Below are positions 1 through 42,127 of a stretch of DNA of 42,127 bases, piece by piece. Numbering within the stretch: position 1 is the first letter of the stretch; the number at the start of each line of letters is the position of its first letter. Position numbers and translations under genes: made by a program. This stretch comes from Candidatus Korarchaeum sp. (GTDB taxonomy: Archaea > Korarchaeota > Korarchaeia > Korarchaeales > Korarchaeaceae), in contig JAWAID010000002.1 in NCBI GenBank assembly GCA_038888615.1, positions 169,467-211,593 of the forward strand, written 5' to 3'. The notes beneath the pieces were generated by a model. It saw only the letters and a list, made by a program, of their open reading frames with translations. It was not told where the DNA came from and made no database searches.

Positions 1-204
1 GCGAGGTCACGAGGATATGGGAGGAGATAAGGGGCATAAAGGAGGAGCAGGCTAAGCTCAGGGAGGACTTCAACCGCGAGGTCACGAGGATATGGGAGGA
101 GATAAGGGGCATAAAGGAGGAGCAGGCTAAGCTCAGGGAGGACTTCAACCGCGAGGTCACGAGGATATGGGAGGAGATAAGGGGCATAAAGGAGGAGCAG
201 GCTA
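1..204 (+). repeat. Perfect 75-bp tandem repeat inside a coding region
   Basis: Copies lie at 1-75, 76-150 and 151-204 (partial). Copies one and two are identical over all 75 bases, and copy three is identical for its first 54 bases before diverging. The period is a multiple of three and keeps the frame, adding 25 coiled-coil residues per copy. Identity at third codon positions points to recent expansion. The array may continue to the left of the window. Confidence 0.95.
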
Positions 205-671
205 GGACCTGGAGGGCGATAGAGGAGCTTCAGAGGTCCATCCTGGGACTCGATAGGAAGGTCGACCAGATGTATGAGGGGCTCAGGTCTTCCATGATGT
301 ACGTGTTCGGTGAGATGAGGAAGTTCGCTGGGTTGACCTTCGAGGAGTTCGTGAGGATCTTCTTGACCGATATGATGAGGAGGTCCGGAGAGGTACCGCA
401 GGATAGGGAGCTCAGATCAGAGGAGGTCGAGGGAGAGCAGATAGATCTCTTCCTCGAGGAGCCTCTCATAGTGGGTGAGACGACTATGCACGCTGAGTCC
501 GATGAGGAGATCGATAAGCTCCTCAGGAAGGCTAAGATAGTGGCGGAGAAGTTCGGAAGAGAACCTAGGAAGGTACTCGTGGTCGAGACGGCCCCCAAGG
601 AGATAGCTAGGGTACTACGCAGGAGGGCTCAGGAGAGCGGTGTTGAACTGATACTCGGTAGGGAGCTTTGA
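1..671 (+). CDS. Coiled-coil / PD-(D/E)XK-like protein (DUF3782-type), 3' part
   Basis: This gene is open from the left edge in the frame beginning at base 3, so its start lies outside the window; about 222 residues are visible. The first two thirds of the visible part are charged coiled coil, built from a 25-residue unit (begins EVTRIWEEIRGIKEEQ) present in two full copies and one partial copy. The C-terminal ~120 residues resemble the archaeal coiled-coil plus DUF3782-type fold, related to PD-(D/E)XK nucleases: GEQIDLFLEEPLIVGETT gives an acidic residue followed by an E-x-T that stands where E-x-K is usual, and a strand KVLVVETAP follows. If the nuclease fold is right, the missing lysine makes activity doubtful. 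An internal ATG at 270 would begin after the repeats but the upstream frame is clearly coding. Function is unknown; such proteins are common in thermophilic archaea. Confidence 0.75.
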   Translation, partial: EVTRIWEEIRGIKEEQAKLREDFNREVTRIWEEIRGIKEEQAKLREDFNREVTRIWEEIRGIKEEQARTWRAIEELQRSILGLDRKVDQMYEGLRSSMMYVFGEMRKFAGLTFEEFVRIFLTDMMRRSGEVPQDRELRSEEVEGEQIDLFLEEPLIVGETTMHAESDEEIDKLLRKAKIVAEKFGREPRKVLVVETAPKEIARVLRRRAQESGVELILGREL

Positions 672-830
672 GGGATCGAAAACGGGCTGGGTAAAGTTGC
701 CGATCTTCGCCAACATCCTCTAAGGAAGCGAAAAGAGAGGCTTTCCCTATGGATCCGTGTTCCTCATTTACCTGGCCATCTTCGATGGAGGATCGAGATC
801 GTGGAGTTAGTGTCAGCGGTTAACCTAGTG

Positions 831-840
831 CTTTTTATCC
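831..840 (+). promoter_or_regulatory. TATA box of the amidinotransferase-like gene
   Basis: The T-rich element CTTTTTATCC sits about 33 bases before ATG 869. The expected transcript start, about 25 bases downstream of it, falls near 860, after the more distal in-frame GTG at 842, which favours ATG 869 as the true start. Confidence 0.5.
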
Positions 841-868
841 TGTGCGGTCGGTGAGGTCAAGTGATGGT

Positions 869-2182
869 ATGTCCGTTGCGAGGGCTCTGGAGAAGGTCAT
901 AGAGGTCGACGATAGGGAGATCCTGAAGGCGTTGGGCGATGTCGAAAGCCCTCCCCTGAGTAGGGTAAGCTATACAGACGCGATTCACCCCTCCGGTATA
1001 CCTCCCCAGCCTGAGATCGAATTCTTGAGACCTGAGGACCTCAAGACAGATAAGGAGCTCTTCATGGGGGTGGATCTGCTCCGCAGCCTCGGCTACCCGG
1101 AGGATCCGGAGTCGATTAAGAAGGGGGCCGAGAGGTTGCTGAGCATCATGAGGAAGTGGGAGGGAGTAAAAGCGGAAGACAGCCCTAAGTCGCACATAGC
1201 ATTATCCCTGCCCGAGAGGGAGCACTTGGAGGGAGTGAGGGGCAGGTGGACCGACTTCGTGTGGAGACCGAGGGCCTACGATGGTAGTGAGGCTCCCGAT
1301 TTCGAGGGTTGGGTCAGGGATCTGAGCTCCATAGCAGATGCTCTGAGGGGAGAGGGGATCAGAGTGACCTTCTACGGTGGAGATTCTGTCAAGGTGATGG
1401 AAGAATTGGGCTATGAAGTTGTTAGGGTGAACTTAAGCGGGGAATTGCCTAAGCTAGGTTACCCCAGGGATCCCAGCGTCGCTTGGTCCAGCTCCCCGGT
1501 CATAATGAACATGACGTTGGAACACAGGAGGGGTGAGGAGGATGCAGCAACTCAGTTCTTCAGTAAAATAGGACTGAAGCCCGCCTTCAGGCCCAGGTAC
1601 TGGTTCGATGGTAGGCTTTTAGTGAGGGCCAGGGCCGAGGGGGGGAACTTCATAGTGGTGAGGGGGGAGGAGAGGACCGCTCTGTTCACGGGAATAGGGA
1701 TAAGGGGTAGCAATAGGGCTGCTATAGAGCTGATAAGGGAGTACCTCTCCCTGAGGGGGATCGATGTCGATGTGTACGGGGTCCCGCTCCCGGGCTACAT
1801 CAGGGACTGGAGGACCGGGGCCGTTCACCTAGATGTGGTGATGATGAACGCGGGACCCTGTGTCATCTTAAGTCCGGGGAGGATGGGATTCTACTGCTTC
1901 CTGAAGTTCAGTTCCTCAGTGGAGCTGATCGAGGCTGGGGTCGCCTTCAAGGAGCTGGGTGTGGAGGTGGATGAGATGCCGGTCAGGGGTAGCGAGATAA
2001 CGTTGGTCAACGCCCTGAACATAGGCAAGGGGAAGCTAGTTGTGGATGCCTACAATGAGGAGGCCAGTAGGTACTTGGAGGAGGAGTGGGGGCTTGACGT
2101 GATAAGGGTGAGGATACCTCAGGTGGAGGCGGGAGGCGGCGGTGTCAGGTGCGCCTCCAGGGAGTACTTCCCGGAGGGTTGA
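869..2182 (+). CDS. Amidinotransferase / arginine deiminase-superfamily enzyme
   Basis: The 437-residue product ends in a guanidino-modifying (pentein) catalytic domain. The characteristic motifs occur in order: a P-R-D segment (YPRDPS), EGGN at about residue 257 where EGGD is usual, HLD at about 320 with the catalytic His, and GGGGVRCAS near the C-terminus with the nucleophilic Cys at about 428. Family members act on arginine or methylated arginine (arginine deiminase, dimethylargininase) or transfer amidino groups. The reaction here cannot be chosen from sequence alone. The N-terminal ~190 residues are not recognised and make it longer than a plain dimethylargininase (about 250-280 residues). 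ATG 869 is chosen because the TATA box would place the transcript start after GTG 842. It appears to be a single-gene transcript, with an AT-rich gap of 176 bases downstream. Confidence 0.8.
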   Translation: MSVARALEKVIEVDDREILKALGDVESPPLSRVSYTDAIHPSGIPPQPEIEFLRPEDLKTDKELFMGVDLLRSLGYPEDPESIKKGAERLLSIMRKWEGVKAEDSPKSHIALSLPEREHLEGVRGRWTDFVWRPRAYDGSEAPDFEGWVRDLSSIADALRGEGIRVTFYGGDSVKVMEELGYEVVRVNLSGELPKLGYPRDPSVAWSSSPVIMNMTLEHRRGEEDAATQFFSKIGLKPAFRPRYWFDGRLLVRARAEGGNFIVVRGEERTALFTGIGIRGSNRAAIELIREYLSLRGIDVDVYGVPLPGYIRDWRTGAVHLDVVMMNAGPCVILSPGRMGFYCFLKFSSSVELIEAGVAFKELGVEVDEMPVRGSEITLVNALNIGKGKLVVDAYNEEASRYLEEEWGLDVIRVRIPQVEAGGGGVRCASREYFPEG

Positions 2183-2316
2183 GCTCCCCGCTCTTTATCA
2201 CAATAATGTTTACTTTGTTTCCACAATATGAGAATTAAGATTAATATGATATCCTCATCTACCATCTCAATTCATAAAAATGATAAGATTAGGGATTTTC
2301 ATTCAAATTTCGTTAA

Positions 2317-2326
2317 TTTTATAAAC
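2317..2326 (+). promoter_or_regulatory. TATA box of the kaiC-like operon
   Basis: TTTTATAAAC lies within an AT-rich gap (2183-2358), about 33-42 bases before the ATG at 2359. The predicted transcript start is near 2347, giving a leader of about a dozen bases. Confidence 0.55.
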
Positions 2327-2358
2327 CACCTTCCTTCAATGAGGGATCGGGAGCTACT

Positions 2359-3105
2359 ATGACGGTGGAGAGGGTCAAAACCGGAATACCCGGCTTCGAT
2401 GAGCTCGTGGACGGAGGCATACCCAGGAGGAACATAGTGCTGCTATCAGGAGGCCCCGGGACGGGGAAGACGATATTCAGCCAGCAGTTCCTTCACTACG
2501 GGCTAACACTAGGCGAACCCGGGGTCTTAGTGACGTTAGAGGAACACCCGGTCCAGGTTAGGAGGGAGATGGCGGCCTTCGGATGGGACGTGAGGAAATA
2601 CGAGGAGGAGGGGAGCTTCGCCATAGTCGATGCTTTCACCGGTGGCATAGGGGAGGCTGCGAGGAGGGAGAGGTTCGTGGTTAGGAGCGTTGATGATGTA
2701 GGGGAGTTCATGGACGTTTTAAGGGAAGCTCTGAGGGATACTAAAGCCCAGAGGGCAGCTATAGACTCCGTATCAACTCTCTACCTCACCAGACCCGTCA
2801 CAGCTAGGAACGTCCTGATGCAACTCAAGAGGGTCCTCTCGGGACTGGGGGTAACGGCCCTGCTGGTCTCTCAGGTCAGCGTGACCGAGAGGGGTTTCGG
2901 AGGTCCCGGGGTCGAGCACGCCAGCGATGGGATAATAAGGCTGGATTTAGATGAGGTCAATGGGGAACTCGTGAGGAGCCTCATAATATGGAAGATGAGG
3001 GGTACGAGGCACGATATGAGGAGACACCCGTTCGAGATAACTGATGATGGTATAAGAGTTCACCCGGATAGGATTCTGAGGGAGAGGAGCTTGAGAGGTG
3101 ATTGA
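2359..3105 (+). CDS. KaiC-like RecA-superfamily ATPase (single domain)
   Basis: The 248-residue protein is a single KaiC domain. It starts with the typical [18 protein letters not shown] segment, followed by a Walker A motif GGPGTGKT at residues 31-38, a pair of glutamates in VTLEEHP (probable catalytic glutamates), and a Walker B-type strand [11 protein letters not shown] near residue 135. Archaeal stand-alone KaiC-like ATPases are thought to be regulatory or signalling ATPases; they are widespread and mostly uncharacterised. The stop codon lies directly before the start of the next gene, a predicted KaiC-associated regulator, so the two are almost certainly co-transcribed and probably form a complex. 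The start ATG at 2359 agrees with the TATA box and with the conserved N-terminus. Confidence 0.9.
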
Positions 3106-3106
3106 T

Positions 3107-3580
3107 GTGAGTGAGGAGATTCCACTCAAACCCGTTGGTAAGGAGGACGTTAGGAAGCTGGAGTTAGCCCTCCTGCTCGGTACGCTACTCAGGCCCGATG
3201 TGCTGGAGAAGGTCAGGAGCTCCGAGGACAGGTTGACTTGGCTGGACTCACTGGTAGTGGCAGCAGGCGCGTTAGCTAGGGAGAGAGCTGGTTACAGCGC
3301 TTCTAAGATAGCTGATGAGCTCGGTAGGACCGAAGCGACCATCAGGAACCACTTGACCGGTAAGACTGAAGCTGGGAAGCTAGTGAGGGAGACTTACGAT
3401 GGGATAAGGAGCAAGGGAGTTCTTGAGATACCTATGGTATCTCAGAGGGAGCTCGAGGAACTCAGGGAGAGGATCAGGAGGTACGAGGATTTGCTCAGGG
3501 AGCTGGAAGAGAGAATGAAGGAGTTGGAGGATCTGATGCTGAGGATGAAGGAACTATTTAGCAAATTCGGTCCCAGCTAA
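3107..3580 (+). CDS. KaiC-associated HTH / coiled-coil regulator
   Basis: The product has about 157 residues. Residues ~60-85 form a helix-turn-helix (SASKIADELGRTEATIRNHL) and residues ~105-150 form a leucine-rich coiled coil. This matches the architecture of the archaeal 'near KaiC' domain proteins (TIGR03879 type), which recur beside KaiC-like ATPases. GTG 3107 is preferred over GTG 3098 because a good ribosome binding site (GAGAGGTGAT, 3093-3102) lies just before 3107 but overlaps 3098. The preceding gene ends at 3105. The likely role is DNA-binding or adaptor output of the ATPase, which is an inference from context. Confidence 0.8.
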   Translation: MSEEIPLKPVGKEDVRKLELALLLGTLLRPDVLEKVRSSEDRLTWLDSLVVAAGALARERAGYSASKIADELGRTEATIRNHLTGKTEAGKLVRETYDGIRSKGVLEIPMVSQRELEELRERIRRYEDLLRELEERMKELEDLMLRMKELFSKFGPS

Positions 3581-3859
3581 GGGTTTTAAACTCAGCCAGT
3601 ACTTCACCCATGACATAACACCTTGCCGATGCGTCACCAATATTTAGACTATTAAAAACATCGATCAGCTGAGGGAATCCCGAGCAAATAAAACTCCATA
3701 TTCATGCAATGTTCTCTTAAATGAAACATATCGGGTGAAGCATTCAGATTTTTAATATAGACTTTCCGTTGTCGGACCGATAGATGTTCCTTTAAGAACC
3801 CATCATGTTTAAATAATGAGACACCTTAAGCGTCTTAAATGATGGTCTAGGTGGGATGA
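3581..3859. other. AT-rich intergenic region with promoter signals
   Basis: The 279-base gap contains no ORF I can support. It carries TATA-like elements at about 3749-3760 and 3808-3817. The second would start transcription near 3838, leaving a short leader with the ribosome binding site TAGGTGGG (3848-3855) before ATG 3860. No RNA gene is recognised. Confidence 0.5.
3808..3817 (+). promoter_or_regulatory. TATA box of the surface-protein operon
   Basis: TTTAAATAAT lies about 47 bases before ATG 3860. It is the closest promoter-like element upstream of the four-gene surface operon, in which every later gene overlaps or nearly abuts the one before. Confidence 0.45.
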
Positions 3860-5950
3860 ATGAAAAAAACGTCGTTGGTGGTACTCCTCTCGATCTCGCT
3901 CCTACTACCCCAGGCGCTAGACGTCAGAGCCGCACCTACCCCTCTCCCGATAATGGTAAACGAGTACGTAAATGCCACGATCTCAACCGAGGGCTTCGGT
4001 TACCTCTGCGGTCCTTGGAACGTGAGCGGCCGCATAGTAATACTGAACAACAACTCCGGTGAGACTGTATCCGATATATGGATCCCGATATACAGGCCCG
4101 AGGGCCTGACGATAACGGTCCTCTCAGCTCCTAATTACGCCGACGTCAGGAGCGGATCACCACCTAGCTACGTGGGAGCCGACAACCCTTCACCACAGCC
4201 CGGGTTCGAGCTCGAGTTCTGGCACGTGACCAGGCTCGTGAGCGGCGACAGCGTGACCTTAAGCTATACCTACCACGGAACGGGATGCGCCGGCATATTA
4301 GTTCAGGAGAGATACGATCCGGTTAAGATAGTCAATGGAGTGAGCTCAAACATCCGAGTGAAGCTGAACTTAACGAACACATTCGACTTCGACGTGGACG
4401 TCAAGGTGAAGAAGGTGCTGCCGGCTGACAACGGCGCAGAGGGGTGGCAGAACGCACAGAGCAACCCCGCCTTCTCTGGAACCCCGAGCGCCAACGTGGG
4501 TAGCGTGAGTTACTCCGCCAACTACAAGGAGCTTTACTGGACCGACGACGGCAGCTGGCCCGACGGTTGGTTCACCCTCGCGGCCGGGGCCAGCGGGAAC
4601 TCGACCTTCCAGATAACGGGGACCCCGGACCTGAGCGAGGTAGGCGGTTACACTCAGAAGATAACTTTAGGCACAGTCTACGTCTACATCAAAGCTGATC
4701 GCACCTTCACGGGCCTGACGGTAGGCAAGGTCTTCGCTATAAGCGATGCCACAGTTGAGGCCAAGAAGGAGCAGGACACCACGAACCCGAACGTCTGGAA
4801 GGAGACGCTGGTGTTTTACGATACGAGCGCTGTGTTCAGGTACGACCTCTTCAACACCACGTTATGGGCCACAGAAGGCAACACCCCGGACTCCGCCCTG
4901 ATAGCGGGTTCCCGAAACACGCAGCAGGTCTTCAACATAACCCAGCTCGATCCGGGCCAGAGCTACGATTACGGGCCCTTCAGCTTCACCTACAACGGGG
5001 TACCGAAGGTCTGGGGATTGGCTAAGTTCAGGATAACGAACGACGATACGAGGGGTTGGTGGAGCTACTACAACTTCACGGTGACGGGACCGGATCCCCA
5101 TAGGAGCAGGTACCAGGTGCACGAGGAGATATGGGCCGTCAGGGGATACCTGGTCAAGGCCAAGAAGGAGGTTGTCTCCGAGTCGACAGCCGGATGTTAC
5201 GCGATAGGAATCACGTTACAGAACATAGGTGAGTGGGCAGCCCCCTACGTGGAGTTCTACGACGTGGTACCCTTGGGCTTCAATCCCGATCCCAGCGCTA
5301 CGGAGGGCGGTATGATATTCAGACCCCTGAGCATGCTGGCCCTCGACGCTGACCCGAGCAGCCCGCCGGACTACAGCTTGATCACGAACCCCTCGGGCTA
5401 CTCAAAGGGCTACGTCTGGAAGGCTTATCCCATACCAGCACCTCAGAGCGGTTTCACGGTCTACTTCGAGCGACCAGGGGTCTGGAAGACAGTAGAACTA
5501 GTTTTCAGTGATGGTAGCAGGGAGCAACTAGAGGTCATGTACGACGCATCCGGCGGATGCGTTCAGATAGGACAGGGTGATTGTTACGTGGAGGGAGATA
5601 ACTTCCTAGCGTACAACGATTGGTTCTACGTTCACTACGTAGACCCCAACCTGACGACGGGAGGAGGTGGATGGGTGGTCATAACGGCATCGGGGAGCTA
5701 CGAGAACCTGAACATGGGTATCTACAACCCCGTCTTCGTCAAGTACAGGGTCTGCGGTACCGGAGTTTACAACGCCACAAACCTCTTCATAGTCGGTGTC
5801 GATCCGAGGAACACGCTCGATGCCATAGCTGTGAGGTTCCCGGGCGCTTCACTCAGCTTCGGAGCCTTCACGCTGGAGCCCCTGATGGCGGCGGTATCCT
5901 TAATACTGTTGGTGGCCACGGTCCTCGTGAGGAAGAGGAGGCATGCCTAG
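3860..5950 (+). CDS. Secreted, C-terminally membrane-anchored surface protein
   Basis: The 696-residue protein starts with a signal peptide (Lys-Lys followed by a leucine-rich stretch and probable cleavage near residue 25, after VRA). A long beta-rich extracellular region with several N-x-S/T sequons follows. The C-terminus is a transmembrane helix at about 670-690 (LMAAVSLILLVATVLV) with a short basic tail RKRRHA, so the bulk faces outside. Stretches such as the 'NNNSGETVSDIWIPIY' region resemble DUF11/COG1361-like surface beta-sandwiches, but the family is not identified. ATG 3860 is used; a second ATG at 3856 is in another frame. Its last 8 bases overlap the next gene, which makes translational coupling likely. 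Probably part of a cell-envelope or S-layer-associated assembly. Confidence 0.85.
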   Translation: MKKTSLVVLLSISLLLPQALDVRAAPTPLPIMVNEYVNATISTEGFGYLCGPWNVSGRIVILNNNSGETVSDIWIPIYRPEGLTITVLSAPNYADVRSGSPPSYVGADNPSPQPGFELEFWHVTRLVSGDSVTLSYTYHGTGCAGILVQERYDPVKIVNGVSSNIRVKLNLTNTFDFDVDVKVKKVLPADNGAEGWQNAQSNPAFSGTPSANVGSVSYSANYKELYWTDDGSWPDGWFTLAAGASGNSTFQITGTPDLSEVGGYTQKITLGTVYVYIKADRTFTGLTVGKVFAISDATVEAKKEQDTTNPNVWKETLVFYDTSAVFRYDLFNTTLWATEGNTPDSALIAGSRNTQQVFNITQLDPGQSYDYGPFSFTYNGVPKVWGLAKFRITNDDTRGWWSYYNFTVTGPDPHRSRYQVHEEIWAVRGYLVKAKKEVVSESTAGCYAIGITLQNIGEWAAPYVEFYDVVPLGFNPDPSATEGGMIFRPLSMLALDADPSSPPDYSLITNPSGYSKGYVWKAYPIPAPQSGFTVYFERPGVWKTVELVFSDGSREQLEVMYDASGGCVQIGQGDCYVEGDNFLAYNDWFYVHYVDPNLTTGGGGWVVITASGSYENLNMGIYNPVFVKYRVCGTGVYNATNLFIVGVDPRNTLDAIAVRFPGASLSFGAFTLEPLMAAVSLILLVATVLVRKRRHA

Positions 5951-6587
5951 GAGAGTACTTCCCCTCATCTTATTTTTAACACTTGCTTTTCACCCTTCAT
6001 CGGCTCAAGATGAGCCCCTGGTTTACAGCGATGTGTTGATGAGGATATTGCTGAGGGAGGATGGCTCAGCTACCATAAGCTACGAGTTCACCCTGCTTAA
6101 CAGAGCTAGCGTTCCTGTGGTCCCGGGTTACGGTTACTTCAACGTGAGCAGTGGTAGGATAATCGACGCTAAGGCCGAGGTGATGGGGAAAAGGGCAGAG
6201 GTCATCTTCGAGGATAAGTACGCCCGTTACTCGATATGGGAAGTGATAAAGCCCGGAGGTAGCATTAAAGTCGAACTGAACCTCACAGTATCGGATTTCC
6301 TGAGCAGGGGAGTGCTATTCGATGAGTTCAACGCCATATTGGGTCCCTTCCCCTATCCCATCGAAGGGGGAAAGGTTGAGGTGGTAGCCGGGAGCGGCTT
6401 GTACATAGTGTACCTCCAGAAGGATGACCTCGGCTCGCTGAATTCGGAGGGAAGCATTAGAGTGAGAGGGGAGGTATCGAGGATACCCCTACCGATGCTC
6501 CCCTTCAGCTGGTACCCCATCTTCTGGAGCATCGTGATTTTTGGCCTGGCCCTCACCCTAGCTCTGAGCATGAGGAGGAAGCGGTGA
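5943..6587 (+). CDS. Small secreted single-pass membrane protein of the surface operon
   Basis: The 214-residue protein has a signal peptide (residues 1-22, ending near SSAQ), a beta-rich external domain with N-glycosylation sequons (NVSS, NLTV), and a C-terminal transmembrane helix (about 188-208, FSWYPIFWSIVIFGLALTLAL) ending in a basic RRKR tail. The opening pattern (DVLMRILLREDGSATISYEFTLLN) resembles exported proteins that begin with a transglutaminase-like or DUF2207-type beta domain, but this is weak. It overlaps the preceding gene by 8 bases, has a strong purine-rich ribosome binding site (5931-5941), and its TGA abuts the TTG start of the giant gene. It is likely a partner of the two large surface proteins. 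Confidence 0.8.
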   Translation: MPRRVLPLILFLTLAFHPSSAQDEPLVYSDVLMRILLREDGSATISYEFTLLNRASVPVVPGYGYFNVSSGRIIDAKAEVMGKRAEVIFEDKYARYSIWEVIKPGGSIKVELNLTVSDFLSRGVLFDEFNAILGPFPYPIEGGKVEVVAGSGLYIVYLQKDDLGSLNSEGSIRVRGEVSRIPLPMLPFSWYPIFWSIVIFGLALTLALSMRRKR

Positions 6588-9500
6588 TTGAGACTCAGCT
6601 TAGCACTAATCCTCCTCTCGCTCACCTTAGTGGAGGTAGCTGCGCAAGGGTCAGTGGGCATAGAGCTGGAAAGGAGCTCCCTCTCTCCGGGCGAGCCCCT
6701 GAGGATCGAGATATACAAAGCATGCGAGGTCACGCTCTCAGGCCCTAACCTAACTGAGGTGCTCTTCTCAGGCTACAGCGATCACTTGAACCTCGAGTTG
6801 GATACATCAAACCTCCCCCTGGGCTATTACGAGATCCTGAACAACTGCAGCGGTGAGGTAACGAGGGCTAACTTCACTTTAGATGAGCTCTCGATAGAGG
6901 CTAGCTCCCCATCTCCTAACATAATAGAAATCGAGGTTTACTCTAGGTTCCTCAAAGCCCCCGTTGAAGCTTCAATCACCGTGAATGGCTCGGCTTACCG
7001 AGGCCCCTTCGAGCCCCCTCCGGGGCTCCTCAGGGTGGAGGCCAACTACTCAGGGTTGAGTGTCTCCGAGGTAATAGAGGTCCCTGAGATAGTAGCTAGG
7101 GATTACTACACACCTGATAACGTGACTTTGATCATAAGATCTCAGGGGAAGCCCAAGCTCAAGTTGATATCCCCTCTAAACGCGGTCGAGGAGATCGAGG
7201 TCAGGAGGCTGAACTCGACCCACTGGATAGCTTCCCTTGAGCCGAGGGGACCAGTGGCTCTAGGTAGCTACGAGGCCATAGTCTCCCTCGGGAACCTGAG
7301 CTTTTCGAGGAGCTTCAGAGTGACTTACTTCTACGCTGACTACTCGTACGATGGTAGGTCCCTTGAGCTTCACTTGAGGGACGCCACCACGGGTGAACTG
7401 GCCAGAGGTATCCTGGGGCTGAGATCCTGTTTCTGGAACAGGAGCTTTGAGTTCAACGGTACTCTGATCACAGAGGCTGGAGGGCCGCTGGAGCTTTCGT
7501 TCGAGGATGAGAGAGGGCTTAAGTTCGAGACGACGATATCGGGGATCTCATCCGAGAAGCACCTCTACTTCCCAGGAGATGATGTGGAGCTGTGCGTGGC
7601 TGGGGGGAGCTTCAAGCTCAGGTCCCCGAGCGGCAGGGTCCTGTTGGAGGGCGACGTCGGGGAGATGAGGTCCATCACCTACCCGCTGGTGGAGAGCGTG
7701 GAGCTCGGATCTTACTCCCTAGAGCTTGGAAATGCGTCTTGGAGCTTCTACGTGGATAGCTACTCGATAGACGCCAGCTTCAATGGTAGCTACGTGGAGG
7801 GGAGGATCAGCTACTTCCTGGTCCCACCGAGCAGCCTGACATACGTGCTCCTACCCTCCAACCTCAGCGGTGAGACCGAGGTGGTGGGAGGGAGCTTCAG
7901 GATACTTATGCCCGAGGATCAGACCTCGATCCTCCTGAGCTGCGGTAACGCTAGGGTAGAGCTCAGGAGGTGCCCCTCATCCCTTGAACTAGCTGGAGTT
8001 AAGTTAGAGGCGAACAATACGTGTTTGACTGCTGAAGAGAGGGATGAAGGAATAATGATAACTTTGAGATCCTCTAAGGGTTTCTCAACGGTCCTAAGAG
8101 CTGAGATCCCCGATGGGAAGGAACCGCTGATACTGGCTGAGGACGGTAGGGTCATCAGGGTGAGGGAGGAGCGGCTAGGGAATCACAGCGGGTTCCTACT
8201 GCAGGACGGGTCCCCATCGGACCCGGATGGGGAGGCTAACGGATTGATAAGGATCCTCCTCGCCCTAAGGGAGAGGTCTCCCGAGCGGAGGGTGAAGGAA
8301 GCAGGGCATAAGGTTAAGGAGGCCAAGCTCATCAAGGAGTTGAAAGCCGAGGGGTCTGAGGGGAAGTGGAAGGTCAGGATTTACGAGGTCAACGGATCCT
8401 CAGCAGGTCTACAGGGCTTTAAGCATGCAAGGAGACCGAATACCCTCATAGAGGAGGAGAATATCGGAGGTTCGACCGATATCAAGGTCAATTACGAGCT
8501 AGTGAGGGATGGGAAGATCCTAGTGAGCTTGGATGGGAAGGAGGGGTGGGTGAGGGTAGCCGTGAAGCTACCGAGGGGAGCCGTCGTGGACGAGGTGTTG
8601 GCGGATAACGGTAGTAGGAAGGTGGACCTCTGGTACCAGGAGGGGGATGAGCTGGTCTTCTACGACGACCCAAACCTCTACTACTACGTGCTCTACCACG
8701 TACCTCCCTGGTGGGATCCCGATGGTGTGAATAGGGGTTACGATTGGCACTACAGGGTCCCGGTTCAGGTGCCGCCTACGCCAGCTAACCACGTGATCTA
8801 CCTCGATGTGGACTTCGGCTACCTCCTCAGCTTGCTCAACGTGAGCGGTACGTTCGATCCAAACTCAGTGAGGGTTGTCGATGATCAGGGTAGTTTGGTG
8901 CCGAGGCAGGAGTTCGTAGCCACGGGCCCCTCTAGAGGTAGAGTGAGGTTCGTCCTGCATAAGGACATCGCTACGCAGACCAACTTCTACGTGTACTTCG
9001 ACATTTCCGAGAACGGGGCTAAGCCCTACTTGAACACGCTGAACGCGGGGCTCGACTCCGGGACCCTGAGCTACTGGACTTACGGGAGGAACCCATCTAC
9101 GATAGGCTCGATAATAGGGGCGAGCCCTCCCGGTCCTTACACGGTCTACGATCCCTACGGTAATCCGAACTACGTATCCGATGACGGGGCCCCGATATTC
9201 GGGCCCTACTCATTGGTACTGGGCTACAGGACCCCCAGCGGGAGCGAGGATTCAACTACGACCGGCGAGGACACCTGGGCCTACTACGAGTTCACCGTGC
9301 CGAGCGATGGGGGCGAGCTCGAGTTCTGGTACAGGGTTGAGTCCTGGGACTCAGCTAACTACGATTACTTCACCGTCACCCTCCGAGATACGGCAGGGAA
9401 CGTGCTAGCTACCGTGGTCCCCAATTACAACCCCAACCCAGGCAATAGCTACGGCACGTTCGCTGATTCGGGATGGCTCTACGCATCGTACGACTTAGCG

Positions 9501-12500
9501 AGCTACGCAGGTCAAACCTTAAGGGCTCACTTCCTGGTCCACACCTATTCGGACGATCTTTACAAGACCTGGGCCTACGTCGATAACCTAACCTGGAGCA
9601 AGTTGGACCTGACTAGCTACCTGAACGCTCGGATGGTCGAGGGCTTCGGCGTCAACGTGACCTCGCCCAAGGGCAAGCTCGACTACGGCCCGGTCAGGGT
9701 CGAGGCCAGGGTCGATGCCAGGGCCAGCGTGCTGGCTAGGATATACGACCCCCTTGGGAACTTAGTAGCTACGGCGCAGCTTTACGATGACGGGACCAAC
9801 GGTGATGCAGTAGCCAACGATGGGGTCTACACTAACGCCAATGCCTACTCCCTCACGCCCAGCTCACCCCTCGGTAGGTGGAGGGTCTTGGTGCTAGCCA
9901 ACGACTCCTCGACGTCGACCTACTCGCCCTCGTACAATGGGCTCATACACATCCCAGGCAGGCCCTACGAGGTCAATTACACCGACTTCTTCAACGTGGG
10001 TGAGTCAACTTTCTTCTTCGGACCCCTGAGCGGGGTATTATTTGAGGACAGGAGCCCCCTGGCTTCCAAGGGTAACGAGGATAAACCCTTCGCCAATGTA
10101 CACGTTTACGCTTTCAAGGACGACGGTGATGGTGCCTTCGATCCGCTCAACGATGCCCTGGTCACCTGGGGTATGAGTGGAGCGGATGGGGGCTATAAGC
10201 TATCCTTACTACCCGGGAGCTACTTCTTAATGATCAACTCCAGGGAGCTGAGTCCTGAGCTCAACGCAGGACACTCGGTTGAGGAGACCTGGGCCGATCA
10301 GACTTACGGGGTTGAGTGGAACGGTAGCGCTTACGTCGGTACCGAGAAGTTCGGTGGGCTAGATCCTAGCGTGAGCGATGCCTGTACGCTGGAGGTAGTG
10401 CTTCACGATGACTTCGAGACCTGGACAGGATGGTACAGATACGGGAGCGGTGACGTAAGGCGATCTAACGTCGAGTTCTACAACGGCAGCTATAGCCTCG
10501 AGAAGTATACTTGGAACGATCCTAACGGAGGGTATAAGCCGCTGGGGAGAACCATAGGAAGGGGTTACGTGCTCCAGGGCTACGCCTTCAGACCAATCCC
10601 AATTGGAGTGAGGTCCAGGGTAGCCGTAGCTCTGGTCGACGGTAGCTACAACGGATACGGTTTCATAGTGGATCACAGGAACAACAGGGTTAGCATCGTC
10701 AGGAGGACAGGTGGAACTGCCACGACCCTATCTCAAGTGAACTACAATCCTCCTGAAGCGACTTGGTACTTCTGGAAGTTGATCCTCCTGACCAACAACA
10801 CCATAGTGTTCAGGCTCTACGACACCGATGGCACCTTGCTGACCCAGGTGAGGGCGACTGATGCCACTTACAACAGCTTCGATAGGGTGCTCGTACAGGG
10901 GGACGCGACTTACTACCTTGATGTCCTCGTCCTGTGGAGGCTCCCCCAACGCTGCGAGCACTTAGCTAAGGTCAGCACTGCTAACTACCTGGGCGAGAGC
11001 ATCGACTTCGGTTTCAGTTACGAGGTCATAGTGAACACGAAGGACGTTGATGATGCTCCCACTGAGCTTAGGTTCGCTCAAGGCTCCCTCAGGCAGTTCA
11101 TACTCAATTCCAATGCCATATACAGGATGCAGAAGAGCCACTTCAGGATACCCAAGACGGATAGCGGTTACGTCCAGGAGAACATGCCTTCAGGAGACAA
11201 GATAGACGTATGGAGGATCGTGTTGAGCTCAGAGCTACCTGTGGTCACTGACCCAGTGAACTTAACCGCTAGGACCCAACCTGGGAGCAGCTCCCTGATC
11301 GAGGGTAGCTACGTGGGTTGCGATAACTACAGGATACCCGACTTCGAGACCCCCAGGGTTGAGCTATACGGGAACGGCTACACGGTGTTCAACTTAAGCG
11401 CTAAGTACGCTCAGCTAGAGGGATTCAGCGTGTACATGACTCCCTACGCGGTGTCCGCTATGGGAAGTGATAACCGCTACCTGATAAGGGATAACTTCAT
11501 AGGGGCTTACGCTAACGGTACGGATGCACCTAAGGTCTTCTTCGGGGTCTCGATAGGGAAGTACGGTGCCCCGGTGATCTACAGGAATCTATCAGCCGTT
11601 GTGAAGCACAACATAATAGCTGGGGCCCTCCATTACGGCGTAGTCGTCAACAGCGGTAACATAGCCAACGCAAAGGTAGAGGAGAACTGGGTTAGGGGAT
11701 GCGGGATCGAGTACAGCGTGGGTGACGGCATAAGCTTGCAGACGAACGGAAATCTGGTGCTGCACAACTTGATAGAGGGAAACAGCAACAACGGCGATAC
11801 CTCGGTGATGGACGGTGGGGCGGGCATCGAGCTCATAGTATGGACTGTTGAGCAGAGCGAGGGCCTGAATAAGGTGATCAATAACAGCATCCTGAACAAC
11901 GGGAGGTGGGGCGTGAGCGTCCTCTCAACTTACACCAAGGCCGACATCAGTGGGAACTCGATAAGCGGGAACGGTATAGGGATCATCGTCTCCCATACTT
12001 CGGTGGCCAACATAACTGGGAACTGCATATTCAACAACTCTAGAGTTGGGATAGACCTAGATACCTCAGGGAACCCTAACGGGGACGATGTGACCCCGAA
12101 CGACGGCCAAATGAATCCATCGCATCCCAATAATGGGATCGATTATCCCGTAATAACTTCTGCTCTATTACTGGACGATCAGCTCTACTTAGAGGGATTC
12201 ATAGGGAGGGAGGACGTAGGAGGATCCCCAAACTTCGGAGGGGCTTTAGTTGAGATCTACCTGGTTAGGAACTCAACCAAGGGGGATGACTTGTTGGGGA
12301 ACAACCTATCTCAAGGGGGTCAGCTGCCTAAGAGCTACGGTGAGGGCTGGATCTACCTGGGCAGATTGTTAGCTAACGCCAACGGTTACTTCAGCGGTAG
12401 CCTGGACGTATCTGGCAAGGGAGTCGATCCGGGCTCGCTGATCACCGCTACCGCTACTCTCAACGGTACCTCCGAGTTCGGCCCGAACGCTCCAGCTATG

Positions 12501-14258
12501 CGCAGGAGGAACCTGTCGGCCTCGATAAGAGTAGATGGAATGGAGGCCACCGTAAGCGTCACGGCCCATGAGTTCAGGCATCACAACGTGATCGTCTACT
12601 GGGTGAAGCCCGAGAACATGAGCGTAGTGTCGATGAGCGGCGACTACAACCAATGGGGGACGGTGGGCGATGTCTACTGGTGGAGGTTCAATAAGATAGA
12701 AGCCGGCGAGACGAAGCACGTTTACCTGACGTTCTCCTCCTCAGGCGAGTACAGACTGCTGGACGCCCTCATGCTGGGACTGGACCCACCGACGGGCTCC
12801 CTGAGCCTAGAGGTGAGGGAGTTCTCAACGATAACGTTCTACCCCAACGGTACCCATAGGGTCAGCAGGCTTTGGGGTTTCTTAACGCTCAATAACACGT
12901 CACCCGACCCCATATCGAGCTTAGAGCTCTACCTAGACGCCCCAGGGTACGTGTTCTACTTGGACTATCCCGCTCCGTCCAGCGAACCCGATGCCCTGCC
13001 CCTCAACTACTCCTACCTGGCTCCCTTCAGCTACGTCAGGTGGAGATACGAAGCGCCCGCCTCTGAGGCCATGGTACCGTTGGAGATCAGGGAGAGGAAC
13101 CTGAGCTGCGGCGTCGAGGTCATCGTGTTAGCTAAGGAAGACGTAAATGGTGTCAGGATCAGGAAGCTGGGTGAGGTTTGGGAGATAGGGGACATGAGGA
13201 GAGGGGGGAGTAGGAGCAGGACATTCTCAGTAAGCGGATGCGTATCTGAAGTGGCTAGCGTCGAGTTCAGGTACGCTAACGCCTCGCTCCTAACCAAGTT
13301 GAGGAGACTGAGGGGGGTGTCTAACGCTGAGGTGGATGTGATTAAGGAGCTAGCGGGGAGCACGGCTAGGGCAAGAGCCAACTTCAGGAACAGGGCTTCT
13401 AGCCTCATTTACAACCTGACTGAGATCTGCATCATGAGGTCCCCAACCGGGCCCGTCCTCTACTGCGAGTCCCCCGGCGTAATCCTGAGACCCGGGGAAG
13501 CCTACGAGACAGCTTACTTCAGCGAGACGGTGGGGAGCATCCCCGTCTACTACGCCAACGCTAGCTTCACGATTGTCCCCAGTATGGCGGGCTCGACGGT
13601 ACCACTCAGATCACTGGCCTCGGGGCTGCACGTAGCTGTAGCATCGCTCCCCGAGACCGTTTGCTGCATCACCTCTCCTCCGACGGTAACTACATCGCCA
13701 ACAGCGGTAACTACCACGATCGTGGGGGCAACGAGACCCACGACCACTGCTGCGGTACCAACAGCACCTGCAGCTACGCGTACCGAGACCACGCTGACCA
13801 CTCCAGCACCGACCGAGACAGCACCCGTGACGACCACACCATGGGTACCGATAAACATAACGGTGCCCCCCGAGGTGAGGAGGCTTCCACTAACCTTCCT
13901 GATGTCGCTCGGCTTACCCCTGATGATAGTCCTCCTCATGATGAGGAGGAGGACAAGCTTAGTGGTTTCGGATTACAGGACGCTGAGGATACTGCGAGAG
14001 GAGGGGAGACTACAGGACCTAGCGAGAATCTTCAGAGTGGCCATTACGGACCTAACTCTACTGATGGCATTAGGTGATGAGGACCTATTGAGAGCTATAG
14101 TAAGCCTAGGTCCCGATATTCACATCACGGAGAGCAAGGATATAGAGCTCATCACGAGTTTAGCCCCTCCCGGTATTGATTTAGATACACTCCTCGCTAG
14201 GGAGCTAGCGAGGAGGTTGAGGGTGAGCTTCCTGCCTGACCTGTTGTTAGGGAGGTGA
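6588..14258 (+). CDS. Giant multidomain surface protein with beta-helix, Thr-rich stalk and cytoplasmic tail
   Basis: The 2556-residue protein begins at TTG 6588, directly after the previous stop, with ribosome binding site GAGGAGG at about 6571-6577. Order of parts (approximate residues): signal peptide 1-20; repeated beta-sandwich modules 20-700; a DUF2341-like module 706-810; a jelly-roll/lectin-like module 885-1005; a module with DDGTNGDAVANDGVYT near 1070; an SdrD/Cna-B-like module 1145-1235; a laminin-G-like module 1266-1450; a right-handed parallel beta-helix 1560-1850 with a cap module to about 1975; further beta domains to 2340; a Thr/Pro-rich linker 2358-2418, probably O-glycosylated; a transmembrane helix 2433-2454; and a cytoplasmic domain 2455-2556. 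N-glycosylation sequons are abundant. Domain names rest on sequence feel and are tentative. The likely role is an envelope, sheath or adhesion component. Confidence 0.85.
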   Translation: MRLSLALILLSLTLVEVAAQGSVGIELERSSLSPGEPLRIEIYKACEVTLSGPNLTEVLFSGYSDHLNLELDTSNLPLGYYEILNNCSGEVTRANFTLDELSIEASSPSPNIIEIEVYSRFLKAPVEASITVNGSAYRGPFEPPPGLLRVEANYSGLSVSEVIEVPEIVARDYYTPDNVTLIIRSQGKPKLKLISPLNAVEEIEVRRLNSTHWIASLEPRGPVALGSYEAIVSLGNLSFSRSFRVTYFYADYSYDGRSLELHLRDATTGELARGILGLRSCFWNRSFEFNGTLITEAGGPLELSFEDERGLKFETTISGISSEKHLYFPGDDVELCVAGGSFKLRSPSGRVLLEGDVGEMRSITYPLVESVELGSYSLELGNASWSFYVDSYSIDASFNGSYVEGRISYFLVPPSSLTYVLLPSNLSGETEVVGGSFRILMPEDQTSILLSCGNARVELRRCPSSLELAGVKLEANNTCLTAEERDEGIMITLRSSKGFSTVLRAEIPDGKEPLILAEDGRVIRVREERLGNHSGFLLQDGSPSDPDGEANGLIRILLALRERSPERRVKEAGHKVKEAKLIKELKAEGSEGKWKVRIYEVNGSSAGLQGFKHARRPNTLIEEENIGGSTDIKVNYELVRDGKILVSLDGKEGWVRVAVKLPRGAVVDEVLADNGSRKVDLWYQEGDELVFYDDPNLYYYVLYHVPPWWDPDGVNRGYDWHYRVPVQVPPTPANHVIYLDVDFGYLLSLLNVSGTFDPNSVRVVDDQGSLVPRQEFVATGPSRGRVRFVLHKDIATQTNFYVYFDISENGAKPYLNTLNAGLDSGTLSYWTYGRNPSTIGSIIGASPPGPYTVYDPYGNPNYVSDDGAPIFGPYSLVLGYRTPSGSEDSTTTGEDTWAYYEFTVPSDGGELEFWYRVESWDSANYDYFTVTLRDTAGNVLATVVPNYNPNPGNSYGTFADSGWLYASYDLASYAGQTLRAHFLVHTYSDDLYKTWAYVDNLTWSKLDLTSYLNARMVEGFGVNVTSPKGKLDYGPVRVEARVDARASVLARIYDPLGNLVATAQLYDDGTNGDAVANDGVYTNANAYSLTPSSPLGRWRVLVLANDSSTSTYSPSYNGLIHIPGRPYEVNYTDFFNVGESTFFFGPLSGVLFEDRSPLASKGNEDKPFANVHVYAFKDDGDGAFDPLNDALVTWGMSGADGGYKLSLLPGSYFLMINSRELSPELNAGHSVEETWADQTYGVEWNGSAYVGTEKFGGLDPSVSDACTLEVVLHDDFETWTGWYRYGSGDVRRSNVEFYNGSYSLEKYTWNDPNGGYKPLGRTIGRGYVLQGYAFRPIPIGVRSRVAVALVDGSYNGYGFIVDHRNNRVSIVRRTGGTATTLSQVNYNPPEATWYFWKLILLTNNTIVFRLYDTDGTLLTQVRATDATYNSFDRVLVQGDATYYLDVLVLWRLPQRCEHLAKVSTANYLGESIDFGFSYEVIVNTKDVDDAPTELRFAQGSLRQFILNSNAIYRMQKSHFRIPKTDSGYVQENMPSGDKIDVWRIVLSSELPVVTDPVNLTARTQPGSSSLIEGSYVGCDNYRIPDFETPRVELYGNGYTVFNLSAKYAQLEGFSVYMTPYAVSAMGSDNRYLIRDNFIGAYANGTDAPKVFFGVSIGKYGAPVIYRNLSAVVKHNIIAGALHYGVVVNSGNIANAKVEENWVRGCGIEYSVGDGISLQTNGNLVLHNLIEGNSNNGDTSVMDGGAGIELIVWTVEQSEGLNKVINNSILNNGRWGVSVLSTYTKADISGNSISGNGIGIIVSHTSVANITGNCIFNNSRVGIDLDTSGNPNGDDVTPNDGQMNPSHPNNGIDYPVITSALLLDDQLYLEGFIGREDVGGSPNFGGALVEIYLVRNSTKGDDLLGNNLSQGGQLPKSYGEGWIYLGRLLANANGYFSGSLDVSGKGVDPGSLITATATLNGTSEFGPNAPAMRRRNLSASIRVDGMEATVSVTAHEFRHHNVIVYWVKPENMSVVSMSGDYNQWGTVGDVYWWRFNKIEAGETKHVYLTFSSSGEYRLLDALMLGLDPPTGSLSLEVREFSTITFYPNGTHRVSRLWGFLTLNNTSPDPISSLELYLDAPGYVFYLDYPAPSSEPDALPLNYSYLAPFSYVRWRYEAPASEAMVPLEIRERNLSCGVEVIVLAKEDVNGVRIRKLGEVWEIGDMRRGGSRSRTFSVSGCVSEVASVEFRYANASLLTKLRRLRGVSNAEVDVIKELAGSTARARANFRNRASSLIYNLTEICIMRSPTGPVLYCESPGVILRPGEAYETAYFSETVGSIPVYYANASFTIVPSMAGSTVPLRSLASGLHVAVASLPETVCCITSPPTVTTSPTAVTTTIVGATRPTTTAAVPTAPAATRTETTLTTPAPTETAPVTTTPWVPINITVPPEVRRLPLTFLMSLGLPLMIVLLMMRRRTSLVVSDYRTLRILREEGRLQDLARIFRVAITDLTLLMALGDEDLLRAIVSLGPDIHITESKDIELITSLAPPGIDLDTLLARELARRLRVSFLPDLLLGR

Positions 14259-14262
14259 TGTA

Positions 14263-15033
14263 TTGTCCTACCTCGAGATCCTCAAGGAGGCCTGCGATTC
14301 CCTGGGTGAGGGGTACTTCGAGCTCTTGAGTAGCTTACTCGCCCCTCACTTAGGAGAGGACCCATTCACTAGGCTATTCGATGACCCCAGTGGTTTCATC
14401 CGCTCCCTGAGGGTAGCCCTCGGGGGTGAGGCCGACCGCTTCCTGGTCGCTCTAGCAGCTACGCTCAAGCAGAGAGGTGTTGATGTGAACGCGAGGTCCC
14501 TAGAGAGGACGCTGGAGAGAGGGGATAGGGAGAAGGTGAGGGCTCTATTCGAGAACGCTTCAACTTCGACTCCCCTAGAGAGCGGATACAGGGAGCTTAT
14601 GCTCAAGCAGTTGGAAGGGCTCTCAGCGAGCAGGAAGAGGAGAGTAGCCATAAGCTCTCTGCTCCTTGGAGTGGTGACCTTCTCCCTCGTATACCTGATA
14701 GCATCGATCCTCGGAGATTACTTGACTCAGGAGACCCTGAATAGCATCCTAATAATTGGGTTGATCGCGTCAGCTGCCCTCTCCATCGAGAACTACCTAA
14801 TCAACATCCCAGGGGTCCCGAGGGCGCGACTAACCGTCAGGGTCAGGGTCCTGGACGCCTCAGCTCTGAAGAGAAGCAGGATACCCGAGTTAGCTGAAGC
14901 GATATTGAAATCAAATGGGTCAGTCGATATAGTTGAGCTCTCAAGAGCAACTTCCGTTCCCCTAACGGATCTGATCAGCGAGATGATCCTCCTCCAGAGG
15001 GATGGTGCGATAAAGCTGGAGCCCCGTCGTTGA
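14263..15033 (+). CDS. Two-helix membrane protein with C-terminal winged-helix-like domain
   Basis: The 256-residue product starts at TTG 14263 behind a very strong ribosome binding site (GGAGGTGAT, 14251-14259) that overlaps the stop of the giant gene. Residues 1-125 are a helical cytoplasmic domain of unknown type. Two transmembrane helices follow (about 128-148 and 157-175) with a short external loop. The C-terminal ~75 residues (from about 182) include PELAEAILKSNG...VELSRATSVPLTDLISEMILL, which has the rhythm of a winged helix. There is no signal peptide, so both ends should be cytoplasmic. Its place at the end of the surface operon suggests it anchors, assembles or senses the surface proteins from the inside. 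No family is recognised. Confidence 0.75.
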   Translation: MSYLEILKEACDSLGEGYFELLSSLLAPHLGEDPFTRLFDDPSGFIRSLRVALGGEADRFLVALAATLKQRGVDVNARSLERTLERGDREKVRALFENASTSTPLESGYRELMLKQLEGLSASRKRRVAISSLLLGVVTFSLVYLIASILGDYLTQETLNSILIIGLIASAALSIENYLINIPGVPRARLTVRVRVLDASALKRSRIPELAEAILKSNGSVDIVELSRATSVPLTDLISEMILLQRDGAIKLEPRR

Positions 15034-15074
15034 CCCTCGGGACGACTACCCAGATGCTCAGGGTAGCTCAATCG

Positions 15075-15086
15075 CTTTTATTTAAG
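15075..15086 (+). promoter_or_regulatory. TATA box, probably leaderless M32 carboxypeptidase transcript
   Basis: CTTTTATTTAAG is centred about 23 bases before ATG 15103, so transcription would begin at or next to the start codon. No ribosome binding site precedes it, which fits leaderless translation. Confidence 0.6.
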
Positions 15087-15102
15087 AACCGCTCTACTGG
15101 AT

Positions 15103-16566
15103 ATGCTGTTCGTATCACCTGAGGTAAAGGAGCTCCTGAAGAGGTACAGGAGCGTTTGGTCACTTGAATACGCGCTCTCGCTCCTGGGATGGGACATGGA
15201 GACCTACATGCCCCCTAGAGCATCGGCTGAGAGGGGTGAGGTGAGGGCCCTCCTGGAGGCCCAGATACAGGGTGTTTACACGCATCCGGAGTTCATAGGA
15301 CTCGTTGAGAGTGCTAAGCCGCAGAACGAATTCGAGGAAGGCTTGATAAGGGTTCTTAGGAGGAGGATAAAGTATTACACGAAGCTACCTAGGGAGTTCA
15401 TAGAGGAGGAGGAGAGGACGGTAACTCAGGCCTTCCAGGACTGGAGGGAAGCCAGAGCTAAGTCGGACTTCTCCGTATTCAAGCCGGTACTGGGGAGGAT
15501 AGTCGAGCTTCAGAGGAGGAAGGCCGAGTACCTTGGGTACGAGGATCACCCCTACGATGCCCTTCTCGATCTATATGAGGAGGGACTCACGCTGAGGAAG
15601 TGCGAGAGGATATTCAGTGTAATGAGCGAGATCTCAGCTCTCTTCAGGAGGCTGAAGGAGAGGTACCCTGAGAAGCACCCCATAGAGGATATAAAGTACG
15701 ATGAGGCCTTCCTCCGCAGGTTAATTGATCACGTGCTGACGCACCTGGGCTTCGATCACTCGAGGGCCAGGGTAGACACCTCCCCTCACCCCTTCACCGT
15801 CAACATGGGTCTCTACGACGTCAGGATCACGGTGAGATACGAGGGGAGGGACTTCAAGAGGGCCCTGATGGCGGCCGTGCATGAGTTCGGTCATGCTAGC
15901 TACGAGATGAACATAGATGAGGGGCTCAGAGCTACCCCATTGCAGAGAGGAGCCTCATTGAGTTTTCATGAGTCCCAATCCAGGTTCTGGGAGAACGTAG
16001 TCGGGAGATCGCGAGCCTTCGTCATGAGGTTCTACGATGCGATGAAGCTAGCTGTTCCCGAGCTCAGGAGCTATAGCGAGGAAGATATCTACACTTACTT
16101 AACGATCGTGAGGCCTGAGCTCATAAGGGTTGAAGCGGATGAGGTCCAGTACCCCCTCCACATAGGCCTCAGGTTCGAGCTCGAGAGGAGGCTCTTAGAG
16201 GGGGACGTGAGCGTTGAGGAGCTTCCAGAAGCATGGAACGAGAAGATGGAGGAACTGATAGGTATATTACCTCCTAATGACAGCTTGGGGGTACTTCAGG
16301 ACATCCATTGGGCTCACGCTACGATAGGTTACTTCCCTACGTACGCGATAGGGAGCATGATAGCCTCGCAACTATACTACAGGCTCGGCCTGAGGGAACC
16401 CGTGGAGGAGGGTAGGTATGACGAGCTGATGGCGATACTCAAGGAGAAGGTGCATAGGCACGGTTCCGTCTACCACCCCGAGGAGCTGCTCAGGAGGGCG
16501 ACTGGGGAGCAGTTGAACCCGGATCACTTCCTGAGGTACCTGAGGGAGAAGTACAGTGACCGTTGA
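15103..16566 (+). CDS. M32-family metallocarboxypeptidase (Taq type)
   Basis: The 487-residue length is normal for the family. All landmarks are present: the HPF segment (SPHPFTVNMGLYDVRITV), the zinc site HEFGH at residues 260-264, HESQSRFWEN shortly after with the third metal ligand, the EADEVQYPLHI segment, and the LQDIHWAHATIGYFPTYA region near the C-terminus. M32 enzymes remove C-terminal residues from peptides in the cytoplasm, with broad specificity except after proline in many members. It is transcribed from its own promoter and fits a peptide-using metabolism, but is not part of a visible operon. Confidence 0.95.
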   Translation: MLFVSPEVKELLKRYRSVWSLEYALSLLGWDMETYMPPRASAERGEVRALLEAQIQGVYTHPEFIGLVESAKPQNEFEEGLIRVLRRRIKYYTKLPREFIEEEERTVTQAFQDWREARAKSDFSVFKPVLGRIVELQRRKAEYLGYEDHPYDALLDLYEEGLTLRKCERIFSVMSEISALFRRLKERYPEKHPIEDIKYDEAFLRRLIDHVLTHLGFDHSRARVDTSPHPFTVNMGLYDVRITVRYEGRDFKRALMAAVHEFGHASYEMNIDEGLRATPLQRGASLSFHESQSRFWENVVGRSRAFVMRFYDAMKLAVPELRSYSEEDIYTYLTIVRPELIRVEADEVQYPLHIGLRFELERRLLEGDVSVEELPEAWNEKMEELIGILPPNDSLGVLQDIHWAHATIGYFPTYAIGSMIASQLYYRLGLREPVEEGRYDELMAILKEKVHRHGSVYHPEELLRRATGEQLNPDHFLRYLREKYSDR

Positions 16567-17162
16567 AGGTAAGGTGATGGTCGAGGTACGCAGTCAAGCT
16601 CTCCGATTCGTGAGGAGAGTCGTTGAGGAAGCCCTCCTCCGGGAAGAGGCTCATCGACTTACAAACGTTCTCGGATAGAGCAACGTGACATGCCTGAGGG
16701 AGAGGCCCGAGGTTGATGGGGGAATCTGAGTGAGGATGAACGGACTGAGGCAGGGAGACCAGCTCAGAGGGATGGAGAAACTCGAAACTGAGATTTGAGG
16801 GAGCCAAATGCGCTATCGATGGGATCCTGAAGGACCCTAGTTCCCCGGGGGGAACGTGATAGAACTTGCCACGGGGGTTTTAGGATCGGCCTCACGGCGA
16901 ATGATGGCTCCGCCCCCGTCACGGGCCTCCTGGCTCATCGTTCCTCCTCATTCGGGGCAATCCCGATCCACTGTCTCCGCTTTATAGTCGTGAGGAAGCT
17001 CCAACATCCCGAGCTGCGCCTATAAACGTCCGTTTGTCCTGCATCTTGGATGAGCGATCCCTTAGCCCTGAACTCTTAGCTCTAATACGTTTTAAGGTTT
17101 GATATCCTCTCAGTGAATCCCGTGAAATCCGAAGCGGCGCATGAGGCGTGAAGCATAGCTAA
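16567..17162. other. Gene-less region of about 600 bases
   Basis: I see no credible protein, tRNA or rRNA gene here. The stretch contains a GC-rich palindrome (GTTCCCCGGGGGGAAC, about 16841-16856). It also has two complementary 7-base arms, ACGGGGG (16871-16877) and CCCCCGT (16913-16919), which with flanking GCC/GGC could form a stem around a ~35-base loop. TATA-like elements occur near 16978-16986 and 17013-17023. It could hold a structured RNA or the remains of a gene; neither is shown. Confidence 0.4.
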
Positions 17163-18032
17163 CTATCCACTAATCTTTCTGGACTTCTGCGAAGACATCA
17201 AGTGAGTTCCATCGCAGGATTCAGCCCTCATTAGTTCTGGAAACCCCTCCCTGCAGACAGAAGCTGTCATTCCTAGCTTCAGAGCTTCATCAACAACCTT
17301 ACTGAGGATCCTATACCTCAGGCCAGCCCTTAAGTACCGATATCCCCTCACGGGAACACCTTCCCTCAGGTAAAGCTCCCTCAGGTTACGGGCTTCCTCA
17401 GGGAAGGCATCGATTAACCTCCTCAGGCTATCGGGCTTCGCTTTATATGTGGAGAAGGTCACGTGCTCAGCCCCAGCATCCCTCACCTCCCTCAGGAGGG
17501 ATCTGATATCATCGGGATCATCGTTCAACCCGGGTATTATGGGATCCACCCTCACGCCCTTCCTCACGCTCACCTCAGCCAATGAGTCGATCCTCCTGGA
17601 GGGGCCGGGTGCGAAAGGCTCCAGCTTCGAGGAGAGGCGCTTATCCAAAGTGGTCACAGTCACCATCACGCTATCGTAAAGCCCTTCATCCAGGGGGAAC
17701 CCCGTCCCCTTGGTGGTGATGAGTACCCTGAACCCCCTGGAATTCAGAAGGGCAAGGGAGGCTCTGGTGATCCCCAAGGAGAGCTCCTCGGGGGTGTAGG
17801 GGTCGCTACTGGTTGAGAGCTCAACAGGGATCCTCGGATCGGCTTCCAAGAGGTCCCTCCTGAGCATGCTCAGGAACCCCCTCTTGGGTGAGCTGGGCCT
17901 CCTACCCACGTAGGAGGTAGCGTAGCAGTAGAGGCAGGAGTGCGTGCAGCCCGTGTAAGGGTGCAGAGAGTACTTCCTAGGGCAAGTGCAGAGCTCAGAC
18001 CTCCAAGGGTCGAATGGCCTGAGTATCCTCAT
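17163..18032 (-). CDS. SplB-like radical SAM protein
   Basis: The 289-residue protein carries the cluster-binding CxxxCxxC motif as CTHSCLYC at residues 29-36, preceded by HPYTGC, and further conserved elements PVELSTSSDPYTPEE and DPIIPGLNDDPDDI. This pattern is that of the SplB/Rv2578c-like radical SAM group (COG1533), related to spore photoproduct lyase but mostly of unknown substrate. The C-terminal CDGTHLM segment is also typical of archaeal members. ATG 18032 has a good ribosome binding site (GGAGGCGGG) immediately upstream. It is transcribed alone, divergent from the nuclease gene at 18153. The substrate is unknown; photoproduct repair is not implied. Confidence 0.85.
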   Translation of the reverse strand: MRILRPFDPWRSELCTCPRKYSLHPYTGCTHSCLYCYATSYVGRRPSSPKRGFLSMLRRDLLEADPRIPVELSTSSDPYTPEELSLGITRASLALLNSRGFRVLITTKGTGFPLDEGLYDSVMVTVTTLDKRLSSKLEPFAPGPSRRIDSLAEVSVRKGVRVDPIIPGLNDDPDDIRSLLREVRDAGAEHVTFSTYKAKPDSLRRLIDAFPEEARNLRELYLREGVPVRGYRYLRAGLRYRILSKVVDEALKLGMTASVCREGFPELMRAESCDGTHLMSSQKSRKISG

Positions 18033-18111
18033 CCCGCCTCCAAGGCCCCCTTAACTTAAGAGGTCAATGCTACGCGAGGTGAGCTGGCCCGATGGGTCCG
18101 AGGGGAACAGG

Positions 18112-18124
18112 TGATTTTTTATTG
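18112..18124 (+). promoter_or_regulatory. TATA box of the nuclease gene
   Basis: TGATTTTTTATTG lies about 35 bases before ATG 18153. It overlaps the upstream in-frame GTG at 18111, which therefore cannot be in the transcript; this fixes the start at 18153. Confidence 0.55.
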
Positions 18125-18152
18125 GAGTGATATCTCGGCTCGATGGAGCGGT

Positions 18153-18698
18153 ATGAATAAGCTAGCCGCAAGCTCGCTCTTCCTGATACTCCTGGCGGCC
18201 CTCCTCATAGCTAGCTTAAGCATACCCAGATCCCCTGAGGCCAAGGTGGGTTCACAGTGCCCGAGGGTAGAGGCCCTCTTCTGCCCGGAGGATGAGTGCA
18301 GTAAAGCTGTCATCTCCCTATTCGATAGGGCCAATGAAACGATAGATGTGGCCGTGTACTCCTTCACTCACCCTGATATAGCTGACGCGCTCATCAGAGC
18401 TAAGGAGAGAGGGGTTAGAGTGAGGGTCATATTGGAGGGCGAGCAGGTGACGAGCTATTCCCAGTACGGAAAGCTTAAGTCGGCTGGGATAGATGTGATC
18501 TTAGATAAGAATGAGTACCTGATGCACAACAAGTTCGCGGTAGTCGATGGTAAGGTAGTCGCCACGGGCAGCTTCAACTACACCGTAGCCGCGGATAGGA
18601 GGAATGATGAGAACCTGGTGATGATACTCGACGAGGGTACCGCTGGGGAGTTCGAGAAGGAGTTCGAGGAGATGTGGAGAGGAGTTTACGGGGGATGA
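18153..18698 (+). CDS. Secreted phospholipase D-fold endonuclease (Nuc-like)
   Basis: The 181-residue protein starts with a hydrophobic signal or anchor helix (residues 2-22) and has one HKD motif: H125-x-K127-x4-D132 followed by GSFN, as in the Nuc/NucT subfamily of phospholipase D-fold nucleases, which act as dimers with one motif per chain. The N-terminal domain includes FDRANETIDVAVYSFTHPDIADAL, typical of the family. Two cysteines around residue 45 (CPEDEC) could form a disulfide outside the cell. Likely role: extracellular or membrane-attached DNA cleavage for nutrition or uptake. It lacks a visible partner gene and ends 10 bases before a run of 16 A. Confidence 0.85.
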   Translation: MNKLAASSLFLILLAALLIASLSIPRSPEAKVGSQCPRVEALFCPEDECSKAVISLFDRANETIDVAVYSFTHPDIADALIRAKERGVRVRVILEGEQVTSYSQYGKLKSAGIDVILDKNEYLMHNKFAVVDGKVVATGSFNYTVAADRRNDENLVMILDEGTAGEFEKEFEEMWRGVYGG

Positions 18699-18707
18699 TC
18701 CTCGCTC

Positions 18708-18723
18708 AAAAAAAAAAAAAAAA
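18708..18723 (-). terminator. Oligo-T terminator (16-base homopolymer) for the hyu operon
   Basis: Sixteen consecutive A on the plus strand are sixteen T on the minus strand, the form of an archaeal transcription terminator for genes read leftward (hyuB ends at 19014). It lies ten bases after the stop of the convergent nuclease gene. Confidence 0.5.
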
Positions 18724-19013
18724 GTCCTCAGGCTCTTCTCAGAGGCCACAGTGTTAAACCCTCGTCCCACTCACCTTGGGGATCCATCATAGGATGCGGG
18801 GAGCGTAGAACCGTCAATAAAGCTGAACATGGAGATAGGACCTTACATGCCTCAGTCTATTCTGAGGCACTCGGAGCGCTACCTATGCAATGAGTAACGG
18901 TATCATTCGGGGGCCCCGAGACCGGGTTATCACTACATTAACGAGGGCGTTTGGAATACTCGTCCTTTCATAAAAACAAGATTAGGGATTGAAAAATTCA
19001 CATTCAGCGGCTC
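18724..19013. other. Convergent intergenic region with hairpin
   Basis: This 290-base stretch has no supported gene. It contains a perfect 8-bp inverted repeat, TGCCTCAG-TCTATT-CTGAGGCA (18848-18869), which lies in the probable 3' untranslated region of the leftward hyu transcript. It also holds a short sequence (18967-18990) that closely matches one at 2271-2297. Confidence 0.5.
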
Positions 19014-20762
19014 TTATCGACAGCTTACCCCTCTTCTCTTAATCTCCTCCCTCAGCTTCTTAGTGGCTTCCATATCAATTTCCAGCGTCTTCGGGTCTAC
19101 AACAACACCGTACACGTTCCTCGCAGTTTCAACCGTTATGTAATCGTTCTTAACATCCCACTGCACGAGCTTGGGATCCCTATCCAGCGGGGATCCCCAT
19201 CCCCCGCCCCCAGCGCTCCTCAAGCTCACCATCTCCCCCTTGACTAACCTTAAGGCAGCGACCTTTCTGACCCTCTTGGGCTCCTCATTGTGCTTGTACA
19301 CTATACAGTAGTTCGGCGTACCTTGGCACCCTCCATCAACTCCCCAGGGTGGGAACTTCGACCTCCCTATTGAGACGGTGAAGGAGGCTTCGCTGCATAG
19401 CACCATGTAGTTCCTTATTATCCCGAATCCTCCCCTGAACTTACCGTGCCCTGTACCGTCCTCAGTATTAAGGCAATATCTCTCGACTAGGATCGGCATT
19501 CTCCTCTCGTAAACCTCAGCTGAAGCGATGTAAGTCTCCCCATCTCCACAGGCAACTAAAGCGCTCTCTCCATCGGAGTTGTAGGAAGCACCCCAACCTC
19601 CGGCCTGTGGCTCGACTATAGCGAAGGGCTCACCCGTCCTGTCATCCACCCCGCCCAGTATCGTTGCTAATATCGAGAGGAAGTGACCTGCACTCAGCTT
19701 CTCGGGTACGTGAGGTGCTAGAGCCTTCCATACTAGATCCGTAGTGTAGGACATCGCCTCCCAGAATGTAGATGTCGGAGCAGGCCTTCTCGGGTTGAAG
19801 ACGGTACCCTCAGGGGCTATCACCTTGAGGGGCTTGAAGTAACCTCCATTGGGCATCGCGTGGGGATCGGTCACGGCCATGTAGGTCTCCCTCACTCCTG
19901 ACACGGTGGCCGGGTACGATGAGTTTATCGAACCCTTGGCTTGCTCAGCGCTCCCGGTGAAGTCCACTACCATCTCATCGTCCGTTATCTTAACCTTGAC
20001 CCTAACGTAGAGGGGGTTATCGGTTATCCCGTCATCGTCTATGTAATCCTCGGCTTCGAACTCTCCCTTAGGAAGTTCCCTTAACTTGATCTTAGCATAC
20101 CTCTCACCGTCAGACAGTATCTTCTCCATGGCCAGTTGAACAGCATCCAGCCCGTACTTCTCTATCAGTGAGATCACCCTCCTAGCAGCGACTTTAAGCG
20201 ATGCTGCTTGAGCCTCCATATCCCCTATCGTGAACTCAGGTAGCCTCGAGTTGTACCTTATGATATCTATGACATCCCTGTTGGGCTTCCCCTCGACGAA
20301 GAGCTTGACGCAGGGGAACTGAGTTCCCTCTTGAAATATCTCCGTGGAGTCGGAGGTCCAGCTACCGAAGTGCATCCCTCCTACCTCGCTCCAGTGCCCC
20401 TTATTTATAGCGAATCCCAATAGCTTATCCCTGTAGAATATTGGCATGGAGAGAGTGACGTCATTCAAATGAGTTCCGGAGTGATAGGGGACGTTGCTTA
20501 TGAATATATCGCCGTCCTTTATGTCGCTTCCGAACTTCTCGAGTACCTCCCTAGCGACGAAGTCGAGGACTCCTGAGAAACCGGGTACTCCTGGAGCTAG
20601 GGCTATCAGCTCTCCCTTACTGTCAGCTAGAGCTACTGCGTAGTCTAAGACCTCGTATATCACTGGGCTCTTAGCGGTCCTCCCGAAGGCATAGAACATC
20701 TCATCGTTCGCTACAATAAGACCGTTCTTTATTATCTCGAGAGTGAAAGGATCCACTCCCAT
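19014..20762 (-). CDS. hyuB: Hydantoinase B / oxoprolinase-type subunit
   Basis: The 582-residue protein matches HyuB over its whole length. It begins with MGVDPFTLEIIKNGLIVANDEM, contains SGTHLNDVTLSMPIF and GHWSEVGGMHFGSW, and ends with the family's Gly-rich segment SAGGGGWGSPLDRDP near residue 525. HyuB is the partner of HyuA in ATP-dependent opening of hydantoins, 5-oxoproline or related cyclic amides, and the same pair occurs in acetone/acetophenone carboxylases. ATG 20762 follows a GGTGAT ribosome binding site, and the gene starts 11 bases after the stop of hyuA, so the two are co-translated. The exact substrate is unknown. Confidence 0.92.
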   Translation of the reverse strand: MGVDPFTLEIIKNGLIVANDEMFYAFGRTAKSPVIYEVLDYAVALADSKGELIALAPGVPGFSGVLDFVAREVLEKFGSDIKDGDIFISNVPYHSGTHLNDVTLSMPIFYRDKLLGFAINKGHWSEVGGMHFGSWTSDSTEIFQEGTQFPCVKLFVEGKPNRDVIDIIRYNSRLPEFTIGDMEAQAASLKVAARRVISLIEKYGLDAVQLAMEKILSDGERYAKIKLRELPKGEFEAEDYIDDDGITDNPLYVRVKVKITDDEMVVDFTGSAEQAKGSINSSYPATVSGVRETYMAVTDPHAMPNGGYFKPLKVIAPEGTVFNPRRPAPTSTFWEAMSYTTDLVWKALAPHVPEKLSAGHFLSILATILGGVDDRTGEPFAIVEPQAGGWGASYNSDGESALVACGDGETYIASAEVYERRMPILVERYCLNTEDGTGHGKFRGGFGIIRNYMVLCSEASFTVSIGRSKFPPWGVDGGCQGTPNYCIVYKHNEEPKRVRKVAALRLVKGEMVSLRSAGGGGWGSPLDRDPKLVQWDVKNDYITVETARNVYGVVVDPKTLEIDMEATKKLREEIKRRGVSCR

Positions 20763-20773
20763 AAGATCACCCC

Positions 20774-22834
20774 CTATTTAACGAAGATAACCAAATTCCC
20801 ATACTTATCGACGTGAGCCTCCTGTCCCTCCAGTATTATCGCTGTGGAGGTCGTCCCCTCCACTATGGAGGGTCCTCTTATCGTCTTATCCCTGGGGAGC
20901 AAGTCCCTATCGTATATCTTGAGCTTGGAGAAGCTACCGTTCAGAAAAACATCCCTCTCCTCCTTGACAGCTTTATCCAAGGAGTTGTTCCTCTCCGGAA
21001 CCTCAGTGAGCTTTATCTTCTTCACCGGTATGACCCCAGTTACGTGGAAGTTGACTATCTCGACGGGGCTCGAATCGAGCCTGAAGCTGTACTCCCTATC
21101 GTGACTGGAATGGAACCTCTCCTTGAGCTCCTCCACCTCGGCACTACCTATCCTCCCTCCCATCACTGGCACCCTAACGGTGTGCTCCTGGCCGTAGTAC
21201 CTCATGTCAGCGTACCTCTCTATCAGCACCTCGGTTGGGCTGAACCCCTCGGAGGCGAAGACCTCCCTGACCTTCCTCTCCAGCTCCTCATATATCGAGT
21301 TGACCCTGGATGTGGCATCGGGGAGATCCAGCCTGACTATGTAGGTGTACCTCACATCGTGCTTTATGTCTGTTAACAGCATCCCCCAAGCTGAGAACAC
21401 CCCAGGTGGTATCGCAGGCACTACTATCTTCTTGATCTCGAGTTCCTCAGCTATGAAGGGAGCGAACATCGGCCCGGAGCCTCCGTAAGCGATTAAGGTG
21501 AAGTCCCTAGGGTCGTATCCCCTCTGAACGGATACCAGCCTTATCGCATGAGCAGCGTTATCATTCGCTAACTTTATGATCCCCTCCGAAGCCTGCTCAA
21601 CGCTTACATTGAAGTGCTTCGCAATCTTCTCCTTGATCACCTTCTCACCTAGGTCCCTGTAGATGGGCAGCTCCCCTCCGAGCAGGTACCTGGGGTTCAG
21701 GAATCCGTTAACGACGTAAGCATCCGTCACAGTGGGTACGTTGCCTCCCCTCCCGTAACACGCGGGACCTGGATCAGCGCCTACGGCCTTCGGTCCGACC
21801 CTGAGATTACCCACGTCGTCTATCCAAGCTTCACTCGTCCCTCCGTTACCGACCTCAACGGTCTCCAACACCGGTACCATGACGGGATAGCCCGATCTGA
21901 ACCTGTCCCTCTCAACGTGGTACTCAGCGCTTATCCTCGGGTTCATGTTCTCCACTAAGCTAGCCTTAGTGGTGGTGCTACCACCGTCTAGAGCTATTAT
22001 GTTCCTCTCCCCTAAAGCCTCACCTACGGCCATGGCACCTATGACCCCAGCTACGGGCCCTGACTCTATCGTGTAGATGGGGTACCTCTCGGCGTAATCG
22101 AATGTAGCCATCCCGCCGCTCGATAGCATGGCGAAGTAAGTCCCCGAGAATCCCATCGCTGAGATACTGCTTCTAAGCTTCCCTAAGTACTTCTGCATCT
22201 TAGGCATGACGTAACTGTTCAATACAGCCGTGCTGGTCCTCTCGTACTCCCTCCACTCCCTAGTTATCTCGTGCGATAAGGTTATGGGCACACCGTTAGC
22301 GATCTCGCCAACTATCTTGCCAGCTCTTATCTCGTGCTCCGGATTAGTGTAGCTGTTTATGAAGCTGATGCAGATGGATTCAACGCCCTCCTCCAGGAGC
22401 CTCCTCGTGACCTGTCTCACCTGATCCTCATTCAGCTCCTTGAGTATCGAGCCATCGGCCATTACTCTCTCATCCACCTCTAGCCTCAGGTATCTGGGAA
22501 CGAACGGTTCGGGCTTCTTGTACCTGAAGTTGTACATATCCCTCCTGTTCGATCTCTGTATCTCTAAGTTATCCCTGTATCCCTTAGTTGTTATCAAGCC
22601 GACCTTAGCCCCGCTCCTCGTTATTATCGTGTTTATAACGAGGGTCTGACCGTGAACTATTACGCTAGCGTCCTTCATTGAGATACCGCTTTTCTTGATT
22701 GAGTTGAGCACACCTACGGAGGGATCCGCAGGGGTGGTCTCCACCTTCACCCAAGTCATTTCTCCCGTCTCATCACTATAGGAAACGAGGTCCGTGAACG
22801 CTCCTCCGATGTCTATTCCTATTCTAAGAGGGAT
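20774..22834 (-). CDS. hyuA: Hydantoinase A / oxoprolinase-type ATPase subunit (no standard start codon)
   Basis: The product is the actin-fold ATPase subunit of the HyuAB pair. The internal ATG at 22759 would give 661 residues but would remove the essential phosphate-binding strand. In the same frame upstream of it the DNA encodes RIGIDIGGAFTDLVSY, exactly where HyuA should begin, with no stop codon. No ATG, GTG or TTG lies in that frame near it. A GGTGAT ribosome binding site (22838-22843) precedes an ATC codon (22832-22834), used here as a provisional start; a CTG at 22847-22849 is the other option, or one base may be missing. Other motifs: ALDGGSTTTKASLV, GSGPMFAPFIAEELEI. It has its own TATA box and pairs with hyuB just downstream. 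Confidence 0.85.
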   Translation of the reverse strand: MPLRIGIDIGGAFTDLVSYSDETGEMTWVKVETTPADPSVGVLNSIKKSGISMKDASVIVHGQTLVINTIITRSGAKVGLITTKGYRDNLEIQRSNRRDMYNFRYKKPEPFVPRYLRLEVDERVMADGSILKELNEDQVRQVTRRLLEEGVESICISFINSYTNPEHEIRAGKIVGEIANGVPITLSHEITREWREYERTSTAVLNSYVMPKMQKYLGKLRSSISAMGFSGTYFAMLSSGGMATFDYAERYPIYTIESGPVAGVIGAMAVGEALGERNIIALDGGSTTTKASLVENMNPRISAEYHVERDRFRSGYPVMVPVLETVEVGNGGTSEAWIDDVGNLRVGPKAVGADPGPACYGRGGNVPTVTDAYVVNGFLNPRYLLGGELPIYRDLGEKVIKEKIAKHFNVSVEQASEGIIKLANDNAAHAIRLVSVQRGYDPRDFTLIAYGGSGPMFAPFIAEELEIKKIVVPAIPPGVFSAWGMLLTDIKHDVRYTYIVRLDLPDATSRVNSIYEELERKVREVFASEGFSPTEVLIERYADMRYYGQEHTVRVPVMGGRIGSAEVEELKERFHSSHDREYSFRLDSSPVEIVNFHVTGVIPVKKIKLTEVPERNNSLDKAVKEERDVFLNGSFSKLKIYDRDLLPRDKTIRGPSIVEGTTSTAIILEGQEAHVDKYGNLVIFVK

Positions 22835-22861
22835 AGCATCACCCCCCAGGGGCGGTTTAGG

Positions 22862-22876
22862 TAAATATAAAAAGTT
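22862..22876 (-). promoter_or_regulatory. TATA box of hyuAB
   Basis: Read on the minus strand this is a CTTTTTATATTTAC element. It would start transcription near 22844, right at the GGTGAT site, leaving almost no room for a start codon further upstream. It separates hyuAB from the racemase gene. Confidence 0.6.
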
Positions 22877-22924
22877 TTACTCAGGAAGTGTCACTTCAGC
22901 AGGGATAGTTGGAATATCTCCAAG

Positions 22925-23668
22925 CTACCCGAATAATCCCCATCCCTCGATCTCAGAACGAGGTGGCATCTCGTAAAGCCCTACTCTACTGTAAGACCAG
23001 CCGCACCTTCTCTTCAAGTCGACCTTCAGTTCAGCTACCTTCAACGAGGCTACGACCGGATCCACCACGGGTACTCCGATCTCTGACTGTAGCTCCCTGT
23101 AAAACCCAAGGAACACAGTGCAACCCAATATTATGACCTCGGCTCCCTTTTCGATAGCCCTTTTCGCTGCCTGAATAGTTCTAGCCTTCGTCTCGCTCTC
23201 ATCCTTATGGAGGTCATGCACCCCTAACCCTATCGGCTCGAGGGAGACGAGCCTGCCTCTCAACCCATACCTCACCACGTTCTCCTCCATTAGGGGGATC
23301 CACTTCCTCCTCCCCACCACTATGGAGAACTTACCACCCAGGAGGCTAGCTATAAAGAGGGAGGATTCAGCTGGGCCTGCGACGACGATGTTGCTTACCT
23401 CCCTCGCCTCTATGAGGGCTGGGTCGTAGAAGCAGCCTATTATGAAAGCATCGTAACCACTTCTCTCAGCTTTAACGACCTCCCTCAGGATATAAGGGGA
23501 GACTAGGGAGTCGTAGGAATAATACTCCAGGTGGTGAGGGCCGTTGGGAAGCGAAATAACATCAACCTCAGTTTCAATATCCTTATGCTCGTTTAGGTAG
23601 CTCATCATCATGTCATCGAAGACAGGTGTACCTATCGGATTCAAAAATAAGATCTTCCTTCCCGGCAT
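22925..23668 (-). CDS. Asp/Glu/hydantoin racemase family protein
   Basis: The 247-residue protein belongs to the Asp/Glu/hydantoin racemase superfamily. The two catalytic cysteines are visible in FIIGCFYDPAL and in VIILGCTVFLG, the N-terminal strand is KILFLNPIGTPVFDD, and the VVDPVVASLKVAELK segment closes the domain. Within this context it most likely interconverts enantiomers of the compound opened by HyuAB, as HyuE does for 5-substituted hydantoins. ATG 23668 is chosen over GTG 23677 because GGTGAT (23674-23679) sits five bases before it and overlaps the GTG. It lies upstream of hyuA on the same strand, separated by about 90 bases that contain the hyuA promoter. Confidence 0.85.
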   Translation of the reverse strand: MPGRKILFLNPIGTPVFDDMMMSYLNEHKDIETEVDVISLPNGPHHLEYYSYDSLVSPYILREVVKAERSGYDAFIIGCFYDPALIEAREVSNIVVAGPAESSLFIASLLGGKFSIVVGRRKWIPLMEENVVRYGLRGRLVSLEPIGLGVHDLHKDESETKARTIQAAKRAIEKGAEVIILGCTVFLGFYRELQSEIGVPVVDPVVASLKVAELKVDLKRRCGWSYSRVGLYEMPPRSEIEGWGLFG

Positions 23669-23677
23669 GCGGATCAC

Positions 23678-23813
23678 CTTGCTTGAGGATAGTGTCCAAG
23701 TTAATTAAAGTTTTTGCGCATATATGTTCGAAGTTAGGCGCTCAGTGTTTAAATAAAAACTTATAAGATACGCTCAGCGGTCCAAGGGACCCTGTGACGG
23801 GAGGTAGGATGTC
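23678..23813. promoter_or_regulatory. Divergent promoter region, racemase / ABC importer
   Basis: The gap holds a TATA-like element for the minus-strand racemase (about 23700-23712, ACTTTAATTAACT when read leftward) and ACTTATAAGA (23759-23768) for the plus-strand importer genes. A shared control region for catabolic and transport genes is likely. Confidence 0.5.
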
Positions 23814-24836
23814 TTGAGATTGTCCGTTTACATCCTGAAGAGGGCTATCTACTCAATATTTACGCTCTTAGGCCTCTCAATAATCGTTTTCACCCTCGCG
23901 AGGGTTTTACCCGGGGATCCGGCTAGGATGGCGGCTGGTTCGAGAGCTCCTGACTGGGTGGTTGAGCAGCTCAGGCACCAGCTAAATCTGGATAAACCTT
24001 TGTACTATCAGTACTTCTACTGGCTCTCGGATCTCCTGAGAGGTGATTTGGGGTACTCGATCGTGAGCAGGAGGAGCGTGACTAACGATGCGATAGAGTA
24101 TCTTCCAGCTACCCTAGAGCTAGTTATAGCAGCAGCGATATTCAATGTAGTAGGAGCACTGATCTTGGGGAGCCTAGCGGGGAAGTACGCTAACAGGCTT
24201 GTCGATAACATCATAAGGGTTTTCTCCTACATCGCGATATCGATACCATCATTCGTCTGGGCGATCATACTCCAGCTAGTCCTAGGATGGTGGTTACACA
24301 TCTTCCCGACTCAGGGGAGGATAACCGAGGGGATAACCGTACCTAGAGCTACTGGGTTTTACTTAATAGACTCCTTGCTGTGCGGTAACTTGAGTGCGTT
24401 CCTCGACACGATCTGGCACTTAGTACTACCAGCCTTCGCTCTCTCGATAGGAGGGATGGCGCAGGACGCTAGGATAATAAGAGCCGGGATGGTCGATAAC
24501 GTTGAGAAGGACTACATACTTCTGATGAGATCGAAGGGCGTTCCTGAGAGATTGATCTCCTTCAAATACTTACTTAAACCCTCCATAATCCCTGCTGTTA
24601 CCGTGATGGGGATGGATATAGCGGCGCTACTCGGGAACGCCTTCCTAGTTGAGATAATCTACAACTGGCCGGGCTTCTCGAGGTACGGGATAGTCGCTAT
24701 GCTGAACAAGGATCTGAACGCCATAGTAGCGATAGTCCTGGTGATAGGGCTCGTTTTCGCTGTCGCTAATATAATAGTGGATGTGATAGTCAGCTACTTG
24801 GATCCGAGGATAAGGTTGCTTGAGAAGGGTGAGTGA
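23814..24836 (+). CDS. ABC transporter permease, DppB/OppB type
   Basis: The 340-residue permease has an N-terminal membrane helix (YILKRAIYSIFTLLGLSIIVFTLARVLPGDPA), about six membrane helices in total, and the cytoplasmic EAA-type loop around IIRAGMVDNVEKDYILLMRSKGV that docks on the ATPases. The C-terminal YNWPGFSRYGIVAMLNKD segment is a hallmark of DppB/OppB. It is the first gene of a four-gene block (permeases and ATPases) for uptake of peptides or similar small solutes. Start TTG 23814 has ribosome binding site GGGAGGTAGG. An ATG five bases earlier is closed after two codons and is not used. Confidence 0.92.
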   Translation: MRLSVYILKRAIYSIFTLLGLSIIVFTLARVLPGDPARMAAGSRAPDWVVEQLRHQLNLDKPLYYQYFYWLSDLLRGDLGYSIVSRRSVTNDAIEYLPATLELVIAAAIFNVVGALILGSLAGKYANRLVDNIIRVFSYIAISIPSFVWAIILQLVLGWWLHIFPTQGRITEGITVPRATGFYLIDSLLCGNLSAFLDTIWHLVLPAFALSIGGMAQDARIIRAGMVDNVEKDYILLMRSKGVPERLISFKYLLKPSIIPAVTVMGMDIAALLGNAFLVEIIYNWPGFSRYGIVAMLNKDLNAIVAIVLVIGLVFAVANIIVDVIVSYLDPRIRLLEKGE

Positions 24837-24840
24837 GGGA

Positions 24841-25728
24841 ATGGCTAAGCTATCGCTCATCGTTATAGATAAGGAGTCCCCCAGGTGGAGGTCATTCAGG
24901 AGATCCTGGTATAAGTTCAGGAGAAACCCGCTCTCAATAGTGGGGCTTGCTATAGTCCTGATAACGATAATAGTAGCGCTGCTCCCGGAGTACCTAGCCC
25001 CATACCCTGAGCACGCTGGCTACTACATAAACTTCAAGGAAGCAAAGCAGCCACCGAGCCTTAAGCACGTATTCGGGACTGATGAGTACGGTAGGGATAT
25101 CTTAAGCAGGGTCATGTTCGGCTTCAGGTTCTCGATGATGTTAGCTGTAGTGGTGCTCACCCTGACAGCTCCTACTGGTATATTGCTCGGTCTAATAGCT
25201 GGTTATCATGAGAAGACCTGGGTAGACAATCTGATAATGAGGGTAGCTGATATGTTCATAGCGGTTCCCCCGTTAGTGTTAGCCCTGAGCATATGCTCAA
25301 TACTCCCTCCAAACATAATCAACGCGATGATGGCTGTCTCGCTCATGTGGTGGCCCTGGTACACTAGGCTAGTTTACAATACCACCGTCTCACTGAAGAA
25401 CGAGTACTTCGTCCAAGCTGCGGAGATAATGGGAGCGAGTAAGCTACACATAATGTTCAGGGAGATACTGCCGAACGCCTTAGGACCAATACTGACGAAG
25501 CTAACCTTGGACGTGGGTTGGGTGATACTCATAGGCGCATCCCTCAGCTTCGTTGGGCTTGGAGCTCAACCGCCAACACCGGATCTCGGGACAATGGTCT
25601 CCGATGGGAGCAAGTACCTCCCCCAGTTCTGGTGGATAAGCATATTCCCAGCTCTAGCGATCTCCTTCATAATACTGGGCTTCAACCTGCTGGGTGATGG
25701 TATAAAGGACGCCTTATCAGGAGGGTGA
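24841..25728 (+). CDS. ABC transporter permease, DppC/OppC type
   Basis: The 295-residue permease has the DppC N-terminus (WYKFRRNPLSIVGLAIVLI), the periplasm-facing segment FGTDEYGRDILSRVMFGFRFS typical of OppC/DppC, an EAA loop (YFVQAAEIMGASKLHIMFREILPNA), and the C-terminal GAQPPTPDLGTMVSDG motif. It pairs with the DppB-type permease to form the channel. ATG 24841 is four bases after the preceding stop and has ribosome binding site GGGTGAG; a longer form from TTG 24820 would overlap that gene and is less likely. Confidence 0.92.
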   Translation: MAKLSLIVIDKESPRWRSFRRSWYKFRRNPLSIVGLAIVLITIIVALLPEYLAPYPEHAGYYINFKEAKQPPSLKHVFGTDEYGRDILSRVMFGFRFSMMLAVVVLTLTAPTGILLGLIAGYHEKTWVDNLIMRVADMFIAVPPLVLALSICSILPPNIINAMMAVSLMWWPWYTRLVYNTTVSLKNEYFVQAAEIMGASKLHIMFREILPNALGPILTKLTLDVGWVILIGASLSFVGLGAQPPTPDLGTMVSDGSKYLPQFWWISIFPALAISFIILGFNLLGDGIKDALSGG

Positions 25729-25732
25729 TCCC

Positions 25733-26707
25733 ATGCCTCTGCTGGAGATAAGGGACTTGAGGGTCTCCTACAAGACCTACAGGGGGATCCTCAAGGTACT
25801 GAACGGGGTCAACTTCGAGGTTGAGAAGGGCGAGAAGGTAGGTATCATAGGGGAGTCAGGCTGCGGGAAGACCACCACTATGAAGGCAGTAATGAGGATA
25901 CTCCCGAGTAACGCGATGGTCGAGGGAGGTGAGATCCTTTACAATGGCAGGGATATACTCAAGATGAGCGAGAGCGAGTTCAATAGCATTAGGAGGAGGA
26001 AGTTCGCGATGATATTTCAGGACCCAACTGCAGCACTTAATCCGGTGTTTAAGGTAGGAGATCAGCTCATAGATGTCCTGAAACAATCGAAAGGAGATAC
26101 CAAGAAGTATGATAGGGATCTCCTGAAGGAGGAGATAATAGCGGCGTTCAAGGAGGTGATGCTCCCCGATCCCGAGAGGGTCTTCGAGAGCTATCCCTTC
26201 CAGCTAAGCGGGGGGATGAGGCAGAGGGTCTGCATAGCTCTGGCCTTAATGACAGCTGAGGAACTCTTGATAGCGGATGAGCCAACTACAAACCTGGACG
26301 TGACGATCCAGGATCAGATACTCAGGTTGATCAAGGACCTAGTTGATAGGAGGGACCTATCGGTGATCCTGATCAGCCACGCTCTAGGTGCTGTAAGGGG
26401 ATTGGTGGAGAGAGTTTACGTCATGTACGCAGGTACGATGGTAGAGGCCTCTGAGGTCAACGAGCTCTTCAGGAACCCGAAGCACCCTTACTCGAGAGCC
26501 CTCATATCTTCAGCACCCAGGCTGACCGGAGGAGGGGTATCCCAGGGGATAAAGGGGAACGTCCCCGACTACCTCAACCCCCCGGCAGGGTGCAGGTTCC
26601 ACCCCAGGTGCGACTCCAAGACATTCGCATGCGAGCTGGATCCCCCCGAGCTCTTCAAGTTAAGCGGGAGGAGCAAGGTAGCTTGCTACCTTTACGCTGA
26701 GAGATGA
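25733..26707 (+). CDS. Peptide ABC transporter ATPase, DppD/OppD type
   Basis: The 324-residue ATPase has Walker A GESGCGKTT, a Q-loop in FAMIFQDPTAALNP, a canonical LSGGM signature followed by RQRV, Walker B LLIADEPTTNLDV, and the C-terminal oligopeptide-transporter domain with the CRFHPRC...CELDPPEL cysteine motif that in some relatives binds an iron-sulfur cluster. ATG 25733 is preceded by GGAGGGTGATCCC. It works as a heterodimer with the next gene. The intact signature motif contrasts with that of its partner. Confidence 0.93.
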   Translation: MPLLEIRDLRVSYKTYRGILKVLNGVNFEVEKGEKVGIIGESGCGKTTTMKAVMRILPSNAMVEGGEILYNGRDILKMSESEFNSIRRRKFAMIFQDPTAALNPVFKVGDQLIDVLKQSKGDTKKYDRDLLKEEIIAAFKEVMLPDPERVFESYPFQLSGGMRQRVCIALALMTAEELLIADEPTTNLDVTIQDQILRLIKDLVDRRDLSVILISHALGAVRGLVERVYVMYAGTMVEASEVNELFRNPKHPYSRALISSAPRLTGGGVSQGIKGNVPDYLNPPAGCRFHPRCDSKTFACELDPPELFKLSGRSKVACYLYAER

Positions 26708-26717
26708 GGTGATAGAT

Positions 26718-27674
26718 TTGATACTGGAAGTGGAGAACCTCAAGAAGTATTTTGAGACATCGCTAGGTACTGTTAGAGCGGTCGATGAAATAACTTTCAA
26801 TGTTGAGGAAGCTGAGACGTTCGGCTTAGTAGGGGAGTCCGGATCGGGAAAGAGCACCACAGGGCACGTGATAGTGGGGATATACAGACCTACCTCGGGC
26901 AGGATAACTTACAGAGGGGAGGATATAAGCGTTCCATTGCGAAAGAGGAGCTTGAGACAGAAGAAGGATATACAGATGGTATTTCAGGATCCAAGATCCT
27001 CCCTAAACCCTATGCAGACCGTAAGGGAGATAGTAGAGCTCCCTCTGAGGATACACATGAAGCACCTCTCAATGAGGGATAGGGAGGATAGGGTGAGGAG
27101 GTTGCTCGAGGAGGTAGGTCTCCAACCTGAGGATTTCATGAACAGGTTTCCTAGGGAACTGGGAGGTGGTGAGAGCCAACTAGTCGCGATAGCTAGAGCT
27201 CTAGCCAGCGAACCTTCCTTCATAGTGCTTGATGAACCTACTTCGGCTTTAGATGTCTCGATTCAAGCTAAGATAATAAACGTGCTCTTGAATCTTCAGA
27301 GGGAGCATAAGCTCTCGTACCTGTTCATAACGCATGACCTGAGCTTGATGAGGAACGTCTCAAATAGGGTTGCGATAATGTACTTAGGGAAGATATACGA
27401 GCAAGCAACGACTGAGAGGTTCTTCGTTAATCCGCTCCACCCCTACACGAAGATGCTCCTCTCATCAGTTCCGGTACTAACGGAGGAAGAGGAGAACATG
27501 AAGCCAAAGGAGGTGAGGTCCTCGGGTGAGATACCGAGCCCAATGAACCCACCATCAGGCTGCAGGTTCAGGACCAGGTGCCCCTTCTCGAATTCGAAGT
27601 GCTCGGAGGTCGAGCCACCGTTGGTGGAGGTCGAGCCCAACCATCTAGTCGCCTGCCATCTATACGCGGGTTAG
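26718..27674 (+). CDS. Peptide ABC transporter ATPase, DppF/OppF type, with altered signature motif
   Basis: The 318-residue ATPase has Walker A GESGSGKST, Q-loop IQMVFQDPRSSLNP, Walker B FIVLDEPTSALDVS, H-loop LFITHDLSL, and the C-terminal CRFRTRCPFSNSKC domain of oligopeptide transporters. Its signature motif reads LGGGESQL where LSGGQRQR is usual, so the serine that contacts ATP is replaced by glycine. TTG 26718 is preferred over GTG 26709 because the GAGGTGAT ribosome binding site (26706-26713) overlaps the latter. It closes the block of co-translated importer genes; the binding protein has its own promoter. Confidence 0.93.
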   Translation: MILEVENLKKYFETSLGTVRAVDEITFNVEEAETFGLVGESGSGKSTTGHVIVGIYRPTSGRITYRGEDISVPLRKRSLRQKKDIQMVFQDPRSSLNPMQTVREIVELPLRIHMKHLSMRDREDRVRRLLEEVGLQPEDFMNRFPRELGGGESQLVAIARALASEPSFIVLDEPTSALDVSIQAKIINVLLNLQREHKLSYLFITHDLSLMRNVSNRVAIMYLGKIYEQATTERFFVNPLHPYTKMLLSSVPVLTEEEENMKPKEVRSSGEIPSPMNPPSGCRFRTRCPFSNSKCSEVEPPLVEVEPNHLVACHLYAG

Positions 27675-27801
27675 ATATTCTTAAAATTTTCTAAAAAAGA
27701 TGCCTCTATATAAATTTTTATCATTTTCACTGCTATATATTATCAAGATTTTGGATAAAGTCCAATAAGGCTTGAACGATATGGGAGGAGCGATGGAAAG
27801 A

Positions 27802-27811
27802 TTTATATAAA
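27802..27811 (+). promoter_or_regulatory. TATA box of the binding-protein gene
   Basis: TTTATATAAA matches the archaeal consensus well and would start transcription near 27832, only a few bases before ATG 27838. It is probably a strong promoter for the most abundantly needed importer component. Confidence 0.7.
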
Positions 27812-27813
27812 AG

Positions 27814-27830
27814 CCAGCTTGGGCAGCTGG
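27814..27830. promoter_or_regulatory. Candidate operator: inverted repeat between TATA box and transcript start
   Basis: CCAGCT-TGGGC-AGCTGG is a perfect 6-bp inverted repeat with a 5-base spacer. It lies immediately downstream of the TATA box and just before the predicted transcript start, where a bound repressor would block RNA polymerase. The Lrp/AsnC protein at 33917 is one candidate, which is an inference. Confidence 0.45.
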
Positions 27831-27837
27831 GGGTCTT

Positions 27838-29529
27838 ATGTCCCGTGGTGCTTTGGTGGCCCTCGTTGTTGTAGTCCTTCTGATCCTAGTTGGTGTAGCC
27901 TTCTACTTGGCTCAACAACCCCCCACGACCACGACGCCCGCCCCGACTACACCCACGACCACAGCACCGACCACCCCTGCAGTGACCGAGAGGAGGACCA
28001 TACTGAGAGTAGCTCAATCTTGGCCTTGCTACATAGATCCAGCTGTGGGCTCGGATTACGTCAGTTCAACTGCCATAACTAACTTGTACGATCCGTTGAT
28101 ATGGCCCGGTACCGACGGAAGTCCCAAACCGTGGGTCGCGACCGAGTGGACCGTCTCCGAGGACGGACTAACTTGGACCTTCAAGATAAGGAAGGGGATA
28201 AAGTTCCACTCCGGGAGGGAGTTGACCGCAAAGGATGTTGCGTTCAGCATGCAGAGGCTCATAACAGTTGGTCAGGGTTTCGGTTACCTCTTCGCTCCTT
28301 ACATAGAGGACATTAAGGTTCTGGATGATTACACCGTCCAGTTCAAGTTGAAGAAACCATTCGGTCCCTTCCTGACAGCTCTAGCTAGGCTCTACATAGT
28401 GGATAGCGAGGAAGTGATGGCCCACATAAAGAAACCGGGGCCTTACGGTGACTACGGAGATTTTGCGACGGAGTGGTTGCTCACGCATGACGCTGGCTCG
28501 GGTCCATACAAGGTGAAGGAGGTCGTCCTAGAGCAGTACGTGCTGATAGAGAAGTTCCCAGGATACTGGGGACCGATGGCAGCCCGCTCTCCCGATGAGA
28601 TCAAGTTCATAGGACTGACTGAGGCGTCCACGACGAAGGCGATGATGGCTAGGAACGAGCTGGAGATCTCCTCTCAGTGGATGCCTGAGGAGGCTTATGA
28701 GGAGCTCTCCAAGATGCCCGGGATAAGAATAGCGACTATACCTGAGATAAGCGTCTTCTACCTGATGCTTAACACAAAGAAGCCTCCTCTTGATGATGTC
28801 CACGTTAGGAGGGCCTTGGCTTATGTCTTCGACTATAAGACCGTGGTGGAGGACATATTCCCAGGCTCCCCACTGGTGAGCGGACCCGTACCTCCGAACT
28901 GCCCAGGTTACTGCCAAACTGAGGGATACACAACCAACGTAGATAAAGCGAGGGAGGAGTTGAAGAAATCTAAGTATTACCCAGATATAGTCAATAACCC
29001 AGATAAGTATGAGATAGAGTACCACTGGATAGCTGAGGTGCCTGCTGAGGAGAAAGTAGCTCTACTCTTTGCCAGCAACGTACAGCAACTCGGGTTAAAA
29101 GTGAAGATAGTAAAGGTTCCTTGGACTAAGGTAGTGGATGAGATGGCCAGACTCGAGACGAGTCCCCACATAGTATCTATCTTCGTAGCTGCTCACTACG
29201 CTGAAGCGGGTTCGCTCTTGGAGTCGAGGTATCACTCGAAGTCGGCTCCCACGTGGGAGCAGAACGAGTGGCTCCTGAACGAGACCATAGATAAGATGAT
29301 AGAGGATGCCATATCTACCATAGATATGAGCGAGAGGTTCAGGAAGTACTGTGAGGTCCAGAAGATAGTCGTGGACCAAGCCTACAGCCTCAACCTGTTC
29401 CAACAGATAATGAAGTTCGCTTACCACTCCGACTACGTGAAGTGGCCTCAGGGTGAGGGGAGAGACATAAACCCGGTTATGGGCTACAATATCGATGGGC
29501 GTACGATAGAGGTAATACCTAAATCCTGA
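27838..29529 (+). CDS. Substrate-binding protein, SBP_bac_5 (DppA/OppA) family
   Basis: The 563-residue protein has an N-terminal membrane helix (residues 5-27), a Thr/Pro-rich linker (about 29-50), and a family 5 solute-binding domain from about residue 55. Landmarks are TNLYDPLIW, TWTFKIRKGIKFHSGRELTAKDV, a LLTHDAGSGPYKVKE segment, and VRRALAYVFDYKTVV. There is no lipobox cysteine, so the helix itself probably holds it to the membrane and the glycosylated linker spaces it from the surface, as in other archaeal binding proteins. It serves the importer just upstream. The family binds peptides but also sugars, nickel complexes and other solutes, so the ligand is open. Confidence 0.92.
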   Translation: MSRGALVALVVVVLLILVGVAFYLAQQPPTTTTPAPTTPTTTAPTTPAVTERRTILRVAQSWPCYIDPAVGSDYVSSTAITNLYDPLIWPGTDGSPKPWVATEWTVSEDGLTWTFKIRKGIKFHSGRELTAKDVAFSMQRLITVGQGFGYLFAPYIEDIKVLDDYTVQFKLKKPFGPFLTALARLYIVDSEEVMAHIKKPGPYGDYGDFATEWLLTHDAGSGPYKVKEVVLEQYVLIEKFPGYWGPMAARSPDEIKFIGLTEASTTKAMMARNELEISSQWMPEEAYEELSKMPGIRIATIPEISVFYLMLNTKKPPLDDVHVRRALAYVFDYKTVVEDIFPGSPLVSGPVPPNCPGYCQTEGYTTNVDKAREELKKSKYYPDIVNNPDKYEIEYHWIAEVPAEEKVALLFASNVQQLGLKVKIVKVPWTKVVDEMARLETSPHIVSIFVAAHYAEAGSLLESRYHSKSAPTWEQNEWLLNETIDKMIEDAISTIDMSERFRKYCEVQKIVVDQAYSLNLFQQIMKFAYHSDYVKWPQGEGRDINPVMGYNIDGRTIEVIPKS

Positions 29530-29573
29530 TCCCTAAATCTCATTTCTCTTTTTGCGTGCCTGGGGGGATCTGA

Positions 29574-30620
29574 TTGCTGAGTTTCATGGAGTTCGAGCTT
29601 TACGAAGCAGCCCGCAAACTGCTAGACTTAATGAAAGTCAAGGAAGGAGAGGAAGTGGTGATCACATGTGATACAGCTAGCGATTGGAACGTGGTAAGAG
29701 TGACCTCCGGAGTGGCTGCTTCTCTAGGGGCTAAACCCCTAGTCCTCCTTCATCAGTCTCCCCAAGGCGTTGGGAAGGCAGCGGACCCTTACCTGCCCAT
29801 AAGGGCTCTTGAATCAGCATTAGTGAACGCTGACGTCTGGATAGAGTTCAACAGGAACTGGTTACTCTACTCCACACCTTACTGGAGAGCTGTGGAGTCC
29901 GGAAGGGTTAGGTACATCTGCCTGGTGGGTATGAACGCCGATATGATGGTGAGGACGATTGGTAGAGTGAACGTGGAGGCTATCTACGAGTTCCAGAGGA
30001 GGTTAGCGGAGATAACGAGGAGCCTAAGGTACATGAGGATAGAGACGCCTTCAGGCACTGATGTGGAGTTCGAGAACGACCCATCTAGGCCTGTGCTAGT
30101 AGAGGGGGAGGTCTCAGGTCCCGGGGAGTACATGCTATTCGGGCAAGTGGATTGGGCTCCTGTGGAGGAGAGTATCAACGGTGTCATAGCCTTCGACGGT
30201 TCAGTATGGCCTCCCGAGGAGTTGGGCCTCCTTAGGGGCACCATAAAGCTTCATGTCAGGGAGGGGATGATAAGGAAAGTGGAGGGAGGGGTGGAAGCTA
30301 AGCTATTCGAGAGATGGCTCAGGTCATTCGAGGAGGATGCCATGCTGAGGATAGCTCACCTGTCTTACGGTTGTAATCCAGGCGCGAAGCTCACAGGAAA
30401 CATATTGGAGGATGAGAGGGTCTGGGGAGTCGTTGAGTGGGGAATAGGCTCTCAATCAAGGTCCTTCAAGGGCAAGTTAGGACCCGCGAAGTCACACACC
30501 GATGGCATCTGCCTGAGCCCCACCGTTAAGGGGGAAGGGGTTACCCTAATCGAGAATGGTGATTACACGCACCCCGAGTTAAAGGAGATCTCACTTAAAT
30601 TAATAAGAAGAAAGCAATAA
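29574..30620 (+). CDS. M29 aminopeptidase / NicX-like metalloenzyme
   Basis: The 348-residue protein resembles COG2309, which holds M29 leucyl aminopeptidases and the NicX 2,5-dihydroxypyridine dioxygenases. The C-terminal metal-binding region is visible: EDAMLRIAHLSYGCNPGAKL, the VWGVVEWGIG segment, and SHTDGICLSPT. The N-terminal part has the family opening (AARKLLDLMKVKEGEEVVITCDT). It is shorter than classical M29 enzymes (about 410 residues), which favours the NicX-like group, whose members often sit in catabolic clusters. Start TTG 29574 follows GGGGGGAT; ATG 29586 is possible but lacks a binding site. It follows the binding protein by 44 bases. A hydrolytic step in degrading the imported compound is inferred. 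Confidence 0.75.
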   Translation: MLSFMEFELYEAARKLLDLMKVKEGEEVVITCDTASDWNVVRVTSGVAASLGAKPLVLLHQSPQGVGKAADPYLPIRALESALVNADVWIEFNRNWLLYSTPYWRAVESGRVRYICLVGMNADMMVRTIGRVNVEAIYEFQRRLAEITRSLRYMRIETPSGTDVEFENDPSRPVLVEGEVSGPGEYMLFGQVDWAPVEESINGVIAFDGSVWPPEELGLLRGTIKLHVREGMIRKVEGGVEAKLFERWLRSFEEDAMLRIAHLSYGCNPGAKLTGNILEDERVWGVVEWGIGSQSRSFKGKLGPAKSHTDGICLSPTVKGEGVTLIENGDYTHPELKEISLKLIRRKQ

Positions 30621-30760
30621 ATTATTAAGATTATTTGTCAAAAAGAGGAAATTTTTCTTTACTTAGATGGCGTACGGCTAACCCTCAGTGGGTATAACTC
30701 GGGCGTGACTCTGATCAGCTTTCCAATACTACCCTAGATTGCGGAACTCCGTCCGAAATA

Positions 30761-30771
30761 GTTATATATTT
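30761..30771 (+). promoter_or_regulatory. TATA box of the aminotransferase operon
   Basis: GTTATATATTT lies inside the longest possible ORF that begins at 30739, showing that the true start is downstream. The predicted transcript start is near 30792, ahead of GTG 30802 with its GGTGGTG ribosome binding site. Confidence 0.6.
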
Positions 30772-30801
30772 TGGGATATTGGTCAATCGGTGGTGGTGCT
30801 C

Positions 30802-32112
30802 GTGGACACCTACTTAGACATGAGGGGTAAGTACGTGATGAAAGGGGTGGCCCTCTATCACCCCATCACCATAGAGAGGGGGGAGAACGCGAAGCTCTAT
30901 GACGTCAACGGGAAGGAGTACTTGGACTTCACGAGTGGGATAGGGGTAGCTAACTTAGGGCACGCGAACCCGGAACTTATTAGGGCAGCGGAGGAGCAGT
31001 TGAGGAAGCTTTGGCACATGTGCTTCATGGTAGTGAATTACAGGCCCTACGTGGAGCTAGCTGAGAAGCTAGCTAAGATAGCTCCCGGAAGCTCTGAGAA
31101 AATGGTTTTACTTCAGAACAGCGGTTCTGAGGCTATAGAGAACGCTATAAAGGTAGCTAAACAGGTAACGGGTAGGCCCTACGTGGTGGCCTACGAGAAC
31201 TCCTTCCACGGCAGGGGCACTTACGGCTTCGCTCTAGCAACCACGGGGAAGTACAAGCCCTATAAGGTGGGTTTCGACCCCCTGGTGCCGGGAGTGGAGC
31301 TAATACCGTATCCCTACTGTTACAGGTGCCCCTTCAAGCAGAGTTACCCTGACTGCGGTCTAGCTTGCTTGGACTACCTCAGGAACTGGTTCTCCCACAG
31401 CAGGGTACCTCCTGAGAGGGTAGCGGCTCTCTTGATCGAGATGGTCCAGGGCGAGGGAGGGTTCGTCGTAGCTCCTAAGGATTACGTTAAGGAGCTGAAG
31501 GGGTACCTGGAGGAGAACGGCATACTCATGATAGACGATGAGGTCCAAGCGGGATGGGGGAGGACGGGTAGGATGTGGGCGGTCGAGCACTTCGATGTCG
31601 AGCCGGATATAGTGGCTACAGCTAAGGCAATCGCTAACGGCTTACCCCTGTCAGCCGTCATAGGCAGGAAGGAGGTTATGGAGAAGACGAGTCCCGGGAG
31701 CTTCGGCGGAACCTACGGCGGGAATCCGGTGGCTTGCGCTGTAGCGCTTAAGGTGATAGAGATAATGAGGAGGGAAAGGATACCCGAGAGGGCCGAGAGG
31801 CTCGGCCAGGTGGTGAGGAAGAGGTTGAGTGAGATGGGCGAGAAATATGGGCTAATAGGTGATGTTAGAGGGTTAGGGGTAATGCAAGCTATCGAGCTTG
31901 TTAAGGATAGGAAGACGAAGGAGCCCGCAGCCGATGAGACAATGAAGGTGATAAATAAGGCTAGGGAGAAGGGATTGCTCCTCCTTAGGGCTGGAATATA
32001 CCTTAACGTTATAAGGCTGCATCCACCTCTCACGATAGAGGAGGAGAACCTCATGAAGGGTCTGGACATACTGGAGGAGTCCCTGAGGGAGGTTGAAAGG
32101 GAGGTGGGTTGA
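30802..32112 (+). CDS. Class III (omega) aminotransferase, 4-aminobutyrate aminotransferase-like
   Basis: The 436-residue PLP enzyme shows the class III features: an NSGSEAIENAIKVAK segment binding the cofactor phosphate, SFHGRGTYGF, IDDEVQAGWGRTGRMWA with the PLP-contacting Asp, the Schiff-base lysine in ATAKAIANGLP (about residue 275), and FGGTYGGNPVACAVAL. An RCPFKQSYPDCGLACLDYL insert matches archaeal 4-aminobutyrate-aminotransferase-like enzymes. That group also contains amino acid racemases and ornithine aminotransferases in Thermococcales, so specificity is uncertain. With the aldehyde dehydrogenase directly downstream (no gap), the likely role is to convert an omega-amino acid such as beta-alanine, 3-aminoisobutyrate or GABA to its semialdehyde. 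The GTG start is set by the TATA box. Confidence 0.88.
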   Translation: MDTYLDMRGKYVMKGVALYHPITIERGENAKLYDVNGKEYLDFTSGIGVANLGHANPELIRAAEEQLRKLWHMCFMVVNYRPYVELAEKLAKIAPGSSEKMVLLQNSGSEAIENAIKVAKQVTGRPYVVAYENSFHGRGTYGFALATTGKYKPYKVGFDPLVPGVELIPYPYCYRCPFKQSYPDCGLACLDYLRNWFSHSRVPPERVAALLIEMVQGEGGFVVAPKDYVKELKGYLEENGILMIDDEVQAGWGRTGRMWAVEHFDVEPDIVATAKAIANGLPLSAVIGRKEVMEKTSPGSFGGTYGGNPVACAVALKVIEIMRRERIPERAERLGQVVRKRLSEMGEKYGLIGDVRGLGVMQAIELVKDRKTKEPAADETMKVINKAREKGLLLLRAGIYLNVIRLHPPLTIEEENLMKGLDILEESLREVEREVG

Positions 32113-33588
32113 ATGAGCTTGCTGGAGCCACCCAAGGGGAACTACGGCAAGGTTAAGCTCTTCATAAACGGCAAGTGGGTCGAATCATCCAGTGGCAACT
32201 ACGCCCCTGTGTACGACCCCGGGAAGGGGGAGGTCATAGCCGAGGTACCGATGGCTACCAAGGCTGAAGTCGATGAAGCCGTCGAATCTGCTTACGAGGC
32301 CTTCAAGACGTGGAGCAAGCTCCCAGTTCCGGACAGGCTTCAGTACATATTCAGGATGAAGTACGCGATGGAGGAGAACAAGGAGCTCTTAGCCAGGGTG
32401 AACACGCAGAACCACGGCAAGGTGATAAGGGAATCCAGGGGTGACCTGAGGAGGTCCATAGAGAACATTGAAGCAGCCATATCAGTGGCTTATACTCTAG
32501 CTAAAGGGGAATATCAGCAGGAGATAGCTAAAGGGGTTGATGAGGTCCTGATAAGGGAACCCATAGGCGTTTTCGCTGTAGTGAGCCCCTACAACTTCCC
32601 GATAATGATACCGTTCTGGTTCATTCCCTACGCTCTGGCCTTAGGCGATACGCTGGTAGTCAAGGTCAGCACGACGACACCGCTCCCGATGGTTATGGTG
32701 ATGGAGCTCCTGGCCAAGGAGCTACCACCGGGTGTACTCAACCTGATATACACAGATCACGCCGTGGGCGAGCACCTGGTCACCCATCCGTTGGTGGAGG
32801 GCACCGCCTTCGTTGGAACGAGCGATGCTGCCGTGAGGCTATACGAGCTCTCGGCGTCCAAGGGCAAGAGGTTCCTAGGAGGCGGTAGTGCGGCTAACTA
32901 CGCCGTGGTGATGCCCGACGCGGACCTTGAGAGGACCGTGCACAACATCAGGGACTCGAAGTTCGGTAACACTGGGCAGAGGTGCCTGGCAATTCAGAAC
33001 GTGGTCGTGGTAGGTGACCTCTACGATAAGTTCAAGAATGCCTTCCTGGAGCTGGCTAAGGTGATAAGGATAGGATATGGGCTAGATGAGAGGAGTGAGA
33101 TGGGTCCTATGGCCAGCAGAAAGTACAGGGAAAACGTGATCAGGATGATAGAGTCCGCTCTGAACGAGGGAGCTAAGCTGGCCTTAGACGGTAGGGGGAT
33201 GAAGCTAGCTGACTACCCGAACGGCTTCTACCTTGGACCGAGCGTATTGGAAGGGGTGACTCCCGAGATGAAGGTAGCTAGGGAGGAGATATTCGGGCCA
33301 GTAGCGAACTTGATGAGGGCTGAGAGCCTAGATGAGGTCATAGATTGGATAAACAAGAACAAGTACCATCACTCAGCTTCGATATTCACTAAGAGCGGGA
33401 AGCACGCTAGGGAGTTCCTCCACAGCGTGCAGGTGGGTAACGTAGGGATAAACATAGGTATAGCTGCTCCAGTAGGCTGGTTCCCGTTCGGAGGCAGGAG
33501 ACTAGCTGGACTAGGCAGCCACCACCCGCAGATGGACGCGGTGGACTTCTTCACGGACAGGAAGATAGGGATAGTCAGGTGGTTCTGA
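32113..33588 (+). CDS. mmsA: Methylmalonate-semialdehyde-dehydrogenase-like aldehyde dehydrogenase
   Basis: The 491-residue enzyme has the aldehyde dehydrogenase fold with VSPYNFPIMIPFWFIPYALA, VEGTAFVGTSDAA for NAD binding, and the nucleophile in GNTGQRCLAI (Cys at about residue 291). The GQRC context, the NFP-IM-FWF pattern and the MVMVMELLAKELPPGVLN segment are those of CoA-acylating methylmalonate/malonate semialdehyde dehydrogenases rather than hydrolytic ones. It would turn the aminotransferase product into acetyl-CoA or propionyl-CoA plus CO2. The ATG follows the previous TGA immediately and has ribosome binding site GAGGTGGG, so the two enzymes are translationally linked. Confidence 0.88.
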   Translation: MSLLEPPKGNYGKVKLFINGKWVESSSGNYAPVYDPGKGEVIAEVPMATKAEVDEAVESAYEAFKTWSKLPVPDRLQYIFRMKYAMEENKELLARVNTQNHGKVIRESRGDLRRSIENIEAAISVAYTLAKGEYQQEIAKGVDEVLIREPIGVFAVVSPYNFPIMIPFWFIPYALALGDTLVVKVSTTTPLPMVMVMELLAKELPPGVLNLIYTDHAVGEHLVTHPLVEGTAFVGTSDAAVRLYELSASKGKRFLGGGSAANYAVVMPDADLERTVHNIRDSKFGNTGQRCLAIQNVVVVGDLYDKFKNAFLELAKVIRIGYGLDERSEMGPMASRKYRENVIRMIESALNEGAKLALDGRGMKLADYPNGFYLGPSVLEGVTPEMKVAREEIFGPVANLMRAESLDEVIDWINKNKYHHSASIFTKSGKHAREFLHSVQVGNVGINIGIAAPVGWFPFGGRRLAGLGSHHPQMDAVDFFTDRKIGIVRWF

Positions 33589-33599
33589 GGTAGGGAAGG

Positions 33600-33902
33600 A
33601 TGAGCGGCAACTGCCTGAGGGTTGCTGTGGGCAGTCCTTGGCTCGATACCGTGGATCAGGAGCACATACCCCTCAGGGTGTGGAACTCCTGCGATAGCGA
33701 GGTTTCCGTGGAGCTCGAGGCCCTGACTCCTCAGGGGAGCTTGCTGCAGAAGGTGAGCCTGAAGGTCCCCGGGTCCGCGGCTAGGGAGGTGGAGGTGGTC
33801 ACTGAGCTTTACCTTCAGAAGGTCCTGATCAGAGCTAAGTGGAGGAAAAATGAAGGTGAAGAGTGGCAAGAGATGGAGGAAATCGAGGTGACGCTCAGAT
33901 AA
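33600..33902 (+). CDS. Small beta-rich protein of unknown function
   Basis: The 100-residue product starts at ATG 33600 with ribosome binding site GAGGTAGGGAAGG, eleven bases after the mmsA-like gene, so it belongs to that operon. Alternating hydrophobic strands (IPLRVWNSCDSEVSVELEALT, LQKVSLKVPG) suggest a small immunoglobulin-like sandwich. There is no signal peptide or membrane helix. I recognise no family. Its reading frame is supported by clean spacing and a stop just before a T-run, not by homology. Confidence 0.6.
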   Translation: MSGNCLRVAVGSPWLDTVDQEHIPLRVWNSCDSEVSVELEALTPQGSLLQKVSLKVPGSAAREVEVVTELYLQKVLIRAKWRKNEGEEWQEMEEIEVTLR

Positions 33903-33910
33903 ATCCCCTA

Positions 33911-33918
33911 TTTTTTTT
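33911..33918. terminator. T-run between convergent genes
   Basis: Eight T follow the stop of the small gene by eight bases on the plus strand and overlap the last codon of the convergent Lrp gene. The run is suited to end the rightward catabolic operon. Confidence 0.5.
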
Positions 33919-34375
33919 AGTATATCTGAATCTTCGGATCCTCCTTTATCACCTTCGCTACTATCATTGTGGAGGTCCTCTCGATCTCCTCCATGTTCAT
34001 CATCCGCTCTATGACCATCATCAGCTCCTTCACGTCCTCGACCCTCAGCAGGACGACGAAATCCGTCTCCCCGAATACGAAGTAGACGGCCCATACCCCC
34101 GGGAGCTCCTTTATCTTATCTCCCACCTTCTCATGGTAGCCGGGCCTGTACTTAGCTCTCACCAGGGTTATGGCCACTAAGCTCTTCCCCAGCTTCTCCG
34201 GGTTGACCTTAGCGTAGCATCCCTCTATGAAGCCGAGCTTCTCCAACCTGTTTATCCTGTAGTGGACCGTGGATTTGGGTATCCTCAGGATCTCGGATAT
34301 CTCACCTATGTTCTTCTTGCAGTCTTCCTGCAGTATTTTGAGTATAGCCAGATCCAACTCATCAAGTTTCTCCAA
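33917..34375 (-). CDS. Lrp/AsnC family transcriptional regulator
   Basis: The 152-residue protein is a full-length Lrp/AsnC regulator: LDELDLAILKILQEDCKKN opens the winged helix, ISEILRIPKSTVHYRINRLEKLGFI is the recognition region, and the C-terminal ligand-binding RAM domain includes VWAVYFVFGETDFVVLLR. The family senses amino acids and acts on amino acid metabolism genes. Lying convergent to the aminotransferase/dehydrogenase operon it is the obvious candidate regulator of the island. TTG 34375 is read from a TATA box at 34403-34414 with a leader of about eight bases. Confidence 0.93.
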   Translation of the reverse strand: MEKLDELDLAILKILQEDCKKNIGEISEILRIPKSTVHYRINRLEKLGFIEGCYAKVNPEKLGKSLVAITLVRAKYRPGYHEKVGDKIKELPGVWAVYFVFGETDFVVLLRVEDVKELMMVIERMMNMEEIERTSTMIVAKVIKEDPKIQIY

Positions 34376-34653
34376 GTTAGCACCCCTGAGTGACGCGTCT
34401 TCACTTAAATAAGCTTACTCTGGGTACGGCAAGTCCGCCCCATTCTTTAATAATAACACGAAAATAATAAAGCGTATATTGTAATTATTGTAATTCTCAT
34501 CATAAAATATCCGTGCTGCGTTCAACGAATTAATCCTTTAACGATAATCGGTTTTAAGGTGTTGGATGTAGTTCCATTGACCCATGCCCAAACACGCCCC
34601 GCGCTCTTGCCCCAATGGTAACCGTTTTTTAATGAGGCCTACCCTCCTGAGCT
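34376..34653. promoter_or_regulatory. Divergent control region, Lrp regulator / SDR
   Basis: This AT-rich 278-base gap has no gene. TATA boxes serve the Lrp gene leftward (34403-34414) and the SDR rightward (34624-34634, leaderless GTG at 34654). Two adjacent nine-base copies, TTGTAATTA and TTGTAATTC (34479-34496), could be a binding site for the regulator, possibly for autoregulation. Confidence 0.45.
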
Positions 34654-35352
34654 GTGAACGTACTAGTGACGGGAGCTTCGAGCGGCATAGGCAGAGCTTT
34701 GGTTTTGGAATTCTGTAAGGAGGGGGCATCGGTAGTCGGTTTATCGAGGAACGAGGGGGCTTTAAGAGAGCTTGCTGAGAGGTGTAAGAACTTCGATTTC
34801 TTATTGAGCGACCTAAGTGATCTGGGTTCATTGAGCTCGATAAGGGAAAGGCTGATGGTTTTAGGGCACCTGGATGTCCTCATTAATAACGCTGGCTTCG
34901 GAGCTTATAGAAGGATGCTGGAGACTGAACCGGATGATATAGTGAAGATGGCCTCCGTGAACTTCCTAGCGCCGATCCTACTGACGAAGGAACTCCTCCC
35001 ACTCATGAGGGAGGGCTCTACTGTGGTGAACATAATAACAGCAGGGATTCACGTACTTCTGTCGGGTCTACCGCTTTATGGGGCCACGAAGATCGCTCTA
35101 CATTACGTCAGCGAAGCGATGCGTGATGAGCTTAAGGAGAGAGGCATAAGGCTGATCTCGGTTTACCCGGGGTTAGTGAACACGGATTTCCACCCTAGAG
35201 CTGGGAAGGAGGTGAGGGGAGGTATCGCTCCCGAGGTCGTCGCGAGGATCGTGGTAAGGGCGATAAAGGAGGGAAGGGAGAGGGTCTACGTACCCAGATA
35301 CTTGGGTCTCCTGAGGTTACTAGGTCCTTACCTTCCCAGAGTAAGGCAATGA
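34654..35352 (+). CDS. Short-chain dehydrogenase/reductase
   Basis: The 232-residue SDR has the cofactor-binding TGASSGIG motif at residues 6-13, DVLINNAGFGAY, and the active-site YxxxK as Y142-GAT-K146. The residue 13 positions before the tyrosine, normally the catalytic serine, is threonine (in NIITAG). SRNEGAL after strand 2 has an arginine that fits NADP preference. Start GTG 34654 appears leaderless, about 25 bases from a TATA element. It stands alone and its substrate is unknown. Confidence 0.85.
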   Translation: MNVLVTGASSGIGRALVLEFCKEGASVVGLSRNEGALRELAERCKNFDFLLSDLSDLGSLSSIRERLMVLGHLDVLINNAGFGAYRRMLETEPDDIVKMASVNFLAPILLTKELLPLMREGSTVVNIITAGIHVLLSGLPLYGATKIALHYVSEAMRDELKERGIRLISVYPGLVNTDFHPRAGKEVRGGIAPEVVARIVVRAIKEGRERVYVPRYLGLLRLLGPYLPRVRQ

Positions 35353-35663
35353 TCGGCTTATAATCACAAGAAGATGCGCATTCTTGAGCAATGCTTCTCC
35401 CCTCTTGCCCTCAGCTCCTCGTGAATCAAAAGAGGGCTCGCGCGGCCTGAGACGCCCTCGAATCACGATCGTAGGGAGACCATGGGATGATGGTTACACA
35501 TGGCGCTCCCCGATGCCGGGTCTGGTGGGGACACGTAATCGTTCCATAATTCGAGGATCTCCTGAATGGTGAAAGTAAAACCCCTTAAGAGGATTTCCTC
35601 ACCGTGGACGGAGGAGCCAGCAATCCTTTTATAAACACTCAAGTCATTGGGCTGGTTGATGGC
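35353..35663. other. Intergenic region without recognised gene, ending in cupin promoter
   Basis: About 310 bases hold no ORF I can support and no recognisable tRNA. A TATA box CCTTTTATAAAC (35625-35636) lies near its right end and drives the cupin gene from a transcript start near 35657. Confidence 0.5.
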
Positions 35664-35924
35664 ATGAGGAGGGTGCCTGTTCTGGAATCCGGGGGCGTGA
35701 GGGTGGTGAGGGTGCTATCCGAGATGGAGGGAGATCTCATACCCGAGCACACGCATGAGGGGGATGAGGTCGCTTACGTGGTGAACGGTAGGGCGAGGAT
35801 ACACATAGAGGGTAGTGGCGATTTCGATTTAGGGGAGGGTGAGGCTCTTCTGATCCCAAAGGGAGTCAGACACTGGGGCTCCCTCTCCAGGGATTGCGTT
35901 TTGATAGCCTTCTACCATCCTTAG
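35664..35924 (+). CDS. Small cupin-domain protein
   Basis: The 86-residue protein is a single cupin barrel with the metal-binding motif HTHEGDE (HxHxxxE) and the second histidine in PKGVRHWGSL, so a bound metal is expected. A longer form from GTG 35604 is excluded because the TATA box (35625-35636) lies inside it; ATG 35664 starts about seven bases after the predicted transcript start. The role may be enzyme or small-molecule sensing, which cannot be decided. Confidence 0.8.
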   Translation: MRRVPVLESGGVRVVRVLSEMEGDLIPEHTHEGDEVAYVVNGRARIHIEGSGDFDLGEGEALLIPKGVRHWGSLSRDCVLIAFYHP

Positions 35925-36018
35925 GAGCTTCGGAATTCCCCTATTTTAAATCTTGATTAGCATGGATATCTATTCTTTCAAGGATCCCTTATCATTTTCC
36001 GGGATCGATGAGACTTCC

Positions 36019-37533
36019 TCAAGCGGACCTCAAGCCCTCCAATATGCTCCTGAGGATTCCCTCATGTCGGAGCTCATCCTCCAATATCCGCTCGATCTCA
36101 TCGGTGTTTACCAAGAGCGGTTTACAGCTTTCAATGACCAATTGTGTGAAAACATACATGATAAGCTCCTCCTGAGGTAATATACACTCTTCTAAACCCA
36201 TCTCATTGCAATGCTCCTCTAAGTAAGCTATCTTCTCCAAGTAGCGCTTAATCTCAGGGCAATCGCTATTCCGAGTGTAGCTCATGTTTATATTCGATAA
36301 AGTCCTCCTGAAGATCTCAGAATGCCTTAATGAGTCTCTGGATATCTCTTCTAGCTCCTTAGAATATGCGGGATGGATCCTCGAGAGCTTCCCGTAGTAA
36401 CTCGCTAAGGAGTGCTCGAAAGCAATCGCGCAGGAGAACATCCCGATAACCAACCCCTCTAAACCCTCGTAAGTCTGCCTCACCTTCTCCCTAACTTCCC
36501 GAGGGACCTGATGCGCTAAGGATACGTTTAGAGCGAATAACGTGATTAAGAAACACCATCCCGCCCAGAAGAAGTTAACTAAGTATGCGTAAAAGACCAG
36601 TGCATCCCCGAGCTCCGACAACCTCAGTGCTCCCATCAGGATGGAGGTGAGGAGTAGCGATAGGATCGCTGGAAAGTGGAGGTGGTAGGGAGTGAAGCTC
36701 CTCCTAGCCCCTCCCTTGGGAGTCACCCTGAAGACTCCCTTACGCCTCCCTAACCATTGAAAGAACGCGAGGGTGACCGGCAGAGAAGCCACCATCTGAA
36801 TCCCCTGGTGAAGCAGGAACTCCCTGATCCCGTAACGGTAGGGTCTCATCGATATCAGGAAGAGTATCAGCGAGGAGAGGAAGATAGGCATGTAGAGGAG
36901 GATGTAGCTGAGAGGGTGGATGATTATCAACGGGATTCCGGTCGATAAGAAGACGATAGGTGCTGCTATGTCTATTAAGCTCAGCGGTCCCACGTGTAGC
37001 CAGTAGAAGAACCCAAAGAGGTAATCTACGAACTTAGTGAGCGATATCTTCGATCTAAGAATTCTCCCTAAGAGCTGGAAGCTTCCTAGAGCCCATCTGT
37101 TCTGCTGAGTCCAGTAGGAGAGCATATCCGAGGGGGCCTCACCGTACCAAACTAATGGAAGATCGACGTAAACGCTCTTATATCCTCTCTCGTGGAGGGA
37201 TAGAGAGGTATGTATATCCTCTGTGACCGATTCCTCATAGAAACCTGTTTCCATTAGATGACTGATCCTGAAGACCGTCCCGCTACCGATACAGAAAGCG
37301 CTCCCGTTCAAATGCCTGCCCCTCATCACCACCCTCAGGAACGGGATCTGCTGAATGTGAGCGGAGAGAGCGACCTTAGTGTCCAATCTCGAGTAGTACT
37401 GGGGTGCTTGAACGAAAGCCACATCAGGATCATCGAAGAAACGGAGGGTGTATCTGAAGACCCCGGGGAGGGGCCTTTGATCAGCATCCAGGATCATCAG
37501 AAATCGTAATGCCTCCCGAGTTCCTTCAGCCAA
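36019..37533 (-). CDS. Cellulose-synthase-like glycosyltransferase, C-terminal part, with ferritin-like tail
   Basis: This 504-codon frame continues a GT2 enzyme whose N-terminal part is in another frame at 37497-38003. It begins in phase at LMILDADQRP, which holds the DxD-type metal-binding motif, and has TEDIHTSL with the catalytic TED and QQNRWALGSF for the QxxRW motif. About six membrane helices follow. After about residue 340 comes an unexpected helical domain with the pattern of a diiron ferritin-like fold: E373 (AFEHS), H404 (SLRHSEIF, glutamate of ExxH replaced by serine), E468 (VIES) and ELRH at 487-490. The TTG 37533 start would make a protein lacking the first half of the catalytic domain, so the gene is broken, frameshifted in expression, or misread by one base. 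Confidence 0.75.
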   Translation of the reverse strand: MAEGTREALRFLMILDADQRPLPGVFRYTLRFFDDPDVAFVQAPQYYSRLDTKVALSAHIQQIPFLRVVMRGRHLNGSAFCIGSGTVFRISHLMETGFYEESVTEDIHTSLSLHERGYKSVYVDLPLVWYGEAPSDMLSYWTQQNRWALGSFQLLGRILRSKISLTKFVDYLFGFFYWLHVGPLSLIDIAAPIVFLSTGIPLIIIHPLSYILLYMPIFLSSLILFLISMRPYRYGIREFLLHQGIQMVASLPVTLAFFQWLGRRKGVFRVTPKGGARRSFTPYHLHFPAILSLLLTSILMGALRLSELGDALVFYAYLVNFFWAGWCFLITLFALNVSLAHQVPREVREKVRQTYEGLEGLVIGMFSCAIAFEHSLASYYGKLSRIHPAYSKELEEISRDSLRHSEIFRRTLSNINMSYTRNSDCPEIKRYLEKIAYLEEHCNEMGLEECILPQEELIMYVFTQLVIESCKPLLVNTDEIERILEDELRHEGILRSILEGLRSA

Positions 37534-38003
37534 TCGTTAAGTGCGCCAGCTTTGTAACCCCTACGGCTCCCTCTCCTGAAGATCTTGAACCCATACTCCT
37601 TAGAGTAACCATCTAACTCAGCTAAGATGCTCCGATCGGTGGAATCATCGAGCACGTAAACGTCCCCATCCAATTCCTCTATCGCGATCCTAGCAGCTAT
37701 AACTGTCTGAATCACTAACGAAGGGGGTTCGTTATAGACGGGGATGAGGACCGCTACCCTGCAGCCTTCCTTCGGAATCTCCGGGGACCTCACCAAATCC
37801 TCGAATGACTTCGAATAGAGTTTACCCTCCCTCCAATAGGATATGAAGATAGCTGAGGACACCGCGCATAGGATCATGTCGAATGTTAGTAGGAACGTGA
37901 GGGGGAGAAGGAAATTCCTGCAAGCGATGATCATTGATATCGTGATAGCTAAGGCAAATGGGGAGATAAATATCGAGAAATTCCTGATCGATGCGGGAAT
38001 CAT
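37497..38003 (-). CDS. Cellulose-synthase-like glycosyltransferase, N-terminal part (frameshifted)
   Basis: About 168 residues include two membrane helices (residues ~10-50) and the beginning of a GT2 domain: RVAVLIPVYNEPP, the UDP-binding VYVLDDSTDRS and RRGYKAGALNDWLKEL. The frame stops at TGA right after HYDF, exactly where the family continues with LMILDAD; that continuation is in the frame of the next feature. One extra T at about 37501-37505 (a TTT run on this strand) would join them into a roughly 660-residue enzyme. ATG 38003 is chosen because the TATA box at 38026-38038 places the transcript start at about 38006; ATG 38015 is the alternative. Such enzymes make beta-linked polysaccharide at the membrane. 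Confidence 0.75.
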   Translation of the reverse strand: MIPASIRNFSIFISPFALAITISMIIACRNFLLPLTFLLTFDMILCAVSSAIFISYWREGKLYSKSFEDLVRSPEIPKEGCRVAVLIPVYNEPPSLVIQTVIAARIAIEELDGDVYVLDDSTDRSILAELDGYSKEYGFKIFRRGSRRGYKAGALNDWLKELGRHYDF

Positions 38004-38025
38004 TCTATGGATCATCCCCGAGTTC

Positions 38026-38038
38026 GATTTAAATATTC
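38026..38038. promoter_or_regulatory. Shared, nearly symmetric TATA box of two divergent genes
   Basis: GATTTAAATATTC is close to palindromic. Reading leftward it predicts a start near 38006 for the glycosyltransferase, and reading rightward a start near 38058 for the permease gene at 38078. No second TATA element is seen between the two genes. Confidence 0.5.
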
Positions 38039-38077
38039 CCGTGCCTTGGGGAGTGAGTCGGTTCAGGAGGTCGTTTG

Positions 38078-38989
38078 ATGGGAAGAGTCGAGAGGATGGG
38101 ATTGAGGGAATGGTCCCTGTTGCTCATCCTATCGATCATATGGGGAAGCTCGTTCCTCTTCATGGGCATACTAGTGAGGGAGCTTCCTCCTCTGACTATA
38201 ACGGCTCTTCGCCTCAGCATAGCTGCTCTCCTACTTAACTTAGTATCTGCACCTAGGAGGTTTCCCTTTAGGGAATTCCTGATCTTGGGAATGATGAACA
38301 ACACGATCCCCTATGTCCTCATCCTCTGGGGGCAGGTTTACGTTGCTAGTAGTCTCGCATCAATACTGAACTCAACGGCCCCCTTCTTCACATCGATACT
38401 GGCTCACTTCCTCACAGAGGATGAGAGGCTAACTAGGGGGAAGGTGTTTGGGGTAACTGTAGGGTTCTCGGGTACGTTCATTATGCTTGGACCAGACGCT
38501 CTGAGATCCGATCATGACCTAATGGGTCAGCTTATGATCCTTTCAGGTGTGTTATGCTACTCCTACGCCACGGTCTTCGGTAGGAGGCTCTACGGGATGG
38601 GTTTATCAGCCGAAGCAATAGCTTCAGGTCAGCTGACAGCAGCTGCGCTAACAGCTTTACCCCTAGCGCTCATCTTGGACGATCCTTGGGCACTCCATAA
38701 CATATCTCCGAGGGCTTGGGTATCCTTAATCGGTCTCTCAGTTCTCTCCACGGCCCTAGCTTACCTCATATTCTTCAGGATACTCGAGTCGTCCGGAGCG
38801 ACGCAAGTAAACCTAGTGACGCTCCTCATCCCCATAACAGCGACCCTCCTCTGCACGACCATACTTGGGGAGGAACTAGAGGATAGGCACCTCTTGGGAA
38901 TGGCCGTTATCCTGCTGGGCCTTTCCATAGTGGATGGGAGACTCCCCGAGTGGTTAAGGGAGAGAACCATCTGTTTTTCTAGGAGATAG
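38078..38989 (+). CDS. DMT-superfamily permease (EamA family)
   Basis: The 303-residue protein has ten predicted membrane helices in two EamA repeats. The first starts with LILSIIWGSSFLFMGILV and ALRLSIAALLL, and the second with MILSGVLCYSYATVFGRRL. The SILNSTAPFFTSILAHFL and TQVNLVTLLIPITATLL segments are typical of the end of each repeat. Family members export amino acids or metabolites. ATG 38078 has ribosome binding site GGAGG; the TTG just before it is ignored. It is followed 16 bases later by the metallophosphoesterase gene, so they are likely co-transcribed. The substrate is unknown. Confidence 0.9.
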   Translation: MGRVERMGLREWSLLLILSIIWGSSFLFMGILVRELPPLTITALRLSIAALLLNLVSAPRRFPFREFLILGMMNNTIPYVLILWGQVYVASSLASILNSTAPFFTSILAHFLTEDERLTRGKVFGVTVGFSGTFIMLGPDALRSDHDLMGQLMILSGVLCYSYATVFGRRLYGMGLSAEAIASGQLTAAALTALPLALILDDPWALHNISPRAWVSLIGLSVLSTALAYLIFFRILESSGATQVNLVTLLIPITATLLCTTILGEELEDRHLLGMAVILLGLSIVDGRLPEWLRERTICFSRR

Positions 38990-39005
38990 GCCCGATCCCG
39001 ATGGG

Positions 39006-39752
39006 ATGAGGTGGCTCATAGTATCTGATGCTCATGGGAATTACGATGCCCTGAGGAAGGTGCTGGATAGCGAGAGCTACGATGAGATCATCTTCTTAGG
39101 AGATGCGGTCGATTACGGCCCTCAGCCTGCGGAGACTCTGGACTTACTCAGGGATGTGGGCTCGGTCCTCCTCAAGGGTAATCACGATGCAGCCGCGGCT
39201 CACGGGATAAGCTGCATGTGCAGGGAGGAGCTCAGGCCCCTCAGCGAGTACACGAGAGCTAACGTTACATTGAGGATGCTCTCCAAGGAGGATCTGGAAT
39301 TCCTAGCGAGGCTTCCCGATAAAGTCGAGCTCCTTCCGGATGGGCTTCATGCATACGCTGTTCACGCTTCCCCGAGGGATCGCCTTTACGGTTACGTAAT
39401 GCCTGATTTGAGCGACGAGGAACTTGAGTATCAACTACACGAGTTCAGCCCAACTGGACCTAGGAAGCTTGATCACGATCTAGTGCTCCTGGGTCACACT
39501 CATAGAGCGATGATAAGGGGAATAAGGGGCTCTAGGATCCTGAACCCCGGTTCCGTCGGCCAACCCAGGGATGGCGATCCCAGAGCATCGTACGCCCTTC
39601 TGGAGAGCGGGAAGCTGGAGCTGAGGAGGGTACGTTACGATGTTGAGAGTGTAGTGAGGAAGATAAGGGGCTTGAATCTGGAGAAGTGGGCTGAGGGCCT
39701 ACTAGTCAGAATAATAAGATCAGGCTCCATTGAAGAGGCTTTAGGCCCCTGA
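39006..39752 (+). CDS. Calcineurin-like metallophosphoesterase
   Basis: The 248-residue protein has the full set of metallophosphoesterase motifs: DAHGN, GDAVDYG, GNHD, the VHASP histidine and GHTH, ending with NPGSVGQPRDGDPRASY, which is characteristic of the YfcE/MJ0936-like group. Those enzymes use two metals to cleave phosphodiesters or phosphomonoesters in the cytoplasm. An extra ~40-residue helical stretch after GNHD contains CMCREEL with paired cysteines. It follows the EamA permease by 16 bases. Its stop lies four bases from the stop of a possible small gene on the other strand. Confidence 0.9.
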   Translation: MRWLIVSDAHGNYDALRKVLDSESYDEIIFLGDAVDYGPQPAETLDLLRDVGSVLLKGNHDAAAAHGISCMCREELRPLSEYTRANVTLRMLSKEDLEFLARLPDKVELLPDGLHAYAVHASPRDRLYGYVMPDLSDEELEYQLHEFSPTGPRKLDHDLVLLGHTHRAMIRGIRGSRILNPGSVGQPRDGDPRASYALLESGKLELRRVRYDVESVVRKIRGLNLEKWAEGLLVRIIRSGSIEEALGP

Positions 39753-39756
39753 TAGG

Positions 39757-39867
39757 TTATCTTGGTGTACTGAAGACTCTCAAGTACTCCCAACCCTCGA
39801 TTAGTTCCTCCCGCTCCTTAGATACCTTTCCTAACATCCTCCTCAGTTTAGAAAGGGAACATCTCAT
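39757..39867 (-). CDS. Possible 36-residue basic helical small protein downstream of ubiA
   Basis: On the minus strand an ATG at 39865-39867 overlaps the TGA of the ubiA-like gene as ATGA, the usual sign of translational coupling. The frame runs 36 codons to TAA at 39757-39759. The peptide (begins MRCSLSKLRRMLGKVSKE) is basic and could form one amphipathic helix. It would fill nearly all of the gap between ubiA and the convergent metallophosphoesterase gene. There is no homology evidence, and an ORF this short can occur by chance. Confidence 0.4.
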   Translation of the reverse strand: MRCSLSKLRRMLGKVSKEREELIEGWEYLRVFSTPR

Positions 39868-40706
39868 CCGCCGAGGGGTCGCTGGACGAGGTAATCCGAC
39901 ATGACCCCCAAGCCGAGGAGGAGTCCGATGACGATATTTAGATCAAAAGCTTCCTTATATTTGCCCATCCTAGCTTTAATATTTTCTATTAGCAGCAGAA
40001 AGCCGTAAGAAATTATCGAAATTAGTGAGATGAGCCCAACGGCCGATGTGATCACTAGGATCAGGAAGGAGGATAGGTGCATGATCGCCGCCACATTGAG
40101 GGCAGCGGACTCACCGAAGCACGCGGGTATTGACCTTACAGCGAACTTCCTATCGAACTCGACGTCCTGAAGTGAGTAGATGACATCGAAACCGGCTACC
40201 CATAGAGCTAACGCTATCGAGTAACCCCAGGGCAGTCTCTCTAAACTGCCACTGATCGCTATAGCTCCCGCTAACGGTGATGCTCCGAGAATAGCGCCTA
40301 AGTGGAGGTGTGGGAAGCAGTGCACTCTCTTCGCGAACGGGTAGGATAGCTCAGCCACCAATATCGGGAAGGATAGGAAGAAAGCGAGCCAGTTGAAGTA
40401 CAAGGCAGCTAAGGAGAAGATGAAGGAGAAGACGACTATCAGCGATGCTACTACTGATGGATGCGCCTCACCCGTCACCAGGGGCCTTCCCGATGTCCTA
40501 GGGTTATAGGAATCCAGGTCCCTATCGAAGAGGTCGTTGGACAGTATGGCTACAGATCTAGCTGAGAAGAGGGCCACTCCTATCATCAGGGCATCCACCG
40601 GATCCTTAAGGCCAGCTGCTAAAGCCCCCACGTACGCGAAGGGGAGGCTGAACAATGTGTGGGTGATCCTAAGCATCCTGATGTACGCTCTAAATCCCAA
40701 ACTCAC
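39864..40706 (-). CDS. UbiA-family prenyltransferase
   Basis: The 280-residue integral membrane enzyme has both aspartate-rich motifs: NDLFDRDLDSYNPRTSGRP (NDxxDxxxD) near residue 60-75 and QDVEFDRKFAVRSIP near 185. About eight or nine membrane helices are visible. It transfers a polyprenyl chain to an aromatic acceptor. The pairing with ubiD points to quinone-type biosynthesis, although UbiA relatives also act on geranylgeranylglyceryl phosphate or heme. GTG 40706 is chosen because it leaves the usual N-terminus (SLGFRAYIRMLRITHTLFSLP) and has a GAGGTGGG ribosome binding site; the longer frame to 40802 would lie inside ubiD. It overlaps the end of ubiD by 17 bases. Confidence 0.9.
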   Translation of the reverse strand: MSLGFRAYIRMLRITHTLFSLPFAYVGALAAGLKDPVDALMIGVALFSARSVAILSNDLFDRDLDSYNPRTSGRPLVTGEAHPSVVASLIVVFSFIFSLAALYFNWLAFFLSFPILVAELSYPFAKRVHCFPHLHLGAILGASPLAGAIAISGSLERLPWGYSIALALWVAGFDVIYSLQDVEFDRKFAVRSIPACFGESAALNVAAIMHLSSFLILVITSAVGLISLISIISYGFLLLIENIKARMGKYKEAFDLNIVIGLLLGLGVMSDYLVQRPLGG

Positions 40707-42105
40707 CCCACCTCTCGTCCACCCTCCTGGATACCTCAGGGTCGGGCTCCACTCTCTCAGGCCACTCTCTCCCGATCTCCTCCCTGAGCTTCCTAGTGGC
40801 ATCTATTATCATCTTGCTTCCCAGCCTAGGGACAGTACTAGCGTGATCGAGCTCATCGGTCACAGTGTTCTCTATTATCTGAACGTCCCTCCTAGGATCC
40901 ACAGTGCTCGCTATGGCGTAGATCACCTCGTTGATATCGTGCACGTTGACATCCTGGTCAACCACCACCACGACCTTAGTGAGGGAGAACTGCCCCATCC
41001 CCAGCAACCCCATGGCAACGCTCCTCGCGTGACCCGGATAACGCTTCCTTATCGATATCACAGCCAGACCGTGGAAGAGCCCGTGCTCAGGGAGGTTCAT
41101 GTCCACCAGGTCAGGTAATATCATCCTGGCGAGAGGTAGGAAAACCCTCTCCACAGCCTTTCCTATCACCGAGTCCTCGAGCCAGGGGTAACCGACCACG
41201 GTGGCGTGGAATATGGGGTTCTCCCGAGTGTAAACGGCTCTGGCTCTGAATACCGGGAAGGGTGCCGGTGGTGTGTAGTACCCCATGTGATCGCCGAAGG
41301 GCCCCTCCTCAAGGAGCTCACCCTTAGGTACCTCCCCTTCGATCACTAACTCCGCTTGGGAGGGGATCAGGAGGCCTGTCTCCTCTCCTCTCGTGACCTC
41401 GATGGCTCTTCCTGAGATTATACCCGCGAAGAGGTAGCTGTCTATCCCCTCAGGTACCGGAGCAACTGCTGCGAAAGCCAGAGCCGGATCGACGCCTACG
41501 GCCACTGCAACGGGCATCTCATCCTCATACCTCTCCATGTAAGCAGCCCCCCTCTTGTGGATGTGCCAGTGCATCCCCGTGGTGAGGCTGTCCACCACCT
41601 GCATCCTGTAGACTCCCAGATGGTGTATCCCCGTCAGGGGATCCTTGGTGATCACTATCGGGAAGGTGAAGAACCTAGAAGCGTCCTTAGGCCACGTCTT
41701 TATCGCTGGTATCTTCAGGAGGTCAGGTCTATCCCACTTCCCGCTCTTCCAATCGGCACCCGTTAGCTTGGGCATGTACCTGCCTAGTGAGATGATCTCA
41801 CCGAGAGCCCTCACCTTCTCACCGATGGTGAGCGGTGGACCCTTGAGAACGCTAACGAGTCTCTCCCCAGGTTCCTCGAGCTTATCGACATTGAGAGCCA
41901 TCTTAACCCTCTCTATCTTGGAGAAAAGGTTTCCAACGATCCTCCATCCATCGAATCCCTCTACGTTCTCAAATAGGATGGCTGGTCCCCCTCTAGCCAC
42001 CCTCCTCAGTATCTCAGCTATCTCTAAATCCACGCTGACCTTAGCTCTCACCTTCCTGAGCTCCCCTAACTCCTCAAGTCTTCTGAGGAACTCCCTCAAG
42101 CTCAA
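40690..42105 (-). CDS. ubiD: UbiD-family prenyl-FMN-dependent decarboxylase
   Basis: The protein of about 471 residues matches UbiD over its length: SLREFLRRLEELGELRKV opens it, HHLGVYRMQVVDSLTTGMHWHIHKRG forms the prenyl-FMN/metal site, and LLEEGPFGDHMGYYTPP carries the conserved acidic residues used in catalysis. It decarboxylates 4-hydroxy-3-polyprenylbenzoate-type aromatic acids. TTG 42105 is chosen because GGAGGT lies seven bases before it; ATG 42126 at the window edge is the other option. The 17-base overlap with the ubiA-like gene shows one operon. No ubiX-type flavin prenyltransferase gene is in the window. Confidence 0.9.
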   Translation of the reverse strand: MSLREFLRRLEELGELRKVRAKVSVDLEIAEILRRVARGGPAILFENVEGFDGWRIVGNLFSKIERVKMALNVDKLEEPGERLVSVLKGPPLTIGEKVRALGEIISLGRYMPKLTGADWKSGKWDRPDLLKIPAIKTWPKDASRFFTFPIVITKDPLTGIHHLGVYRMQVVDSLTTGMHWHIHKRGAAYMERYEDEMPVAVAVGVDPALAFAAVAPVPEGIDSYLFAGIISGRAIEVTRGEETGLLIPSQAELVIEGEVPKGELLEEGPFGDHMGYYTPPAPFPVFRARAVYTRENPIFHATVVGYPWLEDSVIGKAVERVFLPLARMILPDLVDMNLPEHGLFHGLAVISIRKRYPGHARSVAMGLLGMGQFSLTKVVVVVDQDVNVHDINEVIYAIASTVDPRRDVQIIENTVTDELDHASTVPRLGSKMIIDATRKLREEIGREWPERVEPDPEVSRRVDERWGEFGI

Positions 42106-42127
42106 GAAACCTACCTCCAGTTCCATC

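Follow-up and report, generated by a model that had tools for sequence, protein, structure and literature searches.

A conserved archaeal four-gene cluster that may encode a transmembrane cell-surface complex in Candidatus Korarchaeum

Winged-helix proteins of the ToxR or CadC type are membrane-bound one-component regulators. On the outside of archaeal cells, the closest described assemblies are S-layers and predicted surface or secretion systems. Korarchaeum cryptofilum is reported to have a dense S-layer with a spacing of ~14 nm, and a review of the organism names no gene for it (PMC5744192). The tetrabrachion of Staphylothermus is a stalked S-layer complex (PMC4460559). In the system predicted for arCOG01314, Ig-like surface proteins occur with small membrane proteins, and its defining genes encode a MoxR-type ATPase, a vWA protein and a DUF4350 protein (PMC5898192). 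Here we compare with these systems a four-gene cluster found in a 42,127-nucleotide stretch of a Candidatus Korarchaeum genome (1.67 Mb in two contigs), the whole of which is referred to as the window.

Gene set and ectodomains

The four genes, g1 to g4, are tightly packed on the forward strand. In the list of open reading frames, g1 and g2 overlap by 8 bases, the gap between g2 and g3 is 0, and g3 and g4 are separated by 4 bases. The coordinates, sizes and spacing given by the first-pass annotation agree with this list.

3860..5950, + strand: g1, 696 aa, secreted, C-terminally anchored and all-beta (open reading frame list, homologues, AlphaFold model)
5943..6587, + strand: g2, 214 aa, secreted, with one C-terminal membrane helix (open reading frame list, alignment of homologues)
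6588..14258, + strand: g3, 2556 aa, a giant surface protein and its membrane anchor in one chain, with a TTG start
14263..15033, + strand: g4, a 256-aa membrane protein with a helical N-terminal domain, a two-helix hairpin and a predicted cytosolic winged helix

By hydropathy, g1 and g3 have a signal-like N-terminus and a single C-terminal helix, g2 has a C-terminal helix, and g4 has the two helices that had been ascribed to it. It had also been proposed that all three exported proteins end in a membrane helix with a basic tail. This was found for g1 and g2, but the helix of g3 is followed by a folded PIN-like domain of ~104 residues that is predicted to be cytosolic. The only Pfam match above cut-off across the four proteins was the beta-helix of g3. 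For g1, g2 and g4, scans returned no Pfam match above cut-off and no NCBIfam family coverage, in keeping with the earlier failure to match the set to a known S-layer, pilus or secretion system. The g1 profile, the g2 profile and g3 were likewise without significant match among PDB chains, which included solved S-layer and other surface proteins.

Immediately upstream of g1, at 2359-3580 of the window, Pfam identified a KaiC-family ATPase and an HTH protein whose genes overlap by 8 bases. The pair also adjoins the cluster in G010, which is assigned to the genus of the window and which we take to be Candidatus Korarchaeum cryptofilum, and in G012, but not in more distant Korarchaeota loci. An arginine-deiminase-like protein is encoded at 842-2182 (Pfam ADI E 1e-8), and Hydantoinase A and B, an Asp/Glu racemase and an oligopeptide ABC transporter with its binding protein at 19014-29529.

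Of the four proteins, g1 is the best conserved; its AlphaFold model (pLDDT 78) shows an all-beta ectodomain. Foldseek matches of this model to AP2 mu and delta-COP domains covered ~270-300 columns at 12-15% identity; they were taken as general beta-sandwich likeness and set aside. When the C-terminal ectodomain of g3 was aligned with g1 by HHalign, the probability was 96% with an E of 4.7e-9 over 359 columns. On this profile comparison, g1 and the anchor part of g3 are homologues. In the giant part of g3, the assigned domains are generic for surface proteins, and the protein contains 46 N-glycosylation sequons versus a mean of 21 in shuffles. A Thr/Pro-rich stalk precedes its membrane helix and is found at the same position in several other anchors.

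5873..5929, + strand: C-terminal membrane helix of g1, ~aa 672-690, then a basic tail (hydropathy; helix in the model)
9321..9590, + strand: weak MAM-like stretch of g3, aa 912-1001 (Pfam InhA-like_MAM E 0.03, below cut-off)
9777..9893, + strand: choice-of-anchor X domain of g3, aa 1064-1102 (NCBIfam NF041940 E 5e-9, above cut-off)
11856..12080, + strand: right-handed beta-helix of g3, aa 1757-1831 (Pfam Beta_helix E 4e-8, above cut-off)
12798..13577, + strand: g1-like module forming the anchor ectodomain of g3, aa 2071 to ~2330 (HHalign to g1)
13659..13877, + strand: Thr/Pro-rich stalk of g3, ~aa 2358-2430 (read from the translation)
13884..13940, + strand: membrane helix of g3, ~aa 2433-2451 (hydropathy 2.24)

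Conservation across archaea and the S-layer question

The four reading frames are conserved at 36-71% identity in K. cryptofilum-like genomes and thus did not arise by chance. Related loci are also present in Methanodesulfokora washburnensis and in MAGs titled Crenarchaeota or Thermoproteota. A relative of g1 was detected in 13 of the 29 genomes of the phylum and in 12 of the 17 good ones; since none was found in the other five good genomes, the cluster is not universal in Korarchaeota. Where both are present in Korarchaeota, g2 always adjoins g1, and g1, g2 and g3 are contiguous in the loci covered. The exception is g3 in G002, where its position is occupied by an 858-residue protein that matches only the C-terminal part of g3. 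All loci that cover the end of g3 (11/11) have g4, with its winged helix, directly downstream. The length of g3 ranges from 858 to ~3250 aa over the Korarchaeota loci, and the flanks of the cluster vary among genomes.

The first-pass annotation made no mention of a wide archaeal spread. Within a sample of 394 archaeal genomes, the g1 profile matched 35, representing 19 of 252 genera. Outside Korarchaeota, the matched genomes presumably include those of M. jannaschii, M. vulcanius, Methanotorris igneus, Methanococcus aeolicus, Methanothermococcus okinawensis and Archaeoglobaceae. Of the 19 non-Korarchaeal loci, 18 have a match to the g2 profile close to g1, and most also have a giant g3 relative. 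The search for the same gene order in relatives, which had been suggested as a check, thus found the order conserved in Korarchaeota; in Methanococci, Archaeoglobaceae and further archaeal families, the g1-g2 pair has large surface proteins as neighbours. The giant of Methanococci has no membrane helix; instead, a separate gene of ~485-530 residues encodes a secreted module, a stalk, a helix and a PIN-like tail. Because giant and anchor are separate genes there, we interpret the Korarchaeal g3 as a giant-plus-anchor fusion, and the two arrangements provide a gene-fusion link between the parts. In the g1 tree, the Korarchaeota rows and the Methanococci rows each form one clade with 100/100 support.

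Two further loci were seen in this survey. At the M. jannaschii locus, a 987-residue protein between g1 and g2 (L103:8888-11848) matches the g3 profile in two of its stretches and has a g1-like end. A g1 relative on a contig filed under a Thermoanaerobaculia bacterium MAG (L070) probably reflects a binning error.

We considered whether the operon encodes the Korarchaeota S-layer or an outer sheath, in which g1 or g3 would build the lattice and the anchor would serve as its pillar. In favour of this, the products are exported, anchored and sequon-rich, the gene for the reported K. cryptofilum S-layer is not given in the review (PMC5744192), and the Candidatus Korarchaeum genome has no S_layer_N protein. 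Such a role is at odds with the absence of g1 from 5 of the 17 good Korarchaeota genomes and with the variable length of g3. Pfam S-layer families had no match in the four proteins. S_layer_N was found in the M. jannaschii control and, since that organism has this canonical protein in addition to the cluster, its cluster is not its S-layer. We regard an S-layer or sheath as an unlikely, though by no means remote, identity for the cluster in Korarchaeota.

Predicted cytosolic domains of g3 and g4

The cytosolic parts of the cluster are predicted to be contributed by the ends of g3 and g4. These folded domains, including the winged helix of g4, were absent from the first description of the locus.

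13944..14255, + strand: pseudo-PIN domain of g3, aa 2453-2556, predicted cytosolic (profile match, model of a relative, Foldseek)
14659..14802, + strand: two-helix membrane hairpin of g4, helices near aa 133-151 and 162-180 (hydropathy; kept in shorter orthologues)
14842..15030, + strand: C-terminal winged helix of g4 (g4 profile versus Lrp 2l4a, E 5.2e-7)

The profile of aligned g3-type tails had the Nob1 PIN nuclease 2lcq as its best PDB match (E 9.7e-6), and it also retrieved stand-alone PIN proteins and a Nob1. The homologous tail of a relative (L044), chosen for modelling because it is longer than that of the window, gave an AlphaFold pLDDT of 91.9 and a Foldseek list headed by PIN structures; the fold of the window tail is by homology with it. 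Direct Pfam scans of the tails gave no PIN match and HHalign against five PIN proteins of the same genome was weak, so the assignment rests on the profile, structure and fold searches. On these grounds, g3 ends in a folded PIN-fold domain that is predicted to lie inside the cell. All 21 Korarchaeal tails compared (21 of 21) retain the first catalytic Asp, but the second acid is lost in nearly all and the others in most, and the full set of four catalytic acidic residues was not found in these tails. Since most of the catalytic acids are lost, we refer to the domain as pseudo-PIN. It is not an obligatory part, as the counterpart anchors of two other families (at L099 and L101) lack it. A VapBC toxin-antitoxin pair, which consists of a soluble nuclease and a small antitoxin gene, was discarded as an identity for this domain, which is carried by a membrane-anchored giant and followed by the gene for a two-pass membrane protein.

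Similar tails are found on other proteins. The same genome encodes a second pseudo-PIN-tailed protein, a NosD-like, beta-helix-like surface protein of 1265 residues (L003:2815-6612), whose relatives occur in many Korarchaeota, some of them lacking g1. In another archaeal family, a 546-residue protein has a membrane helix and a PIN-like tail (L157:1492-3129).

The C-terminus of g4 is a winged helix by profile comparison, predicted to be cytosolic and putatively DNA-binding; one g4 orthologue has a MarR match above cut-off. More distant orthologues are without the N-terminal helical domain and consist of the two helices and the winged helix. At two Archaeoglobaceae-like loci, the partner ends in another kind of cytosolic tail, which we tentatively read by eye as PIN-like (HHalign to anchor tails, 62%). 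The N-terminal helical domain of g4 also stands alone in proteins of ~103-118 aa at four loci (L051, L052, L053 and L054); at L051 and L052 this protein is beside an ABC-transporter-like operon.

Proposed complex and comparison with known systems

We propose, with moderate confidence, that the products of the four genes make up a single transmembrane complex at the cell surface, adhesin- or envelope-fibre-like outside and with a pseudo-PIN/winged-helix module inside. The co-expression and membrane-anchored complex postulated for the locus by the first-pass annotation gain support from the tight packing and from gene order kept over large distances. In such a complex, the C-terminal part of g3 would sit close to the membrane outside together with g1 and g2, each on its own helix, and the g1-like module of g3 suggests that like modules pack side by side. 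The remainder of g3, which has Ig-like stretches, a choice-of-anchor domain and a beta-helix, would be held outward on the Thr/Pro stalk as an adhesin or envelope fibre, a role we infer from its domains. On the cytosolic side, the winged helix of g4, a two-pass protein, may join the pseudo-PIN domain of g3 in a module that keeps the complex together or reports on its state.

The last possibility could be taken further. Engagement of the surface fibre might be reported through the membrane to the pseudo-PIN domain and a winged-helix partner acting on nucleic acid, which would make the complex an outside-in sensing machine. We consider this improbable; if true, no transmembrane surface receptor of this kind is known from archaea.

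The four products could instead be separate surface proteins that share an operon and form no complex. The flanks of the cluster vary from genome to genome, and the modules are reused elsewhere, as in the PIN-tailed NosD-like protein of the same genome. Independent proteins would not readily account for a gene order kept across archaeal families, or for a giant and an anchor that form one protein in one lineage and two in another, and we judge this explanation to have little chance of being correct. A role in secretion or membrane remodelling, after the model of the system predicted for arCOG01314, in which Ig-like surface proteins likewise have small membrane proteins as partners (PMC5898192), is very unlikely and was rejected, as Pfam scans of the neighbours found no genes for a MoxR-type ATPase, a vWA protein or a DUF4350 protein around the window. 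A contact-dependent or polymorphic toxin with a toxic C-terminal PIN domain would fit the layout of a giant surface protein ending in a nuclease fold, but the chance of this is negligible and it was rejected, since the domain comes after the membrane helix and is predicted to face the cytosol, most of its catalytic acids are gone, and it is conserved rather than polymorphic.

The transmembrane surface complex that we favor is probably old, adhesin- or envelope-like and, in the open-licence papers searched, undescribed; no papers were found in that literature for MJ1393-MJ1396 or for a Kcr locus name. The cluster, whose core is shared by many heat-loving archaea, would represent a multi-gene surface system in M. 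jannaschii and several archaeal families whose core members have no Pfam or NCBIfam entry, and it is a candidate for surface genes of Korarchaeota. Cytosolic ends of the pseudo-PIN and winged-helix kinds are unexpected on a surface complex. Knockouts and tagging have been published for M. jannaschii (PMC6616113), so the cluster is testable there.

The cluster resembles several known systems in part. The tail of g3 has the fold and sequence profile of the PIN superfamily (Nob1, VapC), but it is placed on the predicted cytosolic end of a giant surface protein and has mostly lost the catalytic acids. The membrane-tethered winged helix of g4 recalls the ToxR or CadC type; g4 differs in that it forms a two-pass hairpin, its two ends are predicted to be inside, and it has no outside sensor domain of its own. 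Canonical archaeal S-layer proteins (S_layer_N, MJ0822 family) are likewise secreted, sequon-rich and membrane-associated, whereas the cluster has no S-layer family match and coexists with such a protein in M. jannaschii. With the arCOG01314 complex, it shares Ig-like surface proteins and small membrane partners in one neighbourhood. The long anchored stalk of tetrabrachion, which keeps the outer domains off the membrane, is likened to the cluster in the way that it would work; unlike tetrabrachion, the four-gene cluster has no protease gene.
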